The notes under the pieces are model-generated. The model did not search any database. It worked only from the letters and a program-made list of their open reading frames with translations, and had not been told where the DNA came from. The position numbers were made by a program, and so were the translations under genes. Below, piece after piece: positions 1 through 54,166 of a stretch of 54,166 nucleotides of DNA. Numbering within the stretch: position 1 is the stretch's first letter; every line of letters begins with the position of its first letter. The stretch is from Candidatus Kryptoniota bacterium (GTDB lineage: Bacteria > Bacteroidota > Ignavibacteria > Kryptoniales > JAKASW01), in NCBI GenBank assembly GCA_024641705.1, contig JAHECO010000024.1, forward strand, positions 1-54,166, written 5' to 3'.

Positions 1-120
1 CTCAAACGTGATTTGATCGGCATTTGTGCGTGGTCGATCGGTACTATTTACGCTGCCAAAATGGCAAAACGGATGCTCATTTAGTTCGTCAGTGATGCTC
101 ATTTAATTCGCCCGCGTACA
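1..120. mobile_element. Probable right end of an IS21-family insertion sequence
   Basis: Two near-identical 17-bp direct repeats lie at 72-88 and 94-110 (GATGCTCATTTAGTTCG and GATGCTCATTTAATTCG), 22 bp apart. The sequence ends at 111-120 with CCCGCGTACA. Read from the other strand, the element would begin TGTACGCGGG and then carry repeated 'aaatgagcatc' motifs. Multiple internal 'TGAGCATC' repeats behind a TG-starting terminus are typical of IS21-family ends; that is family knowledge. No istA/istB gene is visible because the window starts here, so the element itself lies outside. The other terminus and target duplication cannot be checked. Confidence 0.45.
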
Positions 121-175
121 GTACAAATCACCCTGAGAAATTTAGTCCTATTGAAAAATTTTGTGGGTCGGATAC

Positions 176-203
176 TTGACTTTAATTTCCAGATTAGTAT
201 ATT
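176..203 (+). promoter_or_regulatory. Sigma70-type promoter of the metYX riboswitch transcript
   Basis: A -35 box TTGACT at 176-181 is followed after 16 bp by a -10 box TATATT at 198-203. Transcription would start about 30 bp upstream of the S-box aptamer, which is the expected layout. The match is close to the general bacterial consensus. Many Bacteroidota use a different consensus, so this is a prediction from sequence only. Confidence 0.55.
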
Positions 204-232
204 GAAGAAGTTCTTTTAAAGAGTTTATCGAA

Positions 233-420
233 TTCATCAAGAACCGCTCAGACATCGGATGATGTAACATGCGGTTTCCCGAACCTCCGGTTCGGGAAAG
301 GGTGGAGGGAACAGGCCCAACGAAACCCTGGCAACCGCCCCGACAAATGTCGGGGGTCCGGTGCCAATTCCTGCCCGTACCCGTCTAAGGTTCATAGACG
401 GGATGCACGGGAAAGATGAG
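233..420 (+). ncRNA. SAM-I (S-box) riboswitch with enlarged P1-P2 junction
   Basis: The conserved S-box core is present: GGTGGAGGGA (301-310), AGGCCCAACGAAACC (313-327), GGCAACC (330-336) and GGTGCCAATTCC (360-371). A hairpin arm (about 381-409) and the closing strand GATGAG (415-420) follow. The closing strand can pair with TTCATC at 233-238 to form P1, and AAGA follows P1 as usual. Between P1 and the core there are about 55 extra bases that fold into two hairpins: 243-247 with 271-275, containing an inner stem 252-256/261-265, and a 10-bp stem 275-284/290-299. In ordinary S-boxes this junction is only a few bases. The ligand is inferred as S-adenosylmethionine, fitting repression of the downstream methionine genes metY and metX. 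Confidence 0.9.
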
Positions 421-431
421 CCAAGAATCGG

Positions 432-476
432 AACCTCTTCTTGCCATCATTCTCAGTGCACGAAGAGGTTTTTTTT
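432..476 (+). terminator. Rho-independent terminator of the SAM riboswitch expression platform
   Basis: AACCTCTTC (432-440) pairs perfectly with GAAGAGGTT (462-470) and is followed by a run of T (469-476). It lies just behind the aptamer and about 107 bases before the metY start, so it is the likely SAM-controlled transcription attenuator. The loop is long (21 bases). A competing anti-terminator is expected from the family but was not resolved here. Confidence 0.8.
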
Positions 477-582
477 ATCCCCGGCGGAAGAGCGGATCGC
501 GACCGGGGCGGCTCGAAAGAGCGCATGACTGCGAACAGTTTTCTTATTGGCAATCTCAGAAAAAACAAAAGAGGAGAAATAG

Positions 583-3050
<2,468 letters not shown>

Positions 3051-3116
3051 CGGAGGGTAACCGTTTGTGCAGAACGGAGCCGGGGGTAAACTTTTTGCGC
3101 GTGTGTCCCACTATCG

Positions 3117-3145
3117 TTGCAATTCTTGCGGCGTTATGTTAAAAT
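3117..3145 (+). promoter_or_regulatory. Promoter of the two-component/gltX/glnS gene string
   Basis: TTGCAA at 3117-3122 and TAAAAT at 3140-3145 are separated by 17 bp. The predicted transcription start lies about 15-20 bases before the ATG at 3169, leaving a very short leader with no clear Shine-Dalgarno sequence. It is the only good promoter-like element in the metX-kinase gap. Confidence 0.45.
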
Positions 3146-3168
3146 ATTTTTCGACACTTGCGTGAATA

Positions 3169-4713
3169 ATGCACATCCTTCTGGTAGACGACGACCCCGA
3201 AAATAGTGTTGCCCTTGCCGACATTCTCAAAGCCGAGGGGTATTCGGTAGAGACAGCTTCCGACGGCTACGAGGCGCTCGACGTGATCCGTACGAACAAG
3301 TTCGATGCGGTCATCTCGGATGCCCTGATGCCCCGTATGGATGGATTCGTGCTCTGCCGGACGATCCGGTCTGAAGGCGCATACAAAGACCTGCCGGTCA
3401 TCATTCTTACCGGAGAATACACCGGCCCGGCAGACGAACAATTCGCCGTGAGCGTCGGTGCCACGCGCGTATTAAGGAAGACCGGCAACGCGGACGAACT
3501 TCTCCACTCCATTCGCGACCTGGGGAACGGACAGACAGTGCAGAAGAAGGCTCCCCCAAGACCCTTCGCGCTCGAAGAGGGGGAATATCTAAAAGGGTAC
3601 AATTCTATCCTGTTCCGAAGGCTCGAGTCGAAGATGGCCGAACTCGAAAATGTCAACAAGAAGCTGCTCGAGAGGAATGCCCAGCTCGAACACGAGCGCA
3701 GGAAGTACAGGCAATTGTTTGTCTCTGCGAACGACGGGATACTTCTTGTAAACCAGGTCACCCACGAGATTTCGGAATCGAATATACACGCGCGGAAGAT
3801 TCTACATCTCACCGACAAAGCCATTTCTCAGAAGAAGATCCAGGAATTGAAACCGTTCGGCGAGCTGTTGCACGAGAAGATTACGCGCGGCGAGTCAGTC
3901 CAGTTTGAGAGCTCTTATGAATCCGGGAACTCCAGAACGATACTCGACATAAGCGGCTCGCCGGTGGGGACCGAAGATAGCCTGTACCTGATCATCATAA
4001 GGAACGTGACGAGACGCAAGGAGTGGCTGGAGCGCTTCATAGCTCTCGACAAGCTCCGCGCACTCGGCCGGCTTTCACACGGGCTCGTTCACGAGATAAG
4101 GAACCCGCTCAACGTCGTCTCGGTCAATCTCCAGTATCTTGACCGCAGCTTCGAAGAGGGGTCGGGCGAAAGGAAATTCACCAGACCCGCTCTCGACGGC
4201 GTCAACGCTATCGAGAAAGTAATAAGAGAGACCATGAACTTCGCCCAGCCGCAGGCCCCGGCGAAGACAAAGCTCAGGCTGGGAGGTATCCTCAACGAAA
4301 TTGCCGGGTTGGCCAGGACATCGCTCCAAAAAGCGAAGATTACGCTCTCTGTCGAGCGGGCGGAGACAGACGATACGATCTTTGCCGACAAATCCCAGAT
4401 ACTCCACGCACTTCTCAACATAGTGGAGAATGCCATAGAGGCAATGACAAGCGGCGGGAAGCTGCTGTTCAGGCTGGAAGATTCGGCGGGCGGCAATGAG
4501 ATCCTTCTCAAGGTTGTCGACACCGGCATAGGCATGGACGAAGACGTGTCCAAACTCGCGATCGAGCCTTTCTTCACGACCAAGGAAGGCGCGACCGGAA
4601 TGGGCCTGTCTATCTCGAACCGCCTGTTCGAACTCAACGACGCAGTGCTGAGCTACGAGACAAAGGCCGGCGCCGGCACGACCGTCATGGTCCGTTTCCA
4701 GCGGGCGAGGTAG
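3169..4713 (+). CDS. Hybrid sensor histidine kinase: receiver-PAS-HisKA-HATPase
   Basis: This 514-residue soluble kinase has an N-terminal receiver domain (about 1-115; phospho-acceptor D51 in ISDALMP; acidic pair in LLVDDDP). A coiled coil (about 145-180) and a PAS-like sensor domain (about 180-290) follow. The HisKA helix has phospho-histidine H308 in LVHEIRNPLN. The HATPase_c domain runs to the end, with the N box (NIVENAIEA) and G boxes (DTGIGMDE, GATGMGLS). There is no transmembrane segment or signal peptide, so it senses a cytoplasmic cue. Having the receiver at the N-terminus suggests that it is itself a phosphorylation target. The sigma54 regulator starts 2 bp after it and is its obvious partner. 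The signal is unknown. Confidence 0.85.
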   Translation: MHILLVDDDPENSVALADILKAEGYSVETASDGYEALDVIRTNKFDAVISDALMPRMDGFVLCRTIRSEGAYKDLPVIILTGEYTGPADEQFAVSVGATRVLRKTGNADELLHSIRDLGNGQTVQKKAPPRPFALEEGEYLKGYNSILFRRLESKMAELENVNKKLLERNAQLEHERRKYRQLFVSANDGILLVNQVTHEISESNIHARKILHLTDKAISQKKIQELKPFGELLHEKITRGESVQFESSYESGNSRTILDISGSPVGTEDSLYLIIIRNVTRRKEWLERFIALDKLRALGRLSHGLVHEIRNPLNVVSVNLQYLDRSFEEGSGERKFTRPALDGVNAIEKVIRETMNFAQPQAPAKTKLRLGGILNEIAGLARTSLQKAKITLSVERAETDDTIFADKSQILHALLNIVENAIEAMTSGGKLLFRLEDSAGGNEILLKVVDTGIGMDEDVSKLAIEPFFTTKEGATGMGLSISNRLFELNDAVLSYETKAGAGTTVMVRFQRAR

Positions 4714-4715
4714 AA

Positions 4716-6131
4716 ATGAGCAGCAAACTCCTGATCGTCGACGATGACGAGCTGCTGAATAACTCGTTGAATGCCGTCCTGACGAGGAGCGGATATGATG
4801 TCGTTTCGGTCATGATGGGTGAAGAGGCAATCCAGCAGATCACGGACTTCCAACCGGATATCGTGTTGCTCGACCTATTTCTCGGTTCCATGACGGGGCT
4901 CGATATCCTCCAGAAGCTGCGCGCCGAGAACAACGACACCCCCGTAATCCTGATCACCGCGTTTTCGGATGTGAGCAGTGCAGTCCGCGCGATAAAGCTC
5001 GGAGCCGAAGACTTCGTCCTCAAGCCGCTCGATCTCGAGCAGCTCGAGATCCTCATCAACAAGACTCTCAACAGGAAGAACCTGGAGAGGAGGTACGAGC
5101 TACTCAAAGACGAGATGCAGCAGAAATTCGGGCCGTATGCAATCGTCGGGAAGAGCGAGAATCTCAAGAAGGTTGTGCACACCGCCGAGAGGCTCGCTCA
5201 TGCCGACACTACTGTCCTCATCATAGGTGAAAGCGGGTCGGGCAAGGAGCTCATAGCGCGCCTCATCCACGAGAAGAGCGAGCGGTTGGACGGACCGTTC
5301 ATTTCGATAAACTGCGGCGCGATCCCTAAGGAGCTAGCCGAGAGCGAACTATTCGGCTACGAGAAAGGCGCTTTCACGGGCGCGATGGACAAGATGAGAC
5401 AGGGGAAGTTCGAGCTCGCCAGCAGGGGAACGATCCTTCTCGATGAAGTCGGCGAACTTACACAGGAGCTGCAGGTCAAGCTTCTCAGAGTGCTGGAGAC
5501 GAAAAGGTTCTACAGGCTCGGCGGGTCGAAGGAAATCTCCGTCGATGTAAGAATCATCGCTGCGACCAACAAGAACTTGAAGGCGGCGGTGGAGAAGGGA
5601 ACTTTCAGGGAAGACCTGTTCTACCGTCTCAACATTGCTCAACTCCACGTACCATCTCTGAGAGAGAGGGTGGAAGACGTCGCTCTCCTGGCGAACACTT
5701 TCCTGGACGAATTCAACAAGAAGTTCGGAAAGTCGATCAAGGGTTTCACTCCGGATGCCGTCAAGGTGCTGGAGAAATACTCATGGCCCGGGAACGTGCG
5801 CGAGTTGAAGAACGCCGTGGAGCGCGTCGCCCTTCTGGAAACCGATACCGTCGTGAAGCCTGAGCACCTCGGCTTCCTCAGCTATCATCCGGGATTCAAT
5901 TCCAACAAGACGCTGGAGGACAAGACCGTCGTCGCGGTGCCGAGTCGCGGGATAAAGATGGACGAAATAATGCGAGAGGCGATCATTCAAACTCTCGACC
6001 TTACGGGAGGCAACCAGATACAGGCTGCCAAGATACTCGGACTGACGAGGTCGCGCCTCCGCTACCGGATGCAGCAGTTGAAGATCAAGTACGAGCCAAA
6101 GAAGGAAGCGTCCGAAGGACATCAGGAATGA
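4716..6131 (+). CDS. NtrC-family sigma54-dependent response regulator
   Basis: The 471 residues form three domains. The receiver (about 1-120) has phospho-acceptor D53 in VLLDLFLG and conserved K103 in VLKPLD. The AAA+ sigma54 activator domain (about 140-385) has Walker A GESGSGKE at 171-178, the sigma54-contacting loop GAFTGA at 218-223, Walker B ILLDEVGEL, and an arginine finger region in FREDLFYRLN. The C-terminal Fis-type HTH (about 420-462) reads GGNQIQAAKILGLTRSRLR. It activates transcription from sigma54 promoters after phosphorylation, presumably by the kinase encoded just upstream. The last four bases overlap the gltX start, so the regulator and gltX are coupled. Target genes are unknown; no clear -24/-12 promoter was recognised. 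Confidence 0.9.
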   Translation: MSSKLLIVDDDELLNNSLNAVLTRSGYDVVSVMMGEEAIQQITDFQPDIVLLDLFLGSMTGLDILQKLRAENNDTPVILITAFSDVSSAVRAIKLGAEDFVLKPLDLEQLEILINKTLNRKNLERRYELLKDEMQQKFGPYAIVGKSENLKKVVHTAERLAHADTTVLIIGESGSGKELIARLIHEKSERLDGPFISINCGAIPKELAESELFGYEKGAFTGAMDKMRQGKFELASRGTILLDEVGELTQELQVKLLRVLETKRFYRLGGSKEISVDVRIIAATNKNLKAAVEKGTFREDLFYRLNIAQLHVPSLRERVEDVALLANTFLDEFNKKFGKSIKGFTPDAVKVLEKYSWPGNVRELKNAVERVALLETDTVVKPEHLGFLSYHPGFNSNKTLEDKTVVAVPSRGIKMDEIMREAIIQTLDLTGGNQIQAAKILGLTRSRLRYRMQQLKIKYEPKKEASEGHQE

Positions 6132-7582
6132 CTTCCGGCACGGTCAGGGTGCGCTTCGCACCCAGCCCAACGGGGTTTCTACATGTGGGCGGGCTCAGGA
6201 CGGCACTTTTCAATTTCCTCTTCGCAAGGAATACGGGCGGAAAGTTTATCCTTCGCATCGAGGACACCGATCGGGCGCGCTACGTAGAAGGGGCGGTTCA
6301 GAATTTAATAAACACGCTCAAGTGGTCGGGACTCGATTATGACGAGGGACCGGACGCCCCCGGAAACTACGGCCCCTATGTTCAGAGCGAGAGACTCGAC
6401 ATATACCGCAAGCACGTCGACGTCCTTTTAGAGAAGGGAACCGCTTATCGCTGCTTCTGCACGCCGGAGAGACTCGAGTCGATGAGGAAGGAGCAGGAGA
6501 AGAAGAAACTCCAGCCAAAGTACGACAGGACGTGCCTCCGGCTAAGTGCAAAAGAAATCGAAGACAATATTGCGGCGGGTAAACCTTTCGTCGTGAGGTT
6601 AAAAGTCCCCGACGGCGAGACCATCAGATTCTCCGACATCGTCCGGGGCGACGTCGAGTTCATGAGCGAGCGCGTCGACGACCAGGTGCTCCTGAAGTCC
6701 GACAGTTTCCCGACTTACCACCTTGCGAACGTTGTCGACGACCATCTTATGGAGATCTCACACGTCATCCGCGGAGAAGAATGGCTCTCCAGCACTCCCA
6801 AACATGTCCTCCTCTACGAGGCATTCGGCTGGAAGTTGCCGAAATTCGCCCATTTGCCGCTCCTTTTGAACCCTGACAAGTCGAAGCTCAGCAAGCGGCA
6901 GGGAGACGTCGCCGTTGAAGACTATCGCGACAAGGGCTACCTTAAGGAAGCGCTCGTCAATTTCATTGCGCTGCTGGGCTGGAACCCGGGGGACGACCGC
7001 GAGATTTTTTCGCTGGAAGAGCTTGGGAAGGGGTTTTCACTCGAGAAGGTCAACAAGTCGGGCGCGGTGTTCAACGTCGAGAAACTGAACTGGCTCAACT
7101 TCCAGCATCTCCGAAGAAAGCCCGACGGCAATGTCCTGTCAATGTTGAAGGATCATCTTGCGAAAACGGGCATAGGCTCGACCCGATACAGCGATGCCTA
7201 CCTTCTCGAAGTGATTGCGGCGATGCGCGAGCGCGTCAGCTTCATCAAAGACTTCACCGAAAAGAGTCCGTATTTCTTCCTGCCGCCGAATGAGTACGAC
7301 CCGGCCGTCGTGAAGAAGAGATGGAAACCGCAGTCGGCAGAGTATTTGAAAAAGCTGGGCGATGAGTTCTTGAAACTAGAGAATCCTCAGAAGCAGGATT
7401 ACGAAAATGCGCTCCACAGGACCGCGGAGTCGTTGAATGTGGGAAATAGTGAGCTGATCCATCCGTTAAGACTCGCAGTTTCGGGAATGGGAGAAGGGCC
7501 CGGGCTTTTCGACATTGTATCCGTGATAGGAAAAGAAGAAACGATCACGAGGATTAATTCCGCGATCGAGAGAATTAAATAG
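6128..7582 (+). CDS. gltX: Glutamyl-tRNA synthetase
   Basis: This 484-residue class Ic aminoacyl-tRNA synthetase charges tRNA-Glu in the cytoplasm. The HIGH-type motif is in [20 protein letters not shown] near the N-terminus, and the KMSKS-type motif is KLSKR at 253-257. The family hallmark [12 protein letters not shown] is present. Length is normal. The ATG overlaps the stop of the sigma54 regulator (ATGA). glnS follows 5 bp later, which means this enzyme need not mischarge tRNA-Gln. Confidence 0.95.
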
Positions 7583-7587
7583 TTCAA

Positions 7588-9288
7588 ATGGAAGAGAATA
7601 AGAATAACACGATGGAACAGTCCACCCCGCAAGGCGGGGAGAAGAGGAATTTCATCCGCGATATCATCGACGATGACCTCAAGAACGGGAAATACGAAAC
7701 GGTCCACACCCGCTTCCCTCCTGAGCCCAACGGCTACCTCCATATCGGCCACGCGAAATCGATCTGCCTCAATTTCGGCACGGCGAAAGACTACAAGGGC
7801 CTCTGCAACCTGCGGTTCGACGACACGAACCCGACCAAGGAGGACGTGGAATATGTCGAATCCATCCAGGAAGACATCCGGTGGCTGGGGTTCGACTGGG
7901 AAAACAGGTTGTACTACGCTTCCGATTATTTTGAGAGGCTGTACGAATACGCCATTATCCTGATAAAGAAAGGGAAGGCGTACGTCGACGATCTGAACGC
8001 CGATGAGATCCGGCAGCACAGGGGAACGCTGACGGAGCCCGGCAAAGACAGCCCATACCGGAACCGTTCCGTCGAAGAGAGCCTAGACCTGTTCGAAAGA
8101 ATGAGGAAGGGCGAATTCCCTGACGGCTCGAAGACGCTTCGCGCTAAAGTCGACATGTCGTCCCCGAACATAAACATGCGCGACCCCGTTATGTACCGCA
8201 TCCTTCACGCGACGCACCACCGCACCGCTGATAAGTGGTGCATTTATCCGATGTACGACTGGGCGCACGGGCAGTCGGATTCGATAGAGGGAATTACTCA
8301 CTCCATCTGCACTTTGGAATTTGAGGATCATCGCCCGCTTTACAACTGGTTTGTGGAACAGCTGGAGATATTTCATCCTCGTCAGATCGAGTTCGCACGA
8401 CTGAATCTGACCTACACGGTGATGAGCAAGCGGAGACTTCTCCAGCTCGTTCAGGAAGGGCACGTGGAAGGCTGGAACGATCCGAGGATGCCGAGTATTT
8501 CTGGACTCCGGAGGCGCGGATATACGCCGGAGTCGATCAGGCTTTTCGCCGACCGCATCGGAGTTTCGAAGGCCGACAGCGTGATAGATGTCTCGGTGTT
8601 GGAGGATTGCCTCAGAGCGGATCTGAACAAGCGCGCTCAGCGTGTCATGGCCGTGCTTCACCCGGTTAAGCTCGTCATCGAGAATTATCCTGACGGGCAG
8701 GTCGAGGAGCTCGAGGCGGTCAACAATCCGGAAGACGAGTCGATGGGAACCCGTAAGATCCCCTTTTCGAAGGTGCTCTACATCGAACAGGACGATTTCA
8801 GAGAAGATCCGCCAAAGAAGTATTTCAGGTTATCGCCGGGTGCGGAGGTGAGACTCCGTTACGCGTACATTATCAAGTGCACCGGTGTCGTCAAAGACCC
8901 GAAGACGGGAGCGATCACCGAGTTGAAGTGTACTTACGACCCCGACACGAAGAGCGGCTCGCCGGCGAGCCAGCGGAAGGTGAAGGGGACTATTCACTGG
9001 GTGTCAGCACAGCACGCGGTCGAGGCAGAGGCGAGAGTCTATGACAGACTTTTCAATGTCCCCGACCCGAGCGGCGAGAAGTGGAAGGAGTCGATCAACC
9101 CGAATTCTCTGGAAGTGGTAAAGGGTTGCAAGCTGGAACCGGGATTGGCAAGCGCCAAGCCGCAGGACCGTTTCCAGTTCGAGCGGCTCGGCTACTACTG
9201 CGTCGACGATGATTCCACCGAAGGTAATCTTGTCTTCAACCGGACGGTGACTCTCCGGGATACCTGGGCGAAGATAGAAAAAGGATAG
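7588..9288 (+). CDS. glnS: Glutaminyl-tRNA synthetase
   Basis: This 566-residue class Ic synthetase charges tRNA-Gln directly. The HIGH region is [20 protein letters not shown] (about residues 42-61) and the KMSKS-type motif is VMSKRRL from residue 278. The GlnRS-type [11 protein letters not shown], the C-terminal anticodon-binding beta-barrels (about 350-560) and the usual 550-570 residue length are all present. It follows gltX with a 5-bp gap and no evident Shine-Dalgarno sequence. GlnRS is patchy in bacteria and generally thought to have spread by transfer. Its position directly behind its paralogue gltX is compact and uncommon in my experience of bacterial genomes. Confidence 0.95.
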
Positions 9289-9327
9289 CATCTCCGCCAG
9301 GATGGTTCACTCAGGCAGCCTATTCAA

Positions 9328-9463
9328 GGCCGAGGCTGTCCAGAAAGTCTTGTCTGTCATGCTGAACGAAGTGAAGCATCCATTTTTCAGAACGAATAAG
9401 TGGATTCTTCAGTCGCTCCGCTCCTTCAGAATGACATTTTCCTTGTTTTGGGACAACCTCGCC
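9328..9463. repeat. Nested palindromic dispersed repeat
   Basis: The outer arms GGCCGAGGCTGTCC (9328-9341) and GGACAACCTCGCC (9451-9463) are near-complementary. Inside them, TGTCATGCTGAACGAAGTGA (from 9355) pairs with the complement of the stretch ending CTTCAGAATGACA at 9436. This 'gtcat-ctgaacgaagtgaag' palindrome is a widespread non-coding repeat type of bacterial genomes. It fills the glnS-comM gap (9289-9656), which holds no convincing gene. A short open frame at 9302-9484 is only the repeat read through. Confidence 0.7.
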
Positions 9464-9563
9464 AGGATGGGGTCGGGTTTTTAGAAAGCCAGCTCTTCTA
9501 GGCTTGCTTCTAACCTCATCGGGGACGATTCCATCGATGGTGGCCTGCCCGAATTTCTTTCCT

Positions 9564-9591
9564 TTGTCTTATCCTTTGCTTAAAATATAGT
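9564..9591 (+). promoter_or_regulatory. Candidate promoter of comM
   Basis: TTGTCT at 9564-9569 and TATAGT at 9586-9591 are spaced by 16 bp, 66 bp before the preferred comM start. The match is moderate and this is a prediction only. Confidence 0.35.
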
Positions 9592-9656
9592 GCAGACCGG
9601 GGCGGATAGCGTCCGGCGTGCCTGTAATAGTCGGAAACAAATGTCGGGGGGACATC

Positions 9657-11201
9657 ATGCTTTCGCACGTTATAAGCGCGGCAACTTACGGCGTCAACGC
9701 GTTCATGGTTGAGATAGAGACGAACGTCGGCGGCGGGCTTTTTGCCTGGTGGATGGTCGGGCTGCCGGATAATGCGGTCAAGGAAAGCCGCGAGCGAGTC
9801 CTGACCGCCATAAAGAATTCTAACCTCAAATATCCCGGTCACCAGATCGTGATCAATCTCGCCCCCGCAGATATAAGGAAAGAAGGGAGCGCGTTCGACC
9901 TCCCGATTGCGGTGAGCATTCTCGCGGCCGCGGGGACGATCGACCAGACCGATCTCGGAAGATTCGTCGTTCTCGGAGAGCTCGCTCTCGACGGCTCGGT
10001 AAGGCCGGTACACGGCGTGCTGCCGATAGCGGTCGAGGCGAGAGACAGGGGAATCCCCGCAATGATAATCCCTAAGGGAAACGCGAGGGAGGCGGCGATG
10101 GTCGAAGGGGTCAGCGTTTACCCTGTAGAGACTCTTCTGGAGACTGTTCATCTTCTGGATGGGGAATACAAACTCCTCGAGCCGTTCAGAGTGGACAAGG
10201 AAGAATTGTTCGGTCAGACACAGGCATACCAGTTTGATTTCTCGGATGTAAAAGGTCAGGAGAACGTGAAGCGCGCGCTCGAGGTAGCTGCGGCGGGGGG
10301 ACACAACGTAATCATGATCGGCCCGCCCGGTAGCGGGAAGACGATGCTTGCGAAGCGGCTGCCGACCATTTTGCCTGACATGACTTTCGACGAGGCCTTG
10401 GAAACGACTAAAATACATTCGGTAGCGGGCCTGTTGCCAGCCGATGCAGGGCTTGTCGCGACACGGCCGTTCCGGTCACCGCACCATACTATCTCGGACA
10501 GTGCGCTCGTCGGCGGAGGGACCATTCCTAAGCCGGGAGAAATCTCACTGGCACACCACGGCGTACTCTTCCTCGATGAACTTCCTGAATTTGACCGGAG
10601 CGTCCTGGAAGTTCTCAGGCAGCCGATGGAAGACGGACACGTGACAATAAGCCGGACCAAGCTCTCGATTGACTATCCGTCGATGTTCATGCTCCTTGCC
10701 GCGATGAATCCATGTCCCTGTGGAAATTACGGCAATCCGAACGCGACATGCAGCTGCAACCAGATGCAGATACAGAGGTACATGTCAAAGATCAGCGGCC
10801 CGCTGTTGGACAGGATAGACATACATGTCGAAGTGCCGGCGGTGAAGTACGCCGAGCTTTCGAGCAAGAAGTCCGGCGAGCCATCGTCTGCGGTGAGAGC
10901 GAGAGTGAAGAAAGCCAGAGAAATTCAGAGAGAAAGATTCAAAGGACGAAAGGGTCTCTTCAAGAACGCGGATATGCAGAGCAAGGAGATAAGAGAATTT
11001 TGTCAACCAGATAAAGGCGGAGAGGATTTGTTGAAGCAGGCTATAACAAAACTCGGATTGAGTGCGAGGGCATACGACAGGATACTCAAAGTTGCGAGAA
11101 CAATTGCCGACCTTGCAGGCACGAGCGACATAATGCCGGAACATATAGCTGAGGCGATACAGTACAGAAGCTTGGACAGGCAGTTGTATCTGGAGGGATA
11201 G
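9657..11201 (+). CDS. comM: ComM/YifB-family Mg-chelatase-like AAA+ ATPase
   Basis: This is a full-length family member of 514 residues. An N-terminal ChlI-like domain (about 1-160, starting MLSHVISAATYGVNAF) is followed by the AAA+ Mg-chelatase domain with Walker A GPPGSGKTMLAKRLP (about 221-235) and LFLDELPEF as Walker B. A zinc-knuckle-like CPCG...CSC insert begins at C353, and the Mg_chelatase_C domain runs to the end. ComM is known as a branch-migration helicase that helps integrate incoming DNA during natural transformation. The ATG at 9657 was chosen over 9618 because it has GGGGGGA upstream and gives the family's usual N-terminus. From codon 353 onward the gene is repeated at 17171, 52984 and, in part, 53505. 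Confidence 0.92.
   Translation: MLSHVISAATYGVNAFMVEIETNVGGGLFAWWMVGLPDNAVKESRERVLTAIKNSNLKYPGHQIVINLAPADIRKEGSAFDLPIAVSILAAAGTIDQTDLGRFVVLGELALDGSVRPVHGVLPIAVEARDRGIPAMIIPKGNAREAAMVEGVSVYPVETLLETVHLLDGEYKLLEPFRVDKEELFGQTQAYQFDFSDVKGQENVKRALEVAAAGGHNVIMIGPPGSGKTMLAKRLPTILPDMTFDEALETTKIHSVAGLLPADAGLVATRPFRSPHHTISDSALVGGGTIPKPGEISLAHHGVLFLDELPEFDRSVLEVLRQPMEDGHVTISRTKLSIDYPSMFMLLAAMNPCPCGNYGNPNATCSCNQMQIQRYMSKISGPLLDRIDIHVEVPAVKYAELSSKKSGEPSSAVRARVKKAREIQRERFKGRKGLFKNADMQSKEIREFCQPDKGGEDLLKQAITKLGLSARAYDRILKVARTIADLAGTSDIMPEHIAEAIQYRSLDRQLYLEG
10713..11201 (+). repeat. comM 3'-end repeat, copy 1 (inside full-length comM)
   Basis: This 489-bp stretch (codon 353 to the stop) is the part of comM that recurs, in the same orientation, at 17171-17665, 52984-53472 and, broken, 53505-53787. 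The homology begins exactly at the first cysteine codon of CPCG; upstream sequences of copies 2 and 3 are unrelated to comM. It codes for the end of the AAA+ domain (GPLLDRIDIHVEV) and the Mg_chelatase_C domain. Confidence 0.9.
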
Positions 11202-11357
11202 AGATGCATAAGGTTCTCAACAGAGGACTTGACAAAGCCTCACTTTCTTTCTAGCTTTCTGCGTTCAGGTGGTAAGGGGAAATGAAGACTTCGAAAAAAG
11301 TAGAATCATTGCAGCGAAGTAGTAGTAATTCACCTGTACAGGGAGGTGTGATGCACA

Positions 11358-11672
11358 ATGAAAGCGGGAGCAGGACGTTCGTGCCGTAAATCATTCAAAC
11401 TTAGTTGCGGGGAACTCAGAGTGCTGAGGATGCTCGTTAAAGGACTAAGACGCGGCGAAATTTCAGAACGTCTCAACATCAGTTCGCATACCGTGGATGC
11501 ACATCTGGCGAAGGCATACCGAAAACTCGGGGTGCATAACGAGGCAGCTGCCGTCAGCAAGCTCCTTTCCGAGGGAGTCTTTGGGTTGGTTCACATCCGC
11601 ACTGGCCGCGGCCTCGGCAAAGATGAAAAATCAATGGATCCATCTATTGTGCAGGTAGGGTGCTCGATGTAG
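11358..11672 (+). CDS. Small LuxR/GerE-type helix-turn-helix protein
   Basis: This 104-residue protein consists almost wholly of a LuxR C-terminal HTH: 'LSCGELRVLRMLVKGLRRGEISERLNIS' then SHTVDAHLAKAYRKLGVHN (about residues 13-70). There is no receiver or ligand-binding domain, so it would be an orphan DNA-binding protein. The ATG at 11358 has GGGAGGTGTG 9 bases upstream. It lies 156 bp after comM. A truncated paralogue with the same ribosome binding site and start stands at 53960 behind the last comM copy, so this gene travels with the comM 3' end. Its targets are unknown. Confidence 0.7.
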   Translation: MKAGAGRSCRKSFKLSCGELRVLRMLVKGLRRGEISERLNISSHTVDAHLAKAYRKLGVHNEAAAVSKLLSEGVFGLVHIRTGRGLGKDEKSMDPSIVQVGCSM

Positions 11673-11821
11673 ATTGTGCATGTCGATGCTTCGCGAAAGA
11701 CCTGTTGGAGACCTGCAACGTCGGACCATTATCGGCGCGTGGCCTGTTAGCTGCAAACGGCCGGAATAGAGGTAAGGTAATTTCTCGGGCTGAACCATTT
11801 GTCAGGAAGGAGACAACCATT

Positions 11822-13033
11822 TTGACTCTTAACTTTTCTGTCATTGGAGGAGCGTTATCGCGCAAGGTGAGTGCGAGGCAGGGTGTTGCGTTCGGCATTC
11901 TCTGTGCCTGGTTAAGCCTTGCATACAGTAGCTGCCAGCAGCCGACCAGTGTGAACCAGCCGGTTATTAGTGATTCAACTATTTACGTGATTGAAAGAGA
12001 CCATCTCAATGTTTTTGCGGACCAGGCTCCCAGCGGCGTTTATTCCTTTCCTGTAGTCAATTTTCATGAAACATATCTGATCAACAATTCTACAGCGCCT
12101 GTGTCTTGTACTGTCGAGTCGCCTCTGCCGGATACGTTGAAGCGAGAGTCGATTCAATCCCCCCTTTTTGGAGGGTTTGCCTATATCCCTCTCGAGTATT
12201 CGGATTTTTTCGATCTTCCGAACGTGAATGATGATTCTTTGGCAGATAAACCAAACGTAACTACTGCGAACTCTTACATCTGGAAAGATATGAAGCTCGA
12301 TCCGTCTGAGGGAATTCACCTTGCATACTCCAGCTATTATGGGGAAGAGAGCATGTTCATAAAGAACTTCGGAACGAACCATTTCCTCGATATGGATGTA
12401 GTATCCGACTACTCGATTCAGAAGGATTCTGTTAATCCCAACTGCGTTGATATTGAAATCAAACAGACACTGCAAAATACGAGCAGTGACTCGATTTATA
12501 GGATAGGGTTTCTTCTTTTCGTACCGAGAGAATTAGAAACAAAATTTGCTCCACCCAATGGATCGGAATGGACTACTTTATATGACTTGATATCCGACAC
12601 TGTAATAAGCCCTAGCAGTAACAAATGTTATCTCTACAATACTTGGTTCCAGAATGAAGGATTTGGTTTCCCGGCCCGAGGCCAAGAGATGAATCCTTCT
12701 TGGTTTGTCTTACCGCCTTACCAATCTTTCCAATTTGTCTTCAAGATGACGATTCAACCATTGTTGGATAAGTTCGAGATTTATCCATCATATGCGGTGA
12801 ATATGACGATTAAAGGGGATCCAATCTGGCCTTCAAGCGTAGTAACGGTTAACGGTAAGAAATATGATGGACAGGTCCACTATTTAAAACAATGCAGTCT
12901 GGGCATGCCGACTTACATTTTATTTTCAATTGATAACGGCACGCTCAAAGTGGTCAGCCCGAATGAAATAGTGCCGACTTTCATACCGCCTTATATCAAG
13001 CCAGAAGGAGACCATCTAAATGTCAGCGGCTAA
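11822..13033 (+). CDS. Secreted lipoprotein of unknown function
   Basis: A TTG start at 11822 is preceded by AAGGAG with 9-base spacing and gives a 403-residue protein. A hydrophobic stretch (GVAFGILCAWLSLAYSSC) ends in a plausible lipobox, and a Ser/Thr/Pro-rich extracytoplasmic body follows. The open frame continues upstream to 11660 without a better start. The body is rich in beta-strand-like sequence and aromatic residues, with no motif I recognise. It is the first of four consecutive genes for exported proteins (11.8-16.8 kb). Function unknown. Confidence 0.6.
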   Translation: MTLNFSVIGGALSRKVSARQGVAFGILCAWLSLAYSSCQQPTSVNQPVISDSTIYVIERDHLNVFADQAPSGVYSFPVVNFHETYLINNSTAPVSCTVESPLPDTLKRESIQSPLFGGFAYIPLEYSDFFDLPNVNDDSLADKPNVTTANSYIWKDMKLDPSEGIHLAYSSYYGEESMFIKNFGTNHFLDMDVVSDYSIQKDSVNPNCVDIEIKQTLQNTSSDSIYRIGFLLFVPRELETKFAPPNGSEWTTLYDLISDTVISPSSNKCYLYNTWFQNEGFGFPARGQEMNPSWFVLPPYQSFQFVFKMTIQPLLDKFEIYPSYAVNMTIKGDPIWPSSVVTVNGKKYDGQVHYLKQCSLGMPTYILFSIDNGTLKVVSPNEIVPTFIPPYIKPEGDHLNVSG

Positions 13034-13385
13034 CATGGCGTGCTTCCAGACAATTAATCGCTCCATCGATTTAAGGGCCAACGAACGGGGTCGGTTCGCT
13101 ATACAGGGGCAACCCGGACTGGATCCACATGATCTCGGCCAGCTTGGAGTTAGAAGCGGGATCGCATTGCTCAGGCGCTATTGGGAGTGTAAAACGTTAG
13201 GCCTTTCTTCGGAACGATTTCAGTTTGCAGATTTCGCGGCTGAGTCAGGCAAGCAACCCCTCTCCATTGCCAGAGTTCAGGCGCGACTCATTGTCCTCTT
13301 GCCTTCAAGCATGCCGTTCGCTCTCATGTTTCTCAGCTTACGGGCTATCCGGAACAAACGTAACGGGGTGAAAAATGGAGAATAG
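13020..13385 (+). CDS. Doubtful 121-residue open frame in the gap between two lipoprotein genes
   Basis: The frame begins with an ATG that has GAAGGAG 9 bases upstream. It overlaps the preceding gene by 14 bases and the following one by 11, which is the layout of a coupled gene. Against it, the composition looks random and no domain, signal peptide or repeat is seen. The same Shine-Dalgarno stretch also encodes the conserved-looking end of the upstream protein. The 13034-13374 stretch otherwise holds nothing I can name. Confidence 0.25.
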   Translation: MSAANMACFQTINRSIDLRANERGRFAIQGQPGLDPHDLGQLGVRSGIALLRRYWECKTLGLSSERFQFADFAAESGKQPLSIARVQARLIVLLPSSMPFALMFLSLRAIRNKRNGVKNGE

Positions 13386-14622
13386 AAACAAAAAGATATA
13401 CGCTCCTTTCGTCGCGATTTCCTTTGTGTTTGCTTCAATAGTCTCATGTCACAGCACAACCGCACCCGCCTCCAGACCACCCACAGCCAATGCCGGGCCT
13501 GATCAGGCCGTAAAGGTCGGCCAGTACGTGATCTTGGATGGCTCTGGGAGCAGACGGGGCGATGGGGATACTCTCACTTATCATTGGACGGCGGATTCGA
13601 GCAATCCTGCGGCTATTTGGTTTATGTATTGGGATCCTAAAATAACACTCGGATTCACGAAGGAAGGGACATACAGGTTTCGACTGATCGTCAACGATGG
13701 CCTGTCTGCGAGTCAACCTGATGAGGTTGTCGTCTCAGTAGCACCCAGAGATGTGGCCGTCTTTAAAGATCCGGCACTGGAAATCGAAGTGCGTCTCGCA
13801 TTAGATAATCCGAGAGGCGAATTGACGGACCAACAGCTCTCCATGCTGGATACACTTGTTGCGGGCGGGGTATTTGGAAAGGTATCGTCACTAGAAGGAA
13901 TCGGACGATGTTACAACTTGCAATGCCTCAATTTGTCGGGCCACAACCTTAGCGATATAACTCCAGTCGCCCAGCTTAAGAGTCTTACGGAACTGGAACT
14001 CGACCAAAACAGAATTCTCGCTGATATATCACCACTGGCAGGATTGACGGAGTTGCGCAAACTCAATTTACAGCTGAACATGGTCTCAAATATTAGTCCG
14101 CTCAGAAACCTGACCAAGTTGACATTTCTTAACTTGATGACAAATCCCATCACAGATATTACTGTACTGAAAGACATGACCGAGCTTGACGAACTCTGGC
14201 TTGATTCCTCACGAATCGTGAGCGCGTCGGTCATTGCAGGATTCACAAAACTAAGAATCTTGTGGATGACAGATTGCGATCTTACAGATGTCTCCTTTCT
14301 TGCCGATCTCACTGAATTACACCTGTTGCATTTGGGCGGCAATCATATAACGGATATTTCGCCTTTGGAAAATTGCAGACAGCTCGAACGGCTCTACCTT
14401 GACAGAAACAACATCGTGGACATATCGGCACTGGAGAAACTGACGAATCTAGAGGTTCTGGATCTTCAATGGAACGATATCAGCAACATTAAACCACTTG
14501 TGAACAACCAAGGCCTTGGTGAAGGTGACGGTGTGTTTTTAACACGAAATCCACTGGACAGCATCTCGGTCAATCAGTATATTCCCGAACTCAGGGCTCG
14601 GGGTGTGTTAGTCTTCTACTAG
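13375..14622 (+). CDS. Lipoprotein with PKD-like domain and leucine-rich repeats
   Basis: This 415-residue protein starts with an N-terminal signal peptide and lipobox-like end (FASIVSC, C24 or near). A PKD/REJ-type Ig-like domain follows (about 35-125: 'TANAGPDQAVKVGQYVILDGSGS ... YRFRLIVNDG'), then a connector. About nine 22-residue leucine-rich repeats of internalin/SDS22 type (about 165-400; pattern LxxLxLxxNxIxDIxPL) complete the protein. LRR arrays of this kind bind proteins or glycans at the cell surface. It is anchored or secreted and presumably makes contacts outside the cell. It belongs to the 11.8-16.8 kb run of exported proteins. The ligand is unknown. Confidence 0.75.
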   Translation: MENRNKKIYAPFVAISFVFASIVSCHSTTAPASRPPTANAGPDQAVKVGQYVILDGSGSRRGDGDTLTYHWTADSSNPAAIWFMYWDPKITLGFTKEGTYRFRLIVNDGLSASQPDEVVVSVAPRDVAVFKDPALEIEVRLALDNPRGELTDQQLSMLDTLVAGGVFGKVSSLEGIGRCYNLQCLNLSGHNLSDITPVAQLKSLTELELDQNRILADISPLAGLTELRKLNLQLNMVSNISPLRNLTKLTFLNLMTNPITDITVLKDMTELDELWLDSSRIVSASVIAGFTKLRILWMTDCDLTDVSFLADLTELHLLHLGGNHITDISPLENCRQLERLYLDRNNIVDISALEKLTNLEVLDLQWNDISNIKPLVNNQGLGEGDGVFLTRNPLDSISVNQYIPELRARGVLVFY

Positions 14623-14679
14623 TATTAGAACGCTGAGTCTAAGACAAGCAGAAAAGGAGGCTTAGGGTAGCGAAACAAC

Positions 14680-14709
14680 GGAAGGATGGTGCTTGCACAC
14701 CATCCTTCC
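14680..14709 (+). terminator. Perfect 12-bp hairpin after the LRR gene
   Basis: GGAAGGATGGTG (14680-14691) pairs with CACCATCCTTCC (14698-14709) around a six-base loop. No T run follows, so it may be a weak terminator or an RNA-stabilising hairpin rather than a classical intrinsic terminator. Confidence 0.45.
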
Positions 14710-14838
14710 CAGAATGCAAACAAAACTTCAAGGCTGCTCACCTTGCGTGCCGTCTCGCATCTGCGGGCGCACCGTTTTCGTTTGCAGCTAAATATAACCA
14801 AACCCAAACAACGACTCAACAAGAATTGGAGGTCTGAA

Positions 14839-15444
14839 ATGATTATCCGAGAAAGAAGTGTCCTCATACTTTTCTTGCTAACCCCATTGCTTCTGTGGGC
14901 GCCTGGAGCGTCGGCACAGGAGAGCGCCGATCACCTTGTAATAAGTCAGGTGTGCCTTGATAGCGGTCAAGCAACAAACAGTTGGATACAGGTGTACAAT
15001 CCAACTGACGGACCGTTAACCCTTCAGAGGCTGAGGCTATCCGGTGTACGCACAATCAATGTTCTGCCTAAGGCCGTGCAAGATCAGGGTGGTATTCAAG
15101 TAGGACCGGGGGAATGCCTGATACTGTGTTCTAATGATAGCTCTTTCAACGCGATGTATTCCTCGCTAACGACCAAACGCATAGGTATTGATGCACTATC
15201 GCACCTCGGTCCGGGCGGTTTCTTTGCAATAACCACAGAAGGTGCGCCAGAGGCAAAAGGCGGCGTCGTCCGATATGGTGATCCAAAGAACTCTGAGCTC
15301 GTTTCGAAACTTGCGGGAGACCAAATTGTGGGCTTTTCGAAGGAAGGGAAAAGTTTCACACGTAAAATCACAAGATCGGCTGGTCTCTTTAATATCTCTG
15401 ACTTCGTGGTGACAACGGCTTCTCCTGGGACTCCCGCGAACTAA
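14839..15444 (+). CDS. Secreted protein with lamin-tail-like (LTD) beta-sandwich
   Basis: Starting from the ATG at 14839 (TTGGAGGTCTGAA upstream) the protein has 201 residues. The signal peptide is MIIRERSVLILFLLTPLLLW followed by ...GASAQ. The mature part shows the lamin-tail pattern: 'VISQVCLDSG...NSWIQVYNPTDGPLTLQRLRLSG', then a loop, 'GGIQVGPGECLILCSN' and 'GGFFAI'. LTD domains in bacteria occur in exported proteins and probably act as adhesion modules. The frame is open upstream to 14686, but that part lacks a ribosome binding site and covers the hairpin. The LTD call rests on pattern only. Confidence 0.55.
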   Translation: MIIRERSVLILFLLTPLLLWAPGASAQESADHLVISQVCLDSGQATNSWIQVYNPTDGPLTLQRLRLSGVRTINVLPKAVQDQGGIQVGPGECLILCSNDSSFNAMYSSLTTKRIGIDALSHLGPGGFFAITTEGAPEAKGGVVRYGDPKNSELVSKLAGDQIVGFSKEGKSFTRKITRSAGLFNISDFVVTTASPGTPAN

Positions 15445-15490
15445 GGATCAGCTAGAGTGCAAAAGTCACGCAAACAAAAGGAGAATTGAG

Positions 15491-16792
15491 ATGATTAGAA
15501 ATATCTTGCAAACGCTCGCATTGATGCTTTTGCTATCTTCGGTGGTATCCGCGCAGATTGGCCATTACGGGGTTTGTGTCGGAATAAATGACTACCCTGG
15601 GACGATTAACGATCTACAGTACTGCGTCAATGACGCCCAGCAAATCCTGTATAGACTCCGGGACTATCAAGGTTGGACTTCAGCCAATCTCGTTTTGAAG
15701 ACTGACGCGCAAGCAACGAAAACGAATATCCTCAGTGCTGTTTCAGGGATGCCGCACAGTTCCAGCTACACCGATTTGTTCCACTACTCTGGTCACGGTG
15801 ATTATTCCGGCATTTGGGTCGTGGACCAGACGGACCTTTCCCCATCGGATCTCCAAGGCGCGTTTGGCAGTGGCTACTATCAGTATGCGTCTTACCTTGA
15901 CGCTTGCCACTCCGGGATATTCCCTCGGGACATGACACACGGAGTAATTTCCTCCGCTTGCACGGTCGATGAGTATTCCTATGAGACCGGTGCGCTTCAG
16001 CACGGTGTATTCAGCTATTATCTGATTCAAGGGCTGACGAACAATGCCGCCGCTGGGTCAGACGGAATTGTTACGGCCGAAGGACTTCACAACTACGCGG
16101 CCCCCAGGACAACCAGTTATGAGTCAGGTATGCACCCCCAACTCAAGGACAACTGGTCTGGAAACCTATCACTGGCATCTTTCAGTGTTGGCATGTCAGG
16201 ACCTGTGGCTCTTTCTGTCGGACAACAAGGAACTTGGTCCGCATCAGCGGTCGGTGGGACTGGCAGTTACACCTACGCTTGGTATTTTAGGTCAAACGAT
16301 ACCGGTGGGCAGTGGTCCGGCCCGGTCAGCACTGGAACATCCTATTCAACGCAGATGTATAGCTACGACGGATATCTGGACATTCGGGTCGACGTGACAA
16401 GTGGCAGCCAACACATAACTGTAACGAAGCATGTCACTTGTCGTGACTGTTCAGGTGGCGGTGGCCAGCAGGCTCTGCAAGGTGTAGGGGACAGCGTACT
16501 AACCGAGGCGTCACCTGTGGACATGCAGGGCGACGTCATCATTGGGCAGAATTACCCGAATCCCTTTAACCCATCAACCGAGATTCGGTTCACACTCCTG
16601 AAGCCTCAGCACGTGAAGTTAGCAGTGTACGATATGCTAGGCAGAGAGGTGACCGTTTTGGCTGACGGGCAAATGTCCGCTGGGTATCACGCCGTCACAT
16701 GGAACGCTAGCGGAAAAGCAAGCGGGGTCTATATTTACAGACTATCGGCGGGGAATACCGTACAGGTGAAGAGAATGATCCTAATGAAGTGA
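15491..16792 (+). CDS. Secreted caspase-like (C14/metacaspase) protease with T9SS sorting domain
   Basis: The 433-residue protein has a signal peptide (1-21, ending VVSAQ). A caspase-like domain (about 24-225) follows, with catalytic histidine H102 in HYSGHGD and cysteine C139 in DACHSG, the standard dyad. An Ig/PKD-like segment (about 235-320) comes next, then a type IX C-terminal sorting domain (about 350-433: 'IGQNYPNPFNPSTEIRF' ... 'ASGVYIYRL'). Caspase-like enzymes are usually cytoplasmic; here the protein should be carried across the outer membrane and left on the surface or released. Start ATG has AAGGAGAATTGAG upstream. It is the last of the run of exported proteins and is followed by a strong terminator. 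Confidence 0.85.
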   Translation: MIRNILQTLALMLLLSSVVSAQIGHYGVCVGINDYPGTINDLQYCVNDAQQILYRLRDYQGWTSANLVLKTDAQATKTNILSAVSGMPHSSSYTDLFHYSGHGDYSGIWVVDQTDLSPSDLQGAFGSGYYQYASYLDACHSGIFPRDMTHGVISSACTVDEYSYETGALQHGVFSYYLIQGLTNNAAAGSDGIVTAEGLHNYAAPRTTSYESGMHPQLKDNWSGNLSLASFSVGMSGPVALSVGQQGTWSASAVGGTGSYTYAWYFRSNDTGGQWSGPVSTGTSYSTQMYSYDGYLDIRVDVTSGSQHITVTKHVTCRDCSGGGGQQALQGVGDSVLTEASPVDMQGDVIIGQNYPNPFNPSTEIRFTLLKPQHVKLAVYDMLGREVTVLADGQMSAGYHAVTWNASGKASGVYIYRLSAGNTVQVKRMILMK

Positions 16793-16817
16793 TCCTTTTG
16801 TCCATGGTTCAATTGAA

Positions 16818-16845
16818 GCAGTCCCGCTCAGCGGGACTGCTTTTT
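16818..16845 (+). terminator. Intrinsic terminator after the caspase-like gene
   Basis: GCAGTCCCGC (16818-16827), loop TCA, GCGGGACTGC (16831-16840) and TTTTT form a textbook terminator. A very similar hairpin core (AGTCCCG/CGGGACT plus CTTTTTG) stands at the same place relative to the second XRE gene at 52633-52663, so the terminator may belong to the repeated module. Confidence 0.85.
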
Positions 16846-16917
16846 GTTGCCGGAAAGACTCATGTTGTGAGTGCCGACATTCAGTCAATTTGTTGTGGAA
16901 GAATCTACCGGGTGATT

Positions 16918-17148
16918 TTAGTTTGGAATATAACCCAAGAATCCCATGATTTTGGACATCAAAGGAGGCAAGGGGACGGTCCTGTTCTTCTCCCAATTCC
17001 ACACAGTTCCCTCATCGACCCCAAGTTCTTCCGCCACCTGTTTCTGCGTCAGCTTCATGTCCAGACGCCTTTTCCTCACGTGGTCGCCGATGGTCCTGAG
17101 TTCCTTCGGGTAAGCCTTCGGAAGTGGCCTTTTGGCGCATAATCGTAC
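16918..17148 (-). CDS. XRE-family helix-turn-helix reading frame (start codon altered)
   Basis: Reading the minus strand gives 76 codons with a clear Cro/CI-type HTH: PKELRTIGDHVRKRRLDMKL, then TQKQVAEELGVDEGTVWNWE, ending FLGYIPN. It is a close relative of the gene at 52680-52961. The codon matching that gene's GTG start is GTA here (17146-17148), and no ATG, GTG or TTG precedes it in frame, so it may be silent or use ATT/CTG. It points away from the comM fragment that begins 7 bases beyond, and its upstream 30 bases are almost identical to those of the second copy. Small XRE proteins of this type bind DNA; the target is unknown. Confidence 0.6.
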   Translation of the reverse strand, partial: VRLCAKRPLPKAYPKELRTIGDHVRKRRLDMKLTQKQVAEELGVDEGTVWNWEKNRTVPLPPLMSKIMGFLGYIPN

Positions 17149-17155
17149 ATCCAGA

Positions 17156-17665
17156 ATGGCAACGCAGGGGTGTCCATGTGGGAATTACGGCAATCCTAAC
17201 GCAACGTGCAGTTGCAACCAGACGCAGATTCAGAGATATATGTCAAAGATCAGCGGGCCGCTCTTGGACAGGATAGACATACATGTCGAAGTGCCTGCTG
17301 TGAAATACGCTGAGCTTTCAAGCAAGAAGTCTGGCGAGCCATCTTCTGCAGTAAGATCGAGAGTGAAGAAGGCGCGCGAGATTCAGAGGGAAAGATTCAA
17401 AGGAAGAAAAGGACTCTTCAAGAATGCGGACATGCAGAGCAAGGAGATAAGAGAGTTCTGTCAACCCGACAAAGCCGGAGAGGATTTGCTGAAGCAAGCG
17501 ATAACGAAACTCGGTTTGAGTGCCAGAGCATACGACAGGATATTGAAAGTTGCGAGAACGATAGCGGACCTTTCCGGCAATGCCGACACTGACATCATGC
17601 CGGAACACATAGCGGAGGCGATACAGTATAGGAGCCTCGACAGGCAGTTGTATCTGGAAGCGTAG
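17156..17665 (+). CDS. ComM C-terminal fragment, copy 2 (stand-alone open frame)
   Basis: This 169-residue frame reads MATQG and then matches ComM from C353 to the end: CPCGNYGNPNATCSC, GPLLDRIDIHVEV and the whole Mg_chelatase_C domain, with a two-residue insertion near the end. Compared by eye with full-length comM it has about 50 silent but only about six replacement changes, so this sequence diverged under protein-level constraint. It lacks Walker A and B and cannot be an ATPase. No ribosome binding site is visible before 17156. Either it is a relic 3' end displaced from comM by an insertion, or a small protein in its own right. MATQG and the preceding bases are shared with copy 3. Confidence 0.6.
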   Translation: MATQGCPCGNYGNPNATCSCNQTQIQRYMSKISGPLLDRIDIHVEVPAVKYAELSSKKSGEPSSAVRSRVKKAREIQRERFKGRKGLFKNADMQSKEIREFCQPDKAGEDLLKQAITKLGLSARAYDRILKVARTIADLSGNADTDIMPEHIAEAIQYRSLDRQLYLEA

Positions 17666-18291
17666 GAAGGCACACGAAAAGGCTGGTTCGAAATGGACTT
17701 TAGTTTGCAGGGAAGTGATCTTTCTGAAATTCCCGGTCATAGCACTTGACTCTCCACTGCAAACGGCTGATATTGCCGATGGTCGTGCTCAGGATGGGAT
17801 ACAGGTGGCGCTCTGTCCTGCCCGCAGTCTTGCAAAAAAATGTCAAGGAATATATTTGGCATGGGTATCTCGGCAACAGGCATGGCATCCCTTCCGACAG
17901 GCACTGTGATCAGCGGAATACCGGTATCTCATTGAAATCAGGAACGACTAATCGAAGACGGTCAGGAGAATCGGTGGATGGTTAAGTTTATGGTAGACGA
18001 ATGGGTTAATGACAAGTGATTGCGCTCTCCGAGGAAATCAAATCGATTCAGGGCATAAGGTTAACTGGGGCTATGTTTGGGCAGCAGACATTAGCTGCCA
18101 TCTCTGGAGTCCTCAATCATAGATCGGGGATATTCGCGCCAGCGCGTCTGCGTGTACGCTGTGGTGGTCGCTGAAAGAGAAACCGAAAAGGGGAGATAGC
18201 ATGCTTATGAAACACCTCGTGCTCCAAGTGGTGACGCCTTTGATTGGGCGAGTCCGACTTAAACAACAATGCTCATTTTTTCGTTCCACTC
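17666..18291. other. Gene-poor spacer between comM copy 2 and the rhamnose regulator
   Basis: About 620 bases without a convincing gene on either strand. Short open frames here (for example 17746-17985) show no domain, ribosome binding site or codon pattern like the neighbours. It may be decayed DNA at the island edge. Confidence 0.4.
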
Positions 18292-18320
18292 TTGACATAC
18301 AAAATTCGTGAGGGTATATT
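18292..18320 (+). promoter_or_regulatory. Strong sigma70-type promoter of the LacI-family regulator gene
   Basis: TTGACA (18292-18297), 17-bp spacer and TATATT (18315-18320) form a near-consensus promoter. It is immediately followed by a palindromic operator, and the regulator gene starts about 245 bp downstream, leaving a long untranslated leader. Confidence 0.7.
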
Positions 18321-18324
18321 ACGA

Positions 18325-18344
18325 AAGCGATTGCGAAATCGTTT
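18325..18344. promoter_or_regulatory. Palindromic candidate operator for the LacI-family regulator
   Basis: AAGCGATTGCGAAATCGTTT is a 20-bp imperfect palindrome with half-sites AARCGATT/AATCGYTT, lying 5 bp after the -10 box. LacI-family regulators bind such palindromes, and this position would block transcription, implying autoregulation. Confidence 0.55.
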
Positions 18345-18565
18345 AAGTTACGGATTTCATCAGTGTTTTGTGACTGAGGTGGCGAAGCTGTGGAGAAACA
18401 AGGGTGGGACTTTTTTTATGTTCACCGAATTTAAGACCGTTTCGCTGTACAACTGGAATGTGGGCGTTACATGGCGGTTTTGCGGGTTCTTGCAAAGGGA
18501 GCGATTTTGCGTTAACTTTACGAGAAGATATTGAGAGCGAGTTGTGAATATATGAGAGGGAATTC

Positions 18566-19624
18566 ATGAAGCCTGCCAAGGGAGCAGGTGGCGGACAGCA
18601 GGGGAATGTTAGAAAAAGGCTGACTATAAAGGACATTGCAGATGTCTTGTCGGTCACACCTGCCACAGTCTCAAAGGCGTTGCGGGACGGAAGCGATATA
18701 TCGCACGAGACCAAGGAGATGGTTAAAAAAGTTTCGCAGAAGTTGGGCTACAGGCCCAACTTCTTGGCTAGATCGCTTATAAATAATCGCAGTAGAATTA
18801 TAGGCGTACTCGTACCTGACCTTCGCATTTCATTCTTTTCTGAGGCGGTAAGAGGAATGTATGAGGAGGCGAGCAAGAAAGGCTACCAGTGTCTCTTTCT
18901 CGTTCATGATGAACTTGAGGCCAGAGAGAAAGAGAAGCTAGAATTCCTGTACGATATCCGTGCCGACGGAATATTACTGAACGCTGCCGGGGGTAAGATG
19001 AACTATCCTCTTCTCGAGAAGATGAACCAGGAAGGGATACGGATAGTATGCTGGGATAGGAGCTTGGACGATTTTGGTTTTAGATCGGTTAAAATAGATG
19101 ACTTTGAGGCGTCGTACAATTTGACATCCAAAATTATAAAAGAGGGAAGGAAGCATATAATGTTTCTGGGGCCGCACACGAAAGTATCTGTGCTGAAAGA
19201 TCGCTTCAAGGGGTATAGATCCGCCCTCAAGGAAAATGGAGTGCGTTACCGTCCGGAACTCATCGTGCAATCTTTTAGAAATGTTGAAGACAGTTATAAT
19301 AAGATACTGGAAGTTCTTCGCCAGAAAGTGCAGTTCGATGCAATTGTCAGTGTTGGTGGCTTGATTACTTACGGGGCGGGGAAAGCAATTCTTGAGTTCA
19401 AGAAGAGAGTCCCCGAGGACGTGATGATCGGTGAATTCGGAGACAACGACATAGTCTATAAACTCGGTGTACTATTTTACTCGGTGGTTCAGAATCCCCA
19501 GGAAATCGGTAAAGCTTCAACGGATCTTCTGATAAACATGATTGAATCCAGGAAACCGGATCAGGAATTCCTTAACATCGTTATCCACTCGGAAATTATG
19601 GAAAGGCGACCGATAGGTAAGTAA
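18566..19624 (+). CDS. LacI-family transcriptional regulator, probably of rhamnose/rhamnogalacturonan use
   Basis: The 352-residue protein has an N-terminal LacI HTH (about 16-65: TIKDIADVLSVTPATVSKAL, hinge RPNFLARSLINNRSRIIGVL). A periplasmic-binding-protein-like sensor domain runs from about 70 to the end (DLRISFFSEAVRGMYEEASK). It should repress or activate sugar genes in response to a sugar or sugar phosphate. The adjacent L-rhamnose operon and pectinolytic genes make rhamnose or an oligogalacturonide-type signal likely; that is inference. AGAGGG precedes the ATG. A strong promoter and palindrome upstream suggest autoregulation. The HTH start fits the family. Confidence 0.85.
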   Translation: MKPAKGAGGGQQGNVRKRLTIKDIADVLSVTPATVSKALRDGSDISHETKEMVKKVSQKLGYRPNFLARSLINNRSRIIGVLVPDLRISFFSEAVRGMYEEASKKGYQCLFLVHDELEAREKEKLEFLYDIRADGILLNAAGGKMNYPLLEKMNQEGIRIVCWDRSLDDFGFRSVKIDDFEASYNLTSKIIKEGRKHIMFLGPHTKVSVLKDRFKGYRSALKENGVRYRPELIVQSFRNVEDSYNKILEVLRQKVQFDAIVSVGGLITYGAGKAILEFKKRVPEDVMIGEFGDNDIVYKLGVLFYSVVQNPQEIGKASTDLLINMIESRKPDQEFLNIVIHSEIMERRPIGK

Positions 19625-19648
19625 GGCATTTTTCTTTGCCCTCTTACT

Positions 19649-19658
19649 TAAACGTTTA
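19649..19658. promoter_or_regulatory. Palindrome TAAACGTTTA upstream of rhaD, possible LacI-type site
   Basis: A perfect 10-bp palindrome with the central CG common in LacI-family operators lies 25 bp after the regulator gene and about 220 bp before rhaD. The 19625-19876 gap holds no other recognisable element. It differs from the palindrome at 18325-18344, so assignment to the same regulator is weak. Confidence 0.3.
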
Positions 19659-19876
19659 CTTAACCGCGATCCTGTTGGAATTGCCGTGATCTGGCCGGGA
19701 AAACGTGCGGGCTGCGCCCGGTTCCCTGCCGCGACTCATGTTCGTAAAACCTACGGGTTCCCTAAGGAGTTCGAGATACCGTTGAGCGGAGAGATTGTTG
19801 GGCTGCCGAGGATATGTTGTAGAACTTCTCTTATTTAAACTATATGTCATCACAAAATCAAATATAGATTGGCGAA

Positions 19877-22015
19877 ATGAAACAACCTGTAATTAAGTTT
19901 GATCATGTAAATTATTTGTGGGACGAAACGGAAGCATCCAAATCAAAAGGCGACGAAGTCGCTCTTCTTGTTTATCGTTCGAACCTACTCGGCTCGGATC
20001 TTCGGATAACAAATTACGGCGGAGGCAATACGTCCTGCAAAACCGCCGGCCTAAACCCGTTGACCGGTCAGAAAACAGAAGTCATGTGGGTAAAGGGATC
20101 GGGTGGGGACCTTGGGACGATGAAGAAAAGCGGATTGGCGGCACTGTACGTTGATCGGCTCAGGAATCTGAGAAATATTTATCGCGGCATCGAACACGAA
20201 GATGAAATGGTGCAACTCTTCAATCACTGTATCTTTGATCTGAACTCAAAAGCTCCTTCGATTGATACTCCGCTGCATGGTTTTCTTCCCTTCAATCACA
20301 TAGACCACATGCACCCGGATGCAGCTATTGCGATCGCCGCCTCAAAAGATGGCAAGAGAATTACGCAGGAGCTGTTCGGTGGATCTGTCGGCTGGATAGA
20401 ATGGCAGCGTCCCGGTTTCGATCTGGCTCTGAAGCTAAGACAATATGTCGATGAGAATCCCGGCATTCGTGGAGTGATACTGGCGTCCCACGGCCTATTT
20501 ACCTGGGGTGATTCATCATACGAGTGCTATGTTAATACTCTGGAGGTCATTGAAAGATGCGCCGGGTATATCGACGATAAGATAGCCGCAAAGCAGACAG
20601 TTTTCGGCGGGGCCAAAGTCAAGTCACTTTCGGGAGAAGAACGGTCGAAAAAAGCTGCACGGCTGGCGCCAGTCCTGCGTGGATACTGTTCTTCCCACGC
20701 GAGGATGGTCGGGCATTTCACGGATGAAGATAAAGTGCTTGAGTTTGTTAACTCGAAGGACCTCGACTGGCTGGCGAAGATGGGCACGAGCTGCCCCGAT
20801 CATTTCCTGCGTACGAAGATAAGTCCCCTAGTCCTGAATTCAGAAGTTACCGACGCCATAGACGATGACAAGGCACTAAAGGCAAAAATCGGTCCGCAGT
20901 TCGAGGCTTACAGGAGAATGTATTCACAATATTACAATGAGTGCAGGCATCCCGACAGCCCTGCAATGCGCGACCCCAATCCGGTGGTAATACTTTACCC
21001 CGGAGTGGGCATGTTCACTTTTGCGAAGGACAAGCAGACTGCCAGAGTCGCTGCGGAGTTCTACATCAATGCAATCAACGTGATGAGAGGTGCGGAAGCT
21101 ATCTCCGAATACGTTGCATTGCCGAGGCAGGAGGCTTTCAATATCGAGTACTGGCTTCTGGAAGAAGCAAAACTTGCAAGAAGGCCGAAGCCTACGGCCC
21201 TGAGCGGCAGAGTGGCTCTAGTGACCGGCGGCGCAGGCGGGATCGGGAAGGCTATTGCCGAGCGATTCGTGAGTGAAGGAGGCTGCGTGATCATCTGCGA
21301 CAATGATGCCGATCGTTTGAAGGGCGCCGTTGAAGAGTTCGAAAGTAAGTACGGCAGAGATTCCTTCGCCGGCGTTGAGTTCGACGTGGCCGGGGAACGT
21401 GATGTGGTGAAAGCGTTTGAATCGGCATCGCTCGCTTTCGGCGGAGTCGACATCGTAGTTAACTGCGCCGGGCTCTCTATCTCCAAACCTTTGGAAGAGC
21501 ATACGGAGAAGGACTGGGATTTGTTGTATGATGTCCTGGTGAAAGGACAGTTCCTCGTTACCCAAAAGGGCGTTGAGATCATGCGTAGGCAGAATTTGTC
21601 CGAAGGATCGTTCCGGGGCGGAGATATTCTCAACATGGTAAGCAAGAATGCGCTGGTGAGCGGGCCGAATAACGCAGCCTATGGATCAGCCAAGGCAGCC
21701 CAGTTGCATCTGAGCCGCCTGAACGCTGCGGAACTGGGGAAGGACAAAATCCGGGTCAATGTGGTGAACCCCGATGCGGTCATCGCCAACAGCAAGATTT
21801 GGAGCGGGGCATGGGCGGAAGGACGCGCGAAAGCCTATGGGATTACGGTCGAAGAGCTGCCGGCGTATTATGCGAAGCGCACACTGCTGAACGAAATCAT
21901 AAACCCTGAAGATATCGCAAATGCCTGCTATGTCTTTGTGGGCGGTCTCCTGAATAAATCCACAGGCAACGTGCTCAACGTCGATGGCGGACTGCCGACT
22001 GCGTTTGTAAGATAG
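19877..22015 (+). CDS. rhaD: Bifunctional rhamnulose-1-phosphate aldolase / short-chain dehydrogenase
   Basis: A 712-residue fusion. The class II aldolase/adducin domain (about 20-420) contains the metal-binding-type segments PLHGFLPFNHIDHMHPDA and LASHGLFTWG. It splits L-rhamnulose-1-phosphate to DHAP and L-lactaldehyde. The SDR domain (about 435-712) has the NAD motif TGGAGGIGKA and the YxxxK active site in AAYGSAKAA, and probably handles lactaldehyde. Such fusions are known from many bacterial rhamnose operons. The ATG at 19877 follows ATTGGCGAA, and length fits the fused family. The rhamnulokinase gene follows after 25 bp. The exact redox reaction of the SDR part is inferred. Confidence 0.9.
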   Translation: MKQPVIKFDHVNYLWDETEASKSKGDEVALLVYRSNLLGSDLRITNYGGGNTSCKTAGLNPLTGQKTEVMWVKGSGGDLGTMKKSGLAALYVDRLRNLRNIYRGIEHEDEMVQLFNHCIFDLNSKAPSIDTPLHGFLPFNHIDHMHPDAAIAIAASKDGKRITQELFGGSVGWIEWQRPGFDLALKLRQYVDENPGIRGVILASHGLFTWGDSSYECYVNTLEVIERCAGYIDDKIAAKQTVFGGAKVKSLSGEERSKKAARLAPVLRGYCSSHARMVGHFTDEDKVLEFVNSKDLDWLAKMGTSCPDHFLRTKISPLVLNSEVTDAIDDDKALKAKIGPQFEAYRRMYSQYYNECRHPDSPAMRDPNPVVILYPGVGMFTFAKDKQTARVAAEFYINAINVMRGAEAISEYVALPRQEAFNIEYWLLEEAKLARRPKPTALSGRVALVTGGAGGIGKAIAERFVSEGGCVIICDNDADRLKGAVEEFESKYGRDSFAGVEFDVAGERDVVKAFESASLAFGGVDIVVNCAGLSISKPLEEHTEKDWDLLYDVLVKGQFLVTQKGVEIMRRQNLSEGSFRGGDILNMVSKNALVSGPNNAAYGSAKAAQLHLSRLNAAELGKDKIRVNVVNPDAVIANSKIWSGAWAEGRAKAYGITVEELPAYYAKRTLLNEIINPEDIANACYVFVGGLLNKSTGNVLNVDGGLPTAFVR

Positions 22016-22040
22016 GGAATGCTCTCATTCTGATTCTATC

Positions 22041-23546
22041 ATGACTACTGAAAAGAAGTTCATTGCTCTCGACCTGGGTGCCGAGACCGGCCGGTGTGTC
22101 GTCGCGACGCTGAAAGATCACAAAATCGAATTGAACGAAGTCTATCGGTTCAACACCCATGCCATAAGGTACGAGAAAGGTTTTCATTGGGACATTCTGC
22201 ACATATACGAGGAGGTACTGACGGGATTGGCAAAAGCGCGGGCTGCTTTCGGTTCACATTTCGACGGCATCGGCGTAGACACGTGGGGAGTCGATTATGT
22301 CCTGCTTGACCCCGAAGGAAGAATAATCGGTTATCCGTATCATTACCGCGACGATCGAACAGACGGCGTTATGGAGGAAGCCTTCAATGTGGTCCGGAAG
22401 GAGAAGATTTACGAGAGGACAGGTATCCAGTTTGCTCAATTCAACACGGTATTTCAGCTTCTGTCCGAGAAGAAAAGAAAATCGAGTTTTCTTACGTCGG
22501 CCGATAAGATGCTGCTTCTCCCTGACTTTATGAATTACTTACTCTCAGGCGAAATGAAGGCGGAATTTACCATAGCCTCGACAACCGGGCTGGCAGATCC
22601 ACTTGAAAGAGACTGGGCATGGGACCTGATCGCGAATTTCCAGCTGCCGGATAGACTATTTTCCGAAATGGTAGAACCCGGTACGATCATAGGAACTTTG
22701 CTTCCATCGATTGCAAAAAAAACGGGTTTGGATCCGGATGTACGGGTGATCGCGACCGCCGGCCATGATACCGCATCGGCCATTGTTTCGGTACCGTCTG
22801 ATGGGAAAAGTAACTGGGCATTCCTGAGCTCCGGCACGTGGTCACTTATGGGGGTGGAGCTGAGGAAGCCGTCCCTCACTCCCCGGGCGATGGAATACAA
22901 TTTCACCAACGAGGGAGGTGCAGCAGGTACGACACGCCTCCTGAAAAACATAACAGGTCTGTGGCCGCTGCAGGAGTGCAGGAGATACTGGTCCGGGAAA
23001 TCTGTGGAGTATAGTTACTCGGCCTTAACCGACATGGCCAGAAAAGAAGGGTCTGCCAATGCCTGGATCGATTTGAATGATCCGAGATTTTTAAAGCCCG
23101 ATGATATGCCGGAGAAGATTCAGGCGTTTCTGGGCAAATCGGGGCAATCGACAAAACCCGGCATCGGATATATTGTGAATGTCATCTTGGAAAGTCTAGC
23201 ATTCAGCTATAGAATAGTAAAGAAGGAACTTGAAGACATTACCGAAAGAAGAGCAGACCGGATACATGTTGTCGGGGGAGGAACACAGAATGGGCTGCTC
23301 ATGCAACTGACGGCAGATGCCGTTGGATGTACCGTCATAGCCGGCCCGATCGAAGGCGCGGTTGTCGGCAATGTCGGAGTACAGGCGTTGGCAATCGGTG
23401 CGATTTCAAGCGTTGACGAATGGCGGCACATCGTTGCGGACTCTTCTCAGCTTCAGGTGTACGAGCCAAGTGATGGCCGCTATTTCGATGAAAATGAGGA
23501 AGCCTTCCGTGCAGTATTATCCGAAGGATCTTTTGAAGAAGATTAA
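22041..23546 (+). CDS. rhaB: L-rhamnulokinase
   Basis: This 501-residue FGGY-family carbohydrate kinase phosphorylates L-rhamnulose to L-rhamnulose-1-phosphate. It opens with the phosphate-binding loop FIALDLGAETGRCVVA. It carries GVDTWGVDYVLLD and YHYRDDRTDG typical of RhaB, the ATP-site ATAGHDTASAIVSVP with the catalytic aspartate, and the C-terminal VVGGGTQNGLLMQLTADA. Length is normal. It lies between the aldolase fusion and the LutC-like gene, in the same direction with short gaps, so it belongs to the rha operon. Confidence 0.93.
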   Translation: MTTEKKFIALDLGAETGRCVVATLKDHKIELNEVYRFNTHAIRYEKGFHWDILHIYEEVLTGLAKARAAFGSHFDGIGVDTWGVDYVLLDPEGRIIGYPYHYRDDRTDGVMEEAFNVVRKEKIYERTGIQFAQFNTVFQLLSEKKRKSSFLTSADKMLLLPDFMNYLLSGEMKAEFTIASTTGLADPLERDWAWDLIANFQLPDRLFSEMVEPGTIIGTLLPSIAKKTGLDPDVRVIATAGHDTASAIVSVPSDGKSNWAFLSSGTWSLMGVELRKPSLTPRAMEYNFTNEGGAAGTTRLLKNITGLWPLQECRRYWSGKSVEYSYSALTDMARKEGSANAWIDLNDPRFLKPDDMPEKIQAFLGKSGQSTKPGIGYIVNVILESLAFSYRIVKKELEDITERRADRIHVVGGGTQNGLLMQLTADAVGCTVIAGPIEGAVVGNVGVQALAIGAISSVDEWRHIVADSSQLQVYEPSDGRYFDENEEAFRAVLSEGSFEED

Positions 23547-23563
23547 AACCGGAAGATTTCGTA

Positions 23564-24121
23564 TTGGCCCGGTTGAATATGCCGAACAGCGTTGAGCGTG
23601 AACTGACAGTGCGGTTCCTCGAGTCGGCCAAGGCAGCAGGAGCAACCGTGGAGACAATTCAAAAGAGTCCACAAGAACTTAATGCTGCACTTCAAAAAGC
23701 TACGTCCGGCGATGAATCAATCTTGCTGGCAGAGCCGGATTACCTGAGCCCGGCGCTCTTCGATCTTTTTCTTTTAAACAAGAGGGTGGTCACGAAACCG
23801 ACGAAGGAGCAGTTGTCAGCCATCACAACAGGTGTGACTGATGCATTCTGTGCCGTCGCCAGCACAGGCTCCGTGTGCGTGTCCGTTTCGAGAAATCTGG
23901 GAAGTCCAATGAGTCTGCTGACTCGAAGGCACATCGCCGTCGTTGACGCCGGCACGATTGTTCCCAGGCCCAGAGATATTTTTTCCGGTGAGAGCGCTGC
24001 ACCGGACGGCTTGAAGCGAAGTTTCTCGTTCATTACCGGACCGAGCGCCACGGCGGACATGGGTCCTCTCGTGGTCGGCGTTCACAGTCCGGGGAAATTG
24101 CATATCATAGTCTTGGAATAA
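23564..24121 (+). CDS. lutC: LutC-like LUD-domain protein
   Basis: This 185-residue LUD-domain protein (YkgG/LutC type) has SITTGVTDAFCAVASTGSVCV-like and 'GPSATADMG' signatures near the C-terminus. With LutA and LutB it forms the iron-sulfur L-lactate dehydrogenase complex that oxidises L-lactate to pyruvate. The frame opens with TTG at 23564 (GGAAGA 7 bases upstream); an ATG at 23579 is an alternative start. It follows rhaB by 17 bp and precedes the LutB-LutA fusion by 4 bp. Its place in a rhamnose operon suggests that it handles lactate made from lactaldehyde. Confidence 0.8.
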   Translation: MARLNMPNSVERELTVRFLESAKAAGATVETIQKSPQELNAALQKATSGDESILLAEPDYLSPALFDLFLLNKRVVTKPTKEQLSAITTGVTDAFCAVASTGSVCVSVSRNLGSPMSLLTRRHIAVVDAGTIVPRPRDIFSGESAAPDGLKRSFSFITGPSATADMGPLVVGVHSPGKLHIIVLE

Positions 24122-24125
24122 TTGC

Positions 24126-26342
24126 ATGGGAAACATTAACGATTATAAGATCAGTCCAAGACAGGTAGCCGACAAATCGAGCGAGGGATCCCTTTATGAT
24201 GCTATCAGGCTGGCTCTCGATGTCGAAACCGATGCATTGCGCCTTAATACGCAGACATTCAACAGGAACCGGTACAAGGCGGTACAAAAGATAGATGATT
24301 ACGATGCCCTGAAGCAGCGAGCCCGGGAAATAAAGGAGGAATCGATCGAAAATCTGCCAGAACTTGTGGGTAGGATCACGAGGACAATCGAGTCCCGCGG
24401 CGGGCATGTTTTTCTCGCAAACTCCAAGGCGGAAGCAACCGACTACATAACAAAAGTCTGCTCATCGCATCGGGCCAAACTGGTTGTAAAGGCTAAGTCA
24501 ATTACCAGTGAAGAAATCGAATTAAACCATGCGTTAATAAACACGGGGATAGAAGTTGCGGAAACCGACCTTGCCGAGTTTATTCTGCAGGTATCAAAGG
24601 AACAACCGTCGCACATCGTAGCTCCGGCGATTCACAGGAGCAGGGAAAGTATATCGGAGCTGTTCAAGAGAAACTTCGAGACCGACCTGCCGCTCGATAC
24701 CGGTGAAGAGCTTACGCGATTTGCACGAGATATTCTAAGAAAGAAATTTCTTTCCGCTGATGTCGGTATCACGGGTGCGAATCTGATTGCAGCCGAAGAA
24801 GGCGCAATCCTCCTGGTGGAAAGCGAAGGGAACATCCGGTTTACGACTCAACTTCCCGCCGTCCATATTGCCATCGCAGGGATAGAAAAGATTATTCAGA
24901 GAAAGAAAGACTTCGGGACGTTCATAGAACTCCTCGCAGCAAGCGGGACAGGCCAGTCCCTGACATCGTATACGAATATATTGGAGCCGCCGATCGAATT
25001 GCCGGTTCTGAACCTGAACGGCAGGTCCGACGAGAAACGGGAATTCTATCTGGTTCTTCTCGACAACGGCCGGATGAGGATGCGGCAGGACGAGGATTTG
25101 AAAGAAGCGCTTTACTGCATAAGGTGCAGCGCATGCATGAATTCTTGTGCGAACTTTCAGGCGGTCGGAGGCCATGCCTTCGGCGGCGAGTGCTATACAG
25201 GCGGCATTGGAGGCGCGTGGACGCTCGGAACAAGCGGCAGTCTGGAAAAGGCAAGATTCGCTGAATTGTGTACAGGCTGCTCTAGGTGCGTTCCTAATTG
25301 TCCCGTCAAAATCGATATCCCGGGATTGAATACCGTTATCAAGAACCGTTTGACGAAGGCTGCCGGAGGTCCTTCGATGCAACAGCGTTTCTTTGGGCAC
25401 TTCGCTGAGCTGGCTCGCCTTGCGGAGGCAGCGCCTGGAATCTCAAACAGGATTAACAATCTTTCCGTCAGCAGAGCACTGATGGAAAACTTTGCGGGCA
25501 TCGACAGGCGGCGCGCAATTCCTCCTTTTGCGGAAAAGACTCTGGTTGAGGAGTATCGAAAGTACCGCCGGAACGGTAATCTGATGAACAAGAACGGTTC
25601 ATTGAGGGGCATAATTCTTTTTGCCGACCTGTTCACCAACTACAACAATCCGGAAGTCGGAATGGCGACCGTAAGAGTGTTCGACAAGTTGGGACTGCCG
25701 ATCACGCTCAGCAAGCTCTTCGATGACGGCAGGGGACTTCTGTCGCAGGGACTCATCGTGAAGGCTGAAGAGAAGGCCCGCAAAGTTGCCGCCTACCTTG
25801 GAAAGTTGATCGACGAAGGCAACGACATTATCGTTGCCGAGCCGAGCGTCCTCTCGATGTTCAGACGGGACTACGGGAGACTGCTGACCGATGAAGGACT
25901 TTCTAAGAAGATTGCGGAGCATTCATTCGATCCGATCGAATACCTGAACGGGTTGGTCATCAACGGTCGTCTGGAACTTATGAGTCAGCTGAAAAAGGGC
26001 CTCTCGTCCCGTGATCACGTTTTCTATCACGCTCATTGCCAGCTGAAAACCATCGGAGGAGGCAACGTCGCTCCGGAATTTTTCCGGCGGACCGGACTCA
26101 CGGTAGAAGTATCGAACGTCGAATGCTGCGGGATGGCCGGAAGTTTTGGATACAAGAAACAGTACTTTGACATCAGCAAGAGAGTCGGTGACGATTTGAT
26201 AAGCCAGATAAATGCGGCATTTTCAGCCGACGAGAATACGGTAGTACTGGCGAACGGCATATCGTGCCGCGAGCAAATCGGCTCGGAGATCTCCGCTGCC
26301 GTCTATCATCCGATCCAATTCCTGGAAACTCTCCTCGTTTGA
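24126..26342 (+). CDS. LutB-LutA fusion: LUD domain, two 4Fe-4S clusters and CCG domain
   Basis: The 738-residue protein joins what are usually two subunits. The LutB part has a LUD domain (about 60-300; VGITGANLIAAEEGAILLVE) and two 4Fe-4S cysteine clusters, CIRCSACMNSC (about 330) and CTGCSRCVPNCP (about 380). The LutA part (about 490-738) carries the cysteine-rich CCG motifs HAHCQLKTIGG and VECCGMAGSFG. With LutC it should oxidise L-lactate to pyruvate and pass electrons to an acceptor. No signal peptide, so cytoplasmic or membrane-associated. Four bases separate it from lutC. The fusion order B then A is visible; the activity is inferred from family. Confidence 0.88.
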   Translation: MGNINDYKISPRQVADKSSEGSLYDAIRLALDVETDALRLNTQTFNRNRYKAVQKIDDYDALKQRAREIKEESIENLPELVGRITRTIESRGGHVFLANSKAEATDYITKVCSSHRAKLVVKAKSITSEEIELNHALINTGIEVAETDLAEFILQVSKEQPSHIVAPAIHRSRESISELFKRNFETDLPLDTGEELTRFARDILRKKFLSADVGITGANLIAAEEGAILLVESEGNIRFTTQLPAVHIAIAGIEKIIQRKKDFGTFIELLAASGTGQSLTSYTNILEPPIELPVLNLNGRSDEKREFYLVLLDNGRMRMRQDEDLKEALYCIRCSACMNSCANFQAVGGHAFGGECYTGGIGGAWTLGTSGSLEKARFAELCTGCSRCVPNCPVKIDIPGLNTVIKNRLTKAAGGPSMQQRFFGHFAELARLAEAAPGISNRINNLSVSRALMENFAGIDRRRAIPPFAEKTLVEEYRKYRRNGNLMNKNGSLRGIILFADLFTNYNNPEVGMATVRVFDKLGLPITLSKLFDDGRGLLSQGLIVKAEEKARKVAAYLGKLIDEGNDIIVAEPSVLSMFRRDYGRLLTDEGLSKKIAEHSFDPIEYLNGLVINGRLELMSQLKKGLSSRDHVFYHAHCQLKTIGGGNVAPEFFRRTGLTVEVSNVECCGMAGSFGYKKQYFDISKRVGDDLISQINAAFSADENTVVLANGISCREQIGSEISAAVYHPIQFLETLLV

Positions 26343-26362
26343 TTTAGAATAAGCCGTCGCAC

Positions 26363-26677
26363 GTGAAGAGATTTGCCTTTAAGATGAAATTGAAAAGCGG
26401 GTGCAGAGAAGAGTACATCCGCAGGCACGAGGCCATCTGGCCCGAGCTGAAGGCCATCCTGAGCGCGTCCGGTGTCCGGGATTACACGATTTACCTGGAT
26501 CCGGAGACGGACACGCTCTTTGCGGTCCAGATCCAGGAAGGGGAGAAATCTTCCCAGGATCTGGGGGAAAATCCTGTTGTTTGCCGGTGGTGGCAGTACA
26601 TGGCGGACATTATGGAGACCAACCCAGACTTCTCTCCTGTGTCTCAGCCGCTGGAAGAAGTGTTCCACATGGACTGA
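26363..26677 (+). CDS. rhaM: L-rhamnose mutarotase
   Basis: This 104-residue dimeric alpha/beta barrel protein interconverts alpha- and beta-L-rhamnose so that the isomerase gets its preferred anomer. Family features are RFAFKMKLKSG, EEYIRRHEAIWPEL, GVRDYTIYLD and the C-terminal WWQYMADIM. Length is exactly that of the family. The GTG start at 26363 gives the conserved N-terminus; the next ATG (26384) would cut into it. It is the fifth gene of the rha operon, 20 bp after the Lut fusion. Confidence 0.93.
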   Translation: MKRFAFKMKLKSGCREEYIRRHEAIWPELKAILSASGVRDYTIYLDPETDTLFAVQIQEGEKSSQDLGENPVVCRWWQYMADIMETNPDFSPVSQPLEEVFHMD

Positions 26678-26874
26678 CGTGGAAAACAATTTTAGATTTT
26701 GGATTATGAATTTTGAATTCGAGTATAACGATTGCGGCGTTTGCGTGCATCTATGAATCCGGGTTTTGAACATTTGTATTTATTTAGAGGTTAGCGTTTA
26801 GGATTTAGAATTTAACTGGTGTGGTACATCGTAACCTTCATGAGATCCCAATATCAGTCGGAAGGAATCACTAG
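26678..26874. other. AT-rich spacer between rhaM and rhaT with short degenerate repeats
   Basis: The stretch contains repeated 'ttttagattttggattatgaatttt'-like words (26690-26720 and again around 26800-26815), a low-complexity spacer type common between genes in many bacterial genomes. No gene or clear promoter was found. An internal promoter for rhaT could lie here but was not recognised. Confidence 0.4.
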
Positions 26875-28035
26875 ATGAGTCCCAACCCCATTCTCGGTGT
26901 TTTCTTTCACTGGCTCGGGGGCTTTGCCTCGGGCAGTTTTTATGTACCGTTCAAAGCGGTCAAGAAATGGGCATGGGAGGTCTATTGGCTCCTGGGAGGA
27001 GTCTTCAGCTGGCTGATCGCTCCTTGGGTACTTGCATTAATACTGGTTCCGCACCTGACCCAGATATTGGGAGAGCAACCTTTCGGCGTTCTTGGGTGGA
27101 CATTCTTCTGGGGGATACTATGGGGATTCGGTGGTCTGACTTACGGCCTTACCATGCGATATCTCGGATTGTCCCTGGGAACAGGCATTATTCTAGGCCT
27201 TACCGCTTTATTCGGTACCTATCTGCCTCCGATATTTGACGGCACTATCGGAGCCAAACTTCATACGATCGCCGGACAGGTCATTCTCATCGGTTCGGTA
27301 TTCGCTTTGATGGGTATCGCACTCACGGCTGCAGCCGGTCTGTCCAAAGAAAGGGAGATGGATGAGGAGCAGAAGCGTAAGACAATCCAGGAGTTTAATT
27401 TACGAAAAGGTATTCTGGTAGCGATATTTTCCGGCGTAATGAGTTCATGCTTTGCTTTCGGGCTCGATTCAGCTACTCCCATAGCCGCCACAGCCCTCCA
27501 TTATGGCGCTGCCGAGATATGGACTGGCTTACCGAAAATAATAGTAATTACCGCGGGCGGCTTCGTCACAAACTTAGTGTGGTGTTTGTATCTGCTGAAA
27601 AAGAATCGAACATTCGGTGAGTACTTCGGTCGCGTAACACCTGTGCCGGACGACTCTGGTCTTGAGCTTGCAGGGAATTCTGTCGCCGCGCTTGATCCCA
27701 ATGACCCACCTGTCGCTGCTTCTGTCCAAAAGGACAAAGTTCCTTTGCTCGGGAATTATCTCTTGAGCGCTCTGGCGGGCACAACATGGTATTTTCAATT
27801 CTTCTTCTATACTATGGGCGAGTCACAAATGGGGAACTATAAATTCTCGAGCTGGACTATCCACATGGCAAGCATAATTATTTTCGGCTCTTTGTGGGGA
27901 ATCTTTCTCAAGGAATGGAAGGACACCAGTGGCCTGTCCAAGTTTCTGCTCGGTGTTGCTCTGTTCACGCTTATCGTATCAACAATAGTGATCGGCTATG
28001 GAAACTTGCTGGGGTTACAACTTGGAGGACACTAA
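26875..28035 (+). CDS. rhaT: L-rhamnose-proton symporter
   Basis: This 386-residue integral membrane protein has about ten hydrophobic segments. The RhaT hallmark N-terminus PNPILGVFFHWLGGFASGSFYVPFKAVKKWAWE is followed by SWLIAPW, 'FFWGILWGFGGLTYGLTMRYLG' and LGLTALFGTYLPP. It takes up L-rhamnose across the inner membrane in symport with protons. E. coli RhaT is about 344 residues, so this one is slightly longer, with an extended loop around residues 255-285. It sits between rhaM and rhaA. Confidence 0.92.
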   Translation: MSPNPILGVFFHWLGGFASGSFYVPFKAVKKWAWEVYWLLGGVFSWLIAPWVLALILVPHLTQILGEQPFGVLGWTFFWGILWGFGGLTYGLTMRYLGLSLGTGIILGLTALFGTYLPPIFDGTIGAKLHTIAGQVILIGSVFALMGIALTAAAGLSKEREMDEEQKRKTIQEFNLRKGILVAIFSGVMSSCFAFGLDSATPIAATALHYGAAEIWTGLPKIIVITAGGFVTNLVWCLYLLKKNRTFGEYFGRVTPVPDDSGLELAGNSVAALDPNDPPVAASVQKDKVPLLGNYLLSALAGTTWYFQFFFYTMGESQMGNYKFSSWTIHMASIIIFGSLWGIFLKEWKDTSGLSKFLLGVALFTLIVSTIVIGYGNLLGLQLGGH

Positions 28036-28061
28036 ATCAAACATGAAGGGTAAAACTTGAT

Positions 28062-29351
28062 ATGAGAAACAGAAAACGTATTGAAGAGATATATCAATAT
28101 GCAAAAGAGGAGTACATGGCTCTGGGTGTAGACACAGACGAAGCCCTGAAGAGATTGAACACAATAGAGATCAGCCTCCACTGCTGGCAGGCCGACGACG
28201 TCGCGGGTTTCGAAAGTCCGGATGCCGAGCTGCAAGGCGGCGGCATTCAGGTTACGGGCAATTATCCCGGGAGAGCAAGAACGATCGGACAGTTGAGGGA
28301 GGATATTGAAAAGGTGATGAGCCTCCTCCCCGGCAAGCAGCGCCTGAATCTTCACGCGAGTTACGGGGATTTCGGCGGGGAGAAGGTCGATCGCCACGAG
28401 ATCGAGGTCAAGCACTTTCAAAGCTGGATAGACTGGGCGAAAAAATTCGGCATCGGAATCGACTTCAATCCTACATGTTTTTCTCATCCTTCTGCCGACG
28501 ACGGTTTCACGCTGTCGAGCAAGAACGAAGTACGGCGCAAGTTCTGGATCGAGCACGTCAAGCGGACCAGAAAAATAGCAGCTGAGATGGGAAAGCAGCT
28601 GGGGTCTCCCTGTATTAACAATATCTGGATTCCCGACGGCTCGAAAGACTTGCCGGTCGACCGCTATTCACATCGGGTGTTGCTGAAAAATTCTCTCGAT
28701 GAAATCTTTTCGGAAGATTATCCGAAGGAATACCTCATCGATTCTCTCGAAGGAAAACTCTTCGGCCTCGGCTCCGAGGCTATGACGGTCGGTTCACATG
28801 AGTTCTATTTCGGTTATGCGGTTAAGAACGACAAAATCGTTTGCATAGATACCGGGCACTACCACCCTACCGAGCAGCCGGGCGACAAGATCTCAGCTAT
28901 GCTGCAATTTCTCGACGGGCTCATGCTTCACATAAGCCGCGGTGTGCGGTGGGACAGCGACCATGTGACGATATTTAACGACGATGTGCAGCTTCTCGCC
29001 CAGGAGATAGTCCGGGCCGATGCGCTGGATCGCGTGCACATAGGCCTCGATTACTTCGATGCCAGCATAAATCGGATCGGAGCTTACGTCGTCGGCGCGC
29101 GTGCCGTCCAGGCGGCTTTCCTCTTTGCACTCTTGGAGCCTGCACACAAGTTGAGGGAATTTGAGGAGGCGGGAAAGAATTTCGAACGCCTCGCTTTCCT
29201 CGAGTTGCTGAAGACAAAACCGTTCGGAGCGGTATACGACTACTATTGCCTCACGAGGGACGTGCCGGTAAGTGAAGATTATGTCAAAGAAATTGAAAGA
29301 TATGAGAGGGAAGTCCTCGGGGGAAGGCTTTCTCTCAGGAGCGCCGTGTAG
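28062..29351 (+). CDS. rhaA: L-rhamnose isomerase
   Basis: This 429-residue TIM-barrel enzyme converts L-rhamnose to L-rhamnulose. It follows E. coli-type RhaA closely: ISLHCWQADDVAGFE, GNYPGRARTIGQLR, FNPTCFSHPSADDGFTLS, NIWIPDGSKDLPVDR, LFGLGSEAMTVGSHEFYFGY, DTGHYHPTE, RWDSDHV and IGLDYFDASINRI. Metal-binding acidic and histidine residues in these blocks are conserved. It ends the rha gene run; the next 440 bases are non-coding. Together with rhaB, rhaD and the Lut proteins it completes rhamnose to DHAP and pyruvate. Confidence 0.95.
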   Translation: MRNRKRIEEIYQYAKEEYMALGVDTDEALKRLNTIEISLHCWQADDVAGFESPDAELQGGGIQVTGNYPGRARTIGQLREDIEKVMSLLPGKQRLNLHASYGDFGGEKVDRHEIEVKHFQSWIDWAKKFGIGIDFNPTCFSHPSADDGFTLSSKNEVRRKFWIEHVKRTRKIAAEMGKQLGSPCINNIWIPDGSKDLPVDRYSHRVLLKNSLDEIFSEDYPKEYLIDSLEGKLFGLGSEAMTVGSHEFYFGYAVKNDKIVCIDTGHYHPTEQPGDKISAMLQFLDGLMLHISRGVRWDSDHVTIFNDDVQLLAQEIVRADALDRVHIGLDYFDASINRIGAYVVGARAVQAAFLFALLEPAHKLREFEEAGKNFERLAFLELLKTKPFGAVYDYYCLTRDVPVSEDYVKEIERYEREVLGGRLSLRSAV

Positions 29352-29790
29352 CACTCTTTTGCATACATTCCCGAATCTTATTATGTTAAAAATGGTTTCT
29401 TTATGATATTTTAACCGGAACCTTGTGAGATGCAGCTGACAACCTTCCAACCCGTAAAACTCCCACTCCTGACGGTTACCCCATACTCCTGAAAGCGGCT
29501 GCTTAAATCGCCGAGCTGTCGGCTGAAAGAATGCGATTCACGAAAGCCCGAACAGAGTCGCGTCTGTGACGCAATAGGAAATTCCAAAGTACACTTGTTT
29601 ATTCGCCTATTGATCTCGATTAGATAAAAGAGGGGTCTTCCTTTTACCTGGCTCCTCTGTTAACTGGATGAGAGTTCGAACATGGGACCGCTGGCACGTC
29701 AACAGGATTCGAAAACGCCCGCCATTGTTTGTGAATCAAGGACCATCCATTTCTAAACTATTAGAAGTCATCAAACCAGGAGGTTTTGCA
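29352..29790. other. Intergenic region between rhaA and the TonB receptor gene
   Basis: About 440 bases without a convincing gene. A 7-bp inverted pair CAATAGG (29572-29578) / CCTATTG (29606-29612) is present, and AGGAGG at 29778-29783 serves the receptor gene. The frame of the receptor stays open upstream to 29668, but that part lacks a signal peptide. A promoter for the receptor must lie here; none stood out. Confidence 0.4.
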
Positions 29791-32778
29791 ATGAGGTTAA
29801 GGACTATTTTGGGCCTTTTGTGGTGCTTAAGCTGCTTGATCGTTCCTGCAGGCACCGCGTATTCTCAGGCTGTAGAAACCGGGACACTCGCTGGTACCGT
29901 AGTAGATGCCGCCAATAAACAGCCGCTTCCTGCTGCGACAATTCTGGTAGTCGGTACCAACAATGGGACCGTTACCGATCTGGAAGGGAGGTTCGTAATC
30001 AATGGACTTGAAAGCGGCAAGTACAAAATCAAAGTATCCTATGTGGGGTACAAAGATAAGGAAGTCGAAGTAGCAGTGAAGCCGAATGTCGTCAGCAAGG
30101 TCGAAGTAGCCTTGGAGGAGACGGCTATTAGCGGAAAAGAGGTCGTGGTAACCGCTCAACGTCAAGGTCAAGAACAGGCAATTACTCAGGAGCTTTCTTC
30201 AAATACCATCGTGAACATCGTCACCCCCGATCGTATCAGAGAGAACCCCGATGCAAATGCTGCTGAGGCCGTGGGGCGGCTTCCGGGAATATCTTTGGTG
30301 AGGAGTGGCGGCGTAGGGGAAAACCTCATAATTCGCGGAATGGCTCCTTCCTATACCGTGGTTGAATTAAATGGTATTCAAATACCTTCAAACTCCGTGG
30401 ACACTCGCGGCGTTAACATATCCGGACTATCCATGTACAGTCTGGACGGGATCAGCGTTTTCAAGTCAATCACCCCGGATATGGAAGCAAACGCTGTAGC
30501 CGGCGCGGTGAATCTGAAGTTGGCGCACGCCCCCGACTCGCCGTCTCTCAACATTATTGCAGAACCAGGGTACAATCATCAGAATAATTATTTCGGCAAC
30601 TACACATTCAACCTGGATGCAAGCCGGCGGTTCTTCAGTGATAAACTCGGCGTGAGGTTAGATATAGATGCCGAGGGAGCCAACAGAGGGACACAGACTT
30701 TAGGCGGTTCATACACGGTTAATTCCAATATAAACGGCGGAGTCGGATTTGAGCCGGTGGATCTTACCGAAGCTTCTCTTAATAGCATTTCCAATTTTAA
30801 CAAAAAGCAGGCCGGTTCTCTGGTCATAGATTGGCGGTTCTCGCGGCTTTCCACTCTTACTCTTTACAACTTCTTCTCAGCCAGCGGTGCCCAGAAGTCA
30901 ACATTTACTAAAGAGTTCCAGCCCTCCTATTACAATTTCTACGATGCAACTCTGGACAACAACGGTAGGAACCTCCTCTATAACGGCTCTTTGCAGGGTG
31001 AGAGCAATATAGGCGCTGTCGACCTGGACTATGGTCTCGCATACTCACAGATACACAATTACGATCCCTATGTCAAGAACTGGCAATTTCGGTGGCTGAG
31101 CGTGGCTTATCCGCCTGCACTTACCACAGATTCAGCGTTAGCGGTTCTGCCCGTCAATGGATTTATAAATGATAATCTTGATTCCGGGAGCACCTCTATA
31201 TTGCAGTCGATTGCGTTGATACATATGGGCTACAACTCAACTGACGTTCTGCAAAGAAACGGTCAGGGTTATCTCAACGTCAAACTACCCTTTAACCTGA
31301 CGAACGATGTCAGCGGATATCTCAAAGGAGGCCTCGAGTACAAGAACACTCGTCGGGTTGTGAGCTATTATTCAGCTGATCAGCCGTTTACTGCATTCGG
31401 GAATGCCCAGAGCGTTTTTCCATGGCTGACGCAATCCACCGCAACCCCTCAACCCTCTGGGTATTCGTTTGTCTCGGGAGACATTAACAAGTTCCTTGAC
31501 GGACAATACAACTTCGGGTGGAACATCGACTTTTCGAGACTGAATAACTACTGGAATTGGTGGAATACGTTTTCCAACAATGTTATTAAGGGTGATTCCG
31601 TTATCAAGACTGTCGGAAGCAACCTACTTATCGGATTTGTACCGGACTTCTACAACAGTTCAATTCACAATCAGGGTATCACTGACGATTACTATGCAGC
31701 TTATTTGATGGCGGTGCTAAAATTAGGTGACGTAGTATCGTTCATCCCGGGTGCCCGTTATGAGAAAGAGACAGAGGCGCTTATCGGTCACCAGGTTTAT
31801 AATCTCGCGCAAACCTATTCGCTCTATATCCCAACTACGCAGGTTAACGCTTCTCCGAGTAATGAGTTTATCCTTCCCAATTTTCACTTGAAGATAAAGC
31901 CTCTGGACTGGCTTGCATTTCAAGCTGCATATACAAAGACTCTGGGACGTCCGGATTATCAAGAAATTGTGCCCAATGTTTACATCAACAGTAGTGAAGA
32001 ACCGTTCACATATCGGGTTGGGAATCCGAATCTGCAACCTGAACAGTGGTCGAATTACGATTTGCAGGCAGCTGTTTTTAGCAACGAGGTGGGCCTCTTT
32101 TCGATCGATGGATTTTATAAAGTAGTGAAAAACAAGATTTGGAGCAGGACATATACCAGGGTTCCCGGAGACCCGGTGGTCCCGGGTTTCGGCCCCAATG
32201 ATCTCGTGAATGTTACGGAAACGGTGAACCACACCAACCCGGTGTACGTGAAAGGCGCAGAGGTGAATTGGCAGACAAATTTCTGGTACCTGCCCGAGCC
32301 CTTCTCCTACTTTACTCTGGACCTAAACTACACTCTCATGACTTCGCACACTTTGTATCCGTCGGAAAGATTATACACCGTTGTTACGATTGATAGCGTC
32401 ACTCACAGACCGAAAGCGCAAGAGATAAGGGTGGATTCATCGGTAACAGGGAGAATGCTTGATCAACCGAACAGCATAGTCAATGCTTCTCTGGGCTTTG
32501 AATGGAGTGGTTTGAACATTTGGGTGTCATATCAATACAACGGCGATATCCTGACATCATGGTCAAGCCAGCCAGAGTTATCCGGCAGGCAGAGTTCCTA
32601 CCAAAGCTGGGACATGCAGGCTACGTACCAGCTTCCGATCAGAGGGCTGAAACTGAGATGCGACGTGGCAAACATAAACAACGCCCGGCAGGTGTCCACT
32701 CTCGTCTCGGGATCGAGACCCACCTATATCGAAAGTTACGGGTGGACTTCGGACTTCGGCTTTATGTACAGCTTCTGA
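29791..32778 (+). CDS. TonB-dependent outer-membrane receptor with carboxypeptidase-regulatory-like domain
   Basis: From the ATG at 29791 (AGGAGGTTTTGCA upstream) the protein has 995 residues. The signal peptide runs to about residue 27 (GTAYSQ), followed by a CarboxypepD_reg-like domain (about 33-115: GTLAGTVVDAANKQPLPAAT, YVGYKDKEVEV). A plug domain (about 130-250: AEAVGRLPGISLVRSGGVGE, IIRGMAPSYTVVELNGIQIP) precedes a 22-strand barrel ending in YGWTSDFGFMYSF with the terminal aromatic residue. It should import an oligosaccharide through the outer membrane with TonB energy. No SusD-like gene lies beside it. Its place between the rha operon and the pectin enzymes suggests rhamnogalacturonan fragments as cargo. 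Confidence 0.9.
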   Translation: MRLRTILGLLWCLSCLIVPAGTAYSQAVETGTLAGTVVDAANKQPLPAATILVVGTNNGTVTDLEGRFVINGLESGKYKIKVSYVGYKDKEVEVAVKPNVVSKVEVALEETAISGKEVVVTAQRQGQEQAITQELSSNTIVNIVTPDRIRENPDANAAEAVGRLPGISLVRSGGVGENLIIRGMAPSYTVVELNGIQIPSNSVDTRGVNISGLSMYSLDGISVFKSITPDMEANAVAGAVNLKLAHAPDSPSLNIIAEPGYNHQNNYFGNYTFNLDASRRFFSDKLGVRLDIDAEGANRGTQTLGGSYTVNSNINGGVGFEPVDLTEASLNSISNFNKKQAGSLVIDWRFSRLSTLTLYNFFSASGAQKSTFTKEFQPSYYNFYDATLDNNGRNLLYNGSLQGESNIGAVDLDYGLAYSQIHNYDPYVKNWQFRWLSVAYPPALTTDSALAVLPVNGFINDNLDSGSTSILQSIALIHMGYNSTDVLQRNGQGYLNVKLPFNLTNDVSGYLKGGLEYKNTRRVVSYYSADQPFTAFGNAQSVFPWLTQSTATPQPSGYSFVSGDINKFLDGQYNFGWNIDFSRLNNYWNWWNTFSNNVIKGDSVIKTVGSNLLIGFVPDFYNSSIHNQGITDDYYAAYLMAVLKLGDVVSFIPGARYEKETEALIGHQVYNLAQTYSLYIPTTQVNASPSNEFILPNFHLKIKPLDWLAFQAAYTKTLGRPDYQEIVPNVYINSSEEPFTYRVGNPNLQPEQWSNYDLQAAVFSNEVGLFSIDGFYKVVKNKIWSRTYTRVPGDPVVPGFGPNDLVNVTETVNHTNPVYVKGAEVNWQTNFWYLPEPFSYFTLDLNYTLMTSHTLYPSERLYTVVTIDSVTHRPKAQEIRVDSSVTGRMLDQPNSIVNASLGFEWSGLNIWVSYQYNGDILTSWSSQPELSGRQSSYQSWDMQATYQLPIRGLKLRCDVANINNARQVSTLVSGSRPTYIESYGWTSDFGFMYSF

Positions 32779-33108
32779 GGTGTCTGGCAAACATGGTATT
32801 TGAAGGAGGTGATGCTTTTTATGAGGGTACAGTGAGAATCGGGCTTTGGCGGGGACATGCCCGAACAGTAGCGATCTTCAGGGGCGTGTTCGTGTCATTG
32901 ACCTCGATTCCTAACTCGAACGTTATCTCTTAAACAAGGCTTTCCCCCTGCAGTTCTCGCAACGGCGGAAAGCATAACGGATATGCGCAAGATGAAGGTT
33001 AAATGAGCAAAGGAGGAAACGGCATTTTAAATGTATTCCATCCTACTACCTTCTGCATTTTTTCAGCGTAACTTAACCCGCACAACAACCTTAAAGGAGT
33101 ACGATGTC
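32779..33108. other. Intergenic region after the TonB receptor
   Basis: About 330 bases with no convincing gene. A perfect Shine-Dalgarno sequence AAGGAGGTGAT (32803-32813) stands 7 bases before an ATG at 32821 that opens only a four-codon frame ending at 32835. The rest shows nothing recognisable apart from AAAGGAG serving the next gene. Confidence 0.4.
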
Positions 33109-34851
33109 ATGAGAAATTTCAAACTCTTATTGGCAGCCTCACTGGTCACCTTCCTTATTTCCGCCAATGGGAAAGCCCAACCGAAAGTGATCAATGTTGC
33201 ACCAGGCTACGGTTCCTTGAATGACTCCGTAGCGGCGGAAGGATCAGCTACCTATGTGTTGCAGGCCGGTCAATGGTACGGCCTCAACGCTGTACTGAAC
33301 ACTCCGACCACGGGTCCTGTGTCCATAATCGGACAAACCCCGGCACCGGGAAAGATGCCCGCCATACTTCAAACCGGCAATACATCCAGCGGTACGACGT
33401 TCACTCAAATGTTCAAGACATACAGCGATTTTACGTTAAAGAATGTCTTTCTTGTGAACGCGGATCTAAATGACGGCTTGGGAGCAGGCATACTGTTCGC
33501 AGAGGGACCCGGTAGAATTAACTTTGATTCAGTAACTGCAGACCCTGTAGGAAGCCATTACTTTTTGGAATCCTACGTCAAGAGCTACAAAGACGTGAAT
33601 ATATTTGTGACAAACTCTCTGCTTATGAACAGGACACTGTCAACAACCGTAGGTGACGGATATTTCTTTGCTAATGTCATATGGGATACTCTCTACTTTG
33701 AGAATAACACCGTAGTTCACTGCGGAAATCAATTCTACAAAGGACCAAATGCCGAGAATGATACTGTGGGCTTCAATTGGATTAACCATAATACGTTCCT
33801 CTTCCTCAAAACAAACTTCAAGTCAGACTTTGGTGATTCCAATACGTACATAACGAATAACCTTTTTTGGATGGGTGGGTACGTCCCGGAAAGGATTGCT
33901 GAGGGACACCCAGATGCTTATGTAGGTAACAGTATACACGGTCTTTTCCTCGACGATACGCTGTTATATGAGACGGTGCCCAGCGAAAGAAAACACTTCA
34001 TAGAGTACAATAGTAACTATCGTGCTCCAGGAATATGGGACCTGGCGACCTGGGTTAACAGTCAGACATGGAACCTTACTACCTTTATTCCCGAGTTCAT
34101 CCCGTCGATCGCATGGTTTGATTCGTCCAGAGAGACAAGGATGTATAATACGAAGAGCGCTTTCCCCAACTTCTACTGCACGAATAACATGTCCGATACC
34201 AGCGGGCAAAACACCACTTTCGATCCGCAGTTCACCGACTCCAAGATTTATTCTCTGACTGACTCTTGTGTTATCTGGGCGGATAGCGTCGTATATCAAA
34301 TCTACGGCGGTGCAACGACGAACTCAGCACTATGGCCGGACATTTTCTATCGGGTCGACACAAGCTTTAGTTACCCGACTACCTGGCCCCGCTTCGACGG
34401 AGCTTACACAAATTCCATGTTCACGACTGCTTCGATCGGCGGGTTGCCGATCGGCGACCTGAACTGGTTCCCGAATCAGAAGAAGATTTGGAAAGAATAT
34501 CAGCCAAAGATCATGCAGCATATCTTGGCTGAAGACCAAACACAGATGAACGTAACCGCCGTACAGGATGCAAACAGCCACGTCCCGGCCAAGTTCACGC
34601 TGCTGCAGAACTACCCGAATCCCTTCAACCCCACCACGGAGATCAAGTTCAGTATTGCCCGAACCGGCATGGTCTCGTTGAAGGTATATAACGTGCTGGG
34701 CCAGGAAGTTGCAACTTTGATTGACGGACGCCAGAGCGCGGGAAGTCACTTCGTAAACTTCAATGCTTCGAGGTTTGCAAGCGGAGTCTACTTCTACACT
34801 CTGCGGCAGAACGGCAATTCGATCACTAAGAAGATGCTTCTCCTGAAGTAA
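33109..34851 (+). CDS. Secreted parallel beta-helix protein with T9SS sorting domain
   Basis: The ATG at 33109 (AAAGGAGTACGATGTC upstream) gives 580 residues. The signal peptide ends near ISANGKAQ. The body (about 25-490) shows the rhythm of a right-handed parallel beta-helix of the pectate-lyase-like class (for example 'DFTLKNVFLVNADLNDG', 'VNIFVTNSLLMN', 'LYFENNTVVHCGNQFYKG'). A type IX sorting domain (about 500-580: LLQNYPNPFNPTTEIKF, ASGVYFYTL) ends the protein. It is surface-exposed or released. The fold and location suggest a pectin-binding or pectin-cleaving role, but no lyase active site was recognised. Confidence 0.75.
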   Translation: MRNFKLLLAASLVTFLISANGKAQPKVINVAPGYGSLNDSVAAEGSATYVLQAGQWYGLNAVLNTPTTGPVSIIGQTPAPGKMPAILQTGNTSSGTTFTQMFKTYSDFTLKNVFLVNADLNDGLGAGILFAEGPGRINFDSVTADPVGSHYFLESYVKSYKDVNIFVTNSLLMNRTLSTTVGDGYFFANVIWDTLYFENNTVVHCGNQFYKGPNAENDTVGFNWINHNTFLFLKTNFKSDFGDSNTYITNNLFWMGGYVPERIAEGHPDAYVGNSIHGLFLDDTLLYETVPSERKHFIEYNSNYRAPGIWDLATWVNSQTWNLTTFIPEFIPSIAWFDSSRETRMYNTKSAFPNFYCTNNMSDTSGQNTTFDPQFTDSKIYSLTDSCVIWADSVVYQIYGGATTNSALWPDIFYRVDTSFSYPTTWPRFDGAYTNSMFTTASIGGLPIGDLNWFPNQKKIWKEYQPKIMQHILAEDQTQMNVTAVQDANSHVPAKFTLLQNYPNPFNPTTEIKFSIARTGMVSLKVYNVLGQEVATLIDGRQSAGSHFVNFNASRFASGVYFYTLRQNGNSITKKMLLLK

Positions 34852-35141
34852 CTTTCCTCCCAGGGAGCCGCCTGCCCCCGCATTTCTGCCCATTATTATC
34901 GGCATGTTTTTGAACCCCCGCCTGCGCAAAGTGCTTTTGCGAGAGCTTGTCTCACTTTGCGTACCTGGCGGTTCACATAACCCGGTAGACTTTTTGCGGG
35001 GGTGGGACGGCTTTTTTGAGGTCGGACAGAACCTTGTCGTATATGGATTGGTCATCGAACTGACATTCTTCATTTCATGTGGAAACCGTTAACGGAACTG
35101 CCTCGTACCGGCGTGATTCTCAGAATACCACAAGTCGTGTA
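34852..35141. other. Intergenic region with inverted repeats before the GH105 gene
   Basis: A 9-bp inverted repeat CGCAAAGTG (34925-34933) / CACTTTGCG (34953-34961) and G/C-rich flanks (CCCCCG / CGGGGG) could form a branched structure and may end the upstream transcript. A 10-bp palindrome lies at 35086-35095. No gene is supported; a short frame at 34904-35092 looks fortuitous. Confidence 0.4.
35086..35095. promoter_or_regulatory. Palindrome CCGTTAACGG upstream of the GH105 gene
   Basis: A perfect 10-bp palindrome within AAACCGTTAACGGAA lies 46 bp before the GH105 start. Its position suits a regulator site, but it is not the same as the LacI-gene palindrome, so the binding protein is unknown. 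Confidence 0.25.
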
Positions 35142-36272
35142 ATGAAAATCCTGAAGCCGAGATATATCCTTTATTTGTCCATCATGTTGGCTGCGGCGCC
35201 TCAGACTCTCGCCGCGCAAACACTCCCGGACAAATCGTCGGTTCTGGATAAGATGGTCCTTGCAAACGGGTATTTCATGGAGAACTATCCCGACCCATCA
35301 CTCCCGATCGTGACGAACAAAAGCCGTCCGAGCAATATCTGGACGCGAAGTGTTTATTATGAAGGCCTGATGCCCCTTTACAAAATAGACCCTCAACCCG
35401 CCTGCCTTGACTATGCGCTTCGCTGGGCAAGATCGCATCATTGGAACATGCCCGGCGGTGCCACCACCCGGATCGCCGATAACCAATGCTGCGGCCAGAC
35501 TTACATCGCTTTATACATGCTAGATCGCGAACCCGAACGGATCAGGAATATCAAAGCGTCAATCGACGCCATGATCGCTATGGACAAGATCGACGACTGG
35601 TGGTGGATAGATGCTCTACAGATGGCAATGCCGGGTTTCGCGAGGTTGGGAGTGATATACCACGACAACAGGTATTTCAAGCGCATGTACGAGATGTACA
35701 CTTACACGAAAAAGAAGCTGTATAATCCGCGGGCCGGACTGTGGTGGCGCGACAGCACATTCCTTCCGCCGTATAAGGAACCGAACGGCAGGAATTGCTA
35801 TTGGTCGCGCGGCAACGGATGGGTCGTCGCTGCGCTCGTGCGTGTGTTGAAGACAATTCCCGATTCCATAATCGGCTATCAGGATTACAAAAGTACATAC
35901 CTTGCAGTGATAAAGGCGGTGCTTCCTTTGCAGCGCAAGGACGGTTTCTGGAATGTCAGCCTGGAAGACCTTGAGCATTTCGGCGGGAGAGAGAGCAGCG
36001 GCACATCATTGTTTCTCTACGGGATGGCATGGGGCGTTAGAAAAGGCTGGCTCGATCGAAAGACATACATGCCCGCGATCGTGAAGGCGTGGAACGGACT
36101 TGCAAACGATGCGCTCCATCCGGACGGGATGCTGGGATATGTGCAGGGTACCGGGAAACAGCCGAGCGACGGGCAGCCTGCCGGATATAATAACGTGCCC
36201 GACTTCCAGGATTTCGGCGTTGGGTGCTTTCTGCTGGCGGGAAGCCAAGTCTACCGGCTGGCGTCGAGATAA
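35142..36272 (+). CDS. GH105 unsaturated rhamnogalacturonyl hydrolase
   Basis: The ATG at 35142 gives 376 residues with a signal peptide (about 1-24, ending TLAAQ). The rest is an (alpha/alpha)6-barrel of YteR/GH105 type: WTRSVYYEGLMPLYKI, ADNQCCGQTYIALYML, 'WWWIDALQMAMPGFARLG', 'YWSRGNGWVVAALVRVL', ESSGTSLFLYGMAWGVRKG. It removes the unsaturated galacturonic acid left at the non-reducing end by rhamnogalacturonan lyase. The predicted export places it in the periplasm. The next gene follows after 24 bp. The aspartate in WWWIDA is the probable catalytic residue. Confidence 0.88.
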   Translation: MKILKPRYILYLSIMLAAAPQTLAAQTLPDKSSVLDKMVLANGYFMENYPDPSLPIVTNKSRPSNIWTRSVYYEGLMPLYKIDPQPACLDYALRWARSHHWNMPGGATTRIADNQCCGQTYIALYMLDREPERIRNIKASIDAMIAMDKIDDWWWIDALQMAMPGFARLGVIYHDNRYFKRMYEMYTYTKKKLYNPRAGLWWRDSTFLPPYKEPNGRNCYWSRGNGWVVAALVRVLKTIPDSIIGYQDYKSTYLAVIKAVLPLQRKDGFWNVSLEDLEHFGGRESSGTSLFLYGMAWGVRKGWLDRKTYMPAIVKAWNGLANDALHPDGMLGYVQGTGKQPSDGQPAGYNNVPDFQDFGVGCFLLAGSQVYRLASR

Positions 36273-36296
36273 TCCTGAGATCAAGGAGAACTTGAA

Positions 36297-37520
36297 ATGA
36301 AGAAGCTGAACATCCTGATGTTGCTCGCGACCGTGCTCTTCTTGTCGTCTCCCTCATTCTGTCAGGAGGTAATGACAACGGGTGGGAGGAAGATGCCTTA
36401 CGTGTGGATCGACAAAGATACACACCACGAGGTAATGCGTCTCACCCGGAGAAAAGGGGACAGCCGCAGTTTCTATTTCCACAACAACCCTTTCATTCCA
36501 GACAGGAATGGAAGGGGTACCCGCATGGTTTTCTACGGCACCGACAAAGATGGTTCCCAGATATTCACGGTAAATCTGTCGACGCTGAAGATGGTGAAAC
36601 TTACGGAGGATCACGCGAGGAAGTCCGGCGAGATCGTCGGTAGGATAAGTCACAACATCTATTTCCAGGAAAGGGACAGTGTCTTTTCGGTAAACGCCGA
36701 TACGCGTGAGAGGAAGTTAGTGTATGTATTCCCGCGCGGCTTTATGGGAGGCATAACGTGTCTGAATTCAAACGAAACGCTGTTGGGAGGCACATCGACA
36801 CCGAGAATCAAACACTTTCCGTTCAGGCGGGTCGGATCGAAAAGGCCGAACTTCGAGCAGATCTTTCAGTTCGAAAGGAAACGTACGCACACGATCTTTA
36901 CGATCAATTTGAAGACGCATAAACTCATCTGGATTTACACACATAAAGCGTGGCTGAATCACCTGCAATTCTCGCCGATCGATCCGTCGCTCATGCTGTT
37001 CTGTCACGAAGGGATCTGGCAGGACGTGAACAGAATCTGGACGATAAACATCGAGACCAGGCGTGCCAGGTTGATGTACAAGCGAACGATGCCGATGGAA
37101 ATCGCCGGTCACGAATGGTTCAGTCCCGACGGGCAAACGGTATGGTTCGACCTACAGAGGCCGAGAGGCGTGACCTTTTACGTCGGAGGGGTGAATGTTC
37201 ATACCGACAAACTGACCAAGTACCGGCTGACGAGAAATGAATGGAGCGTCCACTATACGATATCGCCCGACGAGAAACTCTTTGCCGGAGACGGCGGCGA
37301 CACAAGTTCCGTCGCCCACGCAAAAAATTGCAAGTGGATTTATCTTTTTACACCTGAAGGCGATCATTTCAAGGCTGAACGTCTGGTGAACATGAAATAT
37401 GACAACTACCACCTGGAGCCTAACTTGCATTTTTCTCCGGATGGGAAATGGATAATTTTCAGAGCAAACTTCGAAGGCTTTGAAAGCGTGTACGCCGTAC
37501 GAATCAAGAAGAACATTTGA
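36297..37520 (+). CDS. PL22-like oligogalacturonate lyase with signal peptide
   Basis: This 407-residue protein has a cleavable signal peptide (1-22, ending SPSFCQ). The seven-bladed propeller is typical of PL22 and TolB-like proteins: 'HEVMRLTRRKGDSRSFYFHNNPF', 'WLNHLQFSPIDPSLMLFCHEG', AGHEWFSPDGQTVWFD, 'NYHLEPNLHFSPDGKWIIF'. PL22 enzymes split unsaturated di- and oligogalacturonides by beta-elimination, using Mn2+ held by histidines and a glutamine or glutamate; the H/E residues in these blocks fit. Characterised PL22 enzymes are mostly cytoplasmic, so the signal peptide is noteworthy. Strong AAGGAGAACTTGAA site before the ATG. Confidence 0.8.
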   Translation: MKKLNILMLLATVLFLSSPSFCQEVMTTGGRKMPYVWIDKDTHHEVMRLTRRKGDSRSFYFHNNPFIPDRNGRGTRMVFYGTDKDGSQIFTVNLSTLKMVKLTEDHARKSGEIVGRISHNIYFQERDSVFSVNADTRERKLVYVFPRGFMGGITCLNSNETLLGGTSTPRIKHFPFRRVGSKRPNFEQIFQFERKRTHTIFTINLKTHKLIWIYTHKAWLNHLQFSPIDPSLMLFCHEGIWQDVNRIWTINIETRRARLMYKRTMPMEIAGHEWFSPDGQTVWFDLQRPRGVTFYVGGVNVHTDKLTKYRLTRNEWSVHYTISPDEKLFAGDGGDTSSVAHAKNCKWIYLFTPEGDHFKAERLVNMKYDNYHLEPNLHFSPDGKWIIFRANFEGFESVYAVRIKKNI

Positions 37521-37566
37521 ATTTGTTATAAGCACAACAACTATGCGGAGGCGTTTCTGTACGGAC

Positions 37567-40329
37567 ATGAAAAAGAATCGCAGACAATCCCCGAGACTTT
37601 TGTCAGCAGCACTGGCGATTATTATCATGCTGCTGGTCCCGGTCATCAGCTTACTTATACTGTCTTCATCGTTAGTTGCCGGCGAACGTCCGGCAGGCAG
37701 CGCTCTATCCTGGCCCGAAATATCTCAACAAACGAAACCCTGGACCTGGTGGTGGTGGCCGGGAAGCGCAGTGGATACTGCCGATATTGCCCGGCAGCTG
37801 AGAATTTTCCAGAGGGCCGGACTGGGAGGCGTACAGATAATTCCCATCTATGGCGTCGACGGGTGGGAATCGCACTACATAGATTTTCTGAGCCCGAAAT
37901 GGATGAAGATGATGGGCTTTACCGTGGCCGAGGCTCACCGGCTCGGCATGGGCGTGGACATGGCCCTGGAAAGCGGGTGGAACTTCGGTGGTCCCGCGAT
38001 CACAGACAAATATGCTAACGCGCTTGTAGTTGAGAAGACTTTCGATCTGTCGGGGGGGGATCAACTCGCCGACACTCTGTCGCCGACCGCGACGCAGGCA
38101 CTGATGGCCTTCGGGCCCGACGGCCGCATAGTGGACTTGACCGGAAAGATCGGTACCGGCGGGAGGGTGCATTGGACGGCCCCGCCGGGGGAATGGCATC
38201 TATACGCGATCTCCCAACGCTTCTCCAGCCAGAACGTGAAGCGCGCAGCACCCGGCGGCCACGGCCCGATGCTTAACCCGTTCTACGCCCCGGCAATGCA
38301 TCGTTACCTGCGCTGGTTCGACCGGGCATTCGATCATTACAAAGGTCCTGAGCCGCATGCGGTCTTCCAGGATTCTTATGAATACCGATGTGACTGGTCG
38401 CCGGATTTCTTCGCCCAGTTCGAGAAATTTCGCGGCTACAAACTTCAGAACTTTCTGCCCGCTCTCTTCGGCAACGCTCCCTCCGACGAGGTCGAACGCG
38501 TCAAATCAGATTATCGGGAGACGGTGTCGGACTTGATGGCATTAAAAACCGATCCCATCTGGATCGATTGGGCACGCCGGCGCGGTTTTGTCACGACATA
38601 CCAGGCGCACGGAGCTCCTGCCAACTGGCTCGACCTGTACGCCGACGCGGACATCCCGGAAACCGAGATGTTCCATCTCGACCGGAATCCGCTCATCTCC
38701 AAGTTCGCTTCCTCCGCCGCTCATGTCGCCGGACATCCGCTTACAGGCGCCGAGACCGGAACGTGGCTTGGCGAACATTTCACCGTGACGCTTGCCGAGC
38801 TGAAGTACCTTGCCGACGACATGTTCATTTCCGGCATCAACCATATCTTCTATCATGGTACGTGTTATTCGCCGGCGGCGGCGCGATGGCCGGGCTGGCT
38901 CTTTTACGCCGCCACGGAAATGAATCCGCGCAATTCCATCTGGCATAATGTGCCTGCCCTTAACGCTTACGTTGCCCGGTGTCAAAGTATTCTTCAGGCG
39001 GGCTGGCCGGACAATGACATCCTTCTGTACTGGCCCATCTCGGATCTTTGGAATAATCCTCACGGCATGCTCCCGGACATGACCGTCAGCGACACCGCAT
39101 GGTTTTCGAGCCAGCCAATCGGTCACACGGCTCTCAGCCTATGGAATCGCGGCTATTCTTTCGATTATGTTTCCGACCGGCAATTACAGACTGCCAGGAC
39201 AGTTGCCGGCAAAATCGATGTCCCGGGCGGCAGATACCGTGTGATCCTGTCGCCGCCTTGCGATCTCATGCCCGTGCAGACGTTCCGTCGATTTCTGACA
39301 CTTGCCCGGAACGGGGCGACGATTATCTTCGAATCGCACCTGCCTGCCGATGTGTCGGGGTGGGGACATCTGGCCCAGCGCAGAGCCGAGTTCAAGAAAT
39401 TGTTCGGCCAGGTCCATCTCGCTCCGGTAGAGAAAGATTTACAGGAAGCTAAACTCGGCCGCGGCAGGATTCTTGTCGGCGATGGTGAGGCGGCGCTGGC
39501 GCGCGCCGGCGTTGTGCGCGAGCCGATGACCGATCATACAGGACTCTTCTTCATCCGCCGCTCCTTCCACGGTGGCTGGAATTATTTCATTGCTAATCGC
39601 CACGGCACAGACTTCGACGGCTGGGTAACGATCAGCAGGCCGGCAAGGTCCGTCGTGCTCATGAATCCCCTCACGGGCAACACGGGCGTGGCCTCTGTTC
39701 GACAAGTTCACGGCCAAACCCAGGTGTATCTGCAGTTGCCGCACGGCGGTTCGGTGATTCTGCGTGTCTTCGCCAATCGGAAAGTAAACGGGCCGGCCTG
39801 GACCTACTGGCAAGCCGATAGCGCGTCGACAGAGATCACCGGCGATTGGCGCGTGACATTCATATACGGCGGGCCGGTACTGCCCGCTCCGTTTGAGACC
39901 ACAAGACTTGGGTCGTGGATTGCGCGGAGCGACACGAACGCTCAGCGCTTTGCTGGCACTGCCCGTTACACCATCACCTTTGATGCGCCTGCATTACACG
40001 GCGGACGCTACCTCCTTGATCTGGGAAAGGTTTGCCAGAGCGCGCGCGTCCGTTTGAATGGTCGGAACCTCGGCACCGTGATCACCCCACCGTTCCGTGT
40101 CCCCGCAGAACTGCGGCCCGCAGACAACGTGCTCGAAATCGAGGTTACCAACGTAACTGCAAATCGCATAAGAGATCTCGACCGACGCCACGTTGGTTGG
40201 AAAATCTTCCATGACATCAACTTCGTTAATATCGATTACAAGCCTTTCAACGCTTCGAACTGGTCGTTGTACGACTCCGGCTTGATTGGCCCAGTGACGC
40301 TGACCCCGCTGCATGTTTTAGACAGGTGA
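37567..40329 (+). CDS. GH106 alpha-L-rhamnosidase
   Basis: Starting at 37567 the protein has 920 residues; an ATG at 37543 is a second possibility. An N-terminal hydrophobic segment (LSAALAIIIMLLVPVISLLI) serves as signal or anchor. GH106 features follow: KPWTWWWWPGSAVD, GLGGVQIIPIYGVDGWESHY, 'EAHRLGMGVDMALESGWNFGGP', 'AVFQDSYEYRCDWSP', GINHIFYHGTCYSPAAARWP, and a C-terminal galactose-binding-like beta-sandwich (about 820-905). Such enzymes release terminal L-rhamnose from rhamnogalacturonan fragments, which feeds the rha genes. It lies 46 bp after the PL22-like gene. Confidence 0.9.
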   Translation: MKKNRRQSPRLLSAALAIIIMLLVPVISLLILSSSLVAGERPAGSALSWPEISQQTKPWTWWWWPGSAVDTADIARQLRIFQRAGLGGVQIIPIYGVDGWESHYIDFLSPKWMKMMGFTVAEAHRLGMGVDMALESGWNFGGPAITDKYANALVVEKTFDLSGGDQLADTLSPTATQALMAFGPDGRIVDLTGKIGTGGRVHWTAPPGEWHLYAISQRFSSQNVKRAAPGGHGPMLNPFYAPAMHRYLRWFDRAFDHYKGPEPHAVFQDSYEYRCDWSPDFFAQFEKFRGYKLQNFLPALFGNAPSDEVERVKSDYRETVSDLMALKTDPIWIDWARRRGFVTTYQAHGAPANWLDLYADADIPETEMFHLDRNPLISKFASSAAHVAGHPLTGAETGTWLGEHFTVTLAELKYLADDMFISGINHIFYHGTCYSPAAARWPGWLFYAATEMNPRNSIWHNVPALNAYVARCQSILQAGWPDNDILLYWPISDLWNNPHGMLPDMTVSDTAWFSSQPIGHTALSLWNRGYSFDYVSDRQLQTARTVAGKIDVPGGRYRVILSPPCDLMPVQTFRRFLTLARNGATIIFESHLPADVSGWGHLAQRRAEFKKLFGQVHLAPVEKDLQEAKLGRGRILVGDGEAALARAGVVREPMTDHTGLFFIRRSFHGGWNYFIANRHGTDFDGWVTISRPARSVVLMNPLTGNTGVASVRQVHGQTQVYLQLPHGGSVILRVFANRKVNGPAWTYWQADSASTEITGDWRVTFIYGGPVLPAPFETTRLGSWIARSDTNAQRFAGTARYTITFDAPALHGGRYLLDLGKVCQSARVRLNGRNLGTVITPPFRVPAELRPADNVLEIEVTNVTANRIRDLDRRHVGWKIFHDINFVNIDYKPFNASNWSLYDSGLIGPVTLTPLHVLDR

Positions 40330-40342
40330 TATGCAAAAATCA

Positions 40343-40364
40343 GCCCCGCTCCTAAGAGCGGGGC
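40343..40364 (+). terminator. Hairpin between GH106 and GH31 genes
   Basis: GCCCCGCTC (40343-40351), loop CTAA and GAGCGGGGC (40356-40364) form a very stable stem 13 bp after the GH106 stop. No T run follows, so it may protect or process the transcript rather than end it. Confidence 0.45.
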
Positions 40365-40398
40365 CGTCATCCAATAGCCGCTAACAAGGAGAACCATC

Positions 40399-42657
40399 GT
40401 GAATTCTCTTCGAATTCTAATCAGCATGATCATATTGATACCAGTCTGCGCGTCTGCACAGTACCGGAATGCGCATTACGCCATCTCTGTTAGGCCAAAA
40501 CAGAAGCAGATCATTTTGACGCGCGACAAAAAGCCTGTCATGGAGGTGGACAGCATACAGTTCAACTTCATAACTCCGTCAGCGATGAAGGTAAGGCAGC
40601 AAAGTGCAAAGCGCATAGAGTTGGAGCTGCTCTACAGAGATGTTCCAAATCCCGGTAAGGTAAACGTTGCTAATGATTACACTGTGAATGTGAACATCGA
40701 CGAGATTGATGGCGGATGGCGCATCTACGCACATCCGCGTTGGGCCCGCGACATCTCGATTTACCTGAAATCGCTTCATAGCCATTACTTCGGTATACGG
40801 GAGAACCTTGTCCCGGATAATAATAAATCCCCTGACATTACCGGGTCCGTGCAGGTTTTCGACGTGAGAGGAGAAAACGACAGGTATCACGAGAACTTCG
40901 CGTCTGCCTGGTCGGCGTTCTTCTTCAACAGTCTCGGCTATGCTTCGTTCTTCGACACGTTCGCGAAAGGGCAATACCAGTTTGCGATAAACGGGAGGAC
41001 TGAAATTTACCACAGGACCGGCAACCTGAACTGGTACATATTCACCGGTGCGAACGGCGACGGGATAATGAAGGCATATTACAAGGTCATTGGTGCTCCG
41101 AAGTATGTGCCGGTGTGGGCATGCGGAGAGTCGATCTGGCGGGACCAGGACTGGAACGGCAAGAAAGACATACTCAACGATGCAGAACAGATGACGGTGT
41201 TGAAGATCCCAATCACGTCCATCATGGTCGACAGACCTTACAGTGACGGAATTGACGGCTGGTCCAAGATGAACTTCGGTTCGCTGTTCAGCGATCCGGG
41301 AGAGTGGATACACGAGCTTAACGCGGACTACAACCTCCGCTTCATGTCGTGGGTGTCAACGTGCACTTTCGGCGATACGACCATTGTCAAAGCAATGCCG
41401 GGCGGTGACCACGGCTACATCGATCTCACAAATCCCTTGCGCGTTTCGGAGTTCACCAGCGCGCTCACGAAGAACATATATGCCTATGGAGTACAGGGTC
41501 ATAAGATGGACCGTGGCGAGGAGGTGTTTCCTGTAGAGGACGCCTGGCATGACGGGACGCCGCCCTGGGAGCGCAGGAACAAGTACATCTACATGTACGC
41601 GAAAGTCATCGACTCTGTCCTCACCGCAAAGTGGAGTAAGGATAACTTCAACTATTCGAGGTCGGGCATGCAGGGGAGCCAGAAATACCTGAGTGCACTG
41701 TGGGGCGGTGACTGCCGCGAGAGCTGGGACGGGCTCGCATGCAGCGTTGCGAACGCGATGAGGTGCGGGTTCATTGGATTCCCTGATTGGGGGAGCGATG
41801 TCGGCGGATACCGTGGCGATAACGGCTACGAACCCGAGGATCTTTACACACGCTGGCTGCAGTTCGGAACCTGGTCCGGTATGTTCGAGATAAAGCTGGA
41901 CGGCGGCGGCGGGAGTGGAAAGGACCGGGCGCCGTGGCACTACGGCAAGACTTTGCAGGATAACTTCAGGCGTGCCTGTGAAGAGAGAATGGAGATCGCT
42001 CCGTATGTGTATTCCCAGCTGAATACATCGGCAGATAACGGCGTGATGATGAAACCGCTGGCCTATGAATATCCGAACGATCCGAATACCTACAATATCT
42101 GGGATGAATACTGTTTCGGACAATCATTCCTGGTTTCTCCGGTGGTAGAACCCGGCAAGCAGACGCAGAGTATTTATCTTCCCGCAGGCGTCTGGTACGA
42201 CTGGTATTCACCGACGAAGTCTTACAAGGGCGGGAAAACCTATGATTACAGACTGTCGGAGGAACATATTCCCGTGTTCGTTAGACAAAACGCCATATTC
42301 GTCAGCGGAGAGAATTGGCTGAACGGCAGCTCGGTGAAGTGGAAAAGTAAGACGATGCCTGAGTTAATCATCAACGCGTTTCCGGGAAAGAGTAATTTCA
42401 CGAACAGCTTTGTTTACGTTGACCGGTACGACAAAGATAGCTCCAAAGCAATCTCCGTCTCACAGAAAGGAAACGTGCTCACGGTTAATGTCCCGGCACT
42501 CGGTTGTGAAGGAAAACTCGTCGTCCACAATGTCGTTCCGAGAGGAAAGCCGACGGTAGACGGGAAGAAGGTAACGGTTGCCGCAGGCGGGCAAAACATG
42601 GCAGTCGAAATCTCTCTCTCGAAAATGGAAGCACATAACATTCGTATCGAGAGATAG
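40399..42657 (+). CDS. GH31-family alpha-glycosidase
   Basis: This 752-residue exported enzyme has a signal peptide (MNSLRILISMIILIPVCASAQ). The GH31 layout is an N-terminal beta-sandwich (about 25-220), a (beta/alpha)8 barrel with nucleophile D371 in GHKMDRGEE and acid/base D438 in LWGGDCRESWDGL, and C-terminal beta-domains (about 610-752). GTG start at 40399 with AAGGAGAACCATC upstream. GH31 covers alpha-glucosidases, alpha-xylosidases and alpha-galactosidases. The nucleophile motif is not that of classic alpha-glucosidases, so the substrate is open; the locus suggests a side-chain sugar of pectin. Confidence 0.85.
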   Translation: MNSLRILISMIILIPVCASAQYRNAHYAISVRPKQKQIILTRDKKPVMEVDSIQFNFITPSAMKVRQQSAKRIELELLYRDVPNPGKVNVANDYTVNVNIDEIDGGWRIYAHPRWARDISIYLKSLHSHYFGIRENLVPDNNKSPDITGSVQVFDVRGENDRYHENFASAWSAFFFNSLGYASFFDTFAKGQYQFAINGRTEIYHRTGNLNWYIFTGANGDGIMKAYYKVIGAPKYVPVWACGESIWRDQDWNGKKDILNDAEQMTVLKIPITSIMVDRPYSDGIDGWSKMNFGSLFSDPGEWIHELNADYNLRFMSWVSTCTFGDTTIVKAMPGGDHGYIDLTNPLRVSEFTSALTKNIYAYGVQGHKMDRGEEVFPVEDAWHDGTPPWERRNKYIYMYAKVIDSVLTAKWSKDNFNYSRSGMQGSQKYLSALWGGDCRESWDGLACSVANAMRCGFIGFPDWGSDVGGYRGDNGYEPEDLYTRWLQFGTWSGMFEIKLDGGGGSGKDRAPWHYGKTLQDNFRRACEERMEIAPYVYSQLNTSADNGVMMKPLAYEYPNDPNTYNIWDEYCFGQSFLVSPVVEPGKQTQSIYLPAGVWYDWYSPTKSYKGGKTYDYRLSEEHIPVFVRQNAIFVSGENWLNGSSVKWKSKTMPELIINAFPGKSNFTNSFVYVDRYDKDSSKAISVSQKGNVLTVNVPALGCEGKLVVHNVVPRGKPTVDGKKVTVAAGGQNMAVEISLSKMEAHNIRIER

Positions 42658-42746
42658 ACCTACAAGAGATCCATCGGGAAAATGGCACACAGATGAGCAA
42701 TAATTGTGTCTCTTGCAACCACACTCTGGAGAGACAGACAACAGAA

Positions 42747-44939
42747 ATGAAAAAAGCTTTGGTTCTACTGGCATCGTTATTCTGCTTCGTCGTTCCCCTG
42801 AAAGCTCAGGGTTTTCATTATATAATCTTACGGAAAGACGCCCATCCGGCTGTCAAATCCGCCGCCGAAATCTTAGCGAGAAGCTTGAACATCTCTGAGG
42901 GAAATATCCTTTTGAAAAGTGAAGTATCACTGCCAGTGCGGGGATCAATTGTGCTGGACTACGGGAACCCTTCGAAAGCGCAATTGAAATTCATCGGGCG
43001 GGATCCGAGAAAGGTAGCGTTCGACGGGTATCTCATAAGATTCGACGGTAATCGTGTGCTCATCTTCGGCAAGCGTCCGCGTTCGTTGCTCTACGCGGCG
43101 GGTGACGTGAACTGGTGGAGGAATCGCCGCTCAGGAGTGTACGTGCGGCAGCCCGCCTTCAAGACACGTGATTGCAGCCTCGGCAGCACTCGCGATGAAT
43201 CGGTCGCGGAGATGGTGGCGAAGCTGGGCGCCAATGCCTTCTTCGTCAGTTTTGGCACTGGCTTCATAACTTTGCGCGAGGAGTTCCCGAAGATATTTGA
43301 AAGCATTCCCAAAGCGGAACAGGACAGAATGCTGCGGGAGAAAAAGGAAGCAGAGAGCAGGGCCGAGAGAATCGAAAAAGAATGTCATGATGCGGATGTT
43401 TCATTCTATCCCTTTTTGTACGGAAACAACATGTACTTATGGTCCCCAGCCCTCACGAAGGCCATATATAAGATATATTCGAATGTTAGAGGGAAGCGGG
43501 CACCCCATTCTTGGGAGAAGGCCGCTATGAATCCGTCGGTTCCTGAGACATGGAAAATCATCGACGCGCTTGTGAAGGAATTTGTGGAGACACTTCATGG
43601 AGACGGACTCATCACGACCTTCTGGGATCATTACGGCATCTACAGCCAGGACAGCCTGTCAGTCGCCGACGGCCTGAACAGGTTCGACAACGAGCTGGAA
43701 AAGAATGTCGATGAATACTACAAGGTCCTTCACGAATTACATAAGCCTCTCATAGTCAGGACGTGGTCCTCCGGCCGGGCGCACTGGGTAACGCTGCGGA
43801 ACGATCAGGGTGAGATGGAACACCAGTTTGTGCACGCGCCCGGTTACGGAGGATTTAGCGGAAGCAGATTCCATTTGTGGGGAAAAGTAATTGAGGATGT
43901 ACCACCATCGGTCAAGCTGCAGACGAAAGTCTATTTCTCCGATTGCTTTCCCAACGCCCGTTTCAATACATTAATCGGCAAAACGGAGAGGCATCCACAA
44001 ATAGCTGAATACCAAATTGCCGGTCAGACGACAGGCCGCTATTACCTCCCTGCTGCGAATGTCGGCAATACGGAAAAAACCATGAAAAGAGTCCATCAAT
44101 TGATCGGCAGTAATGGTGGCGTATGTGCTTTCTGGGGAGGGACTCTTCAGGTACACTACAATCTATTCAACGATATTCTCAACGGTGTCAACATCTATGC
44201 CTGGAGGCAATTCTCCTGGGACCTGAACGCAAGTCCGCAGAAAGTTTGGATGTCCTGGGCGGTGCCGATCTACGGTGAGAAAGCATCTCCATATATCGTG
44301 AAGGCGCTCAAGCTATCGGAAGCGGTTGCAGACAATCTGTTTTCCACCTTAGGTTTCGGTTACGACACGAATTCCAATTTCCCGGATAGCATTTACCGTC
44401 GTGAGGTTTTGCTGATGTACACGAACCGGGCCTATTTGCCGGAGTATCGCAGATATCTGAAGCCCACCGTGGGAAATGTCGACCGTGTAATCAAAGAGAA
44501 AGGCCAGGTACTTCGGGATATTGATGAAATGTTCGCCTATCTGGAAAAGGCAAAACCATATCTTACACATGATCAATTTGAGGAGCTTCATACGCGCTTC
44601 AACTGGCTCAGATATGAAGCGATCGAAAACAAAGAATCGGAAGTTAGCTATTGGCGTTTCCGCTATTTACGCTATCTGTATTCCATTCGCAGTGCCGAAC
44701 CCGCACAGTTGAACAAGATCGCCGCATCGTATCAGGAGGTGGTTCAGTACAGCGACAGCCTGTTCCAATTCAACAAGGACGAGAAATTCAGCTGTTACAA
44801 TTTGCCTTTGGGTGAGATCAACGCAATCCGTCCCATTAGCTTAGGCAATCCGGTCCTTCTGATGAAGGAAATTTATGAGAAATCGAAATATTACATGGAA
44901 GAAATTACCGGGCCTGACTATCACAGCCCAAATCCGTGA
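42747..44939 (+). CDS. Exported protein with GH67/GH20-type N-terminal domain, putative glycosidase
   Basis: From the ATG at 42747 (signal peptide MKKALVLLASLFCFVVPLKA) the protein has 730 residues. The first about 130 residues (RKDAHPAVKSAAEILARSLN, FDGYLIRFDGNRVLIFGKRP, LLYAAGDVNWWR) resemble the alpha-beta domain that precedes the catalytic barrel in alpha-glucuronidases and hexosaminidases. The central part has barrel-like blocks with acidic residues ('LITTFWDHYGIYSQD', 'VRTWSSGRAHWV', 'CAFWGGTLQVHYN'), then a helical C-terminal half. Substrate and catalytic residues could not be assigned; alpha-glucuronidase-like activity is a guess. Confidence 0.6.
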   Translation: MKKALVLLASLFCFVVPLKAQGFHYIILRKDAHPAVKSAAEILARSLNISEGNILLKSEVSLPVRGSIVLDYGNPSKAQLKFIGRDPRKVAFDGYLIRFDGNRVLIFGKRPRSLLYAAGDVNWWRNRRSGVYVRQPAFKTRDCSLGSTRDESVAEMVAKLGANAFFVSFGTGFITLREEFPKIFESIPKAEQDRMLREKKEAESRAERIEKECHDADVSFYPFLYGNNMYLWSPALTKAIYKIYSNVRGKRAPHSWEKAAMNPSVPETWKIIDALVKEFVETLHGDGLITTFWDHYGIYSQDSLSVADGLNRFDNELEKNVDEYYKVLHELHKPLIVRTWSSGRAHWVTLRNDQGEMEHQFVHAPGYGGFSGSRFHLWGKVIEDVPPSVKLQTKVYFSDCFPNARFNTLIGKTERHPQIAEYQIAGQTTGRYYLPAANVGNTEKTMKRVHQLIGSNGGVCAFWGGTLQVHYNLFNDILNGVNIYAWRQFSWDLNASPQKVWMSWAVPIYGEKASPYIVKALKLSEAVADNLFSTLGFGYDTNSNFPDSIYRREVLLMYTNRAYLPEYRRYLKPTVGNVDRVIKEKGQVLRDIDEMFAYLEKAKPYLTHDQFEELHTRFNWLRYEAIENKESEVSYWRFRYLRYLYSIRSAEPAQLNKIAASYQEVVQYSDSLFQFNKDEKFSCYNLPLGEINAIRPISLGNPVLLMKEIYEKSKYYMEEITGPDYHSPNP

Positions 44940-44964
44940 CCTGGCCCAACGACGACCAAAGACA

Positions 44965-45076
44965 TTGAACCGCAAAGGACACGAAGAATAAGGCACAGAG
45001 GGCACAAAGAGAAAGAAGGAGTATAGATCTTTCTTCGTGTTCTTTGTGAAGCTCTCAGTGGGCTCTGTGGTTAAAA
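44965..45076. repeat. Imperfect palindromic dispersed repeat ('accacaaaggacacgaag' type)
   Basis: AACCGCAAAGGACACGAAGA near 44968 is roughly complementary to the stretch ending CTCTGTGGTTAAA at about 45075. Between them are further 'cacagagggcacaaag' words and their inverse. This non-coding repeat type is scattered in many environmental bacterial genomes. It fills the gap between the GH67-like and GH35 genes. Confidence 0.6.
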
Positions 45077-45118
45077 TACTTTTGCTCCTATTGTGCAACA
45101 TTATCCCTTAACAGATCA

Positions 45119-48100
45119 ATGCGCTTCCTTCTAATACCGCTTCTTCTTTTTGCGGCAACGATGCGGGCTGAGTCGCAGCAGGCGTTGAAGCCGGAGTTTA
45201 ACCATCCTCAGATCATTCGTTATGATCACGATGCTTTCATTATTCACGGTAAGGATACCTTCATCTTCAGTGGGAGCTTTCACTACTTTCGGTGCGACCC
45301 TGATGAGTGGATAGGCACACTGCAGAAAATCAAGGCCGCAGGGTTCAACGCTATCGAGACGTATGTCCCGTGGAATTTTCATGAACAGGTGGAAGGTAAA
45401 CCGGACTTCGACTTGCTTGACACGTTTCTCGATGATTGTCAACGAATGGGCTTGTTTGTGATAATCCGTGTCGGCCCCTACATGTGCGGGGAGTGGGATG
45501 AAGGCGGATTTCCCCGGTGGCTGGCGGGGAAGGGCTACGGTTTCAGAACCGCGTCACCGCAGGATATTTACTGGTCGAGGTACTGGTACAACGAAGTGCT
45601 GCCAGTCGTTCGAAGGCACCTGATTACAAACGGGGGATCGATAATCCTGCTGCAGATTGAGAATGAATACAACTACTTCGGGCTCCCTGACTCACAGAAG
45701 GTAGAATACCTGAAGTCTCTCTACGAAGACGTTATGCAGAACCACATCGATGTACCCATCATAACATGCTGGACGCAGCAGGTCCGCGACAGCACCGACT
45801 CTGTGTTCTCACAGATCATGGACGCGGGAAATTTTTATCCCGGCTGGCATGTCGAAGCAACACTTCCGCGAATTGAACTCCTCAAACAGCAGCAACCTTA
45901 TTCCCCTCCGTTCATTACCGAACTGCAGGGAGGATGGTTCTCAAGTGTCAGGGACAAGACGATACGTCACGTCGACAAGTACGGCGCGGGTCAAATCAAC
46001 GCCCTCACAAAATATGTGATTGCGCACGGCATCAAAGGGTTCAACTATTACATGCTTTACGGCGGGACCAATTTCGGGTATTGGGCAGGGAAAGGGAAGA
46101 CAACAAGCTACGATTACACGGCGCCGATTTCCGAATGCGGAGGTTTATGGGAGAAATATTATTCGGTCAAGTTGATTGGGGACCTCGTGAGATATGCCCA
46201 GCCTTATCTTTCGAAGTGCCATGAGATACCGGGTGGAGCCGTTTCCGCCGATCCCGGAATCGAGACCCTCCTGCGCTCAGACGGGAAAGTGGGCTTTGTT
46301 TTCGTGTTGAACAAAACGAACAAATCACGGAACGCAGATATCAATGTTAAAATGCCAGGACAGGCGGCCTTTAGCATTTCTGTTCCAATAGAAGCTCATG
46401 GTGCTTACTTCCTCCCTGTAAATTTTCCCATTGATGACGGCAGTTTGCTGCATTACAGCAACGTTCAGTTATCAGCCGTCACGCAGTACGACGGCAAACC
46501 CCTTCTAGTTACTTATGGCACGGCGGGAGAACAAGCAGTCATAGATTTGGGATCGAAGGCCTTCACCAAGGCGATTCCTTCTCAAGACCGGCTATACGAT
46601 TGGAACGGATTGTACATCTTGTTGACTTCTATGGATCGTGCCGCGCGTGCAATCGAGTTCGATACGAGAAAAGAACCGGCAGTCCTGTTGTCGGATTCGT
46701 ATTTTGCAATGCCAGACACGCATAGCAGGCACGGCAATCTTGTTCAGTTGCAGACGAGGCCAGGCAAGGATGAGTTCTCGTTAATAGTAACCGGAGGGGT
46801 GCGGCGTATTCGTTTAGATGGCAAACCCATTACTTATACGGAAAAACCCGGCAAGGGATTAATCCATTTCACGCTGAATACACCGGCTTTCGTCACGCCC
46901 AAGATAACACTCGGACGAATCCGTTATAGGGCAGACGCAGATGCGGAGAAGGATTCGTATTTCAAAGCCGTGCCGCCTGCGAATGACGGAATCTTTCCAT
47001 CATTAGACAGCATGGGCGATCATCGAGATGGGTACTCTATTTATCAGGGGAAATTTGAACTGGACGGTAAATACACCTTAAAGGTAGATTATTACGACGA
47101 CGACTGGCACTCGGTCTTCGTAGATGGTAAACCTGTAAAAGGTCTGACGGGGAATAAATTCGAAAATTTTTCCGAGTTAGAATTGGCGAGCCGCGCACAC
47201 AAGATTGAGGTGATCTATGAGAATGAGGGGCGGCCGAACAGCGGGTTTATGGAAGAGGAGAAGGGTCTGAAGTCTATACGCATACTCGCTCCGAGACAGA
47301 TCCAGACGCTGATGAAATGGAAGTACTTCGTTCAGACAACCACGCAGCCCGTGGAAAATCCGACCGGGGCCGACACGAGTTACGACGATTCTGGATGGGT
47401 GAATATTATGGTCGGAGACGGAACGAGCGAGGCGGTGAACAGGGAACAGATCGGTTCCTGGTACAGAAAGACGCTTACTCTCACTGAACAGGAGGTGCGC
47501 GATAATCCGAGGCTGGTCTTTGGGGGAGTCAGCCGCAGTGCCGTGGTTTATGTGAACGGGAGACAGGCTTACAATTTCAGACATCACGGCTGGAACGCGC
47601 CTTTTACAGTTTCGTTGAGCGGTATCGCAAAAGCGGGGAAAAATCTCCTTGCAGTGTATGTGGAAAACCGGGAAGGCAAAGGCGGAATCGTCGGGCCGAT
47701 TGTGTTTGAGTTCGGCAAAGAGAAGCCGCTGAAACTTCTTCGGCTCACTTATCATGTGTCCCTCAACGGAGAGCTCGCCGGTTGGCAAAAGCCTGGTTTC
47801 CGTGACACAGGCTGGAGAAGGATGAAGGACCCGGACAATTCTGAACCTAAATTCGGAATAAAGTGGTACAGGACGTGGTTTGCCGTGCCGTCGTACAAAG
47901 GCTGGGCTGTGCCGTGGAAGATCAGCATAGAGTCGACGGGGAACCTGCAAATATGGCTGAACGGGAAACTGCTCGGACGCTACTATGCCCGCGGCCCACA
48001 AAAGAATTTCTATATGCCCGATGGGTGGCTGCTGCCCGGCAGAAAGAATTCTCTCGTTCTTGTGATGCATCCCTCCGGTACAGGAGCGGCGGCTCCGGTG

Positions 48101-48172
48101 TTGAAGGAAGTCAAGGTTAGTTCGTACTCTGAATACGTCGCTCAAAAGCATGAGCTCGAGTTTGAGCAGTAA
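45119..48172 (+). CDS. GH35 beta-galactosidase
   Basis: The 1017-residue exported protein has a signal peptide of about 19 residues. The GH35 catalytic TIM barrel (about 35-350) has FSGSFHYFRCDPDEW, GFNAIETYVPWNFHE, GPYMCGEWDEGGFPRWL, acid/base E183 in QIENEYNYFG and nucleophile E268 in FITELQGGWF. Several beta-sandwich and galactose-binding-like domains follow (about 600-1000), including a PA14-like segment ('YQGKFELDGKYTLKVDYYDDDWHSVFVDG'). It should remove terminal beta-galactose from galactan side chains of rhamnogalacturonan I. It is longer than typical bacterial GH35 enzymes. The next gene starts at the base after its stop. Confidence 0.93.
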   Translation: MRFLLIPLLLFAATMRAESQQALKPEFNHPQIIRYDHDAFIIHGKDTFIFSGSFHYFRCDPDEWIGTLQKIKAAGFNAIETYVPWNFHEQVEGKPDFDLLDTFLDDCQRMGLFVIIRVGPYMCGEWDEGGFPRWLAGKGYGFRTASPQDIYWSRYWYNEVLPVVRRHLITNGGSIILLQIENEYNYFGLPDSQKVEYLKSLYEDVMQNHIDVPIITCWTQQVRDSTDSVFSQIMDAGNFYPGWHVEATLPRIELLKQQQPYSPPFITELQGGWFSSVRDKTIRHVDKYGAGQINALTKYVIAHGIKGFNYYMLYGGTNFGYWAGKGKTTSYDYTAPISECGGLWEKYYSVKLIGDLVRYAQPYLSKCHEIPGGAVSADPGIETLLRSDGKVGFVFVLNKTNKSRNADINVKMPGQAAFSISVPIEAHGAYFLPVNFPIDDGSLLHYSNVQLSAVTQYDGKPLLVTYGTAGEQAVIDLGSKAFTKAIPSQDRLYDWNGLYILLTSMDRAARAIEFDTRKEPAVLLSDSYFAMPDTHSRHGNLVQLQTRPGKDEFSLIVTGGVRRIRLDGKPITYTEKPGKGLIHFTLNTPAFVTPKITLGRIRYRADADAEKDSYFKAVPPANDGIFPSLDSMGDHRDGYSIYQGKFELDGKYTLKVDYYDDDWHSVFVDGKPVKGLTGNKFENFSELELASRAHKIEVIYENEGRPNSGFMEEEKGLKSIRILAPRQIQTLMKWKYFVQTTTQPVENPTGADTSYDDSGWVNIMVGDGTSEAVNREQIGSWYRKTLTLTEQEVRDNPRLVFGGVSRSAVVYVNGRQAYNFRHHGWNAPFTVSLSGIAKAGKNLLAVYVENREGKGGIVGPIVFEFGKEKPLKLLRLTYHVSLNGELAGWQKPGFRDTGWRRMKDPDNSEPKFGIKWYRTWFAVPSYKGWAVPWKISIESTGNLQIWLNGKLLGRYYARGPQKNFYMPDGWLLPGRKNSLVLVMHPSGTGAAAPVLKEVKVSSYSEYVAQKHELEFEQ

Positions 48173-50488
48173 ATGGGAAAGGTGACAAAGATGCGGAAAA
48201 AAATTACGGAGAGCCAATTCTTCAGAGAAGAATTTAGCAGAATTACGTGCCTGGTTACAGCACTGTGCCTTATCGGTGTATTTCCTGCAATTGCAAGAAA
48301 CAGAGCAAATGCACCGGAAGGAAACGCAGGAAGCGGACCCGATGTAACGGTCACCGACAGCGGTTCAACCGTCGTAATGAGTAATGGTATTGTTTCCGCG
48401 ACGATGGTGAAATCATCGGCTACAATTACAGATCTCAATTATAACGGTGTCAACCTCCTGAGTGGCGGTTATGAAGGGGGAAAGATTTATTGGAGCTGGA
48501 ACATGCCTAATTACCAAAATCCATCGGGATGTACATATACGCTTACTGCCGATCCCCAAAGCGACAGCGGTAATTACGCAGAAGTAAGATTACACATGAC
48601 CTGGGACGGCTCTTCTTCCACCGCGGCGATGGACGTGGATATCTACTATTCTTTGCCGCGCGGAGCACACGGCATATATGCCTCGGCGATGCTCACGCAT
48701 CCTTCAAGCTATCCCGCGAATCCGGGCGGCGAGTTTCGAATGGCAAGTTATGTCGGTTCCATGTTTGACTGGTTGAACGTGGATTCGCTCCGCAACCGTG
48801 AGATGGCTACCGAGTCCGATTGGGAAAACGGAACCATCCCTTCCGGTGCGCCGAAGGAAGTGGAGTTGCTGCGTACCGGTATTTATGCGAATTATTATGA
48901 ATGCAAATACGATTACAGCGCCGATTTCGGAGACATAAATGTGTGGGGCTGGAGCAGCACTTCGAAGGATATCGGTATTTGGGTTACCGTGCCGAGCAAA
49001 GAGTATTACAGCGGAGGTCCGATGAAGCGCGAGCTCACAGGTCATATCGGGCCTACGCTATTGAACATGTTCAACGGCCAGCACTACGGAATGGGAACCG
49101 ATGGTGCAATAGCCGCCGGTGAAAGCTGGAGAAAGATATTCGGTCCCTTTTTGATTTACTGCGACAGTGTGCCTTCAGTCACCTCCAATGCCCAGGCCGC
49201 TCTGTGGGCAGATGCACAGGCCCAGGCAAAAGTCGAACAAAGCGAATGGCCTTACAGCTGGGACACAAATCCATACTACGTTAAAGCAAACGGCAGAGGA
49301 GCGATCACCGGGAAGCTGGTGATAAATGACCCGACCGACTCTTCGGCATCTGCTGCCGATATGTGGGTTGGAGCAGCTATCCCGCCGCTATCCACAACCG
49401 GTGTCAGTGACTTCCAGTTATGGTCCAAGAATTATCAGTTCTGGGTAAAGACCGATAAGGATGGCAACTTCACCATACCCAATGTCCTGCCGGGCATATA
49501 TGACCTATACGCGTTCGGCCCGGGAGCAGCGGGACAAATGACGAAGACAGCATTCGCCACGGTAACGGCGGGCGATACTACAAGCCTGGGCAGCGTCACC
49601 TGGACACCGTACAGAATCGCGCCAACCGTCTGGCAGATCGGCATACCCGACAGAACTGCCAGAGAGTTCAAACATGGTACAGACTGGTGGACGAGCGACA
49701 TTTATCCGGATACCCATTGGGGGAAGTTCATGGATTATCCTGATGAATTTCCGAACGGGGTGAACTTCACAATCGGGAAGAGTGATCCGGCCACCGACTG
49801 GAATTATGTACAGTATTATGACAAGAGCACACAGTCTTCTGCACCCGAATGGAATGTAAACTTCGGTTTATCAAAAGATCCTGCGCCGGATTCGACGGCT
49901 GCCGTATATGTTGCTTATGCTTCAAACTTCAACGATGCTTCGATCGTTAAAGTCAACGGAACGAATATCACGAACCCCACGACAGGGATTTATCCGCCCA
50001 ACGCCTCCGATGCCATGATCCGCATGGGCATTCACGGCGCATTCGGCGATCACTGGTTCACCTTCCCGGACAGCCTGCTGCATGCCGGCAAGAACCAAAT
50101 CACCCTCACGATCCGGATAACCGGAGGAAACTCATACGCCGATATAATGTATGACTACGTACGCCTGGAGGCGTGGGGGACTTCCGAAATCACGGGAATC
50201 CGGGATGCCGGTGCACAGGTCCCGGCACATTTCGCGCTTTACCAGAATTACCCGAACCCGTTCAACCCTGCAACGACTATCTCCTATTCTCTTGCGAAGG
50301 CCGGACGTGTCTCACTGGTCGTGTACGATATCCTGGGCCGGAAAGTGGCCGTGCTGGTCGACAGCCGCCGGGCTGCAGGCGAGCACAGTGTCCGGTTCGA
50401 TGCGTCGCGGCTGGCAAGCGGACTCTATATCTACCGGCTGGAAGCCGGCGACAACGTAATCTCCAAGAAGATGATGCTGATCAAGTAA
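48173..50488 (+). CDS. PL4 rhamnogalacturonan endolyase with T9SS sorting domain
   Basis: Up to 771 residues; an ATG at 48191 with AAAGGTG upstream may be the real start. The N-terminal signal region is followed by the PL4 catalytic super-sandwich (about 50-320: VVMSNGIVSATMVKSSATIT, YYSLPRGAHGIYASAMLTHP, DIGIWVTVPSKEYYSGGP, LTGHIGPTLLNMFNGQHYG). A fibronectin-like domain (about 370-470), a carbohydrate-binding-like domain (about 480-670) and a type IX sorting domain (about 690-771: ALYQNYPNPFNPATTISY) follow. It cleaves the rhamnogalacturonan-I backbone by beta-elimination at the cell surface. It is the entry enzyme of the locus and makes the ends that GH105 later removes. Confidence 0.88.
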   Translation: MGKVTKMRKKITESQFFREEFSRITCLVTALCLIGVFPAIARNRANAPEGNAGSGPDVTVTDSGSTVVMSNGIVSATMVKSSATITDLNYNGVNLLSGGYEGGKIYWSWNMPNYQNPSGCTYTLTADPQSDSGNYAEVRLHMTWDGSSSTAAMDVDIYYSLPRGAHGIYASAMLTHPSSYPANPGGEFRMASYVGSMFDWLNVDSLRNREMATESDWENGTIPSGAPKEVELLRTGIYANYYECKYDYSADFGDINVWGWSSTSKDIGIWVTVPSKEYYSGGPMKRELTGHIGPTLLNMFNGQHYGMGTDGAIAAGESWRKIFGPFLIYCDSVPSVTSNAQAALWADAQAQAKVEQSEWPYSWDTNPYYVKANGRGAITGKLVINDPTDSSASAADMWVGAAIPPLSTTGVSDFQLWSKNYQFWVKTDKDGNFTIPNVLPGIYDLYAFGPGAAGQMTKTAFATVTAGDTTSLGSVTWTPYRIAPTVWQIGIPDRTAREFKHGTDWWTSDIYPDTHWGKFMDYPDEFPNGVNFTIGKSDPATDWNYVQYYDKSTQSSAPEWNVNFGLSKDPAPDSTAAVYVAYASNFNDASIVKVNGTNITNPTTGIYPPNASDAMIRMGIHGAFGDHWFTFPDSLLHAGKNQITLTIRITGGNSYADIMYDYVRLEAWGTSEITGIRDAGAQVPAHFALYQNYPNPFNPATTISYSLAKAGRVSLVVYDILGRKVAVLVDSRRAAGEHSVRFDASRLASGLYIYRLEAGDNVISKKMMLIK

Positions 50489-50543
50489 CATGACGGCGTC
50501 CTCGAAAGCGCTCTTATAATTCCCAAACTTTCCGGAGATACAG

Positions 50544-52118
50544 ATGAAAAGGACATCCCTCTTTATTCTGCTTGTCGTCATCTCGCAATGTTCTCTCAAA
50601 GCCCAGACTAACCGAACCAAGATTACGCTCGATGCCTCGGCCAGGGAATACAAGATAAACAGGAATATTTACGGTCAATTCTCCGAAGACCTCGGCCGCT
50701 GCATATACGGAGGAATATGGGTCGGTCCCAATTCTTCCATCCCAAACATCGACGGGATCAGGAAAGACATAGTTGAGGCATTGAGAAAAATAGACGTGCC
50801 GGTCTTGCGCTGGCCGGGCGGCTGTTTCGCGGACGGGTATCACTGGAAGGACGGGATAGGTCCGCGCAGCAAGAGGCCAAAGACAATCAACTCGGACTGG
50901 GGCGGCGTCACCGACGACAACGCTTTCGGCACGGCCGAATTCCTGGAGTTTTGCAGGCTTATAGGGTGCCAGCCGTACTTCACCGGCAACCTCGGGAGCG
51001 GCACGGTAAAGGAACTGTCGCAGTGGGTCGAGTATGTTAACTTGGACAACGTCAGCCAGATCACCGACTTGCGAAAGAAGAACGGGCGCGGCGAGCCGTG
51101 GGGAGTGAAATACTGGGGACTCGGCAACGAGAGCTGGGGATGCGGAGGCCATATGCCGCCGGAATATTACGCTTATTTCGTCAGAAGGTACGGGACTTTC
51201 ATGCACACGTACGGCAAGTACAAGCCGTTCAAGATTGCCGCAGGGCCGGGCGGCGGTGACTACAACTGGACGAACATCATAATGAAAAATGCGGGGAGGT
51301 ACATCGACGGCCTCTCGCTTCATTACTATTCCTGGGCTAACCAGAAAACGGCGACCGATTTCGACGAAAGCGGCTGGTTCGACATTATGAAAAAGACACT
51401 TGAGATGAACGAGTTGATAGAAAAGCATTCCGCGATCATGGACAAATATGATCCGGACAAGCGAGTTGCACTGGTCGTCGACGAGTGGGGAACATGGTAC
51501 AAAGTGGAGCCAGGCACAAACCCTCATTTCCTTTACCAGCAGAATACGATGCGCGATGCGGTGGCGGCTGCATGCAACCTGAATATCTTCAACAACCACT
51601 GCGACCGCGTCAGGATGGCATGCATTGCGCAGATGGTCAATGTACTGCAGGCGATGGTCCTCACAAAAGGGGAAAAGATGATTCTCACCCCGACTTACTA
51701 CGTGTTCGATTTATACAGGGTTCACCAGGATGCGATGATGGTGCCGGTTAAAATTTCATCGGGAAATTATGTCTTCCGCGGCGATACGCTGGCCGCGATA
51801 AACTGTTCGGCCTCGATAGACAGTACGGGCAAGATGCATATCTCGTTCGTGAACATAGATCCGGACGTTTCAGAAAATACTACGATAAGCCTGGAAGGAT
51901 TCAGGGCAGACGGGATCGCCGGTAAAATATTGACGGCCGACAAGATGAACGCCCACAATACTCTTAAAGATTCCGATTCGGTAAAGCCCGGAAAATTTTC
52001 GGCCTTCAGTCTGAAGGGCAATGACCTGGAGGTCGACATGCCGCCGATGTCGGTCATTGTCCTTGAACTGCGCGGGAAAGCGGGCGCCGCCGTAGAACAG
52101 GGAAACCCGGTGCGTTGA
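50544..52118 (+). CDS. GH51 alpha-L-arabinofuranosidase
   Basis: The 524-residue protein has a signal peptide (about 1-20: [20 protein letters not shown]). The GH51 barrel shows [20 protein letters not shown], '[22 protein letters not shown]', acid/base E196 in [11 protein letters not shown] and nucleophile E314 in VVDEWGTWY. The C-terminal beta-sandwich ends in '[11 protein letters not shown]'. It releases arabinofuranose from arabinan or arabinogalactan side chains. Many GH51 enzymes are cytoplasmic; the signal peptide says this one is exported. It is the last gene of the pectin run and is followed by a strong terminator. Confidence 0.92.
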
Positions 52119-52192
52119 ACGGGCGGCGATTAATCGAAAGGTATTTGGAATTGACGACGTGATTGCCTGAAAGAGCTGCTTCTCCCAGGATT

Positions 52193-52230
52193 AACCCGTC
52201 TCAGCATTTTCAATGCTGGGGCGGGTTTTT
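52193..52230 (+). terminator. Strong intrinsic terminator closing the pectin gene cluster
   Basis: A 16-bp stem (52193-52208 with 52212-52227, including two G-U pairs) with loop TTC is followed by TTTTT. It lies 75 bp after the GH51 stop. Confidence 0.85.
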
Positions 52231-52286
52231 CGTTTTCGGCGCCTCCGATACTGAAAAAGCCTCCCGAGAAATTTCAGTCTCTTCAT

Positions 52287-52514
52287 TCAGGCGCCAGCAC
52301 TGCTTTTGTCGAGCCCGGTAGTCCTTGGGAGAAAGGTTACATCGAGTCATTCGACGGGAAGTTCAGAGGTAAATTACCTGGTCGAGAGTTATCTGATACA
52401 GTCCTGGAAGCAAGAATAGTCGCAGAAGACTCGAGGATCCAGTACAACACTGTCAGGCCACACAGTTCCCTGGGCTACAGACCACCAGCTCCAGAAGCAT
52501 TCTATCCGCGTTAG
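52287..52514 (+). pseudogene. Remnant of an IS3-type transposase (integrase core C-terminal part)
   Basis: In frame with 52311, the sequence codes for EPGSPWEKGYIESFDGKFRG and, further on, YNTVRPHSSLGYRPPAPEAF before TAG at 52512-52514. This is the C-terminal integrase block of IS3-family OrfB proteins. No start, DDE N-terminal part or OrfA is left, and the upstream edge is about 52287. It marks past insertion activity at the right border of the pectin cluster. Confidence 0.8.
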
Positions 52515-52632
52515 TTTGCCAATGCCTGACCGGATCACTAACTCAGCATTGGTACATAAAACGGGGACAGGTCATTTACGGAAAAGCTCTTACTTTTGAA
52601 GTGATCTGCATTGTTCGATAGATCTGTTCTCA

Positions 52633-52663
52633 GAGTCCCGTCGTCAGGCGGGACTCCTTTTTG
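52633..52663 (+). terminator. Intrinsic-terminator hairpin near the second XRE gene
   Basis: GAGTCCCG (52633-52640) pairs with CGGGACTC (52649-52656) and is followed by CTTTTTG. Its core resembles the terminator at 16818-16845, and it holds the same place beside an XRE gene that faces a comM fragment. Confidence 0.65.
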
Positions 52664-52679
52664 CCTTGCTATCTTCCCT

Positions 52680-52961
52680 TCAATTCTTTCTTCGCGTAAC
52701 TCCACAATGGCCGATTGAGCGCAGAGGATCCGACTCCGGCCAGTAACCCAAGAACTGCGCGATCCTGGCCCAAAGCGAACTCGTCGGCAACGTGCTGTTA
52801 TTCTCCCAGTTCCAGACAGTACACTTGTCAACTCCTAAGGCATCCCCGACCTCCTTCTGCGTCAGGCTAAGGTCCAAGCGATGTTTCCTGATATGGTCTC
52901 CGATTGTAAGCAATTCCTTTGGGTATGCCTTCGAAACCGGCTTTTTGACGCGTAATCGCAC
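52680..52961 (-). CDS. XRE-family helix-turn-helix regulator
   Basis: This 93-residue small DNA-binding protein has a Cro/CI HTH: PKELLTIGDHIRKHRLDLSL then TQKEVGDALGVDKCTVWNWE, ending FLGYWPE plus an extra tail of about 16 residues. The start is GTG at 52959-52961; the preceding bases (codons for CVAILDV read from the fragment side) stay open in frame. It runs opposite to the comM fragment, whose frame begins 7 bases away. A sister frame with a lost start lies at 16918-17148 in an identical arrangement. Target and partner are unknown. Confidence 0.7.
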   Translation of the reverse strand: MRLRVKKPVSKAYPKELLTIGDHIRKHRLDLSLTQKEVGDALGVDKCTVWNWENNSTLPTSSLWARIAQFLGYWPESDPLRSIGHCGVTRRKN

Positions 52962-52968
52962 ATCCAGA

Positions 52969-53472
52969 ATGGCAACGCAGGGGTGTCCCTGCGGAAATTA
53001 CGGCAATCCGAACGCGACATGCAGCTGTAACCAGATGCAGATACAGAGGTACATGTCAAAGATCAGCGGCCCGCTGTTGGACAGGATAGACATACATGTC
53101 GAAGTGCCGGCGGTGAAGTACGCCGAGCTTTCGAGCAAGAAGTCCGGCGAGCCGTCGTCGGCGGTAAGGGCGAGAGTAGAGAAGGCGCGGGAGATTCAGA
53201 GAGAAAGATTCAAAGCAAGAAAAGGACTTTTCAAAAACGCGGATATGCAGAGCAAGGAGATAAGAGAGTTCTGTCGGGCAGATAAGGCCGGAGAAGATTT
53301 GCTCAAGCAGGCAATAACAAAACTCGGACTTAGTGCGAGGGCTTATGACAGGATACTCAAGGTTGCAAGAACGATTGCGGACTTAAGCGGGAGTGTCGAC
53401 ATAATGCCCGAGCACATCGCAGAGGCGATACAGTACAGGAGTCTCGATAGGCAGTTGTACTTGGAAGGATAA
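52969..53472 (+). CDS. ComM C-terminal fragment, copy 3 (stand-alone open frame)
   Basis: A 167-residue frame, MATQG followed by the ComM sequence from the CPCG knuckle (52984) to the end. Roughly the first 180 bp match full-length comM almost base for base; after that silent and a few replacement changes accumulate (for example QPDKG to RADKA). No Walker motifs, so no ATPase activity is possible alone. No clear ribosome binding site. The junction before MATQG is the same as at copy 2. It is either a displaced 3' end of comM or a small gene of the XRE module. Confidence 0.6.
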   Translation: MATQGCPCGNYGNPNATCSCNQMQIQRYMSKISGPLLDRIDIHVEVPAVKYAELSSKKSGEPSSAVRARVEKAREIQRERFKARKGLFKNADMQSKEIREFCRADKAGEDLLKQAITKLGLSARAYDRILKVARTIADLSGSVDIMPEHIAEAIQYRSLDRQLYLEG

Positions 53473-53504
53473 GGGGACATTGATGGATGCGATCGGCAAT
53501 TAGC

Positions 53505-53787
53505 CTTCTAAAAAATGCCGATATGTCGCGGAGCGATCCGGCCGCGCGGAAGCACGGACGGACAGAGCAAGGAAATCAGAGAATTCTGTCAGCCGGATAA
53601 AGGCGGAGAAGATTTGCTCAAGCAGGCAATAACAAAACTCGGACTTAGCGCGAGAGCTTACGATAGGATACTCAAAGTTGCGAGAACAATTGCCGACCTT
53701 GCTGGCAATGACGACATATTGCCCGAGCATATAGCCGAGGCGATAAAGTACAGGACGCTGGATAAGTATCTGTATCTGGAAGCATAG
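53505..53787 (+). pseudogene. ComM C-terminal fragment, copy 4, broken
   Basis: The match to comM begins at codons for LLKNADM (53505-53525). It is interrupted by about 37 foreign bases (53526-53562), which shift the frame, and resumes with QSKEIREFC to the stop at 53787. The last residues ([13 protein letters not shown]) differ more than in other copies. The remnant ends with the same 3' flank type as full-length comM, including the 'ggtaagggg' spacer and a LuxR-type gene. Confidence 0.8.
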
Positions 53788-53959
53788 AAGTTGGACGGGG
53801 TTTCTCGATAGGGTCCTTGACTTGATGGCAGTCACCTCTTATGTTTTGTTGTCAGGCGGTAAGGGGGCAACAAAACGTCCACTAAGCATCATTGTCGTAT
53901 AGTTTGTCGTAATTCCAAAACGTTGAAGATCTTGCATGCGGAAGGAGGTGTGTCAATTA

Positions 53960-54163
53960 GTGAAACGGAGAGCGGAGCACCTTTGTAAGAACAAATACGA
54001 CCTTAGTTGCGGGGAGCTCAAAATCCTTAGGATACTCACCAATGGCTGGCAATGTCAACTGTTATGTGTAAAATTTCTGAGGACCGGCAGGTTGCTTTTG
54101 CCGAATGGCGCACTTCTCCAGTTTGCTTCCATCCTGAATGCGACGAAGCATAGGATGACGTAA
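53960..54163 (+). pseudogene. Truncated LuxR-type HTH gene, paralogue of 11358-11672
   Basis: GTG at 53960 behind GGAGGTGTG opens a 67-residue frame. VKRRAEHLCKNKYDLSCGEL then KILRILTNG aligns with the first helix of the protein at 11358. After that the sequence is unrelated and the recognition helices are missing, so it is probably inactive. The ribosome binding site and spacer match those of the intact gene, showing that comM 3' end and LuxR gene were duplicated together. Confidence 0.6.
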
Positions 54164-54166
54164 GCG

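Follow-up and report, generated by a model that had tools for sequence, protein, structure and literature searches.

Gene content of the rhamnose locus

The window (the whole stretch of 54,166 nucleotides analysed here) is contig C87 of a 4.62 Mb genome in 95 contigs. It contains a set of rhamnose genes, among which lie two genes for LUD-domain proteins:

18566..19624, + strand: LacI-family regulator, likely the rhamnose regulator (PF00356/PF13407)
19877..22015, + strand: RhaEW, rhamnulose-1-phosphate aldolase fused to an SDR-type lactaldehyde dehydrogenase (NF006191, 1310.7 bits, cut-off 1240; TIGR02632, 940.9 bits, cut-off 567.75)
22041..23546, + strand: RhaB, rhamnulokinase (TIGR02627, 457.5 bits, below the cut-off of 527.95; PF00370/PF02782)
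23564..24121, + strand: LutC/LudC-like small LUD subunit, 185 aa (PF02589, 61 bits; phmmer match to LutC 2g40_A, E 1.8e-4)
24126..26342, + strand: LutB–LutA (LudB-type) fusion, 738 aa (LUD, 129 bits; Fer4_8, 34.5 bits)
26363..26677, + strand: RhaM, L-rhamnose mutarotase (TIGR02625, 109.9 bits, cut-off 99.6)
26875..28035, + strand: RhaT, L-rhamnose/H+ symporter (NF010024, 493.1 bits, cut-off 468)
28062..29351, + strand: RhaA, L-rhamnose isomerase (NF002203, 643.1 bits, cut-off 572; TIGR01748, 593.6 bits, cut-off 584.95)

An earlier note on this DNA had placed LutC and a 738-residue LutB–LutA chain between rhaB and rhaM, and both ORFs are present there on the + strand (the LutC-like ORF has a TTG start; starting instead from the first ATG in frame, position 23579, would shorten the protein to 180 aa). 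Only 17, 4 and 20 bases separate rhaB, the lutC-like gene, the fusion gene and rhaM, all on the + strand, which makes co-transcription likely. On the 3' side of rhaA are genes for a TonB-dependent receptor and then a T9SS-tailed protein. Homologues of the LacI regulator (57–82% identity by tblastn) are found in eight other fusion loci; a LacI operator common to the window and its relatives was not found, the sites being single palindromes except for two alike in locus L016. No shell-protein (microcompartment) homologue was found in the window.

The note had also described the cluster as having no separate lactaldehyde dehydrogenase gene. We assign this activity to the RhaW half of RhaEW (19877–22015, above the NF006191 cut-off): RhaEW proteins of Chloroflexus and Bacillus have both activities in vitro, and RhaEW is reported in Bacteroidetes (PMC3870299). 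A cluster without lactaldehyde oxidation was therefore rejected.

The fused protein and its LutA half

The following features were located in the fusion gene:

24372..24992, + strand: LUD domain, residues 83–289 (PF02589, positions 3–164 of 189)
25116..25301, + strand: two CxxCxxCxxxC [4Fe-4S] motifs, C331–C341 and C382–C392, invariant in all 35 aligned sequences
25566..25901, + strand: first CCG half, about residues 481–592; all four cluster cysteines lost; D501, G535-R536, S540-Q541-G542 and E572-P573 conserved
26037..26267, + strand: second CCG half; C638, C667, C668 and C714 all kept in 36 of 36 sequences

The dicluster ferredoxin match (Fer4_8) covers residues 328–396. PF02754 (CCG) has no match at E <= 0.001 in the C-terminal ~250 residues of the window fusion, and is barely reached by a fusion paralogue on contig C35 (21.6 bits against a cut-off of 20.6). 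The LutA half was compared by profile–profile alignment (hhalign) with an alignment of the LutA of the same genome and E. coli YkgE, which gave 97.8% over 225 columns. An AlphaFold (AF2) model of residues 481–738, made from a four-sequence alignment, has a pLDDT of 81.1 (a full-length model from a three-sequence alignment was poor, with a mean pLDDT of 41.5, and was set aside). In the PDB its closest fold is LutA (Z 20.0 and rmsd 3.3 over 224 for 9a6l_A, which is an integrative model); next come EtfD of M. smegmatis (Z 18.1) and, at Z 16.1–16.6, chain B of Hdr complexes. By sequence, the PDB has no relative of the whole fusion at E <= 0.01. The LutA half is thus predicted, by the AF2 model and hhalign, to adopt the two-repeat alpha/beta CCG fold. 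The profile–profile match and the LutA-like predicted fold mark this as a genuine LutB–LutA fusion. Nor is it a chance joining, as the whole length is found at 24 loci in the bacterial genomes searched and at the 12 haloarchaeal loci viewed.

The best NCBIfam match of the fusion is LdhH (NF045670), almost over its full length, with 446 bits (cut-off 800); LutB/LldF (TIGR00273) matches residues 37–417 with 354 bits, below its cut-off of 444.8. All seven fusions scored against NF045670 fall below 800 (433–460 bits), whereas a fusion from Fusobacterium reaches 926 bits from a partial translation of 645 aa. In build the window protein agrees with LdhH, with LUD, a dicluster Fe-S region and tandem CCG-fold halves in one chain and a small LUD partner. 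It also agrees with the LudBC type, having a full-length fused relative, an adjacent small LUD gene and no cluster cysteines in the first CCG half.

A lost cluster site in the first CCG half

We aligned 36 fusions (24 bacterial and 12 haloarchaeal). The site of the first half (CCG1) has none of its four cysteines in any of the 36, at columns that are cysteine in LutA, YkgE and GlpC, and the site of the second half (CCG2) has all four in every sequence. The fusion therefore departs from the LutA/CCG pattern of four cysteines at each of two sites. The Fusobacterium fusion, of the LdhH class, retains all eight CCG cysteines. In a first alignment, of 34 fusions and the Fusobacterium protein, every sequence has the eight cysteines of the [4Fe-4S] motifs, and the emptied CCG1 region conserves D501, G512, G535, R536, S540, Q541, G542, E572 and P573 in 34 of 34. 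The low NF045670 scores and the lost CCG1 cysteines point to a protein that is LdhH-like in build and belongs to a separate, LudB-like class. Assignment as a plain LdhH was rejected on both counts (446 bits against 800, and the cysteine loss); judged from its sequence, the fusion is a CCG1-less, LudB-like variant and not LdhH proper.

The same kind of loss is seen in the C-terminal CCG1 of E. coli YdiJ (D-2-hydroxyglutarate dehydrogenase), with a related motif, QDPFTSYYD, and 22.6% identity to the fusion over 390 aligned positions. Unlike the fusion, YdiJ is an FAD enzyme and is not known to have a LUD domain. In the portions of the literature on fused LUD enzymes and on rhamnose pathways that were covered, we found no mention of the lost CCG1 site. 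This CCG1-less subclass, which takes in all 36 of the bacterial and haloarchaeal sequences aligned, is new here. As one cluster site kept by LutA, YkgE, GlpC and the Fusobacterium LdhH is gone, electron transfer may differ in these proteins.

Distribution and genomic contexts in bacteria

The fusion is found in eight of 13 genomes of the genus (10 loci) and, at a threshold of E <= 1e-100, in 19 of 391 genomes of the class sample (21 loci, counts that include the eight genomes and 10 loci of the genus). A phylum-wide sample of 395 genomes yielded six with the fusion, among them one (G338) from another class; within that class 3 of 244 genomes carry it. In an Ignavibacteriales MAG (L016, a named record outside the class-sample count) with a 66% identical fusion, the pair is flanked by rhaB and a LacI gene, and rhaM, rhaT and rhaA are found further along. 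One relative's fusion gene carries an in-frame TAG.

Deoxyhexose-type genes (isomerase, kinase, mutarotase, RhaT, RhaEW or class II aldolase) are found near the fusion in all 21 class loci, within the stretch available, or in 20 of them when a class II aldolase by itself does not count (the exception, G526, has only the aldolase, in a microcompartment locus). The 13 canonical LutB loci in the genus served as a control, and one of them has such genes nearby; some of these loci are on short contigs (3.5 and 8.4 kb). The exceptional genome, G011, is without the fusion; its LutABC genes are ~0.6 kb from, and divergent to, a symporter gene that opens a fucose cluster, and are possibly a natural replacement of the fusion. 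This class-wide association with deoxyhexose genes (21 of 21 fusion loci against one of 13 canonical LutABC loci) is new here.

The earlier note had proposed a survey of how often the fusion accompanies the aldolase–SDR protein. RhaEW was found at 32 loci in 30 of the 391 genomes, and 10 of the 32 are beside a fusion. We viewed 16 of the other 22 loci: 15 lack a LUD gene within the stretch available and one has LutABC (some of these stretches stop at contig ends). The two genes do co-occur, but a strict link between them was rejected.

Canonical LutABC is found in all 13 genus genomes searched, including that of the window, so the fusion need not be essential. A search of the window's genome for lactate permease (PF02652) found none, which fits lactate being made inside the cell; FMN-type LldD (PF01070) gave only two partial matches there (207–347 and 208–305 of 350 positions).

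Three deoxyhexose routes

The fusion loci fall into three types of rhamnose/fucose breakdown. (i) RhaEW is found in the window and in most loci of the genus. A second pair in the window's genome lies in an L-fucose operon, where LutC and the fusion accompany FucI, a kinase, a symporter and a RhaEW paralogue (80% identical); the operon also includes GH20, two GH29 (alpha-L-fucosidase family) and GH35. (ii) Shell homologues of a microcompartment are found in seven of the 21 class loci, and the same seven have class II aldolase, AldDH and acetate kinase homologues (gene content was in part Pfam-verified for L076 and L070). A phosphate acyltransferase (PTAC/PduL) has a Pfam match in L076 and homologues in three of the seven loci, within the stretches available. 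PVM-like microcompartments have been described, Melioribacter included (PMC4207490), and such loci in related Verrucomicrobiota are drawn as converting lactaldehyde via lactyl-CoA and lactyl-phosphate into L-lactate (PMC8857213). (iii) In G338 the pair is beside FucP and a 2,4-didehydro-3-deoxy-L-rhamnonate hydrolase (354.8 bits, below the cut-off of 500). Another genome of this group, G809, has homologues of these genes in the same order, and the third, G796, has the fusion on a 4.1-kb contig, too short to tell its context. The RhaEW, microcompartment and diketo-hydrolase routes are all expected to yield L-lactate. The reuse of one pair with three rhamnose/fucose routes, and in an L-fucose operon of the same genome, is new here.

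In the phylogenetic tree the fucose-operon fusions form one clade (99/99) and the bacterial G338 groups with haloarchaea (96/91). The fusion of G547, from a microcompartment locus, is sister to that of G562, from a RhaEW locus (100/100), indicating that the fusion stays while the lactaldehyde route changes. The root of the tree is unreliable because of the very long Fusobacterium branch.

Haloarchaeal and plasmid-borne relatives

Matches over 80% or more of the query come from 57 plasmid records, of which 56 are haloarchaeal and one is from Fusobacterium (H82, a record without annotation). The haloarchaeal relatives are 41.5–45.6% identical over 96–98% of the window protein. We viewed 12 haloarchaeal contexts (H4 and H20 chosen by eye, the rest every fifth record of H26–H81, leaving out H46, from the same organism as H20, and H76, without annotation). 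Two have named rhamnose genes (H4, H66), two a suggestive rhamnose-like set (H51, H56), three other sugar or sugar-acid genes (H41, H71, H81), two an L-lactate permease (H20, H36), one an FAD/Fe-S protein (H31) and two nothing telling (H26, H61). Among these 12 contexts, L082 and L102 are rhamnose clusters, and in L083 and L097 the pair adjoins an L-lactate permease gene; the permease neighbours are from Halobacterium and Halolamina. The earlier note had set, as a test of its reading, whether the fusion is found mainly in non-sugar contexts. The class sample speaks against this, with deoxyhexose-type genes at every locus, while the haloarchaeal plasmids are mixed, and for haloarchaea a restriction of the fusion to sugar contexts was rejected.

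Proposed function and alternatives

Domain content and gene context make it very probable that the two genes, expressed along with the rhamnose pathway, encode an L-lactate:acceptor oxidoreductase of LUD type that is flavin-free, has two subunits and belongs with LudBC. RhaT, RhaM, RhaA, RhaB and RhaEW would take L-rhamnose to dihydroxyacetone phosphate and L-lactate, with lactaldehyde oxidised by the RhaW half using NAD+. LutC and the fusion would then oxidise this intracellular L-lactate to pyruvate. The electrons would travel by way of both [4Fe-4S] clusters and the one CCG cluster site that is left, probably ending in the quinone pool. The step from rhamnose-derived lactate to pyruvate, as put forward in the earlier note, is well supported and known in kind; its placement in the same transcript is likely from the short gaps.

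A different 2-hydroxy compound from the pathway (e.g. a sugar acid or lactaldehyde) is unlikely to be the substrate in place of L-lactate. Some haloarchaeal pairs are near other sugar or sugar-acid genes and away from named rhamnose genes, and the vacated CCG1 site could signal changed chemistry; but the pair accompanies three routes whose common product, from pathway knowledge, is L-lactate, and adjoins the L-lactate permease gene in Halobacterium and Halolamina. The haloarchaeal pair is also given in print as a possible L-lactate dehydrogenase whose deletion impairs growth on rhamnose (PMC8305020).

Canonical LutABC in every genus genome searched, the many RhaEW loci with no LUD neighbour and the TAG-bearing gene of one relative would all agree with a pair that is a passenger, lactate being excreted or handled by LutABC and the fusion contributing little. 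This seems slightly less probable still, given that all 12 cluster cysteines are kept across deep divergence and that the fusion is retained in the G547/G562 sisters when the lactaldehyde route changes. Least probable is a true LdhH with two CCG clusters merely sitting in a sugar operon: NF045670 is the best and an almost full-length match, but all seven fusions scored are far below the cut-off that the Fusobacterium protein, with both CCG sites, exceeds, and the CCG1 cysteines are missing in all 36 relatives.

Comparison with known systems

The pair has the same three modules as LutABC/LldEFG/YkgEFG (small LUD subunit, LUD–Fe-S protein and tandem-CCG protein) and a LutA fold; the canonical systems differ in having three chains, a LutA that keeps both CCG sites and, at 12 of 13 genus loci, a position away from deoxyhexose genes. 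LUD domain architectures have been catalogued, including LUD with Fer4_8 and CCG (PMC3924224). The earlier note took the fusion as a departure from normally separate proteins; the fusion is real, but the LdhH/LudB architecture is known from Desulfovibrio and haloarchaea, and the LutA half of the window protein has lost its CCG1 site.

In Haloferax volcanii, LudBC (HVO_1692/HVO_1693, with a LudB of 733 aa) is a possible L-lactate dehydrogenase, and its deletion impairs growth on rhamnose (PMC8305020, citing Reinhardt 2019). The likeness lies in a large fused LudB with a LudC and in CCG1 cysteines lost in the 12 aligned plasmid-borne relatives; the haloarchaeal rhamnose clusters viewed differ in having genes of the non-phosphorylated route. 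In D. vulgaris, deletion of DVU3032-33 results in slower growth on L-lactate and lower L-LDH activity, and the family is called non-flavin (PMC4481167). By description rather than alignment, DVU3033/DVU3032 resembles the window pair (a large subunit with LUD, Fe-S and CCG, and a small LUD subunit), but its genes are in a lactate operon. In a verrucomicrobial genome LutABC shares an operon with a gene for rhamnulokinase (PMC11596606), and Rodionova 2013 reported lldD or lldEFG, proposed to take the pathway on to pyruvate, in RhaR regulons with RhaEW in Actinomycetales and Rhodobacterales (PMC3870299). The rhamnose-to-pyruvate idea is the same; the fusion, the fucose operon and the link to microcompartments are not mentioned in the portions of that report covered here. 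Nothing decisive came from PMC8217296, PMC11958385 or PMC6955870. As far as these sources go, both lldEFG beside RhaEW in rhamnose regulons and genetically supported fused L-lactate dehydrogenases (DVU3032-33 of Desulfovibrio, LudBC of Haloferax) are thus already known.

More speculatively, the CCG1-less fusion may represent a distinct class of LUD lactate dehydrogenase across bacteria and haloarchaea, its emptied CCG1 half perhaps having turned, instead of decaying, into a conserved site (D501, G535-R536, S540-Q541-G542, E572-P573) that binds lactate, cofactor or quinone, and the pair a plug-in for any 6-deoxyhexose route ending in L-lactate. This reading is a tentative one; if it is true, the re-used CCG1 site would mark where the chemistry happens in this flavin-free enzyme family.

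One likely lactate-oxidising module is kept across three chemically different routes of rhamnose/fucose breakdown. Organisms that carry it are therefore predicted to burn the sugar's lactate half and not to excrete it or divert it to propanediol. With one of its two CCG sites lost throughout, the subclass offers a natural experiment on the catalytic site and electron path of the LutABC family, and gives concrete residues to mutate.

Genomic contexts of the fusion

The genome that carries the window has another pair of a LutC-like gene and a LutB-LutA fusion gene, 66% identical, on a second contig (G000:C35; stretch L048, 602-19104). This pair lies within an L-fucose utilisation cluster, which also contains GH20, GH35 and two alpha-L-fucosidase-family (GH29) genes. 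In related families, LutC and the fusion are enclosed in microcompartment loci (seven stretches: L070, L072, L073, L075, L076, L078 and L079). Genome G011, which has no fusion, encodes a canonical LutABC ∼0.6 kb from its fucose cluster and divergent from it (contig G011:C39; stretches L093 and L108), a placement that differs from that of the LutABC loci in the remaining 12 genomes of the genus.

A homology search found a single in-frame TAG inside the fusion gene of one relative (G002:C50; stretches L025 and L057), which may reflect decay or a sequencing error. As in the fusions, the cluster cysteines of the C-terminal CCG1 are gone in Escherichia coli YdiJ (L124), which has a related motif there (DPFTSYYD).

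In the Ignavibacteriales stretch L016, two almost identical palindromes (3965-3982 and 5166-5183; shared sequence GTTTTCGAAAACCTT) are placed upstream of a LacI gene and of a TonB-receptor gene, and are likely to be an operator. The window also has a palindrome, TACTTAAACGTTTACTTA, ahead of rhaEW (19645-19662), but it differs from those of L016.

A TonB-dependent receptor and a T9SS-tailed protein are encoded at 29668-34851 of the window. Their homologues adjoin the fusion together in six further loci of the class sample, and the two proteins are perhaps the rhamnoside uptake part.
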